Below, piece by piece: positions 1-64,000 of a stretch of 64,000 nucleotides of DNA (its first letter is position 1; each line of letters begins with the position of its first letter). The notes below the pieces were generated by a model, which was given only the letters and a program-made list of their open reading frames with translations, was not told the DNA's origin and did not search any database. This DNA is from Sphaerolaimus hirsutus (Eukaryota; Nematoda; Chromadorea; Monhysterida; Sphaerolaimidae): NCBI GenBank assembly GCA_964036195.1, contig OZ038453.1, positions 27,284,997 through 27,348,996 on the forward strand. Reading direction: 5' to 3'. The position numbers were made by a program, and so were the translations under genes.

Positions 1-700
1 AAACCAAAGCAGTTTTGGGGATGGAAATGGACTTGTCAACTTTTTGCATGCGAGAACATCTTTGATCCCGCCTGCGTTGCACCTGTCTTATGGGCAATTT
101 CTGGATTTGTCATCTTTTTGAAATCAGTGTTCATAGTGGATTTATCACATTTCTTGCATTTTTTTCCCAACAAGGCTGCAGAAGGTGGACTTGTCAACTT
201 TTAGCCTAAAACCAAAACAGCAAAAAATGGATCCGTGAAGTGTGTGGAAGCGACCTGGATGAGCGTGAAGCGCCGGCTTCCACACGCTTCCACCGACATC
301 ACGAAAATCTTGGTGAAGTGTCTTCCACATGCTTCACCTAGCTTCACCGCGCGCCTCACACACATCAAATCATGTGCAAGACACTTCACGCTCTGGCGCT
401 TCCACACGCTTCCCGTAGGTATACATGTGTGTGGGAGCACCACATAAGGATGAGTGAAGTGCCTTCACGCAGATTTTCGTGATGTGTGTGGAAGCGCCAG
501 CATGCTTGGTGAAGCGTCGGGAACTGTCGACGTGAAGACACTTCCCAACGGTTCACCGCGCATCCACACACCCATTTTTTGCTGTGTAAGTGGACTTGTT
601 GACTTCTTGCCCAATTTTTTTGCATCTATCACCAAAAATGTTGAATATGACGCTATCATATAGGTGCATGAGAGGTCAAAAAATTTATGGAAAATGTATA
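1..700. repeat. Inverted repeat arm, partner of 10590-10920, interrupted by a MITE
   Basis: Segments here (about 20-180 and 590-680) match the reverse complement of about 10590-10920: a 'gacttgtc' motif, a GCATGCGAGAACA block and a block reading GGTCAAAAAATTTATGG recur in inverted order. The match is imperfect and is broken by the insertion at 218-584. It may be the terminal inverted repeat of an element running off the left edge, or two independent copies of one family. Confidence 0.5.
218..584. mobile_element. Short TIR element (CAGCAAAAAATG ends)
   Basis: The ends are CAGCAAAAAATGG and its inverted partner CCATTTTTTGCTG. The interior is packed with inverted 'gtgaagtg/cttccac' words. No coding capacity and no clear target duplication are visible. 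It interrupts the surrounding inverted repeat arm. A related element follows at 717-967. Confidence 0.6.
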
Positions 701-716
701 AAAATTGTATTACAAT

Positions 717-967
717 CACAGCAAAAAATGTGCTCGTGAAGTGCACTGAAGTGGTCTGAAGTGTCCCTTGTGATCACACTTCAGAGTTTGATCACGCCTG
801 ATCACCCATGGAATGCACTTCACCGACACTTCACACATTTTATTACTAAATTACTTACAGACATAAAAAATCAAAATTTCGTGAAGTGCGTTGAAGTGCC
901 AGCAAGCGCTTGCATGAAGGCATTTCACCTCAGATCATGGCAGATCACCAGTGCGCTTTTTGCTGTG
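717..967. mobile_element. Short TIR element, same family as 218-584
   Basis: It begins CACAGCAAAAAATGTGC and ends with the inverted GCGCTTTTTGCTGTG. The interior has the same 'gaagtg' and 'gatcac' repeats. A further partial relative with 'cacagcaaaaaat' lies near 1626. Non-autonomous. Confidence 0.6.
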
Positions 968-2249
968 AATAGCCCCACATGAGGTTTACAATACAAACAC
1001 AGATTTTTTACCATCAACAGAAACTCACGTCAAAGGCTGGCAGCATTGCTGACGAAAGTGTGTCCTGTTAGCCCCCGGAAGTTCGATTTGATCAAAGTAC
1101 CTTGATGGGATAAGGGAGACAGACTTGCAAGGGTGTGATGGGTTGCAGAAATAGGGTGTGATGGACTCTGGTGCCTGTTTGGTGGATACTTGGTGTGATG
1201 ACAAAAGATTGACTTATTGCTATACACCTGAAATGATGAAGTCCAATAAAGTTTGGTATGCTCAGCAAAATATGTAATGACTTGTGATTTAGGCCAGGTA
1301 TGTACCTAAATACACAGGGGGCGCATTTCAGGTGCACAGCTTTAATCTGCTCCCAACAAGTAGATTTTTAATGAAAAATGCTCAAATTTGGTATGTCAGT
1401 AGATAAATATACCCCATTTGGTATGATAAGAGCACACATTCATATCCATCAATTTTCACATTGATCACATCATATGCAACAAAATGTCACTCCTCATCAC
1501 CACTTTCGCAATATGGCAATACACAAACAATTAAGCACTTCACCCACAGCATTCACACACATGCTAGGCAAAATTTCATTGAACTGCTTGACAATCAGAT
1601 GCTTCAACTGCTCAGATGTCCACCCACAGCAAAAAATCTGCCGTGATTCACACAAATGCTTGCAGGCACTTCAACACACTTCACAAATTTCTGATTATTT
1701 ATTTATGTTAACATTTTAGTAATAAATGAAATGTGTGAAGTGTGGGTTAAGTGCATTCCATCAGTGAACAGGCGTGATCAGTCTCTGAAGTGTAATCACA
1801 ACAGTGAAGTGCCTGGTGATCAGGTGTGATCAGGCTCTGAAGTGTGATCACATGGGAAACTTCAGACCACTTAAGCCACAAAGCAAGTAGTCCATTCACT
1901 GACATGAAATTTTGCAATATCAAACCGTACCATGCCCTAGACACAACAAATGGGATATGTTTATCTACACACATACAAATTTGAGCACTTTTAATCTAAA
2001 AATGACGTGTTGGGAGCAGATTGAAACCGTGCGCCTGACTGAACGTGCATTATTTCACTTCACAAATGCAATGGAACATTTTCTATAAGAATGTGACAGA
2101 GTTTTGGTCCCATTGTTGGTTGATCTTTCATAAAAACAGTAATTTTTGTACAAATAAAAATTGAAAAGCTAAAATAAAAGATTGTCCATTACAAGTAATT
2201 TTCAGCAAATCTAAAATCTACAGGCAATCCTTTTATCAGTATGATTGTT
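968..2249. other. Repeat-rich stretch without a recognisable gene
   Basis: The stretch contains 'ggtgtgatgg' direct repeats (1130-1200), fragments of the CACAGCAAAAAAT family (1500-1740) and inverted 'tgatcac/gaagtg' words (1740-1870). The open frames are short, overlap on both strands and have no domain signal. I see no gene here. Confidence 0.5.
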
Positions 2250-2289
2250 TCAGTGTCTGATTGTCAGTGTCTGAGTAGCTGAATTTTCA

Positions 2290-5200
2290 GTGTCTAATCC
2301 ACCGGATAGAACAAGAACAAAGTTTATGCCCAGTTCCCTGAAATTGATTTCTGGAGTTGGTTCAGGTCTGCAATGGGGTTGTCCTAAATGGAAGGGCAAT
2401 TGCCTGGGATTCCGTTCATAAATTCTTTTCACTGTGTCCAGTTGTAATATCATCTGAGTGTAAAAAGTCATGCAAAACTGTACAATGCAGAACTTTGTTT
2501 GGGCATGTGACTATACTTTAGGCACTTTGCATGACATGACGTAACAGTGTCTGGGAGTGACCACTGTTACAATTATCAGTGCAAAAGTAATTGAGCAACA
2601 CTTTTAATCATATGAATGAAAAGTTGTCTAATGCATCATTTTTTGTTATAAATAGATGTCTTTTGTGACTCTTTAAGTGTTTGCAATTACATTTCAGTTC
2701 ATGTTGACAGTATGCCAGCTGTTACTGATACTTTTAAACACAAAAAATAATTGAATGGTCAAAAATTCAAATTTTGAGCTCAAAAATATTACATTATTTT
2801 CTCTATCAATTGGGTCTGATCCATCAGCAGCTTTTCCAGACAAATGCAAGAACCATTTGTCATCTCTTGACAACATTTTTATAACTGCAGTTATATCAAC
2901 TTCAAACCAATTTGAGTCAACCCCATGGCTCTGTTCTCCTTCCATTTTCTTTTTCACTGTGACAGAATTTCCTAGCTAAAATGTGGGTGAGAAAAGTTAT
3001 GTTGTAAAAAGTATTGTTATGACAAAATGTCAGTGTTTTTTGCATAAATACTTATATTTACCTGACTACTCGGCAGCACTCTGGTTATAGTGATCTCAAT
3101 TTTGTCATTTGACACAGCAGTGAGATAAAGTCCCAAAACAGCCTTTGTAGGCTTTGCTGATGCATGCATATCTTTGCTCACATCAAACTGGAACACTTTG
3201 CTTGAACCCTCACTTGTTGATGACAGTTGGATGGGTGCTGTGAGAGAAAATCTAAGTGTTGAACATTTTAGATTTTATATTTGACATCATTTTATAATGG
3301 TGGACAAGTCACATGGAACATATGGATGTGTGATGCATGGTGAAGTGACATTGCATGTATTAATGCAAAAAATGGTGACAGCGTGAAGTGAATACCGTAT
3401 TTCCTCGAATTACCCCCGGGGGGGTTTATTTTTTCAGAGTGAAAATTTGGAGAGTGTCTTGGAAAGATTCCGGGATTTGATGCCTTTGCTTGTGGTGTTA
3501 AAATAAGTTTTAACAGAAGCAATCTGAAAGAAAATCGTTTTTTTGGTAGCAAAGTAAATCCGTCCAGTTTCTTTCACTTGTTTATGCCAGTGCACAAACG
3601 TGGGTCACGGTGTATGCAGCTCCTCTATTTACGTTGTAAAGTGTTGGGCGGTCACTATCAGAACTTTGTAAATACACAGTGACAGGTACTCTAATTAAGA
3701 TGTAAATAGGTAGGAAATTTTAAGTAGGTGGGTGTGCTTGCCAGCAAGGAGTTAGTTTTGTGCTAGTTAGTTGGTTTAATTGCTTAATTTATTACTTAGT
3801 TTAGGATGCTTTTGCTGTAATTATTTTGATGAAAATGAAATAGTACTTAATGTGGTAATTTCCAATGTGCAGAACTTACTCGAGCAATGTGGTGGGACAA
3901 GGGCGAAAATTCCAATATCTGGAAGCCAGCCAATTGTAAAGAATAAAGAGTTGAATGCAGATGGAAATGGTTGTACCACAAAGGCAAATGTCTTTAAATG
4001 TTACATTGAGTCCTAGGCACATGAGTGCAAGCAAAATTGTATTTTCTAGATCGGTAGTTTAGATAGTTTTACTAGGTGTAACTGGGGTAAAATGATTAAT
4101 GGCAGGCAGTTGTGAAAAGACAACCATACCAGCGAATTTTTTCACAAATAATGAGAACTAGCGATGGAAATTAGGAGTCTACCTAACTTAGGCAGCAAAA
4201 TGGTAAATCGCAAATTGGGGAATAATTGCAGCAAAAATTAGGATTAAGTCACAATTAGCAGTACTTAGGGTTATGAATAGTGAAATAGGCAAATAATGTG
4301 AATAAATGGGTAAAAACAAAATATGCAAGTTTCAGGGATCACTTATCACTGCAAGCAGATAGTGAGAGCTTTTATCTAGCTCCTGGCTGCGAATAGGCTA
4401 AGCAGCCCTCCGCAGCTACACCAGCCCAGTTGCCCTTTAGGTCCAGTGACCTAGGAAAACGGAAATTGGCACACAGCCAAAAAATAGCACAGAGCTAAAA
4501 ATAGGTTCAGCACAGAAACAGAGTATTCTCATTGGAAGTCAGACTGATTTTTTAAGCAAAAAGGTTGCAGTTCCAAAACCATTTTTGCTTTTCCATTTTA
4601 CATGACAGCTCCAGTTTTGTTACCTGAGTGGGTGGAGTTTAACATAGGCAGATAAGTGATATTCATAAAATGCTTGATGCAAGTAAAATCACTAGGCATG
4701 TGTGTAAGACAGACACACCCTAGTGTACGACCAAAGTTTCACCTTAATTGGTGACTTTTGCATCAACTAAAAACTGGGTACACTTTCTGTCATGATTCCA
4801 TAGCTACTTCCCCACCAATGCTTTCTGTGGGGGACTAGTTGCATTGTTGCATAGTGGCACCTGCACTTGCTTGTCAATCAAATGTTCAACATTTTGCAAC
4901 ATGTGTGCACATTCTGTCAGTTATGCAATATGATTGACAGCTCTAGATTGTTATCTTGGTCTCTTTGCTTCAGTTTTTAGCAGTTTTTAGATCTTATCTA
5001 GGTTTTTGCTTCAAATGTCTAGACAAGTCTAGATTACTGTAGTGCGCCAAAATAGCTGTCAATCATTTCTTGGGTTGCAGTTCTACCCTTTGAAGTCAGT
5101 GTCATCAATCATTTTTGCTTAGATCTTATCTAAGCTTCTTCTTGACAGCTGACAGGTGAAAATGCAAGCTATTTTCAAATTTGGAGCCTCAAATTTGAAT

Positions 5201-6354
5201 TTTCAAATTCCAGACAAGCCAACCTTGTTGGCACCAAGCCAATTGGCTTACTGTAGTGTGCCAAATGGTGTAAACCATTCCAAGTAAGTGCTAGCATTCC
5301 TTTTCGACATAGTGTTTGGCAAGCTCCATAACATTTAGCTGCATTTTATATTGTTTATATTGTGCTCCATAATATAGCATCAGCGTCACTCATTTGCGCA
5401 ATGTTTAGGCGCGTGTGCAATTCCATTATTTTAGGTGCAGCTAACACCATTCTTTGGTGTTTTTACAACACTAGTAGGTTTGCTAGTAAGCCGCTAGTGC
5501 ACTGCAGCGTGCAGCTGCTGTATCTTTACACCTCTTGATGTTTATTTTAGGCGGCATTTACAAAAGTACATCCCTGCACACAGCTGTCTTAGGACGTATA
5601 GGCACATGCTTTTGTGAGTCTATTTTTACCAGAGATACACTTTCGCTGTTGAATATCGGTATTCAAGTACGCAAGTACACTGGCACTGGGTGAGCACAAG
5701 TATGCAGGTAACAAGAGAAAAACATGAAAAATGCAACAATAACCACCATTTATAAGTTTTTACAGCCTTATATAAGGATGTAGATGGTATAAACAATGTT
5801 CTTATGTAACACAGTAAGTGTTTTGAACGTCTGTTATGCATTTCCCAGACCACAAATTCATAGTGCCCACTTTGAGGGGGGTATTTCGAGGAAATACGGT
5901 ACACATGATAATTGATAGTGCCATCATTTCATTTTCATTTTTTTAAATATACTCCAGCGACATTACACCTTACATTTTTTACTACTGTAGTGACAGCACT
6001 GGCACATACCTAGTTCATGAACACATATTTTTGCTGTAAAAACAACAACAGACTGGGTTTTTTTCATTATGCTCACTTTCATCACATATTTACAAATAAC
6101 CTGCATAGAATTCCTCACACAATTTAAACAACCAAACCTGGTTTTGCAATTATAAAATGTTGCTCAGGCTGTTCAGTGACAGTGTGTTTCTGCTGCCTAT
6201 TTACTCTGGCGATGAGCTCTTTGATTCTAGGGTTTTCCAAGTATCCCGGAGGTATGTCGTCTGCGGTCACTGTGGGCATTTCATCCAATCCAAGCAGCTC
6301 CAGCACACTGTCCCTCATTGCCGTTTTCTGTGTATGTTCTTTGCAATTATTCAC
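2290..6354 (-). CDS. TGF-beta superfamily propeptide exons (partial gene)
   Basis: Three minus-strand exons join in phase: 6354-6138, 3237-3062 and 2975 to about 2793. The middle exon has a latency-peptide-like pattern: a QFDVS motif, then alternating hydrophobic strands. The next exon continues with a WFEVDI motif, the usual 'W..FDVT' position of TGF-beta propeptides. The first exon carries a short helix (SVLELLGL) typical of the propeptide N-terminus. A fourth possible exon (about 2471-2290) has a Cys followed by an FRELG-like motif that could belong to a later part, but its junction is not resolved. I see no furin site and no full cystine-knot domain, so the mature ligand lies outside or is lost. 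The intron between the first two exons holds the 2.5 kb element at 3395-5899. Family call is from motifs only. Confidence 0.5.
3395..5899. mobile_element. 2.5 kb TA-flanked element with CCGTATTTCC termini
   Basis: The termini are CCGTATTTCCTCGAATTACC and the inverted GGTATTTCGAGGAAATACGG, flanked by TA on each side (3393-3394 and 5900-5901). Subterminal C- and G-runs match the smaller elements at 9020-9428 and 11447-11894. The interior has only short open frames (for example 3780-4016 plus and 5626-5904 minus) with no transposase motif. It sits inside an intron of the TGF-beta-like gene. Confidence 0.7.
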
Positions 6355-6360
6355 CTGTTA

Positions 6361-6778
6361 CCATATATCCTCGAATAAGACCACAGGGGTGTTATTTTTT
6401 TGCAGCGATTTCGGAGGGGGAGTTATTCAAGGGGGGTTATTTTTTCCTTGTAACTTGCACTTATTTCCTTGCATGAATGCATTTCATCAACTCATGTAAT
6501 CCCAGGTAATTTACAGTTCAATAACAACAAAAACAAGGTTTTCATGCTAAAATTAGTGTTTATCAGCATCTGAATCATTTAAATACACGTTGTGGATACA
6601 GATATCAAATACACAGAGGGGGAGTTATTCATGACTGGGGAGTTATTCAGGACTGGGGAGTTATTCAGGGGTGGGGATGGGGAGTTATTTAAGGGGATGA
6701 CTTATTTTTTTCTCAGGGGGGAGTTATTCAAGGGGGGGGGTGTTATTGAAGGGGGAGGACTTATTCAAGGATATATGG
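6361..6778. mobile_element. TA-flanked MITE with CCATATATCCTCG termini
   Basis: The ends CCATATATCCTCGAATAAG and CTTATTCAAGGATATATGG are inverted, with TA on both sides (6359-6360, 6779-6780). The interior is a G-rich tandem of 'ggggagttattcag' units of about 14-16 bp. It is a divergent relative of the CCGTATTTCC family. Confidence 0.65.
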
Positions 6779-6916
6779 TAATTTTATTATCGCATTTAAA
6801 AAAAATTATGTTGCACTTGCTGTGTGGAGATTCTTTTGTGATTCACATGTGCGCTTTTGCCACAACTTCAAGAAGATGATCAAATATAAATGTGGCACTC
6901 TAACGAACATTTTTAC

Positions 6917-7052
6917 TTTCTGGAAGTGTATTGACACACAGTCCACATGTCTTTCTGCATCTGGCCTTGGCAACATCAGTGTCACACTGCTGATTTTTCA
7001 CATACCTGTCACAGTTTGTGTTTACATCCCTGCATGTGTTTGCACTTGGATT
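6917..7052 (-). CDS. ShK-domain exon
   Basis: A splice acceptor (CCACAG) precedes a 45-codon open exon with six cysteines in ShK order: C-x6-C, C, C, then C-x2-C with the RCRKTCGLC-like ending. ShK domains are secreted disulfide-rich modules found in many animal extracellular proteins. The exon lies just upstream of the TGF-beta-like exons on the same strand, but the join to 6354 needs an alternative acceptor, so membership of the same gene is not established. A donor is available at AAA|GTAAAA. Confidence 0.55.
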
Positions 7053-7152
7053 CTGTGGAAAAAGGGCAATATAACCTTCTGACAAAATCCTTGAACATGG
7101 TAGCATAATTTGAACTGCCCACACCCAGTCAGACACACCATAAAAAATCATG

Positions 7153-8219
7153 CAAAAGTGTTGAAAAAATGTGAGAAAAATTTGTCAAATGTAAAATAAT
7201 ATGAAAAATGTTGAATTTTGCTTGCATTTAAATCACTTTAGATATTACCAACAACTTGTTCATCATTTCTACTCAGAAATCGATAGCAGTAAAACAAAAA
7301 TACTGGAAAACTTGAACAGCTATTTTGATGCAACATGGTTAAACTCGACGGACATTATGGAAGTCAATGCTCTACGGGATTTTCGTACAACTGCGTATAT
7401 TCGTAGTTGGCACTCGTCCAAGTTACCGTTTGAGAGAATGTTACCCAGTATGAAAGATGCAGGATTTCCGTCTGCGTCACCAAAAATGGGTGCGGAATGC
7501 GATTAAGCGAATGCAATTGGTCGCTAATGGCGGCGCACACACGAGTTGACACACATGTTGATTTAATTGGATACCGCGGTCATTTTCGTTGATGAGAGCG
7601 GAAATCTAGCGTCTTTTACCTCATTCGTATTCAACGCAAAGGTAACTTGGATGCACTGGGAAGTTCATACGTTCTTTTTTGAAGGAATTCGTCGAGACTG
7701 CGACGATAAGATCCGACCTAAGACCTTACAATCTGACTTTCTATAACGATTTGTCTATCAAACTCATCTCGTTCTCGCATAAAAAGTTGGATTGAATCAA
7801 AAGTATCGTGAACCGGATGGAATCCGTCCATTCAAGTTCAAATTAAAAAGATACGTCATTGGTAACCAAGGGCCGAATACCTGATTCGTTTCATGTCTGC
7901 CGAGTTTAAGCTATTTTCAGTAATCATTTTCTTCTTATGGCATTGTATTGTATTTTATTGATACTTTGGGATGCTCAAGTACAATCATAAAAATGTAATG
8001 TTGGGTTAATATTTCATGAAAACACTGAGTTCCGTTTGGTTCAAGCCTGTTCTGAAAACTTTTACAAATTCACCACCTTAGCTATTTAATGCAATAAATC
8101 TGTAATCTATTGATGAAGGCATGTATACCATTGAATCAACCCATTGCCAGGATTAATGATATGAGCAAACCTGTGTTGTCTGTTCTGGCAGTGGGCCACT
8201 CCTCCTGCAGGGCTGCCTC
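7153..8219. other. Stretch without a recognised gene
   Basis: A 101-codon plus-strand frame at 7201-7506 has an ordinary amino-acid composition but no motif I recognise, and no splice context supports it. The remainder is AT-rich and without a gene. Just before 8220 a minus-strand frame may continue the exon described for the introner copy at 8220-8372. Confidence 0.35.
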
Positions 8220-8372
8220 CTGGGGGCAGTCCCAGACCCTGTAAAAAGCCCTGTAAAATGTCCAATGTCATGCAACCTAGTTGGCATTTTTCAGGGCATT
8301 TTACATGACTTTTGACACTCTGTATGACGTTGGAGGTTTTTTAGTGCATTTTGCAGGGTCTGGGATTGGCAC
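8220..8372 (-). mobile_element. Introner-like MITE, copy 1
   Basis: Read on the minus strand it begins GTGCCAATCCCAGACCC and ends GGGACTGCCCCCAG. The TIR core (ATCCCAGACCCTG against AGTCCCAGACCCTG) is inverted, while the extreme ends are not symmetrical: one supplies GT, the other CAG. Open minus-strand frames abut both sides in a compatible phase (one base carried), so it could be an intron here as well. The same end structure is seen at 29918-30084 and 18580-18779. Confidence 0.7.
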
Positions 8373-8512
8373 CTTGCCACAAGACGCCGATTGCACACTG
8401 GCAGCTGTCTACGAGCCCACAAAAAGCACTGCCGCAGGAATGTGGACCTTTGTGGTGTCTGCCCCAATTTCCTGTAGCTGTTGGGATTGGGGACTTGGGG
8501 TGATCATCATTA

Positions 8513-8800
8513 GTGATGGAAAAGCGCCCTGGCGCCAAATAAAAATGCCAGATAAAAGCAAGCGCCAAATAAAAATGTTCCAAGGCGTTTTTGGTGCTTC
8601 GTACTAGGTATTTTGCTGTGGCGTCATTGACGCATGGCGTCACACCAATCAAAAGCGCCATGACGCTCGGCCCTATTTTTACATGGCGCCACAAAAGAAA
8701 CATTTGGCGCTTGGTGCTTGAGTTCGTAAATGCACCACGGTATTAGGTTAGGTACTTGGCGCCAAAGTCCTGGCACTTTTTATAGCACTAGTCAATGTGA
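8513..8800. mobile_element. Degraded hAT-type element (TAGTGATGGAAAAGCGCC end)
   Basis: The left end TAGTGATGGAAAAGCGCC is the same as the intact element at 53295-54518. The interior has the same 'ggcgcc' words, and the right end is a decayed 'gcacta'. No target duplication remains visible. Confidence 0.5.
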
Positions 8801-8837
8801 TATGCCCAAGTTCGATATTACTGATAAATTTCAATTA

Positions 8838-8935
8838 CCGTATTTCCTCGAAATACCCCCCGGGGGTGATTGTTTCATAGTGGTCTCGAGGTCGAGAGGG
8901 GGGGGGGTCAAACTAGGGTGGGATATTGCTTGCAA
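8838..8935. mobile_element. Single terminus of the CCGTATTTCC family
   Basis: TA then CCGTATTTCCTCGAAATACC opens the segment, followed by the subterminal C/G run. No matching inverted end is found nearby, so it looks truncated. The opposite-type end at 22925-23000 has the same subterminal words but is too diverged to pair with confidence. Confidence 0.5.
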
Positions 8936-9019
8936 TAGTCTGACGTGAAATGTCAAGTTGTTCCTTGACGTAAAATGATGACGTGGAATGATAAAAATTG
9001 AATTTTTCAATTCGCTCTA

Positions 9020-9428
9020 CCGTATTTCTCCGTGTAAACCGCCCCCCCCCGTGCACAACGCCCGGGGCGTTATACAGCTGTATAGCGCCCCCGGGGCGCT
9101 ATGCTTGGTTCCAAAAACATAAGCGAAGTGGGAATATTTTCAGGACAAATCAAGCTGAATGGTAATGAAAGGTCCACTTGGTTTGAACTATTTGAACGTT
9201 GTGCCTTGCGGCACGCATTGTTATTCTGCGGAATGTACGTTTTTCCATTGAATTCGGTGCACATGGGGAGGGAACACAAATTATGTAAATATTTAAGCAA
9301 AATTTTTCTTGCATAAGGCCCCCTCGCAATGATTTAACGCCCGGGCGTTATACAAGTTTTTAAAAAAGGTTACCGAGAAGTGCCTCAGTTTTGTATAACG
9401 CCCGGGCGGTTTACACGGAGAAATACGG
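9020..9428. mobile_element. TA-flanked MITE with CCGTATTTCTCCGTG termini
   Basis: Perfect ends CCGTATTTCTCCGTGTAAAC and GTTTACACGGAGAAATACGG lie between TA duplications (9018-9019, 9429-9430). Internal 'cgcccgggcg' words are inverted. Non-coding. Confidence 0.8.
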
Positions 9429-9585
9429 TAGTTGTGGCTGATAACACTCAGTATTGGACACGATTAAGGTATTGATTCATATATTATCCTTAGAAAATTG
9501 TAGACCCGTAGCATGATCCACACTTGTGTAATTAATTTCACGACGTCATTTCACGTCGTCATTTCACGTCGAATCGACGCTGAGC

Positions 9586-10525
9586 TAGTGATGTTAAAGG
9601 CACCGGGAAAAATGGCACCGCACCGCACCGGCACCTTTGCCAACGCATGAAAAGGGCACCTGGCACCCTGGGGCACCGGCCAGAAAATGGCACCGCACCG
9701 CACCGGCACCGGTGCCTTTTGGAAAAAATGGCACCGGCACCGAAGGGCACCAACGGGTTGCCGGTGCTAGCACCGAAAGGCACCGCACCGAGCTGGAATT
9801 TCCGAAGTAAATATCGGGCAGTTTCTCAGTGGCCACACATTCGGAAGTGCATATATCCATGAATTTTCAACCGATTTTGATGGTTGAGCACTTAAAATGA
9901 TCAGAATAATGTGGCGATCACTTTTATCAAGCAATTACAATGATTACCAATGAATGATAAAATATTTAATACACTACAATGTCCATAGTCACTATTGTAT
10001 ACGGATCGGAGTCGTTGCTGTACAGAGAATGGAACTATCTCTGTCATCAACTGACAACAAATTTTGAACAAATAAGTAAGATAAATAGGTATAAAATATA
10101 AAAATGATTTAAAATTCACCAAAATTTTAGATTCGCTCATCAGATCACGTATAGGGTATAATGGATTTCACAGTAGGTATATTTATTTGATGGGATGTTT
10201 ACAAAATAGGCAAAAAACCGTTGGGTAAATATATCGCTGTTTTTTAAATATGAATAAGCACATACTATGGACAAAATTGCACAGCACATGAAGACTTAGC
10301 CGGTGCCTTTTCCGGTGCCTTTTACTTTGGCCTGGTGCTAGCACCTTTGGCACCGGCAAAAAAATGGCACCGCACCGCACCGGCACCGGTGCTATTCTGA
10401 AAAAAATGGCACCGGCACCGGCATGGCACCTCTAAAGATTGCAATGGCACCGCACCAGCACCGGTGCTGGTGCCCTTCGGTGCCCAGCACCGGGGCACCG
10501 GTGCCCCGGTGCCTTTACATCACTA
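9586..10525. mobile_element. hAT-type MITE with 8-bp target duplication
   Basis: The ends are TAGTGATGTTAAAGGCACCG and the inverted CGGTGCCTTTACATCACTA. The 8-bp duplication CGCTGAGC flanks both sides (9578-9585, 10526-10533). The element is dominated by inverted 'ggcaccg' tandem words at both sides of an AT-rich core. An 8-bp duplication with a TAG...CTA end is characteristic of hAT transposons. No transposase is encoded. Confidence 0.85.
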
Positions 10526-10589
10526 CGCTGAGCTCTAATTCCGGCTTAAAAGTCGACAAGTCCAAAATCTGCAAATTTCGAGTTAGGCC

Positions 10590-10920
10590 CGGAAACGTCA
10601 TCTGGGGCTACTCCTGCACATTTTTCATCATTTTCCATAAATTTTTTGACCTCACATCCCCATATGGCAAAGTGCCAAATGTGACATTTTTTGGGAAAAT
10701 GCAAAAAGTTTGAGCTAAAAGTCGTCATGCCCATCCTCCGCTTCTTTTTACGGTAAAAAACGCAAGAAATGTGATAAGTCCACCATGGAAACCGATTTCT
10801 AAAATGTGACAAGTCCATAATTTACCCATAAGGCAGTCTCGGCTTCCCCGGGAACAAAAATGTTCTCGCATGCAAGAAGTGGACAAGTCCATTTCCCTCC
10901 ACGAAACAGTTTTGCTCTGA
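10590..10920. repeat. Inverted partner of the repeat at 1-700
   Basis: The reverse complement of this stretch shares ordered blocks with 1-180 and 590-680. See that entry. It abuts the left arm of the large inverted repeat, which starts at 11041. Confidence 0.5.
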
Positions 10921-11446
10921 CAGAATGGAATTTAATGGACACCCCATTTTTCACATATATGTTGAGATTAGGGGCTGAAAATTTGACACTTTATTGTCAA
11001 CATATGGAACTTGATGGAAATCATGAGAGAGCCAAATTGGACACGCACCACGGGCCTGTAATTTGGTCTGAAACGTAATATGCGTCTTACTCAAAATCGC
11101 ATTTTGTGGACTTGTCGACTTTTAGAATTAGACGCCTCAATTATATTCTCGATTACCTAGTCAAAGTCGACATGTTCAATTGTCTTTGAAATGAAACTGT
11201 TGTCAATGAAAAAAACTAAAATTTACACAAAGAAAATCTATAAATTGTAAAAAACTGACTATGTCAATAATTTTCTGTAATACTGTGGCCTTGTAGATGG
11301 ACAGCTCACCCTTAGTCTTCTTGTTTGATACCTGGAAATATTTGTATCAGTCATTTGGCATTGACAATGTTCAAACAAAAATAAATGCACATGTCCCTTT
11401 TGTGACATAATGGAACAGTTTTTTTAGTTGTGTTACATTCTAAATA

Positions 11447-11894
11447 CCGTATTACCTCGAAATACCCCCAAAGGGTTTATTATTTCGCCAGCAAAATTTG
11501 AGGGGGGATAATTCGAGGGGGGTTTATTCGGGGGGGGGGGTTTATTCGAGGGGGGGGGGGGTCTATTATTTCGCCAGAAATTTTCGGAAATTCCCCATAC
11601 GCGGACGTAGAAAAATCGAACAATTATATTGATGTATATGTGTTTAAACGCATATATAACTGTATATACACAAAAACCCTTCCCTAACGTAACTTTATCA
11701 TCAGTTTTAACGTGTGTTTTGCATTGTACAGATCACAAACTGCGGTATTTGTCATGTACGTTCACGTTACACTCAATGTTAGGGGGGGGGTATTTCGAGC
11801 GGGGGTTTATTATTTCCTCAGCCGAAATTTAGGGGGGGTATTTCGAGGGGGGGGGGGGTTAATTCAAGAGGGGGTTTAATTCAAGGTAATACGG
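11447..11894. mobile_element. TA-flanked MITE, insertion seen as an empty site in the other arm
   Basis: The ends CCGTATTACCTCGAAATACC and the inverted GGTAATACGG are flanked by TA. The right arm has the uninterrupted target (TTCTAAATAGCTTTAG), which proves the insertion boundary and the TA duplication, and dates it after the arms were duplicated. The interior is runs of G with 'tttattcgag'. Confidence 0.85.
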
Positions 11895-13399
11895 TAGCTT
11901 TAGTTGACAAGAGTTACATTTGTGTTTCAGCTGAATATGTGTTATAAGAATTACAATTTGACAAGTGACATGAAGGCATCAGGATTTCAGTTCTACATAT
12001 ATACTTACCTTTGTGGTTTTTGGGCATTCAAAACCAATACAGACAGCGAAACAGCCAAAACCAGAATGAAATATGAACTTTTCATTTTTTCAACAGTGTT
12101 TAGATTATGTCACAAACATAAAATGTCAGATGTATTGATAATAATATATTTCAAGTCAACTCATTTCATTTCAGTAACTTTCCCATAGAATCTATTCAAC
12201 TGATAAAATTTAATTGATCAATCTAACAAATCAAATGGGTTTTTCTCACATACTTTGTTGTCGTTGACCAGATAAAAGCACATTTGCTTTTAAAATCAGA
12301 TGGTGAAAGTACTGATATCTGTGTTTAACATGGGGATGGAAAATAGTCTTATAAGCACTCATTTCTACCCAAAAAAAATGTGTAAAACGTGTTAAATGCA
12401 TGGTTAATCATCACTGAAAATTTCAGTCCTCATTGAAAAACAAAACAGTTTTCATGTATGTTTACTAATGTGTCGCTTGTTTTTCAACTAGCCCAATTTT
12501 CAAAAGCTTCCAACTTCCAAGAGTACAAATTACAAAAACTGTGTACCAAAGACAGATTTTCAATAAACCACCCATTAGTGTTCAACTGACATGTTAAACA
12601 CATTAGTTTGCATCTGTTATGTTATTTTTGGAATTGATTTTCATTTTTTTCATCCATCAATTGAATTCCATTCGGGACTGATTCAAATATGTCCATCTGT
12701 AATGCTACGTTTTAGGGATTGAAAAACATTTTTCTCATGGGATTAGCATTTGTTTTAATCCAAAAAATTGAGTTATGTGGGCCATTGCAATGTGCCATAC
12801 AGGAGTGGCACATTTGATGTTGTTTAAGTAGGTGGCCCATGGCAAGTTTTGTAGGCAGATTAGGCAGCGAAAAAAGAGATCAAAAAATAGTGATGCCATT
12901 CTGGGGGTAGGATTAGTATAAACCAAATGTCTGGGTGAGCCGCTCACTCAGGTGAGCGGCTTGATTTTGACACGCCGAGTCGCTCTTGACTCGGTGAGCG
13001 GAACGGATTTGCCCGTGCCACTCGGCCACTCAGGTGAGCGGTGTGGCTGACGAGTGCTGAGCGGCGCGAGCGGCTGCCACCCCCAGCTCGGGTCAATGGT
13101 GGACAAGCGGATGCCCGAGTGCTCGCGTTTGAACACGGTCGCTCAGGGCTCGGACCTCACTGCGAGCGTGAGTTACCGAGTGGTGAGCCGCTCGAATACC
13201 GCTCGTGGCGCTGAGCGGTCGGATGAGTGCCTGAGGACCCTAGAACGGTGACTTTGACCTGCGAGTGGTCGGTGGTCACTGCCAGGGGGAAGGAATCGCT
13301 GATCTGAGCTGTGCGGTTTCGTTCTGTTGCGTAATTTCGCGGAGCCGCTACAGGCAAATGCAAAAAGTGTATTGCCGACAACCCCCCCCCCCTGGACAC

Positions 13400-14241
13400 C
13401 AGAGTTGCGAAAGCGTATTTACGCTTACCCGAAATACCCGGGTAAATGGGTATTTATACTTACGATTACGCTTACACTTTCATTAAATACCCGTACGCTT
13501 TATTACGCTTTCCTGGCCGAAATACCCGGGTACCGAAAGCGTAAAAAATATTTCATATAGCCAATTTTAATACTTTAGAAAAAGCATAAAACTACAAAAC
13601 AGAAAGTTAAGTAGAACGTGTAGCAATAAAAAATAACTGTGTGTGTGTAGAAACGCTCTAAAATAGCGTCACATGTACAAATCCTGTGAAAAAAGCGTCA
13701 CATGTACCAATCCTGTGAAAATATGAACACAATGTACCTACTGGCTAAATAGGTATTCGAGTGTCTAGAAATTTTGTGGCTACTGAATTCGGAAATTTGT
13801 TGCCATAGTTGATTCCGACGACGATGTTGTCACTATTGATAGCACTGAGTCTCAGTTAGAATACAACGCAGACTAGAGTGCCGCTGCCTATGAAATGCCA
13901 TAACATCCTAGAGCAGCCTACCAAGTGGGTGTCCTACTAGACCCCGGTTTTGAACAATGTTTATTTGTTACGTTGATCGTGATTGTTGATTGTGTTGATA
14001 AAAAATGTGAAAATGAATGGAAACAACGTACGAACTTATCTAAAAGTGAATGCAAGGGTGTTTTCTGATCCTCAACAGCAAGATCACTTTCTAAGAAAAA
14101 AATTTCGCTTACACTTTATTTTACGCTTTCCTAGGTATTTTACAAATACCTTACGCTTATAGTATCCATACTCAAAATTTGGAATGTGTATTTACGCTTA
14201 CGCTTACGCTTTCCAAAAATACGGGTATTTTAACAACTCTG
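13400..14241. mobile_element. hAT-type MITE with CAGAGTTG termini
   Basis: The ends are CAGAGTTGCGAAAGCG and the inverted CAACTCTG, flanked by the 8-bp duplication CTGGACAC (13392-13399, 14242-14249). Subterminal 'acgcttacgctt' words are inverted at both ends. The same insertion with the same duplication is present in the other arm (52288-53123), so it predates the inverted duplication. Confidence 0.85.
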
Positions 14242-14778
14242 CTGGACACTGGAACGGGGCCAAACAAATCCGCTAAGAAAATGTATAAATAAAATGTGAA
14301 TAAATAAATAAGGCAAAAAATAAGTACCCGCACAAAACCCACTCACAACCCGTTAATTGGACGATAAAACCGTATAAAAATAAAGATAAGACGAAAACAA
14401 GATTTACAAGAAAAATACAAATTTCTCAAAAACACGCTGGCACCGGGAAAAATCACTATCTCCGAAACTGCGACGTCACTACATTATCATTGACATGAAT
14501 AGGCGACAAAACCTCTGGCGCGGCGCCAGAAAACCTCGCGCAGCGGCGCTTAAGTGGCGAAAGCAAGTTGGGTACCCGCGTAAATGGAAAAAAAAAGTTG
14601 CATTCCAGCTTCCTGACGCGGCGGCACCTGGCCAGCGGTGGGAAGCGGCGGGGCTTATCTGCAGATAAAAAAGTTTGCATCCGAAACCCATAAAGGATTT
14701 GGCCAAGAGGTGTCAAAATCACCATACAAAAATGCATTTTGCACTCGAAACCCGTTAAGGAACAAATCTGCATGTAAA

Positions 14779-15914
14779 CACCTTCCCGGTCACGTCCGGC
14801 ACCCTATTTTTGATCATACTTGTGACACCCTATCTCCAGTTCTAGGGCGCGCTAGAAGCTGAAACTTGGGGGAGATATTGGCGCAACCCCCCTCTACCTC
14901 GCATGAATTAGGGGGGTCGCGGCGACCCCTCTCAGGGTGGGTCGCCCTAAGTGCAATAGTTTTTGTGGCTTTTTTGGTGTCCCACAGCAGGTCCGGCACC
15001 CGCTGATTTTTGAGCTGTGGGAGTGGTATAAATCTAAAATTTTGGGGATGTGTTACCAACACCACTCCCCTACTATACACTATTCAACCATGTGAGATTA
15101 ACGTGAAAAATTTCTCAAAAATTCACTTATTCTCCAAAAAAACACCACTCCCCAATCGATGGATGACAAAAAATCCACTTTTTGGAACTTTTTTATTAGA
15201 CACTTGAAGAGATGGTTTACAATACTTTAAAGGGAAGCGTTTGATGTTTCAAGTTATGTAAAGAACCATACCTCTAAAATGCATGCATTGCAAAATTTAC
15301 TTGGGGGGAATTTCAAAGTGTGAATTTTGCAAATTTTTGTTCCTGCAATGATGTCATTATGATGTCATAAAATTCGCCCTAAGTAAATTTTGCAATGCAG
15401 GCATTTTAGAGGTATGGTTCTTTACATAACTTTAAACATCAAACCCTTCCCTTTCAAGTATCGTAAACCATCTCTTCAAGTGTCTAATAAAAAAGTTCCA
15501 AAAAGTGAATTTTTTGTCATCCATCTATTGGGGAGTGGTGTTTTTTTGGAGAATAAGCGAATTTTTGAGAAATTTTTCACGTTAATCTCACATTATTGAA
15601 TATTGTATAGTAGGGGAGTGGTGTTGGTAACACATCCCCAAAATTTTAGATTTATACCGCTCCCACAGCTCAAAAATCAGCAGGTGCCGGACCTGCTGTG
15701 GGACACCAAAAAAGCCACAAAAATTTTTTGCACTTAGGGCGACCCACCCTGAGAGGGGTCGCCGCGACCCCCCTAATTCATGCGAGGTAGAGGGGGGTTG
15801 CGCCAATATCTCCCCCAAGTTTCAGCCTCTGCGGCACCCTAGAACTGGGTATAGGATGTGAGAAGTAAAATCAAAAAATGGGTGCCGGACGTGACCGGGA
15901 AGGTGTTTATATTG
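14779..15914. mobile_element. Foldback element with about 560-bp inverted arms
   Basis: The two halves are reverse complements around about 15345. The termini read ACACCTTCCCGGTCACGTCC and the inverted GGACGTGACCGGGAAGGTGT. No coding capacity. The first 45 bp of this terminus also close the inner end of the large inverted repeat on both sides (14779-14823 and 51706-51750), and a diverged terminus is at about 18820. Confidence 0.8.
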
Positions 15915-16314
15915 TACCCCCGCGCGACTCCCCCCCCAAACCCCCCAGAAAATGTTTCAGCTATCTATCCCTCCGGAGGAGCGATTTGCTATCTATCCAA
16001 CCACTCGGAGGGTCGAAATTCACTCGGAGGGTCGAACCCCCGCGGGGGTCCAAATCTACAAGAGCCCTGCCCCCCCCCCCGATGGTGACCCCTATACCGC
16101 AGGGGCTCAGATAGATAGTTTATCTCTCCTCGGAGGGATAAATAGCTGGTCGATTTAGGTACCCCAACCCTCCTCCCTACCAAACTCCATGGTGCTAAAC
16201 ACACAGTTTGCAAAGCAGCAGCGGCTGGCGCTTTCGCCCGGTGCCGCGCCGTCTGCCAGCAATGGAAAGCGCTCCTTCCTGCGCAAGATATTCAACAAGA
16301 CCAAAGGGTGAATA
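15915..16314 (+). CDS. GC-rich stretch with a possible exon (16190-16314)
   Basis: An ATG at 16190 opens a 42-codon frame ending in a basic LRKIFNKTKG motif, immediately followed by GGGTGA, so the frame may end there or be an exon ending at a GT. The composition is more gene-like than its surroundings. No family is recognised and no partner exon was found. The preceding 270 bp are C/G-rich inverted repeats. Confidence 0.25.
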
Positions 16315-16491
16315 AGTGAATCTGCATAAGTGAATATGTACAGTACAATGTGAATACATCGATATGTATACAATGAGCGTGCATTTGTCAGTAGTTGGAC
16401 AGATTTGTTGTAGATACTTTTTTTGTGACACGTTTTTCAGACATTTCACCATTTGACCCAATTTGATCACCTCCATTTGTGGAATGGGTGA

Positions 16492-17652
16492 TAGGGTTGG
16501 GGAACCGAACCGAACCGAACCGAACCGAACCGAGAACCGAGCACAATTTTGGAACCGAGAACCAAGAACCGGAACCGAAAAAAATACCCGAACCGGAACC
16601 GAGAACCGGCACTTAGACCCGGAACCGAACTAAAGAACCGAAAGAACCGAAATTTTATACAATAATCGGCGGCCGGCCCCTCCCCTTCTCAGGTGAGAGT
16701 AGGAAGATGCATGGAAATGTAACTTCCGGCATCAATTTTTAGGGTGATTTGTAAAAATTTTGCGCACAAGTCACAATTCTTGCTTCACGTGACTGGTGAT
16801 TTCATCTCACCGGTTGCGCAGCCTCATGTGTTCACGATCCTGCCTAAAATGTGTATATGTATGTAAAATACATATACAGCAGTCTGTGGGGTCTGTGCCA
16901 GTGTGCATGTAAACCTGGTGCGCATGTAGGCCAATTTTCCAACATTTTTCCATCACACTGATATTTTAGAAGTACATTGGTAATCATACTGTTAATTCTC
17001 TATAAAATACAGCGAGTGGGGTGCCAGTCTCTCTATATTTACATGTATTTACATACATATCAGAGATTTATGGCACCAATGCGAATGGCGCCAGTGCCAT
17101 GATGCCATTTCGTCACCATGTAGGTAAACTTTTAGGGCGGGTGGCTGAATCCCCCTCCCGTACACCGGGCTCAGTAAACAAACAGACACCATGCTCAGAA
17201 ATCCTGGATATGTACCTGGCCCCCAAGGCAAGGGGTCTACATGTGCACTGGGTTTACATGCACACTGAGTTTTGGCTGTCTGGGGCACCTACGCCAATGC
17301 CAATGGTGCCATGGCGTGGCGCCTATGAATGGCGCGAGCGCCATGACACCATTCCATCACTACAGGGGCAAAATTTTAGGGGGGGGGTTGTTTTATGTTG
17401 TTTTTCCTTTGTTCAGCTTATTATTTTTATATTCCCGATTTTTTCATTACCCGATACCCGACTTTTTCATTACCCGGAACCGAAATTTTTGACAATTTGG
17501 ACCTGAAAGAACCGAACCGGAACCGAACTTGAGAACCGAACCGAGAACCGGAACCAAAAATTTTGAGGAACCGAGAACCGAGAACCGAACCGAAATTTTT
17601 TAGAACCGAGAACCGAGAACCGGAACCGAAAATTTTGAAATTCCCAACCCTA
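16492..17652. mobile_element. hAT-type MITE with TAGGGTTGGG termini
   Basis: The ends TAGGGTTGGGGAA and TTCCCAACCCTA are flanked by the 8-bp duplication ATGGGTGA (16484-16491, 17653-17660). Both sides are inverted arrays of the 6-bp word 'aaccga'. The core (17050-17370) holds a second nested palindromic segment rich in 'gcgcca/tggcgc'. Non-coding. Confidence 0.85.
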
Positions 17653-17660
17653 ATGGGTGA

Positions 17661-18426
17661 TGCTTCAACGTTGAAGCAGGGGTAGAAAGGGGGTGGGGGG
17701 GCGTTTTTGATGCGTTTTTGAATCCGTTTAAACAAGTTTCTAAAGATGGTGCATTCCTTTACATAACAAAGATTTTTTCGCTGAATTGCGTGCGACCTCA
17801 TTTTTGTTTCGATAAAATGATATAATATTTCAAATTTTTTCTCAGATAGTTTTTTATGCATGGTGATTGGTGCCTTGTATCAATAGCTCCGATTTGCTTG
17901 TTATAGGTTACTTTCAATCGAGTTGTTCTAATATTTATTTCTGCACAGCGGTGTGAAATGTTTTGGCTAGCACCCCTTGCCCCATCGCTGCCTATTCGTC
18001 AGCTTTTTTCCACTTGATGCGAATGTGGTATCGGAAAAGCTAGAAAATATTTTTCTAGTGTTATTGTTAATGCTTTTTTTAGTAATTTCTGTGTACGATC
18101 CGACATGTCGTTTTTGATGTGGCTGAATTGTCGCATGTTGTCTTGTTGCACACTTCGATGACTTGTGCACGTTAAGTCCCTCACGGTTTGTTTTAAATAT
18201 GTTTTTTAACCATGTCACTATGGTTGTGTATTTTTGCACATATCTCCGCAATTTTTCAATGCATTCATTTCCATGCTGCCGCATACCGAAGTTCTTCCGC
18301 ACCGTGCAATAAACAATCCAACCAAATAATGGGCACTTTTTTCCGCGATCACATCCCCCTGTCTCACATAAATCGGACATTCACCTACCGAAATAGCCAA
18401 AATTTCAACACTTTAAACGCTCGAAA
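17661..18426. other. Stretch without a supported gene
   Basis: A 137-codon minus-strand frame (17967-18380) is the longest here. Its composition is mixed, it has no motif and overlaps other open frames on both strands, so I do not call it. The stretch after 18385 on the plus strand may be the start of the exon described for the introner copy at 18580. Confidence 0.35.
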
Positions 18427-18579
18427 ATGTCCCAGTCCCAAACGCTCGGCGCATATTCCGCCGATGCGCGCAAGGACATACAAACCGTTTGCTACGATGC
18501 TGGTTTGGTGCATTGCCGGAGAAGGGGCCAATATGTGGGCCAGTGGTGCGTGGCCCCCTGCTGCGCGGATAGACACCAG

Positions 18580-18779
18580 GTGCCACTCCCAGACCATGTA
18601 AAAAGCCGTGTCAAATCCTAATGTCGGACAAAGTGTCAAAAGTCATGTAAACTGCATTGGAAAATGGCAAACGTACCTTTGCCATTTTCCAGGCCATTTT
18701 ACTTGACTTTTGACTCTTTGCATGACAATGACATTTGCCATTTTACAGGGCTTTTTACAGGGTCAGGGAGTGCCCCCAG
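18580..18779 (+). mobile_element. Introner-like MITE, copy 2
   Basis: Plus-strand ends are GTGCCACTCCCAGACC and GGGAGTGCCCCCAG. The TIR core and asymmetrical GT/CAG ends match the copies at 8220-8372 and 29918-30084. It follows an open plus-strand frame (ATG 18427, ending ...CACCAG) and precedes CAGAGGGG, so removing it as an intron leaves the frame open for a further 12 codons. Whether a real gene is involved here is unproven. Confidence 0.7.
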
Positions 18780-18818
18780 CAGAGGGGTGAGGCTGTGTCG
18801 CCCAGTGTGAGTTGGTAA

Positions 18819-19204
18819 ACACCTTCCCGGTCAAGTAAGCCACCCATTTTTTCCTTTCACTTCGGAAGCTATATCTCGGGCTATGTTGGGGTTATAGAGC
18901 TGAAACTTTGTGAATATATACTTGTAACATCCCTCTACTCTGCATCAATGGGGGGAGGCATGGCGACCAACTACAGGATGGGTCGCCCTATATGCAAAAA
19001 TTTTTTGCCATGTTTTCAGTGTCCCAAACAAGTACACCACCCACTTGATTAGCTACACTAAAGGGGCTGTATCTCCAGTTGTGGGGGTGGTAGAAAGCTC
19101 AAATTGTAGGGGTATCTTGGCAACACCCACCCCTACTATACGGCAGTGGGGCAGCTCCCGACAACCCACTACAGTTTGTGCCACACTGTATAGTTTTTTT
19201 TATT
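18819..19204. repeat. Diverged foldback terminus and low-copy repeats
   Basis: The stretch starts with ACACCTTCCCGGTCAAGTAA, a relative of the 14779 foldback terminus. It holds 'gggtcgccct' words like those in that element. No gene seen. Confidence 0.45.
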
Positions 19205-19965
19205 TTTAAAAACGACCCAAGTGTCCCAAGTAAGTATTGTATTGCTACTGTTGCCATGGTTATTAGGTGGTGATTTATGTTGGCACGTGTCCAAGAAAGT
19301 TGTTGACGTGGGTTATGGTAATTATCAGTTCAGACAAAAATATGGGCGTGGCAAGTTATGTGTGGGCGTGTAGCCCGTATAAAAGAGAGCATCTGCCAGT
19401 CATTTGGGGTTCGGAACCGGAATAGTGAAAATACATCAAGCTAGCAAAGCTAAGCTGCAGCTGAAAATAGTAGCTGAAAGTCCAAGTGACTGGATTTGAG
19501 GAACCCGTATGCTTGGCAGGTGCTGTGGAAGTTCAGTGCCGTGTGATCCAAGTATTGTGAGTGTTTGATATATTTAAGTGTTTGACCATCAATAAACTTG
19601 TGCCAAGGGGCAACGACCGGCTGCGTTTGGCTTGCAAAGTAACTCAGCAACACGACATCGAACCTGCACTTCATCACGAGCGCTCAACCAAATCACATCA
19701 ATAAACCCACATGCATAACATTGCATGTCATCGGTGAAGTCGCCGGGTATCCTTGTCATCCTCCTGAAGTTCGTCGTAGTCAGAGTGGACGTTGGAACCT
19801 GTAAAGGTGTAAGTCCAACTTCACATAGAAAAGTGGTGATTGTCTGTGGCGCCACGCAACGGTACGTCCCAGGTACGTTACAAATTTTGGTTTTTGTGGA
19901 AGTTGAAATTTGTGTGAAATTTAAAAAAAAAATTTTTTTTTGGGGGGAAGCCAATTCTGGCGACA
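19205..19965 (+). repeat. Probable 5' LTR of a retrotransposon
   Basis: The segment opens with TGTCCCAAG. A TATA box (TATAAAAG, about 19379) is followed by a polyadenylation signal (AATAAA, about 19591), the order expected for U3-R-U5. A possible primer-binding site (CTGGCGACAG) begins near 19970, and a gag-like frame follows at 20171. The 3' LTR is not in the window, so the limits are estimates. Confidence 0.5.
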
Positions 19966-20170
19966 GTAGCCACACCCGGCAAACAGCAGAAAGCGTCTGA
20001 CGCTTTGAAACAGAAGATAGGCACCTGGTGCCTATATCCACACCGCAATGCAGGTGCAATAGGTGCGAGGCACCCATTGCCACTTTGCAAGTCCACAAGT
20101 TGGAAGTCCCTTTTGAGTAAAAATACACAAGTGAAAGACTAAAGGGGCACTCACACTTGAAAAACTCACG

Positions 20171-21493
20171 ATGGTGTTTGAGCTGCCGCCTCTGGTGCCC
20201 GAGTTTGACGCCGATGGCAAACTGATACTGCCCAGTCTGCCCGAGAACGTGGTTGAGGTGAAAACCATGGAGGAACTGGACGAGCAGATTGCCAATGTCA
20301 CTCGCCAGCAGCAAATTCTGCAAAGTAAAAATTACTCTTTTGAAGATCGTAGCCTGCGCACACAATGTCGCGCCTATTTAGCTAGACTAGACGGTTTACT
20401 AGCCCAATTGAAAGCAGTGAAAAAAACATTAGTCACAGAAGAGGCGCTGCGTCGCGCAAATGCACGCCGAAATGACCCGGGTGAAGTACAGGGGGGGTCA
20501 AAGGGGAACCCAAACGATCCCAATGCACCCAATGCAAACCCACCCGAAACAAACACCAACCCACCCAGTGTGCCTCCGGCGTCCGGTGATCCAAATGGGG
20601 GTCCGCCTACGGGGGTACAACGGCGCCTGTGGCTGCGAACCCGCCACCAGGACGAGGTCTGCCTCGCACCCCACCACCAGGCACGGCCAGCACGTCACCA
20701 ACAGCGAGCGCGGTACCGACCATCTCTGCACAAGGTTCGATGGGGATGGGTGCAAATCCCCGCACCACTGTGATGACAACGGCGCGCCGTCGCGCATTCA
20801 GTGGATCTTTTACAAGTAATGTACATGGTACAACTATGGTCACAGCCCCTGGCTCAACCAACAATGGTATGACGTCACCAGGAGGGGTACCACTCTTACA
20901 AAGGGATCCATCAGGGGCCCAGAGTCCACATAATAGCGCGTCAACGCGTGCAATGTCATCACAGGGGGGAGGAGTTGGGGGAAATTTTCCAAACCAAGGG
21001 ATACCCAACCGACCTGGTACCACTATTGATCTGGTAGGGGATGTGAAAGTGCCAATGACTGGGGGTACCGAATGGTACCAAAGGTATATGGATGACCGGG
21101 AACAGACGGTCGACTACTTGCGCAACGCCACAAACCAGCGCCTGCAAAATTTAGAACTTGAAATAGCTCATGCAAAGCGTGCCGCACTAAATGATAGCGT
21201 GAACCCCTATGAACTGGGGGGGGTAAGGATTCTGTACTTACAGGACCCTACATCACCGCCCTGAGCCAGAAATGCTGCGAATATGGGGGGGAGCGTGCTG
21301 AGGGAGCTATAAATCCCTCAGTGTGGATCAAACAGTTAGAGGTAGCACTATATTCACTTTGTATTCCAAAAAAGAAGTGGCCCTTGTGTCTGTCACTTCG
21401 CTTAAAAGGTGAACCCCTTAGGTGGTTGGCAGGGGTAGATGATGCAACTAGGGCTAATTATCAAGAGCTAAAAAGGCAATTTTTACTGACTTA
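20171..21493 (+). pseudogene. gag: Retrotransposon gag, two frameshifts, cut by the gap
   Basis: The frame from ATG 20171 has an N-terminal coiled-coil-like region, a Pro/Asn-rich linker, and then must change frame at the GGGGG run near 20611 and again at the GGGGGGGG run near 21216 to stay open. The third segment (21280-21493) has the hallmark of retrotransposon gag: a WIKQLE helix and a LRLKGEPLRWL motif. Both breaks fall in G homopolymers, so they may be sequencing errors. The ORF runs into the N gap; no protease, RT or integrase of this element is visible after it. Confidence 0.6.
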
Positions 21494-21693
21494 NNNNNNN
21501 NNNNNNNNNNNNNNNNNNNNNNNNNNNNNNNNNNNNNNNNNNNNNNNNNNNNNNNNNNNNNNNNNNNNNNNNNNNNNNNNNNNNNNNNNNNNNNNNNNNN
21601 NNNNNNNNNNNNNNNNNNNNNNNNNNNNNNNNNNNNNNNNNNNNNNNNNNNNNNNNNNNNNNNNNNNNNNNNNNNNNNNNNNNNNNNNNNNNN
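21494..21693. other. Assembly gap (200 N)
   Basis: Exactly 200 N, the usual placeholder for a gap of unknown size. It separates the left arm of the large inverted repeat and the gag fragment from the virus-like element. Confidence 0.99.
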
Positions 21694-22506
21694 TCCAGAC
21701 ACTGAAAAATTTTGAAAAATATTTCGAAATTATAACTTGGCACATGCGCAAAATTTTTTCAACGTACCAAAAAATGCGCAAAATCCAATAGCAGCCAACC
21801 ATTCTTTCATTTTTGACTATCTCGATGGAAAAAATAGATATTCTTGGCAGATAGTTTAAAAGTGGACTTAAGAAGCGTTAGAAATACAGCAGCCGGACAG
21901 ATTTTTTTATTTTTGATATTTTACACTTGGGGGGAACAGACAAAAAAATGTTTTGGATACCTTAGCTATGATAAGGACATGTTTTCTTTCGCCTCCGCAT
22001 TGGCTGTTTACTAAAATATAATTTTGTCTATATATTTATGAGGAATGTATTTTCGCGTTACCTAGTTTTCGCTTATGCTAGTCAAATATTTGTAATTTGT
22101 GCGTGGGGAAGGGGACGTACAAAAATATAGATATATATGTAAATGTACTAAGACGAATAGAATTTTAGCGAGTGGGGATGACCGTCTAGGCATGGGTTTT
22201 TTTTTTTGGGGGGGGAACCCCACCCATGGAATTACCCCCCCCACATAGCAGAAAATTCCCGATATAAATACCCCCCTAGAAGATTGGCATTCCAAATAAA
22301 AGTGGAAAATTCAGTATATACTCGCTGGATAGCACACTTAGTCGTAGACTACCATAGTCGATCTGAATAATGCTACAGAATTGTAGGGTTGGGCATACAT
22401 CAAATCTGAATCGGTATCTGAATAATGCTGGGCATAGATTTTTCAAAGTTCAGTTGCATAAACACACATGTACTGAGTGCATAGTGATTTGTAAAATATA
22501 CGAAAT
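21694..22506. other. Stretch without a gene
   Basis: AT-rich DNA with C/G runs near 22200-22270 that resemble decayed CCGTATTTCC-family subterminal sequence. There is no continuing retroelement frame after the gap. The open frames are short. Confidence 0.5.
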
Positions 22507-22896
22507 CATCCCTTAAGGTTGTCGATATTGCAATATAATGTATATTGCTTAGATTTTGTCCTAGAAATCATTATTTCGTAATTTGTTGGCTGTCCGCCAA
22601 TTCGCTTTTTATTTTATTTTATCGGGTGGGTTACTTGCATATGTTGTACATTTGTACGCTTGTACATGTATTTTTTTCTTGTCGCTGCCCACATGGTTTC
22701 GGTTGTAGATACTGTGTGCAAAAATGCGACCACACGACTACACAAAAGGCACCTTATGCGAGTAGCCTCACCAAATAAAATAAAATAAAAAAGCGAATTG
22801 GCGGACAGCCAACAAATTACGAAATAATGATTTCTAGGACAAAACCGAAGCAATATACATTATATTGCAATATCGACGACCTTAAGGGATGGTTTG
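22507..22896. mobile_element. Palindromic MITE
   Basis: About 110-bp inverted arms (CATCCCTTAAGGTTGTCGAT ... and its reverse complement, with few mismatches) flank a 160-bp core. Each arm contains 'gaaataatgatttctaggac' or its complement. Non-coding. Confidence 0.75.
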
Positions 22897-22924
22897 GTGA
22901 AAAAATTGTGACGAAATAATGATC

Positions 22925-23000
22925 CTCTCGAAATATCCCCTCATCCACCTCTCGGGACGACTATGAAACGATCCCCCCGGTGATATTTTGAGGAAATATG
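22925..23000. mobile_element. Terminus of a CCGTATTTCC-family element
   Basis: Words such as CTCGAAATATCCCC and TTTGAGGAAATAT resemble the family termini seen at 8838 and 3395, with sequence decay. It may be a remnant with both ends shortened. Confidence 0.35.
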
Positions 23001-23166
23001 ATTTACTTCACCTAAGCTAAATTTTCACCCACACAGTGTCAACCCCATTCAACAGTCAGGTGTGCAAGGTGGCAGGGAGAAGATTTGGAAAGAAGAAGAA
23101 GGGGAGGTGTGTTATTTTTTTATTGTTTCATTCCCAAAGTATGTATAATCGGCAAAAATAGTGCCA

Positions 23167-26100
23167 ATGAAATATGTTGACATGCTATATGTGACTGTAA
23201 CGTTTGATCCACCCCCCACCCCTACCCCCCCTCCCCCCTCTCCCCAGGCGCACAAAAGTGCGTTCACGCTCATTGTCAGCTGGCCCAAGTCGAGCACCGA
23301 CTCCGGCGCCAGCACCGACTGCGGCGCCAGCACCAAATGTGGGTGGGAATTTTCCAGTGGGAAACAAATTGTTGTGCTTGCTGCTACTGCTGCAGCTTTT
23401 GGACCTGCTGAATTTGGTCTGTCAGGTGGCATTTGTCCGTCAGAGGTATCCAAACAGTCAGGTTTGTAGAACATGCTAGCTAATTGTGTTTGTCGTAACA
23501 TGTTGAAAAATAACTTTGTATAGGGCGGCCCGCGCTCGTTGCATCGACAATTGTCAAGCAGCTGGTCGACACTAGCCGTTGTCGACTCAAACCGTACAAG
23601 CGACACGGGCACGCAGAAGGGGTCGCAGAGCTCGTAAGTGTGGAGGCGTCTGCAAAAGGTGGTCGTGGCTGTGGCCGTGCTCGTGGACAGGCACCAGAAC
23701 ACCCCCCCATAGACTGTGACAGGTATGTAAGCCAAATTTCCATTTGCAAACTCAAATGTTTATGACATAGTCAAGCATTTCACATGTTGTAGCACTGCTG
23801 TGACTCCACCGTACCGACAAGAATCTGAAGGGCCTGTGCAGCCCCTGGAAGCCCTACAGATCCATGTCCAATCAATCGGCACATGCGAGAACGTTGTTAC
23901 ATCCAAGAATCGGGGAAAAAGAATTGCTGGACCCCGGCGAAGGTGTGCTGTTTGCATGTTCATATATTCTTTGTTATCAATATTGATTTTATATGCTGAA
24001 CTTTACTCAAATGTCGCATTCTCGTTCACTCAGGCATAGTGAAAGTGTCGGCTTGGATTCCATCGCAGAACGGCTCGGTGGATCAGGATCTAGTGCCGTG
24101 CTCGGCTGTAGTTGCTGCAGCGGGTGCAAGTGTACCTGGGGTGCGCCATCTGCGGGTGAAAATAGTGCAGCCACTCAATCGGATACCCAACCAAACGGTT
24201 GCGACAACTGTGAGCATTTTGGCAAATCAGAGCGACGGAGGTGCAGAAGGAAACTCGAGGGAGACTCAGGGCCAAGCTACAGAAAGCAGCCCAGAAGAGA
24301 ATCAGCAGCCGCAATCAAGTGGTATGGTGAGGACAAAATGGACCGATCGGAAGAATGCAGAAACGACCAATTACCCGCACAATGTGAGGCGAAGGGTGGA
24401 AGGCCAGGCCACAATTCCAGTACCTCCCCAGCATGGTCAGAATCAGGGAGTGTCAGCAACACTAGCCACAGTGGTGACAACAACAGCCCGCACAGCTCCA
24501 CGACCTCGAAAACGGAGGAGGTCGGAGCTGCCAGAAGGTGCCGTAGAAGAAGAGCCGCTGGACGCGGTCAGATTGATGCAAGAAACGCACTTGGAACAGG
24601 TTTGTGTTTGAATGATCGTTTCCAACTTTGCAATGTAATGTAATGATGATGATGAAAGTCATTGCGATTAAAGAATATAAAACATTCTAGATGCAGTCAA
24701 TGGTGGACAATCCAGCATCCGCAAGTCTGGTGCAAAAGGTGGTGAATCAAATGAAACCATCAGGCAACGTGGGCAATGTGAGTAAAAATTGTATTATTTT
24801 TCTTTAACTTTGTCAAATTTAAGCATTTATATGTAATTGATTGACAACATTTTCAGCATGCGAGCCCTACACAGGAAGGGCGACAGCAACCATCCCCGGT
24901 GCACACAACAGAATCGGAAACCACCAGAGAGCCTGTGATGGTAGTGAGAGCCATAGAAGGACCGCAGATGACTCGTCGCCAGCAGCTGGAACAGCTGAAG
25001 GACTACATCAGACGGGAGGAGGAGTTGTTGGACCAGCAGCCAAGCACATCGACAGGAGCCCTCCAATTGCCCCTACCGGCATGTGCATATCCAAGTGCGC
25101 ATGTGGACAAGGGGATGCAGAAATTGCAGAGCACACAGATCCTTGTTGTGAATTCTCCAAAGGTCACCACACAAAGAGACGCAGCCTTGGAGGAGGAAGA
25201 GGAGGAGGAGGAGGAGTCGATCACCAGGAGCGTACCACTGAAGCGCACACCAACACTGAGGCAGCTACTGGCACCAAAACCACTACAGCGACATGTCAAA
25301 AGGATTCAAGGTACAAGTGTGTTTCCACCACGTCGAAAACTATTCTCTCCACAAATGTCTCGGAAAGGTTGCATTTGTACAGCAACATCTTCGACAGAGA
25401 GGGATCAACAACCGTTGAGGAACGACGGGGCCAGCAGCAGAAGCAGTTGCAGCACCACGAGTGTGGAGAGCAATGCAGATTACCAGAGTGCAAGTGGATG
25501 CAGACAGTCGGAAAAGGACACATGTCAGACAGAGAAGTTACGCACCAGCAACAGCCCAAGCACAGCATCCATGTCGGAAGTGAGACAACAGGCATGTCAA
25601 CACGACTCAGCTTTGGAGAATGCTGTTGTGGCACAGGTGGAGGGGAGCAGTTGCAAGTCGCCAGAGAAAGGCTACACACTCTACTTGAAAAGTTCAAAGC
25701 AGGAGCAAACGTCAAATCCAGATCGGCAGAACCTGGCGTCAGATGGCGAAAGTTTGACACTGGAATTGAAAAAAATAAGGGAGCTACTACACATAGACAA
25801 GACGGTGAATCTGCCATTGTGTCCACGCCTACGACAGATTGCACGGCATCATCTAGGCCTGCCGCCACTTCAACAACTGGCAGACATGGTCGAGGCGCAG
25901 AATCAGAGATGCCAGGTCATTCTGAACAGCCAGGAACCAGAGTTAGAAAGGGAGAAGGCGCAAGTGATGTCTCAACTGGATGCTATGACACTGGCGAACA
26001 TCAAAGCAGCAGAAGCGGATGTAACACCGAACACATGTCCAGGGGGCAGGCCAGAAGATTTGATGCAGGACACAGAGGAGAATGTATTATGGGACCTCCT

Positions 26101-26715
26101 CCAGTTGAATCCACTGACCGACGAGCTACCACTACTGACAAAGGAGCTTCGTCAGGTGATTTTTTAGTTATTTATATTCTGTAACGCACATTATAATTGA
26201 CACAACGATCACGACATTTCATTCATACAGGTGGCACACATGAAAATGCTACATCGTCGGATGTAGTAGTGCAGGGCACCGGTGGCGCAGAGAGCAGGAG
26301 ACAGTCATTTCTGAGATGGGTGAAGGAGCGTGGCAGATTGATGAAGTTGCCCCCAGAGCTGTTGATACAGTGCATGATGGATGCTGCAAAGGATGAACTT
26401 GATCCAGAGTTCACCATCAGTCCAAGCAAACTGAGACAACTGATGCACACGCAGGAGGAAATGGAGTGTGCTGCTGGCATGATTGAGAAAGCAAATGAAA
26501 AGCCTACATCCATGGTGGCGCAAGAGGTTGAATGTGTGGCCCTTGACTTGAGCACAAAAAATCAATACTCTAACAGAGCAGAGCCGTCCGTACAAATTTA
26601 TGAGCCGGTTACCCCCCCACCAACAATGACTGCAAAACTTGTCAAGGCGGATTGTAGAAATGTGGGCAGTGTTGCCAGCACAAAGCAGGTGTCAATTCCA
26701 CAAGTGTGGAGGTAA
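23167..26715 (+). CDS. Seven-exon gene, long frame I (unknown protein)
   Basis: Exons 23167-23461, 23524-23722, 23793-23942, 24034-24599, 24691-24777, 24857-26155 and 26231-26715 all use GT-AG sites and keep one open frame of 1,027 codons with stop. The start is uncertain: a CCCCAG acceptor near 23248 may begin the first exon instead. The protein is Ser/Gly/Arg/Cys-rich in the middle, with an RGRG-like basic patch in exon 2. Only the last exon looks ordered: a helical segment with RRQSFLRWVKERG and LPPELLIQCM motifs. The middle exons have a second open frame (see 23864-26266) whose product looks more protein-like, so part of frame I may be the overprinted one. Alternatively the last exon may be joined to the other frame by the acceptor at 26274. 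No family recognised. It is the left-most gene of the virus-like element. Confidence 0.55.
23864..26266 (+). CDS. Nested frame II on the same exons (unknown, NLS-bearing)
   Basis: A second ATG (23864) opens a +1 frame that passes through the same introns in phase (23864-23942, 24034-24599, 24691-24777, 24857-26155, 26231-26266), 689 codons including stop. It contains a PRPRKRRR nuclear-localisation-like patch near the end of its second exon, an acidic run of about nine Glu in the large exon, and a Leu-rich helical C-terminal region (an ELKKIRELL motif, then LPPLQQLADMV). If the weaker acceptor at 26274 is used instead of 26230, this frame continues into the ordered last exon to 26715. Composition suggests this is a real protein. 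Function unknown; the NLS suggests nuclear action. Confidence 0.55.
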
Positions 26716-26814
26716 AAATAATTAGGGAGGTGAAGGCGCAAAGGTGAAGTAAACTTTTCATTTTTTCACTCCTCAATTTTTTCACTTTTACATTTGTGGA
26801 ATTGACTTCAGGTT

Positions 26815-27573
26815 ATGACCGGCACTTCCAAAAAACCACCTACTGAACAGAAGAAAAAGGAAAACGCCAAAAAGGACACTCAGCAGCCGCGTTACACGCC
26901 ACAAGACCAATATGAAATTCGTAGAGCTCAAGTTGCTCGAGATGTGGCAATTCAGCGGGCAGATCGGGCGGCTTTTGAGATGGTGCTGGCTGCAGACAAC
27001 GCTATGATACAAGCAACTGTGGCATGCCTGCGTCACCAGACAATGTTCAAGCTGAACGAAGTACTCCGTGGCGTGCTGAACATACAGGCAATGTTTGAGG
27101 ATCAGTTGATGGATCTCCCACAGTTTGGCTGGAGCCTAATGTGGGAAATGCCTGGAATACCTCCATCTGTCGTTGGCGGCATGGTGCGGGAGCGTATCCC
27201 ACACGAGTACAGCATAAATGTGGTTGGGGATTTGATGGCCACCCACTTGAATCTGGGGTTACCTGTCAGATTGCAACGTATGATATCGTCGAGAACAAAC
27301 AGGGTTGATTTCAACAGTCCAATCTGCATGATTTTGCGAAGAAATCGCGACTTGAACGGCGCCGAACTACCAACAAATAGCTTTTTGACCAGAGACTGTC
27401 CACCATGGGGTCCAGCAATGACAGCACCAGTGAAGGAAATGTGCCACAACATCTATGTGTCTGTACAGAGGGGCTTTGGCTCTCCGCCAAATCCAATTTG
27501 CCAGTTGCCATATGCCTGCTGGTCGCCGGGCATGCAGAAAATCAATGTGCAGGGATATGTTGGTTTTTATTAA
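26815..27573 (+). CDS. Unknown 252-aa protein
   Basis: A single open exon from ATG 26815 to TAA, preceded by TTGACTTCAG, so it may also be reached by splicing from the upstream gene's GGAG|GTAAAA donor, although that join hits a stop in the shared frame. The N-terminus is Lys/Gln-rich and charged, then a helical stretch (residues about 40-95), then a Pro/Trp-containing, probably globular part. No family recognised. Same strand and spacing as the flanking genes of the virus-like element. Confidence 0.6.
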   Translation: MTGTSKKPPTEQKKKENAKKDTQQPRYTPQDQYEIRRAQVARDVAIQRADRAAFEMVLAADNAMIQATVACLRHQTMFKLNEVLRGVLNIQAMFEDQLMDLPQFGWSLMWEMPGIPPSVVGGMVRERIPHEYSINVVGDLMATHLNLGLPVRLQRMISSRTNRVDFNSPICMILRRNRDLNGAELPTNSFLTRDCPPWGPAMTAPVKEMCHNIYVSVQRGFGSPPNPICQLPYACWSPGMQKINVQGYVGFY

Positions 27574-27627
27574 TGCTTGTACTTTATTGGCTTGCTATTT
27601 TTGATGATAATCCCCCCCCCCCCACAC

Positions 27628-28391
27628 ATGAAGATTCCACGTGCCACACCCACGATCGACCTGCAGAGGCACTTGAACAATTTGCTGCTGGTAGGGTGTA
27701 AAGTTTCCTTTTCTGGTTTCCATTTCTACCATCCACCACAAACTACATTTTTTCAGCGTCATTCCCGTTTTTCCAAGTGTAACGTTTTCCATTTCCATCT
27801 TTCCATTTCTGACTTCCATAAAAAATACACTCCACCTGTAGCACAATCACAATTTAACACCATATGCAGATGCGGCCCCCAGCTATAGAATGTGCCACCA
27901 CCAAGACTGGGGTCAGGGCCAGCAGCTCTGCCAATGTTGACAGCAACACTGTGGCAATACCAAGCAGAAAACAAGTGCAAGAGATGATTGTACAAAAAGT
28001 AACACTGTGGAGGAAGCTCGAAAGGTCAATGGCACAATCTTTCATTGTCGTTCCAAATCCCCACCAAGTACCTAGGAGCCCCCTGAGAACGACGTTTCCA
28101 CGCGGCCCCAAATCTGGCGTGCCAAACATGTCGGGCTTTGTTGAACATCTACCAGGGTCACAAGAGGCACGCGAAACCAATGGATTTGAATTTTGGCAAA
28201 ACTGCAGGTATATTTACTCGTACTGTACTACTGTTACAATTTGTTTGATATGTAATATAAAATACACACTCAGATTCTGTAACACTGTTGGGGCAACACA
28301 CCACATGTATTTGCGCTGCACACATTGCGAATGTGAGGGCCTGGTCTCTGTGATGCCTGATGCTTGCATGTCAAACTGCAAACCCATGTAA
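27628..28391 (+). CDS. Three-exon small protein with C-terminal zinc motif
   Basis: Exons 27628-27690, 27870-28207 and 28274-28391 join in phase to 173 codons with stop. The last junction builds a Cys-rich C-terminus: two CxxC pairs about 16 residues apart plus further Cys, with a His-His between, a zinc-ribbon or knuckle-like arrangement. The rest is helical and basic. The role is unknown; a nucleic-acid or protein-binding zinc module is inference. It is the last plus-strand gene before the minus-strand block. Confidence 0.6.
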
Positions 28392-29342
28392 AAAGCAGCA
28401 GCTGCAGCATCAATCAGTAGAATATGAGCTTATGTGTACAGATTTTGTGTATTTATACAAATTGAAATGCATTGCATGTACTATGCACATGTTTAGACAT
28501 GTAGTTGCAATTTTGTATTCATTCAAGTTCACCCAATTCGGGCTATTTACAATATTACATGGGGGTTTGAAGCTCCCCATGTTCACTTGATACAGGGTGC
28601 ACGCCTTTTTTATTTTTTCTTCCATTTTTCAAAAAATGTTTCTTCCTGTTGTACATTGGTACAGGCACACATACACACACACATCCCTCTAATGTACAGG
28701 CAATTTTTTAATTATTTTCTACTTTTTTTCTATGTCATCTTGTATTGCTGCCTATGGTCAATGTATGTTTCACTTCCAATGCTGCTTTATGGTGCATATA
28801 TGTGCAAGTATTTTATTCTGCATTTTTTCTACAGCAATTACTCCAAAACAAAAAATATGAAAAAAACATTGCCGTCACATTGTTATTACATCTTACATCT
28901 TACAGCCATCAAAATATTTTGAAGAACAAGTAGTGTTTCTGCAAATAAAAAAATATATATATGGCTGTGAGATGTTGTACAGCTAGTTACATTTTATTGT
29001 TTTGTGCATTGAATGGTTTAATGTGCCTTGTATTTTTTCACCTTTTGGTTATTCACGTGCTACACTTATTCATTCATTCATTCATTCATTCATTCATTCA
29101 GCTTTTACTCTAAAAAAAAAATATGAAAAAAAATATTGTCATTGTGTTTATACATACAACATTTTACAGTCATCCCTAAAACAACATTGAAAATATATAG
29201 ACCAGGGGAAAAATGTGTTGTTTATATATGACTTTCACAAACAAAGACTGTAAAGTGTGGTATGTATAAACACAATGGTAAAAAAAAACAAGAAGTTGTT
29301 ATTCATTCATAATGCAAGAAAACAAAAAATCACTAAAGATCA
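28392..29342. other. AT-rich intergenic region between convergent genes
   Basis: The region lies between the 3' ends of a plus-strand and a minus-strand gene. It is T/A-rich with several AATAAA-type signals and an ATTC tetranucleotide microsatellite at 29064-29100. The open frames are compositionally biased and not called. Confidence 0.6.
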
Positions 29343-31419
29343 CTAGGCATGCACCTGCTGCGTATGAATGGTGTTCGTGGGGTCTGAAATGTAAAGTATG
29401 CATAGGAAAGCAATAAAATAAAAAATAACAATAGACATACCAATTCTTAAGAACGCATCATTCACAAGCAATGTGTACAATATCGTTCCACCTCGAGGAA
29501 TTGGTCGCGCAAAGGTCAAATTTAGGAATGCGTCGCCGGTGTTCAAAGCCTCCCAACTGTTGCTAAAAACAAAAAAGTGAAATTTGGTGGTGGAACTAGT
29601 AAAAAAGGTGAGGATTAATGGATTGTGGCACATACCTAGTAACCTTGTCATTGCATAGGCTTATGCACACAAAGAAATGACATGATGTGAACTTTATCAT
29701 TGTCAACTCATTTTGAATTGAACTCCATGACTCTAAGAGGCTGTAACATTCACGGAAAATATCTGAACTCTTGTCTGCATTCCATTGAAAGCGGAGTGGA
29801 CGATTTGGGTATAGACGCGATCCTATTTGCACCGAAAGATCAGACATGTAGAAGGGCGAATAGTTGTGCCGAGGCTCGTTTGTCGCTTGTGGGTTGGCCG
29901 CATCGTTTTTAGTCATGCTGGGGGCAATCCCAAACACTGCCAAGTGTAAAGTAGAGTGTCAAATGTAAAGTGTCAATCAAAACAAATAAAAAAATTTCAC
30001 TGAACTTTGCATGACAATGGCACTTTGTATTTGACATTTCATTTGACATTTTACTTTACACTTTACAGGGTTTGGGACTGTCACCAGATTATAATCCCAC
30101 GCGGGAGGCGCCCCACTTGCGTCCCTAGTGCTATTGGCGGCGCAGCCCTCGCACCTTCGACCAAATTCATTTGTCCCACATTATACTGACGAAATGAGTG
30201 GTAGATGCCGTGTGTTTTAACACGATCAGCCAGTGCAATAGACAGTGATGTCACCTGATTGTTTTTTGTCAACGTGTTCACGATGATAGACAAGCGTATT
30301 TTAAAATATATACTCACAGGGTGGATTTTGCGCACAGACAGCTCGATATTGTCAAATTGTATTTTTAATTTGCCAATATATTCTCTTGGCAGTCTGAACG
30401 ATTCAAACATTAGACTATCTGGTACCCGCCTAAGTACAATGGTTAACTGCATGCCTGCATGCCAAGGCTTCGCCTGGAGGGGGGGTGTAGTTTCACAAGT
30501 GGAGCAGTAGAAAATTATTATTATTGACAAGCAAAAGGTGAAAGCTCATTTCACGCTCTACATGCCAAAATGATTTTTTCATGTCACCTGCTCTCCAAAG
30601 TCCAAAGCTAGTCGACCATAAAATTCTTGGCTTCGAAAAACTGGTGCAGATCTTTTTTTAAAATATTCTGTTGCATCCGTGGCAATTAGTTCAGCTTCAG
30701 AATCTTTCATTTCAACCCAGCTGGAAAACAATAAAAAATAATAATAATAAAAGTATACTAATAAAGATACATTTAGAAGGGTGTTGATTTTCACACCCGC
30801 TAGCTTCCAATTGGGTTCTTCTGTAGGCGCCACTTGTTTGTAGTATTTTCTTTATGTAGGCTTTTTTTCCATAATTTGATTCTCGACTCAAAAGCAGAGA
30901 ATTGTGAAATATTTCAATGCCATCCCAGATACTTTCGAGGGGATTTGGAACAAATGCTACAGCATCCTTTAATACAACGGGCTCCTTAGCAAATATATTG
31001 TTTGCCTCATAGGCTTCCTTTATTTCATGTCCATCTTTTGTCTGAACGCGCATCATCAGGTGTAGATGTAGTGATGAAAAATCTAGCAGACCAGTGCTAG
31101 AGGCCACAGTTGTGAACACATCTGTGATAATGATTGCATGCATGCTGAGAAAAGTCTATGTAATTTTTGCCATGTACTCACATGGAGACATTTCATTCCC
31201 ATCGCTTATTAAAAGTAGTTGTTCACGCTCGCAGTGACTAACGTATGCTTGTGTCGGTGGCAGTGCATCTAAAAAAAAGACGTGTTGAGAATCTACACGT
31301 GTGAATACATGTATTTACCTACCCGGTCGAAACTCTGGTGGACATGGTAACAGATGTGAACCACTATCTAATAGTTTTTTTCTCGGGCTCAATATTCGTG
31401 CAGGGTGATTTGAAGCCAT
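29343..31419 (-). CDS. MCP: Major capsid protein, Polinton/adintovirus double-jelly-roll type
   Basis: Nine exons (31419-31323, 31268-31182, 31121-30797, 30720-30588, 30473-30318, 30254-30085, 29917-29636, 29562-29441, 29383-29343) join in phase to 471 codons with stop. Recognition rests on the order of conserved segments of Polinton/virophage-type capsid proteins: an LDFSS strand, a VPNPLESIW loop with a following YGKKAYI segment, an FYGRLALD segment before GMQLTIVL, an LSVRKIHP strand, and near the end ARPIPRGGTILYTLLVN. The protein would form the hexameric capsomers of an icosahedral particle. The intron at 29918-30084 is a MITE. No stop or frameshift interrupts the spliced frame. At about 470 residues it is compact for the family. 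Confidence 0.85.
29918..30084 (-). mobile_element. Introner-like MITE acting as an intron of the capsid gene
   Basis: On the coding (minus) strand the intron begins GTGACAGTCCCAAACCC and ends GGGATTGCCCCCAG. Its halves are inverted (AGTCCCAAACCCTGTAAAG against the complement of CAGTGTTTGGGATT), with 'tgtaaagtgtcaaa' subterminal words as in the sibling copies. Both flanks are open in frame; removal joins TG|C into one codon and restores the conserved strand order of the capsid protein without gap. Unspliced, the gene would stop at once (TGA). Confidence 0.85.
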
Positions 31420-31683
31420 TATTTGTGATGTGTGTTGTTATAATTTTACCACGCCACGTGATGATTAATTCTTCTTTTTGACTGTGTGTGTGTGTGTGCG
31501 TATATGCAAGAAAAGGTACAGGATTTTGGTATATTTCATGACAATTAAAACTATATGGCATGGGCATATTGCGACATATGAGACGACAGACAGACAGACG
31601 ACAGAGGGATGCAAAACTGTATAATTTTATTAAATCAACATGTCAAGTGTGGAAAAAATGTGATCACAAATCATCAGATTGTA

Positions 31684-32103
31684 CTATAGCCATTCTGAAG
31701 AAACTGTTATTCCCGCTGCATTATTTGATGTGTTGGCGTTATTATTATTATTATTCTTTGGTGGGCGTACCAACTGGACACTTTCGCCTTTATGTGCTTT
31801 TTTCTTTGTGGCACGCTCTGGTTGTTGTACTTGTTGTTGTTGTGCTGGTGGTTTTTGTGAATGTAGACTACTCTCAGGTGCAGCTGGTTCTCCAGTGGTG
31901 TGAGAGAATAAATCTTGTTGTTGTTGTAAATTCACATCTGATCTATCCTGCGCATCTGGTGTAACAAGTTTTTGAGAAGATAATTCAGACACCATTGCAG
32001 ATGACCATTTGTCACGATTGGTGGCCTCTAAATCGCCAGTATTTTGATCAAACTGTTGTGTCCAATAGTCTTTTGTGAATATCTGATCTGGCAAGTTGGC
32101 CAT
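31684..32103 (-). CDS. Small Gln/Asn-rich protein of unknown function
   Basis: ATG 32103 opens a 139-codon frame; the same frame stays open upstream to about 32270 with gene-like sequence but no ATG, so an upstream exon or start is likely. The N-terminal part is ordinary (DQIFTKDYWTQQFD), the C-terminal half has Gln and Asn runs and a KKKAHKG patch. It sits between the capsid and penton genes. No family recognised. Confidence 0.5.
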   Translation of the reverse strand: MANLPDQIFTKDYWTQQFDQNTGDLEATNRDKWSSAMVSELSSQKLVTPDAQDRSDVNLQQQQDLFSHTTGEPAAPESSLHSQKPPAQQQQVQQPERATKKKAHKGESVQLVRPPKNNNNNNANTSNNAAGITVSSEWL

Positions 32104-32501
32104 TTCATCGGCCCAATGTGTACCACGTGGTGCAAACTGTAAATATGACTTGCAACTAGTGTTTTGACGATGTGTAGATGATAGAAAATTTGATGTTGCC
32201 GCTGTGGGACGATATGAGAACCGCCCACCGGTTCTGTTAGCCAGCTTGAATATATTGCAATGGCAGTGACGTCGTTGTCAATGGAACAATTGAATAATTG
32301 CTGAAAAATTTATTTTGCATGTAATCAAGCAAATGTATTTACAAAAACAACAAAAACAACAAGAACAAGAACAAGAACAACAACAAGAAATGATATAAAA
32401 AGCAACTGAAATAATCGCGATTCATTTTATATATATATATACAACAACACGACAATACATGTGACGACAAGACAAAAAACAACGTAGCACCAGTAGCAAA
32501 A

Positions 32502-35010
32502 TTACATCCAATCAGAATCGACCCCACCCCTTGCATTTGAGTTTGTCAGAGCGCACTTTGCAAAAACGACACCATTGACACGAAACGGTTTCCCCCAATG
32601 ATTGAACAATGTCAACTTGAGTCCTTTCTCACAGCCACTTGTTGGAGTCTGCGTCGCCGCCGCCGCACACATCAAATTATTAAATAATAACAATTGTGGA
32701 ATCATCAAATAAGAAAAAATTACCTGCTTTAGCTGCACAAAATGTGGTGAATACGGCTCATAGGCATACACGCGTCGAGAACTGAGCCATGCATTGGAAC
32801 CACTATCTGGCGCATGTAATGCTGGTCTCCATGTGAACACTGCCAGCAGTGGTGTCTCTTCAGATTGAAATACTGTACACATTGGCTCCACACTGTCGCA
32901 ACGGACTTGCACACGCTGGCGTAGATTTATTTGGTGCGGCACGGTTGCATATGTGCGCTGTCTGCCACTACTATAGCCATATTGTACGCTGTTTGTATCT
33001 AGCCAATCAATTTGATTTGCTTGCGCATTGGAAATTCCTCCCCCAACTGTGATGAAGCCCAGCTCTGCAGCCAGATGCTGACTCATGTACATTCTTGTGA
33101 CGAGATTTTTGTCCGCATTTTTTATTGCAAAGCGCCGTATGCCAATTTGCGATGGAGTCTCAGCATTGGATTCAAATGCCAATGTCTTTGTCGCTTGTCC
33201 CTTGTCGTCTTTACTAGCTGTGCTCAAAGGTAATGCGCCATTCAGAATATCTGATGCAACCGCAATTGTAACATCGGACATGGACGTTGCACTGCCGCCC
33301 GCGCCTGCAGCCTCCTTCAACTTTTTCAATATCCAGTAGTCCAGTGTCGATGTGGCCATACTAGATGCCCATACATTGGGCATTTTATACTTGTTGCCAG
33401 TGAGCATGTGTTTGACTGTGATAACTGCGTCGGCGAGTTTGTCTTGTTGCACATTACTGGCATTTTTCCCCCCTCCCTTTTTGGCCGTCGTCGTCTTTGG
33501 CTGCTGCTGCTGCTGCTGCATTTGGCGCTTGAAACGATGATAGCCGTGTCCTTTTTCTTCCATGGTAGGGGGTGTGGGCAGCAAGGGCGTACGCTCATTC
33601 TGAAATGATGGTGGTGATGAATTTATTCATTTAATCACCATGTGTACAACCATTTGTTACTCACCATATTGTCATCGTCGTCATCTTCGTCATTGTCACC
33701 ATCGTTGGCAGTGTCCCCATTGTCATCTGATTCACTACTCATGCTACTTTGTTCAGATACAATCATGCCTTCATTCTGCTCTTTCACTTCGTCATCAACA
33801 GCTGTAACATTGTAATCATCATCGACAATGATCACATTGTCGTCACTGTCTTTGACCCCCCTGCCGTGTTGTTTACTGGTGGGGGTGGGGGTGCGGTCAC
33901 TTGCACTACTTGACCTGTCGGCGCTGCCTGCTTGCTTGGTGGTAATTTTGCCACCAACTGTCCGCTCCTCACTCGGGGATATTTCCATGTCGTGAATGGA
34001 GCTTGCTTCGAGCTGGAGCCCAATGCTTCGTTCCTCAGTGGACATAGTCGTCGATTTAGTCGACCCGCCCCAGCTGTCAACGCTGGTTTCTTTTTCACCG
34101 CCGCCAACTTTTCCTCCAATTCTCTCTTTTTCTGATTTCCTCCTTTCAACTGAGGTGGTCCCCCCGCAGGCACTATGCTCATTGGAGGTGCCTGTGACAT
34201 GAGAAGATTTGGACTTGACATGTCCAGCGCCTGATTTGTTTTTGGCAGAAACGGCTGCTGTTGATTTCCACGTTTTTTCTTCTTCGGTTGCTCCAGCGCC
34301 ATCACGCCAAGATTTTTTTTCACCGCATTCATCAATGTTGTCCTGGTTGCCTTGTTGTTGTTTTTGCGTTGTCGACCTTTTCTCCGCGTCGTGTTTTGCT
34401 GCGGCTGCTTTATTCGCCCCATCTTCGAGCCAGCGATGGAATCCTGGTTCCAGCCGAGCGAGCAATGTAGCCGTGGACTGATCCAATTCTTTCAACTCGT
34501 CCACGCCTGTTCTATCTCTCCTTGGGGTTCCGTCGAGTGTTGAATTGAGCTCAGTCTCAACAATTTTTGCCCAATCATCAGAACTGTTTGGCGGAAATGA
34601 CAGTGCGCTCGTAAGATCGACCTGACACCAGTACAAACTACCGCCACAATCAATCACAATGAATGCAGGCGTTGTGTCTTTTCCTTCAAAAACAGGCCAC
34701 CCATTCAATTCCAAATCGACCAGACTGATATGATCGGCGCGGTTTTGTATGTCTGCAGAGCGTGTAAATGCCTCTTCTAAAACAACGATACTGCCAGCAT
34801 CAATGGGCGATAATGCTGCAGAGGATATGCCAGATAGACTTGCGCCTGCAAAAAATGTGAGGGTGAGAGAAATGTGCTACTTAAAAAATTGTTGCCAAAT
34901 GTAGCACCTGATTGTAACGGTGGCGCCGTTGAAAAGTTGGAGAAAAATGTGTGTGTGCTTGTCCTTTCGTTCCACTGCCTATCCGAACTGAGGTAGACAA
35001 TTTGGCGCAT
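32502..35010 (-). CDS. Penton-type minor capsid protein with a long disordered insert
   Basis: Exons 35010-34908, 34845-33665, 33599-32724 and 32648-32502 join in phase to 769 codons. The C-terminal 250 residues match the single-jelly-roll penton/minor capsid proteins of Polintons and adintoviruses: a VQVRCDSVEP strand followed by TPLLAVF, then PYSPHFVQLK and a closing KLTLFNHWGKPF strand. Between the N-terminal (about 150 residues) and this domain lies about 300 residues of low-complexity Ser/Thr/Lys/Glu sequence ending in an Asp run. Family members are commonly much shorter. The insert is overlapped by another open frame (33832-34422). Expected role: vertices of the capsid. Confidence 0.7.
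33832..34422 (-). CDS. Nested basic ORF in an alternative frame of the penton gene
   Basis: ATG 34422 opens 197 codons in a different frame within the disordered insert of the penton gene. The product is strongly basic with clusters such as RRKGRQRKNNN, PKKKKRG and LEEKLAAVKKK, and has a Pro run near the end. This resembles a nucleic-acid-binding core protein in composition only. It could be an overprinted gene or a by-product of the biased insert. No expression evidence. Confidence 0.4.
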   Translation of the reverse strand: MGRIKQPQQNTTRRKGRQRKNNNKATRTTLMNAVKKNLGVMALEQPKKKKRGNQQQPFLPKTNQALDMSSPNLLMSQAPPMSIVPAGGPPQLKGGNQKKRELEEKLAAVKKKPALTAGAGRLNRRLCPLRNEALGSSSKQAPFTTWKYPRVRSGQLVAKLPPSKQAAPTGQVVQVTAPPPPPVNNTAGGSKTVTTM

Positions 35011-35115
35011 TGTGTGTGTGTATGTACGTGTGTATGCGTGTGCGCGTGTGTAGTAGTAGTATTATTTTTTAGTAGCAAATATTTTCAATGGTGTCAATCG
35101 GTAAATGGCTACTAC

Positions 35116-35148
<33 letters not shown>

Positions 35149-35267
35149 AAAAAATGAAAACAAGTGTGTGGGGGTCGAAAAAGTAGTTTCATTACAACCA
35201 CAACAACAACAATGACAAGAATACAAAAAAGGACGATAACAACACAACAACAACAACAACATTTTTT

Positions 35268-37771
35268 CTACTTTTTATTCCTTTTCTTGCCACTACTACT
35301 ACTACTATGATCATTCTGGCTTTTTTTCCCCCTCCTTTTATGTTCTTTATGATCACTACAATCACTATGATCACGATCACGACCATCAATAATGACACGT
35401 GTGGCTTTGTCGCCTCTGCTACTCCTCCTTCTCCTACCACCAGCACCACTAGCATTGGTTGAACTCGCATAGCGGCGGTCGCCGTCGGCGACCGCCGCAA
35501 CACCGCTCAGATTTGCAGAACGCCCCCTCCGGGGGCGTTCTGCAAATGTGGCGGTGGCGGCCCCCCTAGAAGGCGGCCCCTCTCCCCCGTCCCCGGTTCT
35601 CCGTGGGGCGGCGCCGTAGGCGTCGCGAGTCGGCGGCGCGCGCTCATGATCTGACTTTGATTTTTCCCGCTGTTGTTGCTGTTGCTGTTGAAAATTTCTT
35701 GTAGATTGTCTTGTTTGTATTCGATTTGCTGCTGTTGCTGTTGCATTTGATTCATTTTTTCTGCTGCCAGTCTCATGTTGTGCATCATGAGACCTCTGCC
35801 TCTGCCATCGTCGTTTTCGTCGTAATTGTCGATTTCTTCTTCCTCTTCTTTTTTCATCGTCACCTTGTTGTGGTCGTTGTCGTCGATGGAATCCATCAGA
35901 TTGCTGTGGCTTGGGGGGCCAATTTGAAAGTGTGCTCGTGACGGTAGCATGGGGGGAGGTGGTTCTGCGAGGTTGACCTTTTCCATCACTGCTGCGGTTG
36001 CTAAAATTCCTGGTGGCGGTGGTGGAGTCGGCGCTAGTCGATTGCGCAATATTGCGCAATTTTGGCGGTTGGTGTTGGTGGTCGTAGTGTTCGTTCTGCC
36101 GTTCCCTCTCGGAGATGGGGGAGGCGCGCCTGTTGTTGTCGGGTGATGACGATTTTGATTTCCGCCGCCCCCGCCTTTGTTGCCCGCCGCCGCCGCTGCC
36201 GCCTGGCCAGGAGCGTAGTGATGGAAATGATTTTGAACTCCAATCTTGTTGTTTCTGTGATTGTTGTGATTGCTGTGCGTGTTGCTGTCTCTGAATGATT
36301 TCTTCCAGTGAGAGAAGTGATAATACTTTAGTATTATTGTCATGAGCCATTTCTGCGTCAATAGTAGCAGGGCGACTATGGCGATTAGAACCAGCGTGAA
36401 GATTAGCAATACGACCAGGCTGATGGTGATGATCGCTGTTGTTGTTAACAGAATTGCCATTCTTGTTGTTGCTTCTCCGTTGCTTTTGATTATTACTACT
36501 TGTTGTTGTTGTTGTAGTGTTGTTGATATTCCTACTACCGTTGGCAGACTTAGTAGTAGTAAAAGGTACAATGGGAGAAGCGGCGGAAGATAAAGGCGGC
36601 AATGTACTGCCAGGCTGCTTTGCGGCTATCAATTCCTGTCGATAGAAATGTCCTTTTAAAGGGGCCAAATTTTCATCCTGTGGGTCTAATACTAGATATG
36701 TGTCAGGTCTGTCGGGCAATGCAAATCTACGTCCGAGTGGAAAAACTTCACGTGTGAATCTCTCGCGCGCAACCAGTTTTATTGGATTCCCGTGTGCGGG
36801 AGGCGGTCTAGACAGGCGCACCCAGCCAGTGAGCAATGAGAGTCGCTCGTGTGCGGAATCTGCCGCTTCGCGACTTGTCCCAGTGTATACTGTATTTGGC
36901 TGTGCACGCCTTCTTTTGTGTCGCAACTGGCGGGCTATTAATAAAGCGTGCGCATTTGTACTTCTAGGCTGTGAAACCTCGACTGGAGCAGCTCCAAATA
37001 GTGCACGTGTTCTAGTGGTATTCATTTGCTTTTCTATAGCGGGTAAAATGTGAATCCATCTGCGGACAATGGTTCCGCCACCCCCGCCGCTGCCGCCGCT
37101 AGGTTGCTGTTGTGTAATGTCCGCCGCCGCCGCAGCAGCTGCAGCTGTTGTACTACTTGTCGTCGTCGTCATAAAGTACATTTCAAGACGTTTCCGAATG
37201 GTCCGTATGAATGAATCTAGCTTTGGCAGTCGAGTCACATCTTCAGCAGCCGGTGCAAACGTACATTTGATCTGACAATGACCACATGTGTGTGTGTGTG
37301 CGTGCATGTGTGTATGTGAAAAAAATAAATTACCGCATATAGTGCCTTTTGAAAGTGTACAGACATGAAGCAGCGATCAAAGTCGGAACGTAGTCGCATG
37401 GGTGCACGTCCATTATTACGCGACATTATTGTCTTGAATGCTTGCGTAACCTCGATACCAGTCTTTTGCTTTAATGGCTCCATCCAAACTTCATTTGTGA
37501 AATCATCACAGCATACAAAAATATAGCGATAATTGTCATTCACATGCATATCACGCTCTGGCATTACCATCAAATCCACAGACCAGAACCGATCAGGACC
37601 ACTAACGAGAATAGGTAAACGTTCAAATCCACGCCTCCATGATGGATGACCTTTTAAATAATATGCCGGCTCATTTAATAATATGTGCTCTTTCCAAGCT
37701 TCATTGGGTAGATTATATTGTGTCCGTAGCCATTTACCACCACCAATGTTTTCAGCCCACTGTTTATGCAT
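35268..37771 (-). CDS. INT: rve-family (Polinton-type) integrase with long disordered tail
   Basis: Exon 1 is 37771-37334 and exon 2 is 37271-35268, in phase, 814 codons with stop. Residues about 60-180 form the retroviral-type integrase core: WSVDLMVM (first Asp), NYRYIFVCCDDF, the PLKQKTG loop and RSDFDRCF (second Asp). The expected Glu position aligns with the Asp of KLDSFIRTIRKRL in exon 2, spaced 36 residues from the second Asp. A C-terminal barrel-like region (RRFALPDRPDTYLVLD, then GHFYRQELI) is typical of Polinton integrases. I see no N-terminal HHCC motif. About 400 residues of Arg/Ser/Asn/Gln-rich tail follow, overlapped by another frame (35507-36571). Role: insertion of the element into host DNA. 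Confidence 0.8.
35507..36571 (-). CDS. Nested ORF with a transmembrane segment, inside the integrase tail
   Basis: ATG 36571 opens 355 codons in a different frame from the integrase. The product begins with two hydrophobic stretches, the second a convincing membrane span (about residues 43-70, Leu/Val/Ile only) followed by a basic stop-transfer-like flank. Downstream are Pro-rich loops, an acidic DSIDDND and EEEEEID region, and a Gln-rich helix. Two signals of this kind in one frame are hard to explain as noise, but the DNA is trinucleotide-repeat rich, which keeps frames open. Unknown function. Confidence 0.45.
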   Translation of the reverse strand: MYLLLLLSLPTVVGISTTLQQQQQVVIIKSNGEATTRMAILLTTTAIITISLVVLLIFTLVLIAIVALLLLTQKWLMTIILKYYHFSHWKKSFRDSNTHSNHNNHRNNKIGVQNHFHHYAPGQAAAAAAGNKGGGGGNQNRHHPTTTGAPPPSPRGNGRTNTTTTNTNRQNCAILRNRLAPTPPPPPGILATAAVMEKVNLAEPPPPMLPSRAHFQIGPPSHSNLMDSIDDNDHNKVTMKKEEEEEIDNYDENDDGRGRGLMMHNMRLAAEKMNQMQQQQQQIEYKQDNLQEIFNSNSNNSGKNQSQIMSARRRLATPTAPPHGEPGTGERGRLLGGPPPPHLQNAPGGGVLQI

Positions 37772-37808
37772 CGCAATACTTTTTGGTCGGGGGGTATAGT
37801 AGTAATTA

Positions 37809-39158
37809 TTAATGTGAGCTCTTCATAATTTCAGAGTAATGTTTTGGAAGTTCCTTTTTTGACTCGTGTTCACCCGTTTTATGCGACGACGATGACTCTG
37901 CTGCTCCTCCTACAATCGGGCGTGTAGAACGTCCTCTGGCTAACGCAGCAGCCCCACGTGATGAAATCTGTCGAGCCCCCGCCGCTGCTGCACCTCGACC
38001 ACCTCGTGTAGAAGAAGAAGAAGAGGAGGAGGTTGGTGTTACATTTTGTCCACCACGGCCAGCGGTACCAGCACCACGTCTAGGGCCACGCCGCCCCATG
38101 GCGGCTGTTGTAGCAATTCTTTGCTTTGCCTGCAATGATGCAACCCTACGAGAAGGAGCCGTCATCGGTTCTTCTTGTGGTGTTCCGAATTCAGTCCCAT
38201 CCGCTGCAACATGGTCGTCGTCGTCATCATCTGCATTTTCCCCGCCACCCTCGTCATCATCATCAATAGTTTCAACCTTTTCCAAACTGGGATCATTATA
38301 GTCATAATCATCATCATCCTCCTCATCATCATCATCATCATCGAGATCTGTATCAAGAATTATTGATGGTGCGCGATTTCCACGTTGTTGTTGTTGTTGA
38401 GCATGTCGCTCAATAGGTTCCTGCTTTGCCACTGTAGTTGTACTATCGATGGTGCCTTGTTGATCTCTACTCTCACCCACAGTCTCCAGGGTGGATCTTT
38501 TCTCTAGTGACCCTCCCCCCGCCGAAGTTGAAGATTTGTCGTCATTGTCCAAGATTTGCTTCCAAAAATGGTCGGAACCATCCGGCGCCGCTGTTGTGGT
38601 TGCATCCCCAATCTCCGGGCCAACAATGGCATGGTGCAAAACATCGAATACATCAGAGCCTGGTTTATTTTGGCCTGGTACTTTTACACGTCCTAATGGA
38701 TCCAAGACATTTGATGCTATAGGTTCCAAATTTTTCAACACCTTATCCACAATTGGTCGATGCTCCGGTGCAAAACTGGCACGTATCAGCGATGCAGAAT
38801 AAGGTAATGGTACAGCATTTGCTGAAAAAGGCACGGGGGCCCCTTTGCTCTTCAGACGTATGTTTTCTTGCAATTTGTGCGCTTCCTCGAGTACAGCCTC
38901 TGGTGGTATGGCAGGTATGGTTGGATCTATAGTGTTGCGCAATTCTTTCAAGTGTTGTCCTCGAACTTTACGTGCTGCACCATGGAGAAAACGAGACAAT
39001 CTTTCATTATCTGCAACTGTTTGTGCATACAAGTTTGAATCGTTGGCTGCTTCAATCCGTGCCTTCTTTATTGGATCTGCATCATCTAGTGGTCTTAAAC
39101 CCGCCTTCTCCCTATTCTTTGTGCCAATTGTACTAGTGCTGGTATTTAGGTTTTTCAT
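37809..39158 (-). CDS. Unknown 449-aa protein with acidic and Gly/Arg-rich parts
   Basis: A single exon from ATG 39158 to tandem stops. The N-terminal 170 residues look folded (a LSRFLHGAARKVRGQHLKEL helix, then IDPTIPAIPPEAV). The middle has an Asp/Glu tract of more than 20 acidic residues in two blocks; the end is Gly/Arg/Ser-rich with GRRGPRRGAG-like patches. Placed between integrase and the basic protein. No family recognised; a nucleic-acid-associated virion protein is a guess from composition. Confidence 0.6.
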   Translation of the reverse strand: MKNLNTSTSTIGTKNREKAGLRPLDDADPIKKARIEAANDSNLYAQTVADNERLSRFLHGAARKVRGQHLKELRNTIDPTIPAIPPEAVLEEAHKLQENIRLKSKGAPVPFSANAVPLPYSASLIRASFAPEHRPIVDKVLKNLEPIASNVLDPLGRVKVPGQNKPGSDVFDVLHHAIVGPEIGDATTTAAPDGSDHFWKQILDNDDKSSTSAGGGSLEKRSTLETVGESRDQQGTIDSTTTVAKQEPIERHAQQQQQRGNRAPSIILDTDLDDDDDDEEDDDDYDYNDPSLEKVETIDDDDEGGGENADDDDDDHVAADGTEFGTPQEEPMTAPSRRVASLQAKQRIATTAAMGRRGPRRGAGTAGRGGQNVTPTSSSSSSSTRGGRGAAAAGARQISSRGAAALARGRSTRPIVGGAAESSSSHKTGEHESKKELPKHYSEIMKSSH

Positions 39159-39325
39159 TGTTCAATAGTGTGTTGTCGATGGTAATAATAATAATAATAA
39201 TAACAACAATAACAATAGTAATAATAATGACTGCTGCGATGACAAAAAGCAAAGTGAAAATGTGGTCAAAATAAAAAAGGGGAGAACGATGTACAAGGCA
39301 ATAACAATAAACTGGAAAAACTGTT

Positions 39326-39814
39326 TTACTTCTTCTTCAACTGGCGATCGTAGTGTGAAATAAATGTCGTTAGTAATGTAACAAGTGCCTGGCCATTACA
39401 TAGAGACAAAAGTGCACGACGAAGAGAGTTTTCGCGCATATTACTGGATAAAATTGACATAAACTTTTGCTTATATCTCTTTAACATTTTCTTTCGATTT
39501 TTATTCACTTGTATCACTCCAGACATTAGATTTGCAATTACGTCCTGCAAACATCGTAGCGCATCTTCTGAAATTGTACTTATAATGTTTCGTCGTTCTT
39601 TTGCAGCTGGCACCTTTGCCAGCTTTTCCAAAATCATCCAGTTGCGTGCAAGGCGTCCAGTACTTTTCCGGCGCCTAGCGGTTCCCAGCGGTGGTGCTGC
39701 CGGCTTGCTTGGCGGCTCCAATTGCGGTTGTTGTATATGGTGGCTTGGATTGGAAGGTCCATTTGTCGTTGTCATTTTGTGCACTGTTACGTGAATTTTC
39801 CTGCTCTGCACCAC
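39326..39814 (-). CDS. Small basic protein of the Polinton/adintovirus core type
   Basis: 162 codons, overlapping the last 140 bp of the ATPase gene in another frame. The N-terminal 55 residues are Pro-rich. The rest has an organisation I associate with a short Polinton/adintovirus protein: a helix with 'KVPAAKERRNII', a DALRCLQDVIANLMSG helix, a very basic NKNRKKMLKRYKQK segment, then a hydrophobic end. In the family it is thought to be a DNA-associated or capsid-internal protein. The start (ATG 39814 or an internal ATG about 39 bp downstream) is uncertain. Confidence 0.6.
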   Translation of the reverse strand: MVQSRKIHVTVHKMTTTNGPSNPSHHIQQPQLEPPSKPAAPPLGTARRRKSTGRLARNWMILEKLAKVPAAKERRNIISTISEDALRCLQDVIANLMSGVIQVNKNRKKMLKRYKQKFMSILSSNMRENSLRRALLSLCNGQALVTLLTTFISHYDRQLKKK

Positions 39815-41158
39815 CGTGCGTTTTGTACTTTTGTTGTTGTCGTCGTCGCCTCAAATGTGACCACTTTGCCTTTAACGGCCCTCCGGCTGCACACAGATCT
39901 TTCCGAAATGTCTCGTCTGAATCACAAACACGTTCAATCGCTATTTCTGCGGGCACTGCGACAACCTTTCGCCCAGCTTTGTGACCACCGCCACCACCTC
40001 GTCGTCGATGTTGTGATTGTGGTGCAAATTTCAATTGTCCCGAAGGCTTTGTGCCTTCTTCTCCTACTTTATTTTTGGTGACAGCTCCAAATTTTTCGTC
40101 AATGTCGCCACCAGCCGCGGAAGTAGCACCTAATATGTCAATATCGCTTGACAGTTTTTCCCATTGATAGAATACAAGATCTTTATCCCAGGGAAAAAGT
40201 GAATTTGACAATCTCAACTCGTCAGGAATTGACGGATCTGAGTTTGCAAATAAATATCCAAAATTTTTATCAGAAATTGCTTGCTTATATGCTCCAATGA
40301 ACAGTGCTGGGTCCTGCCAACGTTGAGCAAATGATTTTGTCGTTAATGCATCAGATGGGAAGCTGCAAAGAAAAAATAATGTGATGAAAACATACATACA
40401 TACATACATACATACATGAGGGTGGCAGATAGGCATACCTAAATAAAACGAAGTAAACGCTGGAGCTGCGACTTTGTTTCAAATTCTGAAAAAATAATAA
40501 TATGCATAACAATTATATGCATACACCTAAATGTGTATTTATGTACATGCAAATACCACATTAGCATACCTGCGTGTCAAACAAACTCTGTAGCGTTGCC
40601 ACTAAAGAAATGTTGTGATGTCTAGCCGCACCTTGTGCCAAATCTCGTAAAAGACGCGTTGGATTATTTGCCCCTGTATTATTTCGCCTCTCTCCACCTA
40701 TGTCATCGTCGTTGTCAATCTCAGTAGCGGATGAAAGACTGGCTGAAAGATCATCTAAAACCAGCAATAAATGGGAATCTTTTGTATTTGAACGCTCATC
40801 TAATTCCTCTTTATATTTGACCACAGTGCGCCACGAGTCGCAAAAATCTTCAATTCTGCCAAACTCTGCACATGTCTTTAATGCTAAATACTTTTCTTGC
40901 CAATAGCTAAATAGAAATAGGCAATGATCTGGCGGGTGATCGTAAATATGCTGACGATTTTTAATTAATTCAATTAGTAGTGTGGTTTTTCCAGAATGTG
41001 ATGAATATTTATACAGATAACCTCAACTTGTAAATAATATAGTACATATATATATTTATATATATATATACTATTCATTTATAGTGAAATGATTTGTGTA
41101 AATTCATATCTGATGATCCAAATATAAGCATTGGGAAGGAATGTTGAAGTCTCTGCAT
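39675..41158 (-). CDS. ATP: FtsK/HerA-type genome-packaging ATPase
   Basis: Exons 41158-41110, about 40997-40570, 40485-40439 and 40362-39675 give 404 codons in phase. The Walker A region is MLIFGSS joined to SGKTT; Walker B is LLLVLDDL; a following RHHNISLVATLQ strand, and FAQRW...YGYLFA-like C-terminal segments, are typical of Polinton and adintovirus packaging ATPases. The C-terminal 170 residues are a low-complexity, basic extension beyond the usual domain. The P-loop is split by a 112-bp insertion that lacks GT-AG ends (separate entry). Role: pumping DNA into capsids. Confidence 0.75.
40999..41110 (-). other. 112-bp insertion in the ATPase P-loop, not a GT-AG intron
   Basis: The insertion is AT-rich (contains TATATATATATA) and is bounded by a TCATCA direct repeat (41111-41116 and 40999-41004). 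No GT donor occurs before the in-frame TGA, so a canonical intron cannot restore the frame. Removal of one repeat plus the insert, or an AT-AC intron (ATATG...TCAC), both restore a GxxxxGKT P-loop. Confidence 0.7.
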
Positions 41159-41388
41159 TTTTCCTATTCTCGTAGTTGATTAATTAGCTGCGTGTGTGTG
41201 TGTGTGTAGCAACACTTTCTGCTTTTAAGTTTAATTTGATCACACTTTTGAACATTAAATGTAAAACAAGTATGAATAACAAATTGTTATGATCAATAAC
41301 AAAAATGCTTAAATATGCCTAGTATTGTTGTAGTCATAGTCATAGTAGTAGTCACAGTAATAAAAATGCAGCAACTAAAAATCACAAT

Positions 41389-43557
41389 TCAATCGCGGAT
41401 GCACTTTCCATGTGTCTGCACCACTTTGCCAGCAACCTCATCACTGTTGATTCCTTTAAAATATTGCCTTCTACCCTTTTGGCGGTCCAACTCAGCCTGT
41501 GTTGGATATAGTGCCATGGACATTTCACTGTTGGCATCTATGCACCTTTGACACATGTCAATAGTCATCTGAAAACAATAAATACAAATTGTTTTAAATC
41601 ATAAACTTTTGTCATTAGTGATTAACTTACCCGGCATCTCCCATTCACATCTCGCACACACTCCCTGGTTGATGTCACAAGGCTGAGAGAGAGAGGGAGA
41701 GAAATATGGAAAATGATGATGAATCTCACGATGAATATGTTTACTCACCGACAATGCTCGCACATCAAAAGTGTGAGTCCCTCAGCACGTGTCAAACTGA
41801 ATGGCGCTCCACCCAACGGCGTGAACTGTTCCGGATATGGATATTTCCTTAGTGCCTTGTCAATGTCAGATGGTTTCAGCGTCCCATAAATTTCATCCTC
41901 ATCTTGAAAGCATTCGCGTGCTTCACAATTCAAAATGCGGCATGGCTAAAAAGTAAAAATAATATTTTTGGACTAGTAAACAAAGAATATCAAAAGTACC
42001 ACACCTTGCACATGTCGATGATGAATGTGGTTCGCCCATTGGAAAAGCGCTTGCCCTTTGCACGATTTGAAATATCCCGACATGTCCTGCACAGCCACAG
42101 TACAATTGCATTGGGAGGTTGGAATGGAAACGGAGGACCATCCAACACATCCTGCCTCACAAATGCCATGTCGAAAAGTGCAGAATTTCCACCTGTATAT
42201 TATGTTAATGTTGATTCATTAATGTGCAGGCAACAAATGTAACCACAAAAATTAACATACGAGCAACGGTTGTAGCACGACCATAGGCATCCACACGTGG
42301 AATACCACGCTCAAATTCGCTCAACCCAATATATTTTCTGTTTCCGGGTGTATCCTTTGGTGGAGCAAGCTTGTTGCCAGCTACATTTCTCTTTGTGCCA
42401 CCACCACCACCTTGCTTCTGAGTAACATCTGCTTGTTTTTTTGGTAGCTTTGCCTGTCTGGCCGCCTCCAAATACATGTCATCATCTTCATCACTGCCAT
42501 AATCTCCATCGTCCCCATCTTCAAGGTGAACAATCTTTTGTGTCGATAGCATTGACTCATCGGCAATCCTTGCACTTTTATACTTTTTATTCATGTCACC
42601 TTCGAGCTCGTCGCTGCCGCGTTTCCTTCCGTCTTCTGATCCTTGCGTTGCGACTTTCCCTTGATCTGATGACACTGTGAACACATCAACAGACTGACTT
42701 TTTCCACCGGTTGTGGCATTTGCGCTTTGTTGTGACTCATTTTCAACGTTTTGTGACTCCGCCTCCTTCCAATTTGCCCCTTTCTGTTTATTGGACTCTG
42801 CACCTGCCATATTGTGCGATAGCCCAGCGATGTCTGTTTCAAAGCGCCTTGGCATTGATCGTTTCATCATTTGTAAATCACTACCGCAATATCCAAAGTC
42901 ATGCTCACTGGTGTCGCTGCCAACAATGGTACAGTCTTCTTCTTGTTCCTCTTCTTCGTCTTCTTCCTGTCCACGACTACCACCGTGGCGACGGTCCCTA
43001 GTTCGCTCTGTTTCTCCTGTTCCAATTTGTTTTCCTCCTCTGGTATCCATTTGCAAGGTTTCTGGGGGGATCGCTCTACTGGGGGGTCGTTCTTCTTTGT
43101 CCATTCCGATACTTCCGGCAAAGAACTCCTGCTGGCTCCATTGCACGGGCTCTGAACGCTTGGTATGGCCGTCTGATCCACGACGTTTTCCACCTGCACC
43201 GGCACTGTTGGCACTTTTGTCGAAGGTGACAACCTTCTTCCGAGCTTGTCTTTGGTGGATGGCTGCAGCTTCTCTGGCGTTAAGATATTCTGCAATGTGA
43301 ACATTATTGTCTGAATGTAGTAGTCATGTGTAGTTGGCTAAAATATAATAATTTATACCGGGGGGATCAGCATCATGAGTGACTGCACCGTATCTGGGCT
43401 TGGCGCTCTGCAATCTGTCGGCTGTGTGCTGCTCTCCGGCACCTGTTCTTCCACTCTTGCCGGATTTTCCTCCCCCTCCTCTTGGAATAATCTTTCTTCC
43501 TGCGCCACCGGATGGTACAAAGGGGTTGGTAACATTGGCGGCGGGTTGGATAAACAT
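41389..43557 (-). CDS. Six-exon Cys-rich protein, unknown (gene Y)
   Basis: Exons 43557-43359, 43289-42261, 42192-42005, 41945-41749, 41682-41631 and 41568-41389 join in phase to 615 codons. An ATG further upstream (43691) is in the same frame but followed by TAA after 17 codons, so the start is placed at 43557. The N-terminal 400 residues are low-complexity with acidic (EEDEEEEQEED) and Gly-rich parts. The C-terminal 200 residues hold at least five Cys pairs, including CRTC, CKPC, CEHC and CQRC, split over four exons, suggesting a multi-zinc domain. No family recognised. It overlaps gene X in another frame. Confidence 0.6.
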
Positions 43558-43667
43558 ATCGCCATCGTTGTTGGTGTCTGCCTCATGTAATGTCTCTGGT
43601 CTGGATGAACCATGTTGTTCTCCATGTTTGAGTTACTTTTTCTGCTTAAGTTTGCCATTGCCAACAT
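42867..43667 (-). CDS. Gene X, alternative frame sharing an intron with gene Y
   Basis: Exons 43667-43359 and 43289-42867 join in phase to 244 codons in a frame different from gene Y, using the same GT-AG intron (43290-43358). The product is ordinary in composition, with a basic KKTKKRNKKK end. An open segment at about 43880-43757, containing a VVSESEYQHLLEC helix of a type common in Polinton accessory proteins, may be its true first exon. Either X or Y, or both, may be expressed. Confidence 0.45.
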
Positions 43668-44037
43668 TTGTGTTAGAATCGGACATTCTGCGCATTTGAC
43701 AATAGTTATTATTGATGAAAAATTGAATGATACTTATCATTATTAAATATAAACAAACTTTTCAAGTGATTCAACTGGCTTTGGCACTCTAGCAGATGTT
43801 GATATTCACTTTCTGACACAACACGAACAGGATCCAATTGAAAATCCAATGACGACTGCAACAAGTTGGGCTCAATTTTGATTTTTGTTGTTGGTAGTAT
43901 TAAAATTTAGCAATAAAATTTTTTTAATAAATGCCTGCAACTTTATTTGTTTTCTATTGACATAAATGCAATATAAAAAATAAAATAATAAAAAATGATG
44001 ATGACAAATAAATGCACACGCGTACATACACACCACA

Positions 44038-47000
44038 CTATATGCGATTATAACCATATGGATAAGTTTTAACACATGATGCACCACCTACGCCTGGGGC
44101 AATAAAGAAGCGCTTATTGGAAACAGGTTTATAATACTTTTTCCGTCCATCAATCGATATCTTGAAATCTTTCGACAAAAGAAAGTTGAGCTCGTTAACG
44201 CCCAATTTCTTTAAATCGGTTTTCTCCAAAAGGGATCGGGCAGCATCACACATATTTTCGTAGGACACTGTGGGCTTGCGATTACTCTGTTGTGCCTGCT
44301 CATCCGTTTCTGCTGCACTGGCAAATCCGCGCAATCTCACCGTCCTGTATGTTTCACCATTGACAGTATGCTTTGCAGTGTAGGCATATTGCTTTGGCTA
44401 TAAAGAAAAGAAAAAATTATCATTTTAAATCCCACAATAGCCATCATTAACCAACCCCAACAATGCAAATGTGATCCAATTTATATTGATCCTTCAACAC
44501 TGGAGTCAACTGCCCCAAGTGATGTCCACACAATGCTTGCAAGTTTGACCCATCCAATGTCATTATTGAATCACTGTATATTATATATCCACATTTAAAT
44601 AATAAAAATTTACATATAAATGCAACACAAAAAATCAAGCCAACGTGTCTGTATATAAAAGTGCATCTTCAGGCACCTTCAACATTGCCTCAAATAATTC
44701 TACTCTGGCATATCCTGTCACAAGGGCTGTGATGATTGGAACACTGAATGCATTGTTTGGACCCACATGCGCCAGAGTTGAGTCTTGATTTATTGAATGT
44801 TGCACCATTACAGACGATTGTGTCCCCAATTTTAAAGGATCCGCTGAGCCAAAATGCTGAAACAAATAACAAAAATATGGGTGACACAACTTTCAAAAAG
44901 AATTATAATCTCATACCTGTATCCAATGAACATTCACATTTGGGTTTTCAAGAACCTTTAAAAGACCTCCATGGTCAGTGAAAAATTCTGTGTTGTGGGA
45001 TGACTTCTTCTGTGCAAATTTTCCAATTAGTGAATTGATCATCAATTTTGCTACTGAGCGCTTGACTGGATTTGGTGCAAAGGACCTCGGTGCAATATAT
45101 ATTCCAAATCGTTGAAAAATTTCCTGAGAGTACTCTTCTGCACTTTTGCCTGGTGGAAGCTCTGAGAAAAAACTACACCTTTTCCTTCTTATAATCCATA
45201 ATCTTAAAAACACATTAAACTGACCACTCGCTTGACATTTCAGCTTGTAAAACGCCAACATGAATGCACTGATCAATCCTGAACTCACACCAGCCTCCTT
45301 TGACCATACACGAGACTCATAAATGTGGGCCGAAATTATTCTTACAACTTTCAAGCCTGCATGTCTGATTGCCGCACCTACTTCAACCTGAGTTTTTCAC
45401 ATTCATCATACAAAAAGTTTACATAGAATATAAAATATATGTGGTAATGTACCATTGTCCACGTGCCGCGGAATATTTGCTCTTGGAATGTATGCCTGCA
45501 AATGTCTGCATTCTGCTCAACGCAACATGATGCACATGTACTGTAGAATATCTTCTCATCTCCATTTGGCAGATTTGCACGAAATGGCAATGGTGGAATA
45601 AATACATCAGCTTGTGGATAGTGGACCCAAGCCTTCACAACTCCAAAATTGCCCTGCAAAAACTTTATATGTATATATGTGACACATATAGACATAGAAA
45701 TCATAAGTCACACACCAAAACCCATTCATTCAGATCACCCGCAATGGCCCCCTCTGTGACAATCTTTCCAGGTCCATGTGCCATTGGTTTCGTCAGACAC
45801 ATTGCAGGATACAAGCTGCAAAAGTCCAAAAAGTCTGCACTTGGTGCACAAGCGCCCACATTAGTATGTGTTCCAATTTGAAATGTGTCAATTCTGCCAC
45901 CTAAAAATAAAAAATACTTGTTAAATGTGCAAAAAATTGCCACCTCCTACAACTAACCAAAATTTGCATCATACACATTTAATGGTTTATCAGATAGTGC
46001 CTCTGTGAAAAACTGTTTGAATAGCCTGTTTGTACTTAACACATTTCGACATTCATGCTCCCAATATAAATCATAGTGCAATGGTTGTACAGCCTTAACA
46101 ATGCTATTGGCACGAAAATAATCATATTCCCGAACTTGCAATGGCGTTTTGCCACCGAGCAATGTAAGTGGTCTGTGTCAATTGATCAATTATTGTAATA
46201 TATCTATAGTGAACATATTCAGTGGCATTAAACAAACCGCGTTGCCGATAGATGCTTGGTACACATGATGCAAGCGTGGTAGTAACAACCATGGATGTCG
46301 ATCAGCCGAGATGGAGCGTCAGAGTTAGGCTCAAACTCTGCACCGTCCACTTTGAAACGATGATTGTTGCCACAGTGTACAACATATTCACGCTCGTTGC
46401 CAGCATGTTGCACGTGAACCTGAGTAAGAATAGAATATAAATATTATTCACAAGTTGTCATTAAATAATCATACCCCAAAATATCTGCTGTAGGCGCTGA
46501 GAAAAGCCATTGAAAATCGACTGTTTCGATCGACCAGTGCTTCGCCACGATAAATTGCCAATGTATTCTCTTGTAAAAATCTAGCTGTGAATATAATTAA
46601 AACACATTTCACAGTTGTCATGTATTTTGAAACAAGTAAAAATTTCACACACTTTGAAAAACACGTAGTGTCAAGCCCGAGATTGTAAATGTGCCAGACT
46701 CTGCAAACAGATCCACATCTAACAACTTTATCAATTCCTCCCGAAACCTCATTGCCGCATATGATAAAGCATAACTATCCCTTTGACAATATACAGACAT
46801 TTCCTCAGCCACGTCAAACACTTTGTCATAGTGTGCAGCATGATAAGCATCAAAATCCCTAGAATTTCGCCCTGATGCCGAGAATTCCCACTTTGGTCTA
46901 AGATGGCAGTATGCATCGGTGACATGCTCCTCATTCAAATCGTAGCAAAAAAAAGACTTTGCCACTGGAACCTCAAATGATTTGCACAAGTTTTCCAATG

Positions 47001-49468
47001 ATGTAGGTATATAATTAGCCCAGCATATCATTTTGATACCACTGTGAAACTTGACATATAAGATTCTGTTCCCACGTGAAAACACAATCTCTGGAGTTTT
47101 ACATTGGGCAACCAATGCAGATAGTAAAAACTGAAAGTCAAATCTACTCCCGAAATGACTAACAATGGTTGCATTCGCATTTTCTGAAAATATTGGTTTA
47201 TGTAGATAAAAACAAATATAGTAGAATATTAAAAAAAACATACCCATGCAGAAAAAGCTTTCAACAAATTTGTCAACACAGTTTTCACCACGCCATACAG
47301 AAACTCTTGCAATGCCACATCTCCTACATGACTCATGCATATCCTTCTGCCAGCAGAGCGAACATGAGCTGTAAAAAACCTAAAGGTGCCTCACTTGCAA
47401 AATTATTGTAGTATGTATGATAAGCAACTTACACAACTGTGGTTAGCAAGTTTGCCTTGTGTAAATTAGTTGCTCTACAAATTCTAGTTTCTAAATCCAA
47501 AAAAACAATTTTCTTTGCTCTTTGGACTTTATGCGGGGTCAACACGGGCAGATAGCATGCATCATGCTGCTCGCCCATTGGAATCTGTTTTTTGCAATAT
47601 CCACAACCAAAACTTCTTTGCTCTGGGCACTTGTGAGTGTTCACATATGCCCCATTGCGATTTGCCAGGCTGAAATAATGCCCACATGCAGGACATAGAC
47701 GTTGACTGTAGCATTTTGGCTTAGCCCATCTGCCTGTACCTTGTACATATAGATGCTGCCTATAAAAAAACAATATAGATGTACAATCATACATTCAAAG
47801 TCTACTGGCTTTACATTGGATTCAAAAACTAACTCAAAGCACAATGTGGAATAAAAATTACGCAAACATTGCTGACATGTTCTTTCCTCACCATTCACCT
47901 TTGGACAGTCTGAAAGTAGACTGGTATTCGCAACATTTGAAGGTTTTGGAACAATGCCACAATAGTTGCATCTGAATGGGCACACATGCCTGGAATATAT
48001 TTATAATGCATATTAACATTGTGCACACTATACAAACAAAGAATATGGGCAAACCGTTTTCGACCAAAAAACACCTCCTTGCATGTGTCACAGTAGCCGC
48101 GTGCACTCAAAAATGTCACCAACCCCCATATGACCGCAAAGAATATATTGCCACCATGGTGATACAGCATGATATCTATCACATGTCGACTTGAAATATT
48201 AAAATCGCCCCATATTTGGTCTTTTGTCCCTTCTTTAAAAACCCTAATGGCAACATCCTCCATCATTGGTGCACCTTGAATTGAATTTAGTGAACCCAGA
48301 CCCACAAATACATTTGCAGGTGGTAGTTGAGCCTCTGTGCGCAGCTGCGATGCCAGCCTTTCCAGCTCAATCGATGGGCTCTTTTCACAGTGGCGTCGAA
48401 TGCGACGCCAATAATTTCGAGAGTCGCGTCCCCTATTGGGATTGAATGCCCTTATCTTGCCCAGTGCCAGACATATGGCATACACAAGTGTCTGCTCACA
48501 TGATACCACAAATTCACAATGCTTCCTTTTTTTACTCAGCAGCATGGCTTGACGCAAACGTGCAGTTGTAACATCTTGATATACGGACCTTCTCCTACCT
48601 CCACTTAATCTGCCTACAGTGCCATAATTTGTCAAATTGCTAAAGTCTTCTCTTAGAATTGTGTCAGATTCGTCAGACTCATTGTCAGCATCTATGAAGC
48701 ATCTATCCATATTGTATGCAGTTGTGGCATTAGAAGAACATGGCTGATCTACCAAATCTACAGATCTAGGGATACATGGGGCATATGAACATGATGGTTG
48801 ATCAGCTGGATCCATTATCTTTCTGAAAATTCAAATGTTCATATATAGTATACATGAAATAGGTAATAATTTTGTTAATATAATACTTACCAACAGTGTT
48901 AACAAATAGAACCATAGAATTATCAGATAAATCTATTGTCTGGTGAGAATTCAATAAATTAGCAATGTCCTGTGCTGCAGCCACTGGACTAAATCGCGAT
49001 CCCAAGCGAAAATGCTCTACGTACGCTGTAAAATAAAATCATAATTCATTTCTGTCATCATTACTGTAACAAAGATCACCTACATTCTGGCAAACTCTCA
49101 TGCTGCAATGAAATCCCAACATATAAATCTGATGGGAGACGGTCGCCGACAGAATGCCTAAAAAACTTTACATACAAAATGCCACATCATACATAAAAAC
49201 ATTTATAATAAATGTCAAACCTGAATACACAGTCAATGGCTTCACTCAATACCAAGCTAAGGTTTAAATGACTATTTAGGTCGTGAAAAACAACTCTGAA
49301 AGCATCCAGATTCAGTTTGAACCTTTCCACATGTTGAGAGTGTGGCTTCAAAATAGTGAAAAACTCTCTACTATATAGGATACCACTGGCTGGTCGACTT
49401 CTTAAAACATCTTCCAAAATTGTTTTCCTACTCCTTGAACCCCCAGAGCTTGTGGTGTCACCATCCAT
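44038..49468 (-). CDS. POLB: Protein-primed family B DNA polymerase, 17 exons
   Basis: All 17 exons use GT-AG sites and sum to 1,482 codons in one frame: 49468-49221, 49157-49084, 49025-48891, 48805-48055, 47989-47785, 47755-47433, 47368-47244, 47183-46653, 46584-46475, 46419-46238, 46172-45958, 45900-45716, 45653-45453, 45387-44917, 44856-44645, 44573-44456, 44397-44038. The exon 3/4 join needs an internal acceptor (CCAG at 48806-48809); exon 4 has its own ATG (48815) as an alternative start. Exonuclease motifs: FLDLET, HFGSRFDF and YCQRDSYAL. Cys pairs precede them. Polymerase motifs: a GGR, then DFCSLYP (A), NSLIGKF (B), and YTDTDS (C), which is split by the intron after exon 15. A KxYAY-like GPKQYAY follows. 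The gene copies the element using a protein primer; it appears intact. Polinton and adintovirus polymerases are usually of similar type but not this intron-rich. Confidence 0.85.
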
Positions 49469-49491
49469 TGTCTGCTACTATTGTTGAAACA
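49469..49491. promoter_or_regulatory. 23-bp gap between divergent start codons
   Basis: The polB ATG (49468, minus) and the ATG of the right-hand plus gene (49492) are separated by 23 bp. Either the true 5' ends lie within the neighbouring gene, or the two genes share a very compact bidirectional promoter. No TATA box is visible. Confidence 0.4.
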
Positions 49492-50553
49492 ATGGCAAGT
49501 GTTTCCCCAACTGTCCAGGCTGTGATAAAAGGCAAGAGACAATATATTACAAAGGTTAATCTTAAGTTTTTTCTCACATTACAAATATGCATATACATTA
49601 TAATGTAGGAACAAGACAAATATGTGCAAAATATCATGCAATACTTCACAAAGACAGTGCCAGCAGAAGTTGGTGCTACTTTACTGTCCTACATTCCAAT
49701 GGGACACATTTTAATGCTGATAAAGAGTGTGGCTACTGGCAAAAGAGGGTGTGTTGGAAATGATGAAAGATTTATCAGGGATAAATTGGTCTATCTGCTT
49801 GATAGCAATCACACCATCACCATCATGAGGGGCAAAGTCATCACACTTTTTGAGTTTCAAACAAGAGCGATTACAGAAGATGGCCCAATGCAATTAGTTA
49901 TTAAATACTTTGGTTCTGGATCACATGACGACTTCTCACTATCTATTACCTTTGGTGAAAACATCCCTATACACATTTCTAACATGATTAGATGGTGCAT
50001 GCATATAAAGAGAGTGTGCTTCATCATAAGAGATGAGATGCAACATGAATGCTGCAAATATTTGCGAAAATTGTGGCCTGATTTTGCAAGAAAAGTTAAC
50101 ATGTGTGAACTTGCACTGTTTGTGATTACTACGGATACACAAGTTTCATTTAGGCATGCATTCCACTTTTTAAGCCAAGCTCTTACTGACATGAAACCAT
50201 TACAGCTAGTCCTTTCCTTTCTATGTAAGAATGATGTTTTGGTGAGACCTCTACTACAATCTTGCATGTATTCAAATCAGCTAGGTGAAATCATTGCCAA
50301 ATGTAAAATATGTACCATCACTGTAAAAATAACTAAATCCATCCAATGCTTCAATCTATCTGAATCACCACATACAAGTTGGATAAATATTATTACACAA
50401 CTACAGGACAGTTTGCCAGCTCAATATACACATCGCTTCAACTATGAATTTAAATATGATGTTATACTAGATGATGACAATCTTTTGCAAGAAAAATTTC
50501 ACTTTTGCAACAAAATAGATGGCTTACACTCTTCTACTAGGTGCGCTATGTAA
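49492..50553 (+). CDS. Unknown 335-aa protein, two exons
   Basis: Exons 49492-49554 and 49609-50553 join in phase (intron 54 bp) to 336 codons with stop. The protein is helical, Leu/Ile/Cys-rich, without low complexity, unlike most neighbours. An early segment (LLSYIPMGHILMLIK) has an F-box-like spacing of hydrophobics, but this is weak. No family recognised. It is the right-most gene of the virus-like element. Confidence 0.65.
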
Positions 50554-51090
50554 ACACACTTGGACAATAATATGGTCCCTAGTATGTGTGACTGTTGTTG
50601 TTATTATTCACTTGGAATATTGGATTGATATCTTCAATGAACTTGATCCACTCTTTATATACTCACTTAGGACAACATAAAGCTGCACAAAAACACATGG
50701 TGTAGATTGCATAAAGTTTATGACCACTTCAATGTTATAGAACAAAGCTGATGATTTACAAAGTAACGTTATTTTTATTATTCTTCCCCCAAAAATATCT
50801 CCCCAAACAAAGAGATGTTGAATACAAACTCAGCTTACAAAGAGTAATGAAAAGAAATTTATGTATGCCACCAAAGTTTATTACCATCTATTGCATCTAT
50901 AATAGCCATAAAGTATTGCATTAAACCAGATGTTCCTTCACATAGTCACCACATGTTGCCTTAATTGCCTTTGTCCAGATCTACACAAAGACCACTATTG
51001 CCTACAGATGTCACTTTATAGCTCACTTCAAAATATTTTTGCCAGTCATTCATTCCCCTCAACTCAACTCCACATTAACATTTAGAACCC
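50554..51090. other. AT-rich stretch, no gene
   Basis: AATAAA-like signals and short open frames only. It lies between the last element gene and the minisatellite hairpin. Confidence 0.55.
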
Positions 51091-51099
51091 AATGCTATA

Positions 51100-51565
51100 T
51101 TGGCACACATCCAACGTTGGCACTTGTCCAACTCTGGTACTCATTGGCACCTATCCAATGCTGGCACTTGTCCAATACTGGCACTCGTCCAACATTGGCA
51201 CACATCCAACATTGGCACTCGTCCAGCATTGGCACTCGTCCAATGCTGGCACTCATCCAATATTAGCACTCATTCAACATTGGCACTTGCCCAACATTGG
51301 CACACGTCCAATGATATTTTAGGTAAGTGTTGGACAAGCGCCAAGTTGGACAAGTGCCAAAGCTGGACGAGTGCCAACGTTGGACTAGTGCCAGTGTTGG
51401 ACAAGTGCCAATGTTGGACTCGTGCCAATATAGCGTTGGACTTGTGCCAATACTATTGGACAAGCGCCAATCTAGTATTGGGCGATTGCCAATAGTATTG
51501 GACAAGCGCCAACTATATTGGCACAAGACCAACTTTTATTGGACACGTGCCAATGACGTCACTGG
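51100..51565. repeat. Minisatellite hairpin (ttggcac...tccaac units)
   Basis: About 51100-51310 holds tandem 17-18-bp units around TTGGCACTCGTCCAACA; about 51330-51565 holds the same unit in reverse complement (GTGCCAA...TTGGAC). The two halves can fold on each other, with a short loop near 51320. Open frames through it are repeat artefacts. Confidence 0.8.
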
Positions 51566-51705
51566 GACATAAGTTTCCATTCCGGACACTTTCCGGAAAA
51601 ATAAATGACGTCATTGGCACCTGTTCTTTACTTGGCACCGTGCCAAGGAACGAAGTGGACATGTACTTTGGTTTAGTAGGTTAAAAGGCTCCGGTATTCT
51701 GCTCA
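51566..51705. other. Short spacer before the right arm
   Basis: Contains the direct pair 'tgacgtcattggcac' related to the minisatellite. No gene seen. Confidence 0.4.
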
Positions 51706-52287
51706 CAAGTATGATCAAAAATAGGGTGCCGGACGTGACCGGGAAGGTGTTTACATGCAGATTTGTTCCTTAACGGGTTTCGAGTGCAAAATGCATTTTT
51801 GTATGGTGATTTTGACACCTCTTGGCCAAATCCTTTATGGGTTTCGGATGCAAACTTTTTTATCTGCAGATAAGCCCCGCCGCTTCCCACCGCTGGCCAG
51901 GTGCCGCCGCGTCAGGAAGCTGGAATGCAACTTTTTTTTTTCCATTTACGCGGGTACCCAACTTGCTTTCGCCACTTAAGCGCCGCTGCGCGAGGTTTTC
52001 TGGCGCCGCGCCAGAGGTTTTGTCGCCTATTCATGTCAATGATAATGTAGTGACGTCGCAGTTTCGGAGAAAGTGATTTTTCCCGGTGCCAGCGTGTTTT
52101 TGAGAAATTTGTATTTTTCTTGTAAATCTTGTTTTCGTTTTATCTTTATTTTTATACGGTTTTATCGTCCAATTAACGGGTTGTGAGTGGGTTTTGTGCG
52201 GGTACTTATTTTTTGCCTTATTTATTTATTCACATTTTTTTTATACATTTTCTTAGCGGATTTGTTTGGCCCCGTTCCAGTGTCCAG

Positions 52288-53123
52288 CAGAGTTGTTAAA
52301 ATACCGGTATTTTTGGAAAGCGTAAGCGTAAGCATAAATACACTTTCCAAATTTTGAGTATGGATACTAAAAGCGTAAGGTATTTTTAAAATACCTAGGA
52401 AAGCGTAAAATAAAGTGTAAGCGAAAATTTTTTCTTAGAAAGTGATCTTGCTGTTGAGGATCAGAAAACACCCTTGCATTCACTTTTAGATAAGTTCATA
52501 TGTTGTTTCCATTCATTTTCACATTTTTTATCAACACAATCAACAATCACGATCACAAATAAACATTGTTCAAAACCGGGGTCTAGTAGGACACCCACTT
52601 GGTAGTCTGCTCTAGGATGTTATGGCATTTCATAGGCAGCGGCACTCTAGTCTGCGTTGTATTCTAACTGAGACTTAGTGCTATCAATAGTGACAACATC
52701 GTCGTCGGAATCAACTATGGCAACAAATTTCCGAATTCAGTAGCCACAAAATTTCTAGACACTCGAATACCTATTTAGCCAGTAGGTACATTGTGTTCAT
52801 ATTTTCACAGGATTGGTACATGTGACGCTTTTTTCACAGGATTTGTACATGTGACGCTATTTTAGAGCGTTTCTACACACACACAGTTATTTTTTATTGC
52901 TACACGTTCTACTTAACTTTCTGTTTTGTAGTTTTATGCTTTTTCTAAAGTATTAAAATTGGCTATATGAAATATTTTTTACGTTTTCGGTACCCGGGTA
53001 TTTCGGCCAGGAAAGCGTAATAAAGCGTACGGGTATTTAATGAAAGTGTAAGCGTAATCGTAAGTATAAATACCCATTTACCCGGGTATTTCGGGTAAGC
53101 GTAAATACGCTTTCGCAACTCTG
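52288..53123. mobile_element. hAT-type MITE, right-arm copy of 13400-14241
   Basis: The ends CAGAGTTGTTAAAA and TTTCGCAACTCTG are flanked by GTGTCCAG on both sides (52280-52287, 53124-53131), the complement of the duplication in the left arm. Same insertion event. Confidence 0.8.
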
Positions 53124-53294
53124 GTGTCCAGGGGGGGAGGGGGTTGTCGGCAATACACTTTTTGCATTTGCCTGTAGCGGCGCCGCGAAATTACGCAACA
53201 GAACGAAACCGCACAGCTCAGATCAGCGATTCCTTCCCCCTGGCAGTGACCACCGACCACTCGCAGGTCAAAGTCACCGTTCTAGGGTCCTCAG

Positions 53295-54518
53295 TAGTGA
53301 TGGAAAAGCGCCATGGCGCTGGCGCCTGGCGCTAGCGCCAAAGCAAAAAGCGCCATGGCGCTTTTGGCGCTTGGCGCCTTTTTGCTGTGGCGCCATTGGC
53401 GCTTGGCGCTGGGGTTTGGAAAAGCGCCAAAAAAGCGCCAAGAAGTGTACTCAAAATTCATCATTATTTTATGCAGAAAGACCTGTTAAGTATAATTTAC
53501 ATAAGTACCTATTTATATGTGCTACTGTCAGTGTATCCCGGATCAATATACCCTATTCTTGATTACTTTATAAACAATTTCCTTGTGATTGCATGGGTAT
53601 TCAACATTTGTCCCATCTAATCAGAATTATGTAAGACTTTATTTTATATGTAAGAATTATGTAAGACTTATGATTCATCGGACTCGTAACACTCTTCACA
53701 TAGGTTTAAGCTCAATCGCTATACTGAGCTCATTCCGTGCAGTTTTGTTTGAGCAGGGTCAAAGGACCCTGAAAAGTGTGAAGTTGAGTAATAAACATCA
53801 TCCAATATTTCATAAATACAACTTTAATAAGTGTCATGCAAAATGTCAAAAGTTCAATCAAATTTTTTTCTTTTTTCTTTTGATTGTCATTTTACATCAC
53901 ATTTACTTCTTGACATTTGACACTTGATTTTACAGGGTGTGGAATCACTTTCTGACCAACAATGGCAATCCAAAATTTGAAACCTCAAAATCCTATGTTC
54001 AAAAGTGACTAGCAAAACTCGAAACTGCAATATTCTTGTAGAAAAATCGAAAGTATTCCAAAAAATAATTGAAAACTTCATTTGAAAATTATTTTTGGGG
54101 AAAAACAACTAAATTTCAAAAGTAATTTTAAAAAACACCTAAAAAATCTTAGTACTTTTTACAGATGGTGTGCTATACTTAAGCCCAAACACCCAGCTGC
54201 AAAATATCAAGACAAAAAGAAGAAAAGTGACTGCAGTTGACTTGTATCTTGCGCCAAAAACAAATTAATAGCAGTGCATCAGCATGGCTGCATATATGAG
54301 AAGCGAAAAATTTTTGGCGCTGGCGCTATTGGCGCTTGGCGCCAATATCCTCTGGCGCCATTGGCGCTTGGCGCCGTGGTCTTGAAAAGCGCCATGGCGC
54401 TTTTGGCGCTTGGCGCCATTTTGCTCTGGCGCCATTGGCGCTTGGCGCTGGGGTTCGGAAAAGCGCCATGGAGCTTTTGGCGCTTGGCGCCAAAGTCCTG
54501 GCGCTTTTTCCATCACTA
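53295..54518. mobile_element. hAT-type MITE with TAGTGATGGAAAAGCGCC termini
   Basis: Flanked by the 8-bp duplication GTCCTCAG (53287-53294, 54519-54526). The left arm has the empty site (one GTCCTCAG copy, read on the other strand), which proves the boundaries. Both sides are inverted arrays of 'gcgccattggcgcttggc'. A degraded relative is at 8513-8800. Confidence 0.9.
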
Positions 54519-55356
54519 GTCCTCAGGCACTCATCCGACCGCTCAGCGCCACGAGCGGTATTCGAGCGGCTCACCACTCGGTAACTCACGCTCGCAGTGA
54601 GGTCCGAGCCCTGAGCGACCGTGTTCAAACGCGAGCACTCGGGCATCCGCTTGTCCACCATTGACCCGAGCTGGGGGTGGCAGCCGCTCGCGCCGCTCAG
54701 CACTCGTCAGCCACACCGCTCACCTGAGTGGCCGAGTGGCACGGGCAAATCCGTTCCGCTCACCGAGTCAAGAGCGACTCGGCGTGTCAAAATCAAGCCG
54801 CTCACCTGAGTGAGCGGCTCACCTAGACATTTGGTTTATACTAATCCTACCCCCAGAATGGCATCACTATTTTTTGATCGTTTTTTTAGCTGCCTAATCT
54901 GCCTACAAAACTTGCCATGGGCCACCTACTTAAACAACATCAAATGTGCCACTCCTGTATGGCACATTGCAATGGCCCACATACATAACTCAATTTTTTG
55001 GATCAAAACAAATGCTAATCCCATGAGAAAAATGTTTTTCAATCCCAAAAAAATAGCATTACAGATGGGACATTTTTGAATCAGTCCCGAATGGAATTCA
55101 ATTGATGGATGAAAATAAATGACAATCAATTCCAAAAATAACATAACAGATGAAAACTAATGTGTTTAACATGTCAGTTGAACACTAATAAGTGGTTTAT
55201 TGAAAATCTGTCTTTAGTACACAGTTTTTGTAATTTGTACTCTTGGAAGTTGGAAGCTTTTGAAAATTGGGCTAGTTGAAAAACAAGCGACACATTCTTA
55301 AACATACATGAAAACTGTTTTGTTTTTCAATGAGGACTCAAATTTTCAGTGATGAT

Positions 55357-56420
55357 CAGGGTTGGTTTTATAAAAATTCATTTTAGTAAAATTGTATAAA
55401 AATTGTATAAAAATTGTATTTTATTTTTATTTTATTCTTGTTTCATTTTATTTTATTTTATTTTATTCCCAAAAGTCGTTAATAAAATAAAATGACACCA
55501 TTTTACAAAAATTTTACATTAATTTTACAAAAATTTTACAAAAAATCGAAATCATGCATGCAAGGCCAGAAAAATGTTATCATTAGACCTAAACATGAGT
55601 AACCTGTGACAAATTTTCCCATTACTTTACAAAAGTTGCATGCAGTAGGTATTGTTAGCTCGCTGCAAGTGTAAACTTACAATTATTGATGACAATTGTT
55701 TGCAATTTTAGAAGAAGGACTACTGGACTGTGTTGGGCGCATTTGTAAAATCTCATGCAAAGTGTCAATTGTCATGACAAATGTAAAGTAGTGTCAATTG
55801 TCATGCAAAATGTCGAGTGTCATGTCAAATGTCGAGTGTCATGTCAAATGTCAAGTGTCATGTCAAATGTCATGGAAAGTGTAAATTGTATATCCAAATC
55901 TTATGTTTTGTCTTCGCATGTTCACATAAGATTTGGATTCAAGGACAAGATTTGGATACAAAATGTAAGATTTGGATAAAGAACATAAGATTTGGATACA
56001 AAACAAGAGTTGGATACAAAACATAAAATTGGGATACAATACATTACACTTTAATATATATATTTGCCATGACAATTTACACTTCACTAGTCATTTGCCA
56101 TGACAATTGACACTTTGAATGGCATTTTACATAACATTTGACACTTTACAAAGCTTGGGACTTCCCCCAGTCCCACAAATAAACAAGTAGAAACTCAAGC
56201 AACAAGATAAAGATTTTACAAAAAATATGAATTTTTATACAATTTTACAAAAATATGAATTTTTATACAATTTTACAAAAATTTTACAAAAATTCAAATT
56301 TTTATACAATTTTTATTTTTATTTTGAAATTTTCCATTTTATTTTATTTTATTTTATTCTTAAATTTTCCATTTTATTTTTATTTTATTTTTATTTTTTT
56401 CAGAGATTTTGCCAACCCTG
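55357..56420. mobile_element. hAT-type MITE with CAGGGTTGG termini, carrying a nested element
   Basis: Ends CAGGGTTGG and CCAACCCTG, flanked by the 8-bp duplication GTGATGAT (55349-55356, 56421-56428); the left arm is the empty site. Subterminal 'ataaaaattttac/attttattttatt' runs are inverted. A nested segment (about 55735-56170) ends in GGGACTTCCCCCAG and has 'aagtgtcaattgtcatg' words like the introner family. Confidence 0.85.
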
Positions 56421-57340
56421 GTGATGATTAACCATGCATTAAACACGTTTTACACATTTCTTTGGGTAGAAATGAGTGCTTATAAAACTATTTTCCATCC
56501 CCATGTTAAACACAGATATCAGTACTTTCACCATCTGATTTTAGAAGCAAATGTGCTTTTATCTGGTCAACAACAACAATGTATGTGAGAAAAACCCATT
56601 TGATTTGTTAAATTGATCAATTAAATTTTATAAGTTGAATAGATTCTATGGGAAAGTTACTGAAATGAGTTGACTTGAAATATATTATTATCAATACATC
56701 TGACATTTTATGTTTGTGACATAATCTAAACACTGTTGAAAAAATGAAAAGTTCATATTTCATTCTGGTTTTGGCTGTTTCGCTGTCTGTATTGGTTTTG
56801 AATGCCCAAAAACCACAAAGGTAAGTATATATGTAAAACTGAAATCCTGATGCCTTCATGTCACTTGTCAAATTGTAATTCTTGCAACACATATTCAGCT
56901 AAAACACAAATGTAACTATTGTCAACTAAAGCTATTTAGAATGTAACACAACTAAAAAAATTGTTCCATTATGTCACAAAAGGGACATGTGCATTTATTT
57001 TTGTTTGAACATTGTCAATGCCAAATGACTGATACAAATATTTCCAGGTATCAAACAAGAAGACTAAGGGTGAGCTGTCAATCTACAAGGCCACAGTATT
57101 ACAGAAAATTATTGACATAGTCAGTTTTGTTACAATTTATAGATTTTCTTTGTGTAAATTTTAGTTTTTTTCATTGACAACAGTTTCATTTCAAAGACAA
57201 TTGAACATGTCGACTTTGACTAGGTAATCGAGAATATAATTGAGGCGTCTAATTCTAAAAGTCGACAAGTCCACAAAGTGTGATTTTGAGTAAGACGCAT
57301 ATTAAGTTTCAGACGAAATTACAGGCCCGTGGTGCGTGTG

Positions 57341-59565
57341 TCAGATATTTTACGTTTTTACTAATTTTACTAGTTTCCGTTTTTACCACAAAAATACGCC
57401 ACTCGTCGAGTTACCGTGGCAGAGAATTGTAAATTCCGGTCCCTTTGCGCTTTTAATTGCGTGCGTAATTAAACAAATGTTTGTTTTTATGGTACGGGGA
57501 TTTTACACGCAAATCAGGAACAGCGCCAGTACCCCTTGGGGTCCTGACAAGTTCCCGAGGACGGACACGGCAACTTACCAATCCCTTTCATAACTGCAGC
57601 CGGCGGTTTACTTCGAGTAACTGTTAATAAGCCGTAAATAAAATAAAGCTGTAATTAATAAAATTCAAATTAAAATTCAAGCAGTTAGTATGCTTCAGGG
57701 GGACCAAGTTGGATTCACGGGAACTTTATTTAGCAATATAATCAGAGTCAATTTCACAATAGCTCAAGTGAGTCGTATAGCCTCTAGTGGGTGAAAAAAT
57801 GTAAAATCAGCGCGTTTTATAATCACCAAAAGTCTACCATAATAGAAATACATACTAAATCTGAGACACAACAATTAACCGTAATTAGAGAATTACAAGA
57901 CAAAATCAATGATCACTGGAAAACAATTAACATAGCATACAAGGCACGGGAAAATTAATTGAATGCGGTAAATAAAAAATACAACGTAAACTAAACCAAA
58001 CGTAAGGTAACTGTAATTAATATGACGTAATTAAAATAAAATTATCTCAGAGGTGAGTGTCATAAACTGGGTTTCTATTCAGAGGTTACGGTACAATTTA
58101 GAGCAGGTGGTGTGACACGTGTTATCAACCTGCGCCCCTTTAGGTGAAAAATATTTTATAGCGCGCCCGACCAAGGCCACAGAAAGAACGCTCATTTGCG
58201 GGGGTTTGTTCAAGGTTATTGCATTGCCGGGTAAGGGTTGGAACTTCGGGCATGAACACACGCTACAAGACACTAGCACTTGCGAGTTCACCAATCACCC
58301 TGGGTGATGGGAGTAATTAATTGGCACTGCTGTGCTCTTCACTGTAGACTGTGCTCTGCATGTCTCTTGCAGTCGCATGTCGACAATAATTGCCATTTGC
58401 CACTTTTCCACCCATTACCTAGTCCTAAGTAAAAATGCACTCGGTCGGGGAATTTTCTGAATGTTATCTATCGGGGCGCCTAGGTGTTTAACAGAGTCGG
58501 CACCTTTTAGCTTAACAGGAAACTTCAAAGCTTTTCTAACCCATTCCCAGACACTGCACCCTTTTGACCAAATATGTAAACTTGATAGAAACCTAAAAAT
58601 TAACATTCGAAAGTACATATTAGAAAGTGCATTTGAAAAAATGAAAATAATCACTTAATTAACTTAAAATGCGGGTAACTTAATCAGCTTAATTAACTAA
58701 AACAGGAAATGACACAATTAAAATCACACAGGAAGTAGTTACATCATTAACGGAAAAGAAAAATACTTCATAAAATCATGGCCGCAGTAGTGTCCATTCG
58801 GGCGTACCATCCTGGGGCTGCGGCCTCGTTGGCGGATTTGCAGTGCACAGCGAACCGCACGTTCACTGTGACTTCCCTGTGCACAGCGGGCCATCATTCG
58901 GTCACACACGGTCGTCCTCGAGTCGTCGGAGTGTCTGCACAAAATTGTTGTTACGTTTTTATGCATGATTGGCTAGCCATATTTCCACCTACAATCCCAC
59001 CAGCCATTAATTTTTTACCTCCGGGCTAAAAACGACATGTTCAGAAAAAGTGTTTTGCACCGTTTTCGGTTATTCCAAAATCATGCCTTCTCTGCATTTT
59101 TCGGTGGATGGCCGTGGCAGTCACATGCCCTGGGGGTGCAAATATGGCTCGTCTTCATTCGAACTATGGCGTCAGCTTTCTGCTGTGCCAGCTTTTTGTG
59201 CCCGGAACTTCGAAATTTTGGTTCCCGCACAGGGCTCGATGTGAGAAAAAGTTTTTCTTTTTTACATTACAAAGACTAATTAATTAGAACTCTAATTGGG
59301 CCACTTCGCAGCATTGTGCCACTACTGGACGGGCAGTTTGGGATCAACATTCAAGTTACCTGCTCGACCAACGTGTTGCAGTTCGTGCGTGTGAAAATTG
59401 ATCGTCAACAAGATTTCCTAATTATTTTCATGGAATATTAACAAGTACGTTTTAATCGCTCATTTTTTGTTACAAAGTTATCTGTTTCTCCTGATGACAA
59501 AAGTTGTGCATAAATTACCACACTTTGAAACTTTATTATTGATTCTGGCTAAAAATTGTCTCGTA
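57341..59565. other. Stretch without a supported gene
   Basis: Unique-looking DNA following the inverted repeat. Short frames on both strands have mixed composition and no motif. It is the 3' side of the minus-strand helicase gene and may hold its 3' untranslated region or the flank of the element that carries it. Confidence 0.4.
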
Positions 59566-62500
59566 TCAATTTTCACAATTACCATTTTCCATGTGGTGTT
59601 CTACCTGTTGCGCTGGAGCATCCTCCGGTGGCAGCGGGATGGCCTCGACCGCGTCGTGGTGCTCGGGCGGTGGTGAGGGGGGCTCGGTCGCGTTCTGCAA
59701 TGCCATGGCCGCCATGTCGTTGCTAATGGGGGAATAATCTTCATTAGGGCGGTAAACTGGCTCAACAACGGGCACCACCTCTTCCACCACCGGTACACCC
59801 TCCTCCCGCGCGTCCGCGGAGGAGTCAAAGCCTGAGGAGGCGGTTTCAATATCAGATAGAACTTCTGCCTTCAGTTCTTCTTCAAGGGCCGGGTATCTAT
59901 CCGGTCCGACTAGTTCTTTCAAGTCGGCCCGCGGGCGCCATTCCGGTGGCCAGAATCCCAGCACGTTTCCCCAGATTTGGCCCGATTTGTAAGAGTAAAT
60001 TCGGTCGGCCATGTGCTCGACCGTCAGAAACTGGTGGAAAAAAGTTGACCACAACATGGTCTCGGTGTTGGCCACCACTATGCGTACACATTTGGCGCGG
60101 GAGGTGGCTACATTTCCCCGGGGTAACTCTGCTACAAATCCAACTCTACCGTACGCCTTCTTGGGATCGGCATCCAGTTGGGCGGAGTCGGTTGGCGGGC
60201 TGCCGCGCACGCAGGAAATGATGACCACTTCCGCTTCACGGGCCTGAGCTTTGTCGGCGGTAATTACGCGGGTGGCCCAGTAGGCCGCGTCGTGTTCTGT
60301 ATGGGCTACTAGTCGACTGATTAGGGCGCGCGCCTGCGCCGCATAAAAGCACACAATTAGCAAACTAGCAGGATCTGTGAGATCCGCCCAGGGTAGGGTG
60401 GGATCTTCCTTCACAGTGGCTACGAAGTAGTCGTACAGGTGCAAGATGATGCGCAGTTCTTTCTTGTTGATAATTGACATGCCCTCTTTCGATTCGCAGC
60501 CCTGGTGCACCAAAGTCGATGACAGCATGACGCCGTCCTCGAAGTCGCCAGGCGATTGCAACATGGTGGCGCCGTGCACTGCCGTGTCGTTGTAGGCGCG
60601 TAGCAGTCCGTTGTACGCCGCCACAGAGTTAGCCTGAATGAGCTGGCGATGCCCGCGGAACACTGTTTCCAAGTGAACCACGGGACATAATTGGTACTGT
60701 GTGAGCCTATCAATGAGGGTGGGGTCGGGTTTCAGGATGGGCTCCACCCAGTCTTGCACGCCAATCATACGTGTCAATTGTTTACTGTCTCCAAATAGAA
60801 GTAGCATGCCGTTCACTGGGAGCTGGGCCGCCTGAACCACGCTAATTACTGCAGCGTCAGATGCCAATGACGCTTTGTCAATAATTACCGCACACGCAGT
60901 CACACTTTTTATATGGGCGTCGTGGGCGGAGTCTAAAGTGACATGGATTTGACCGGGCTCCACCACTTCCAAAAACACACGGTGCAGCCTGACCGTAGCC
61001 CTGACATATTTAGACAGCGCCCTACGCAGCACTTTACCCCAGAACCCTTGGTCAGCTAAACTAGCTGCTCCAGCCCGGGCGCCCGCCACGCCTTCCTCAA
61101 AGTCGTCAAATGGCTGCTCGTCCCCATCCTCGGCGGTGAGAAAGGGCACTTGTTCGGTCAGCTGCGCACGGATAACGGCATCGTCCGTGCAGTTGTTGAT
61201 GATCTCGTCCACCAGTTTGTAGTCCTTTTTGGCGCCGTCATACTTTTCCAGCGCTGCCGTCCATTCGGGGCTGAGGCGGACAATGTTGTGGCCGGTTCGC
61301 TGTGCTAGGGTGTGCAGGGTTGGTAATTGGGTCGCGGGGGTGGTGCTATAAGTAGCATCACTTTCCCACATGGGGCTCAAAACGCGCACCGGAAATGCCG
61401 CTCTTAATTTCAAAAATTCTTCGAAACCCTCCAGTTTTTGCATTTCAGAAAATGGCGTATCAGCCATAGCGGTCCATTTCGCGCGTTCCTGCAACAGAAC
61501 TTCCAAAGCCCCAAAAATGTCCCGCTGCCCTAATTTATTCAGGTTGGTCAGGGCCCTGCGCGCTCCTTCGTCGGCCGCCGAGTTGACCGTGCACGTGATG
61601 AGCGTCGAATGGTATTTGGCATTCGGCTGCTTGTCAGATGGCAAGTCGGAGCCTGCGCGTACCCTGGGTCTCGTGTTGTAGTAATTATAGCCGCGAGAAC
61701 ACACATACACCAGTTGATTTTGTGTGGTCGTCTTCCCAGACCCGAAAGGCGAGTCACACATAATCAAAAGGGGTTTGCGCATGCGCACGGCTGTTATCAC
61801 AGCTCCTAAAACTTCTACCTGTCCTTGTTGTGGCAGGAACTCACCTAATTTGGCTTGAATCATTTGTTCATTTTTTCCCCTGAACAATGATTCGTACAGC
61901 TCATTAGCCTCGCGGCTAATTAGCGCCCAGTCAGTTTCGTCATCCAGCAGACGCAAATTCAATATCACAGCTAATTGGATTTGCGCCTCCAGGGTGAGTA
62001 CTTTTGACCCCTGAACCACTTTTGGCACCCAGCCGACCGGCGCTTTGTTCAGGGCGGCCTGCAGTGACCGCATGGTTTGGTCATAATTGGGCGAGTCGTT
62101 TGAGCTGCGCACCATGTACCTTCCACTCTCCAGGGTACGGGGCAGTGCTGATTGTGACGCCGCCATGTCCAATTTCGCACGCAGCATTGTAGTGGTTGGC
62201 TCTGATTCCACACTGGTAATTCTCACTGACAAATTGGGGCTGCCCGCAGCTGGTTTGTCTTCGTCTGGTCGGGCCTGCACCAAACTCAACACTGACATGG
62301 GCGTCGCCTGGTTCAGCAGCTGTGTCTGCGTATTCACCTGCTCCAGTAAACGAACGCGCTGCTCTTCTGGTCCCTCAAAAGTGTCCGCTTGTAATTCCTC
62401 TGGGTCCGGGCGGCGCACCATAATGTCACATGCGGTGCCCTGCGGCGTGTGCTCCCAGAACACATGTGCGCACACATCCGTTGCGCGTTTCGCCCGAAAC

Positions 62501-63537
62501 CGCAAAAATGACTCGTTGTAGCAGTGGGCTGCTGCTAAAATACTGATTTTGTACCTCAAAAATATGTCCATGTTGTCTCGGTTTTCTGTGTCCGGCTGAA
62601 CGCCCGTTGTGCTGATGTCCTCGGCCGTGGCGATTTGCAGCCCGTATGCATGGCCGTAAAATTTGTCACCAAACACATCCAAGTCATTCAGGTCGTGATA
62701 CTTGACATGGGCCAGTCCCAACTGCCCAGCGCTCAAAGTTTCCACTCCGGGGTCACTCACATATTTGCGGTGTAAAATGACCAACTTTTCCGGCCCTGCA
62801 TCGCCTCACTCCGCCGCGCCCAGCGGTTCCAGGTTCTTGTAATTTGAAGGCGTGAAGGCCGCTCGCAGCCGCGCTGTTTTCCAGTCGCTTGTATACAGCT
62901 GGTAACCGGAAGTGTCGCCTCGTGTCAACGTACGCGCCGCTTGAGTGATGCGCCTTGTGCCCTGCGTACTCACTACAATCGGGGCGGCAATATTCAAGGG
63001 GCATTTTGTCTGGTTACCCCAGATCGCAACACCGGTGAACTCCCAGTATCGCGGGTTTTCTATTTTCTGTGCAATCGCGGTCGCTGAAAAATGCATGCCG
63101 TGATGCACCAGGGGCAAAAACATCGAGGGGTGCTGTTTCTGAATTCTTGCGCACAGATCCACCAGCTGGGTGGTCCGTTTGTCTCTAGCCGCCTTGGCCC
63201 GCTTATTTGAGTAATAGAAATACGGATATGCCTCATCCGCATTCACCCACTGCTCGTTTTCACTGAGTATCGCCATCGTTTGCTCAGAAATTCTCACATG
63301 GCATTGATACTCAACATGCCCGTCTGCGCCCGTGTCAATGTACACTCGGTCTACCCAACCTTCAAATTTCCCTCTGCTGGGGTAGATTTCCGGCCCGTTT
63401 TGCATCTGCTGCGCGCGGTAAAGTTGTCGCGGGGGAATGGTTCCACCGCCGCATGCGCCATGCGTATTTGTTTCTTTGAGCTTGACGGGCGGGGCGTCTG
63501 TGCCTTCAAAAGGGCGTTTGCGAGAGGCCGAAGCCAT
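59566..63537 (-). pseudogene. UPF1-like SF1 helicase, one in-frame TGA
   Basis: One frame of 1,324 codons from ATG 63537 to the stop at 59566 is broken only by a TGA at 62808-62806. The second part has SF1 helicase motifs in order: DSPFGSGKTTT (Walker A), VIIDKASLAS (motif II, where DEAS would be expected), LLFGDSKQLTR (III), LETVFRGH (IV), VITADKAQAREAEVVIISC (V) and GNVATSRAKCVRI (VI). The first 243 residues before the TGA are globular but not recognised. The C-terminus is acidic. The lack of introns and the location next to repeats suggest a mobile-element or virus-derived gene. The TGA may be a recent nonsense change, a readthrough stop, or a sequencing error. Confidence 0.7.
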
Positions 63538-64000
63538 TATAAATATGTCAATGTGATAAAATAATTAATTGTGAAATTTTTAATGAACGGGGAAAGTAAT
63601 AAAAACTTGTGCGGTCCAGTTACCCATGGGCAAAAGGGGTGCACGAGCTTCCTACGCACACACACACACTTTCACACACACATCACGCTTTTCTACCTTG
63701 GTCTGGGTGACGTGGCGTGACGGCTGCAGTCGTAACGGCTAATTAACGCACAATTAATTAATTCTAGTCGTCACCGTATAAATCACTGTAAGAAGGGGGG
63801 ATTAAATATTCACTGGTTGCCTTGCAACGATCTGCATGGACTACATATATTTTCCTATTAATATTGTTGAACAAAGTCACTAATGGGTGGTTTGCAAATA
63901 GCAACGCATAGGGGGTGGTTTGCAAAGACGGGTGTTTTGATGTATTGTACGCATGTACAGCGGCGCCTAAATGTATGTCCCAATTGTCATGTGTACGATT
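63538..64000. other. Upstream flank of the helicase frame, no gene
   Basis: AT-rich with a CA dinucleotide tract at 63655-63683. No promoter element is clear and no other frame is convincing. Confidence 0.5.

Follow-up and report, generated by a model that had tools for sequence, protein, structure and literature searches.

A terminal-inverted-repeat element as a likely spliceosomal intron of a predicted capsid gene in a Polinton-like element of the nematode Sphaerolaimus hirsutus

The introners of Aureococcus and Micromonas described by Huff et al. in 2016 are said to be MITE-like: they reportedly have inverted repeats, and bring their own splice sites or borrow them. Introners are known from 175 of 3325 genomes, in the extracts of PMC9860276 that are drawn on here. 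By the definition in the extracts of PMC12768974, two or more introns of the same genome are introners if they resemble one another closely and lie in unrelated places. The same extracts count 69 candidates in mirusviruses, of which the major capsid gene holds 21, and suggest that viruses spread introners. A survey of cryptophyte Polinton-like viruses mentions group I introns (PMC12220804, in extract).

The locus described here lies in 64,000 nucleotides of Sphaerolaimus hirsutus (assembly GCA_964036195.1, contig OZ038453.1, forward strand, 27,284,997 to 27,348,996); "the window" denotes this whole stretch, and positions are counted from its first letter. Reading of the sequence suggests, with a probability of about three in four, that an inverted-repeat family element at 30084-29918 is a spliceosomal GT-AG intron within a gene predicted to encode the capsid of a Polinton-like element. 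If so, a jumping gene would have created an intron inside an integrated virus, and the locus would offer a concrete case for base-level tests of the origin of donor, target and splice sites.

The inverted-repeat element and its relatives

Element C (29918-30084, minus strand, 167 nt; as read, a phase-2 GT-AG intron) starts with GT at 30084 and ends with CCCCCAG at 29918, the edges that the original prediction had assigned to it. That C is a TIR element, as was also claimed, is plain: its arms align over 57 columns with 88% identity (7 of the 57 columns differ), at a local score of 72, while none of 300 shuffles scored above 32. The inverted-repeat core lies 4 nt in from the GT edge and 7 nt in from the AG edge, so that the splice sites, as read, are the asymmetric outer bases of the element. 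Terminal inverted repeats, short length (153 to 200 nt) and occurrence in three copies are features of MITEs and TIR DNA transposons. With 10-nt flanks, the RNA of C has a predicted fold of -64.6 kcal/mol (z -7.1), as any such inverted repeat would. Rfam (at the gathering score) and a tRNA scan gave no match; a group I or group II intron was rejected for C on the grounds that Rfam has no match and the ends are GT-AG.

The two siblings that had been predicted were found in their places with the same ends, GT...CCCCCAG: copy A (8220-8372, minus strand, 153 nt) and copy B (18580-18779, plus strand, 200 nt), both with no recognised gene around them. Gaps not counted, C is 75% identical to A over 146 aligned columns (z 9.4) and 79% identical to B over 154 (z 8.7), end to end in both cases and against 200 shuffles; A and B are 85% identical. 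These shuffle z-scores are the real test of kinship: the nhmmer E-values of the three copies are circular, because these same copies went into building the model. The end pattern GGGANTGCCCCCAG, itself derived from A, B and C, has four matches in the window with at most one mismatch, against 0.06 expected: the three copies and 56157-56170, the last belonging to a distant relative of the family that lies in pieces at 55744-56170 (plus strand; ends GGGACTTCCCCCAG).

When the three copies are aligned together with their flanks, similarity stops, by eye, at GT and at CAG and does not continue outwards. The edges are GT and AG in all three full copies, and the splice dinucleotides are thus part of the family's ends. 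GT is preceded by AG in copies A and B and by TG in copy C, and all three end in AG: on three copies, either the element carries both of its splice sites, or the AG is a 2-bp target duplication.

Are the siblings introns as well? The claim that they lie between compatible open frames was not confirmed by comparison with random positions: the shorter side of the best joined frames has 37 codons for A and 12 for B, and of 19300 random positions 6479 (34%) reach 30 codons, 4315 (22%) reach 40 and 14451 (75%) reach 12, so that the best frame pairs stand at chance level. Pfam recognises no family in ORF 18197-18601, which adjoins copy B. One of the three full copies is therefore a supported intron, since no gene is recognised around the other two. 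The termini of the family gave 0 and 0 matches in viral contigs; the 3' terminus has 20 exact matches in prokaryote contigs, all in bacteria-titled records and by our estimate about what chance would yield in 257 billion bases.

Other repeats share the window. Next to copy B, at 18815-19005, lie pieces related to a large inverted repeat at 14772-15912 (arms of 359 and 204 nt, 95% and 89%); 22500-22898 is a 399-nt element with 121-nt arms that are 93% complementary; and 51125-51431 has 17-nt repeats in tandem, after which comes their inverted counterpart.

The predicted capsid gene and its carrier

The predicted capsid gene (29343-31419, minus strand) runs from an ATG at 31419 to a stop at 29343, with 464 whole codons free of stops. 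Its exon chain, drawn by eye, has nine exons and eight GT-AG introns, in agreement with the ninefold split first described. The introns are 54 to 167 nt long, and C, between exon 6 (30085-30254) and exon 7 (29636-29917), is the longest; it occupies its intron entirely, with no intron sequence left outside. An empty site, lacking the element, was not found. A terminal inverted repeat is found in this one of the eight introns (0 of 500 shuffles as good for C, 75 to 477 of 500 for the other seven), a result that lends no support to the claim that the family explains the intron richness of the element. The donor of C, GTGACA, is also the donor of a repeat-free intron at 30587. Downstream of the stop, at 29140-29277, is a 138-nt element with 32-nt arms that are 94% complementary.

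Removing C joins ATC TG|C ATG, while retaining it stops the frame at TGA 30083; the restored codon and the immediate stop were both correctly foreseen. Frame restoration alone is nevertheless weaker evidence than was stated: any exact insert in an open frame restores that frame when cut out, and the 12 GT and 8 AG near the site make 32 frame-compatible GT-AG pairs. C qualifies as an intron candidate because the element itself has GT and AG at its edges. Codon usage in the flanks puts the proposed frame best of three, not significantly (the scores are 3.4 for 59 codons, where the 95% point is 12.1, and -4.2 for 93 codons, where it is 19.2 as given for 90 codons), and the test is too weak to decide. 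If the arms of C were identical at insertion, each has since changed by about 6.7%, and a neutral region of 464 codons would be expected to have gained about 4.2 new stops; none is seen (P 0.015), which favours a gene in use after C inserted, although the argument is biased, the exons having been chosen for being open, and takes the arms to have started equal.

The capsid identity is a prediction from motifs read by eye and from the neighbours. The motifs, which we take to be capsid-like, were read in the original prediction and again here. Searches with the capsid ORF and its pieces, protein searches included, gave no match bearing on capsid identity, and those with the predicted gene gave none to a double jelly-roll major capsid protein; since no search supported the name, it stays a predicted one. 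The pieces have no relatives in viral contigs or by protein search, and PHROGs, run on eight pieces, returned at best an E of 0.084 for ORF 30081-30545, to a family of unknown function.

Polintons have a protein-primed polymerase B and an integrase on the same strand. Here, pieces of a type-B DNA polymerase (PF03175, above cut-off) occur in two minus-strand ORFs, 44911-45396 and 46645-47379, the matches lying within the former and at 46645-47184 (E 1.7e-14 for one frame). The integrase core (PF00665) has a weak RVE match at 37340-37600 on the minus strand, a position computed from residues 668-754 of the integrase frame (E 1.7e-5; 25.5 bits against a curated cut-off of 32.6). It is these surrounding matches that make the carrier Polinton-like. 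An exon at 40561-41022 is P-loop-like and to the eye resembles part of a packaging ATPase; Pfam and PHROGs have no match for it. Viral contigs held no relatives of the polymerase pieces, the ATPase-like pieces or ORF 26197-26715. A search for long terminal inverted repeats of the whole element gave seven ungapped pairs of at least 60 nt in 20000-58000, none of them enclosing it (shorter, gapped or more distant ends would escape this search), and it is because no enclosing repeats were found that the element is named Polinton-like only. Elsewhere in the window, 59566-62805 (minus strand) is an open frame of 1079 aa containing an AAA_12 helicase domain, for which a protein search gave no relative.

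A second inverted-repeat element, unrelated to C, lies at 26689-26811 (plus strand, 123 nt) and reads as a phase-0 GT-AG intron. Its arms, which start GTCAATTCCACAA, give an alignment of 44 columns and two gaps, a figure that stands without a shuffle control. CAGGT is present on both sides (26686-26690 and 26809-26813): either a duplication that supplies both splice sites or mere splice consensus. If the element is read as CAG|GT...CAG|GT, an open frame of 164 codons continues in phase 0 into one of 253. A stop at 26713-26715 and an ATG at 26815 allow another reading, that of two separate genes. The window has no further perfect copies of its end. Between 26000 and 50000, 21 inverted-repeat pairs no more than 700 nt apart were listed; three have arms longer than 30 nt at 78% or better, and two of these three, C and 26689-26811, read as introns.

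Proposed mechanism and rival explanations

The best reading of the C site, taken by itself, is a DNA-transposon-derived intron. A non-autonomous DNA transposon (a MITE, its transposase not seen in the window) would have entered an open frame, its asymmetric ends, GTGMCA and TGCCCCCAG, giving donor and acceptor; the acceptor might come from the MITE end itself, or from that end and a 2-bp AG present at the target. After that, the host spliceosome would cut out the whole insert, with no codon gained or lost, perhaps aided by a hairpin of the two arms of C, predicted in the RNA, that could juxtapose the splice sites.

Might C instead be an ordinary MITE that broke a decaying Polinton gene and is never spliced, its GT and AG incidental? 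The chance-level frames around the siblings and the further inverted-repeat elements in and around the Polinton-like element fit such a history. Against it stand the open codons of the remaining exons, free of stops despite the divergence of the arms, the presence of seven more GT-AG introns in the same gene model, and the exact placement of GT and AG at the edges of C; a broken gene is, on balance, unlikely. Those seven other introns can also be turned to a different use: introns being common in this gene, an older one may have stood here into which a MITE later inserted, so that most of it was replaced or hidden. This reading was rejected because no intron remainder lies outside C: the ends of the element, as its alignment with A and B fixes them, coincide with the splice sites; the chance that this happened seems very small.

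A misnamed gene is a somewhat better prospect than a broken one, though we still think it improbable. The gene may not encode a capsid protein, or its exon chain may be partly wrong, with C still an intron or else part of an untranslated stretch; this would be compatible with the best explanation. The capsid name went without support in every search, and single-sequence structure models of two contiguous capsid pieces are of low confidence (pLDDT 32 and 46). In the other direction, a capsid gene is to be expected where polymerase and integrase matches lie nearby on the same strand, and capsid-like motifs were seen on both readings.

The transposon-derived intron can be extended to a wider proposal, which is tentative and in our judgement probably goes too far: that a family with ready-made donor and acceptor ends put introns both into the nuclear genome and into a Polinton capsid gene, that the Polinton carries introners between hosts, and that 26689-26811, with its CAGGT duplication, would be the same process, occurring twice in one element.

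Comparison with known introners

The likeness of C to the Aureococcus and Micromonas introners is one of description, and target duplication here amounts at most to a possible AG. In the extracts of PMC9860276 the introners are TIR elements that resemble one another and have their splice sites at the ends or close to them, as here; the Acanthoeca families among them have TIRs without target duplication, and the methods treat AG as ambiguous, from duplication or from the target, which is the very ambiguity met in the C family. What differs is abundance and setting: those introners are many similar introns, whereas here intron status is supported for one of three copies, the one inside a virus-like element. 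Set beside the definition given at the outset, the window holds three similar elements, one of them in a supported intron and two, A and B, in frames at chance level. The introner elements of Amoebophrya (PMC7789003, in extract) likewise have inverted repeats at the intron ends and predicted hairpins, but their splice sites are mostly non-canonical, with direct repeats of 3-5 nt, where C has GT-AG.

How new is the case? Among the matches listed, the open-access literature on introner, virus and capsid together consists of the mirusvirus paper alone, and an introner in a Polinton does not appear, though a paper that treats double-stranded DNA viruses as vectors of introners may report one; for Polinton with spliceosomal intron, or with MITE, intron and capsid, none of the open-access papers listed is on the subject by its title or the start of its abstract. 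A mobile element that makes introns in a viral capsid gene is nothing new in kind, because the mirusvirus candidates are known (PMC12768974, in extract). They are similar introns and, as C is read to do, lie inside viral genes. They come, however, from another group of viruses, which is known through environmental genomes, and are defined by mutual similarity, the phrase "terminal inverted repeat" being absent from the main text of that paper. Unlike the mirusvirus candidates, as far as those extracts describe them, the intron proposed here has a Polinton-like carrier, inverted repeats, and copies outside the carrier in the same scaffold, and it is these three that would be new.
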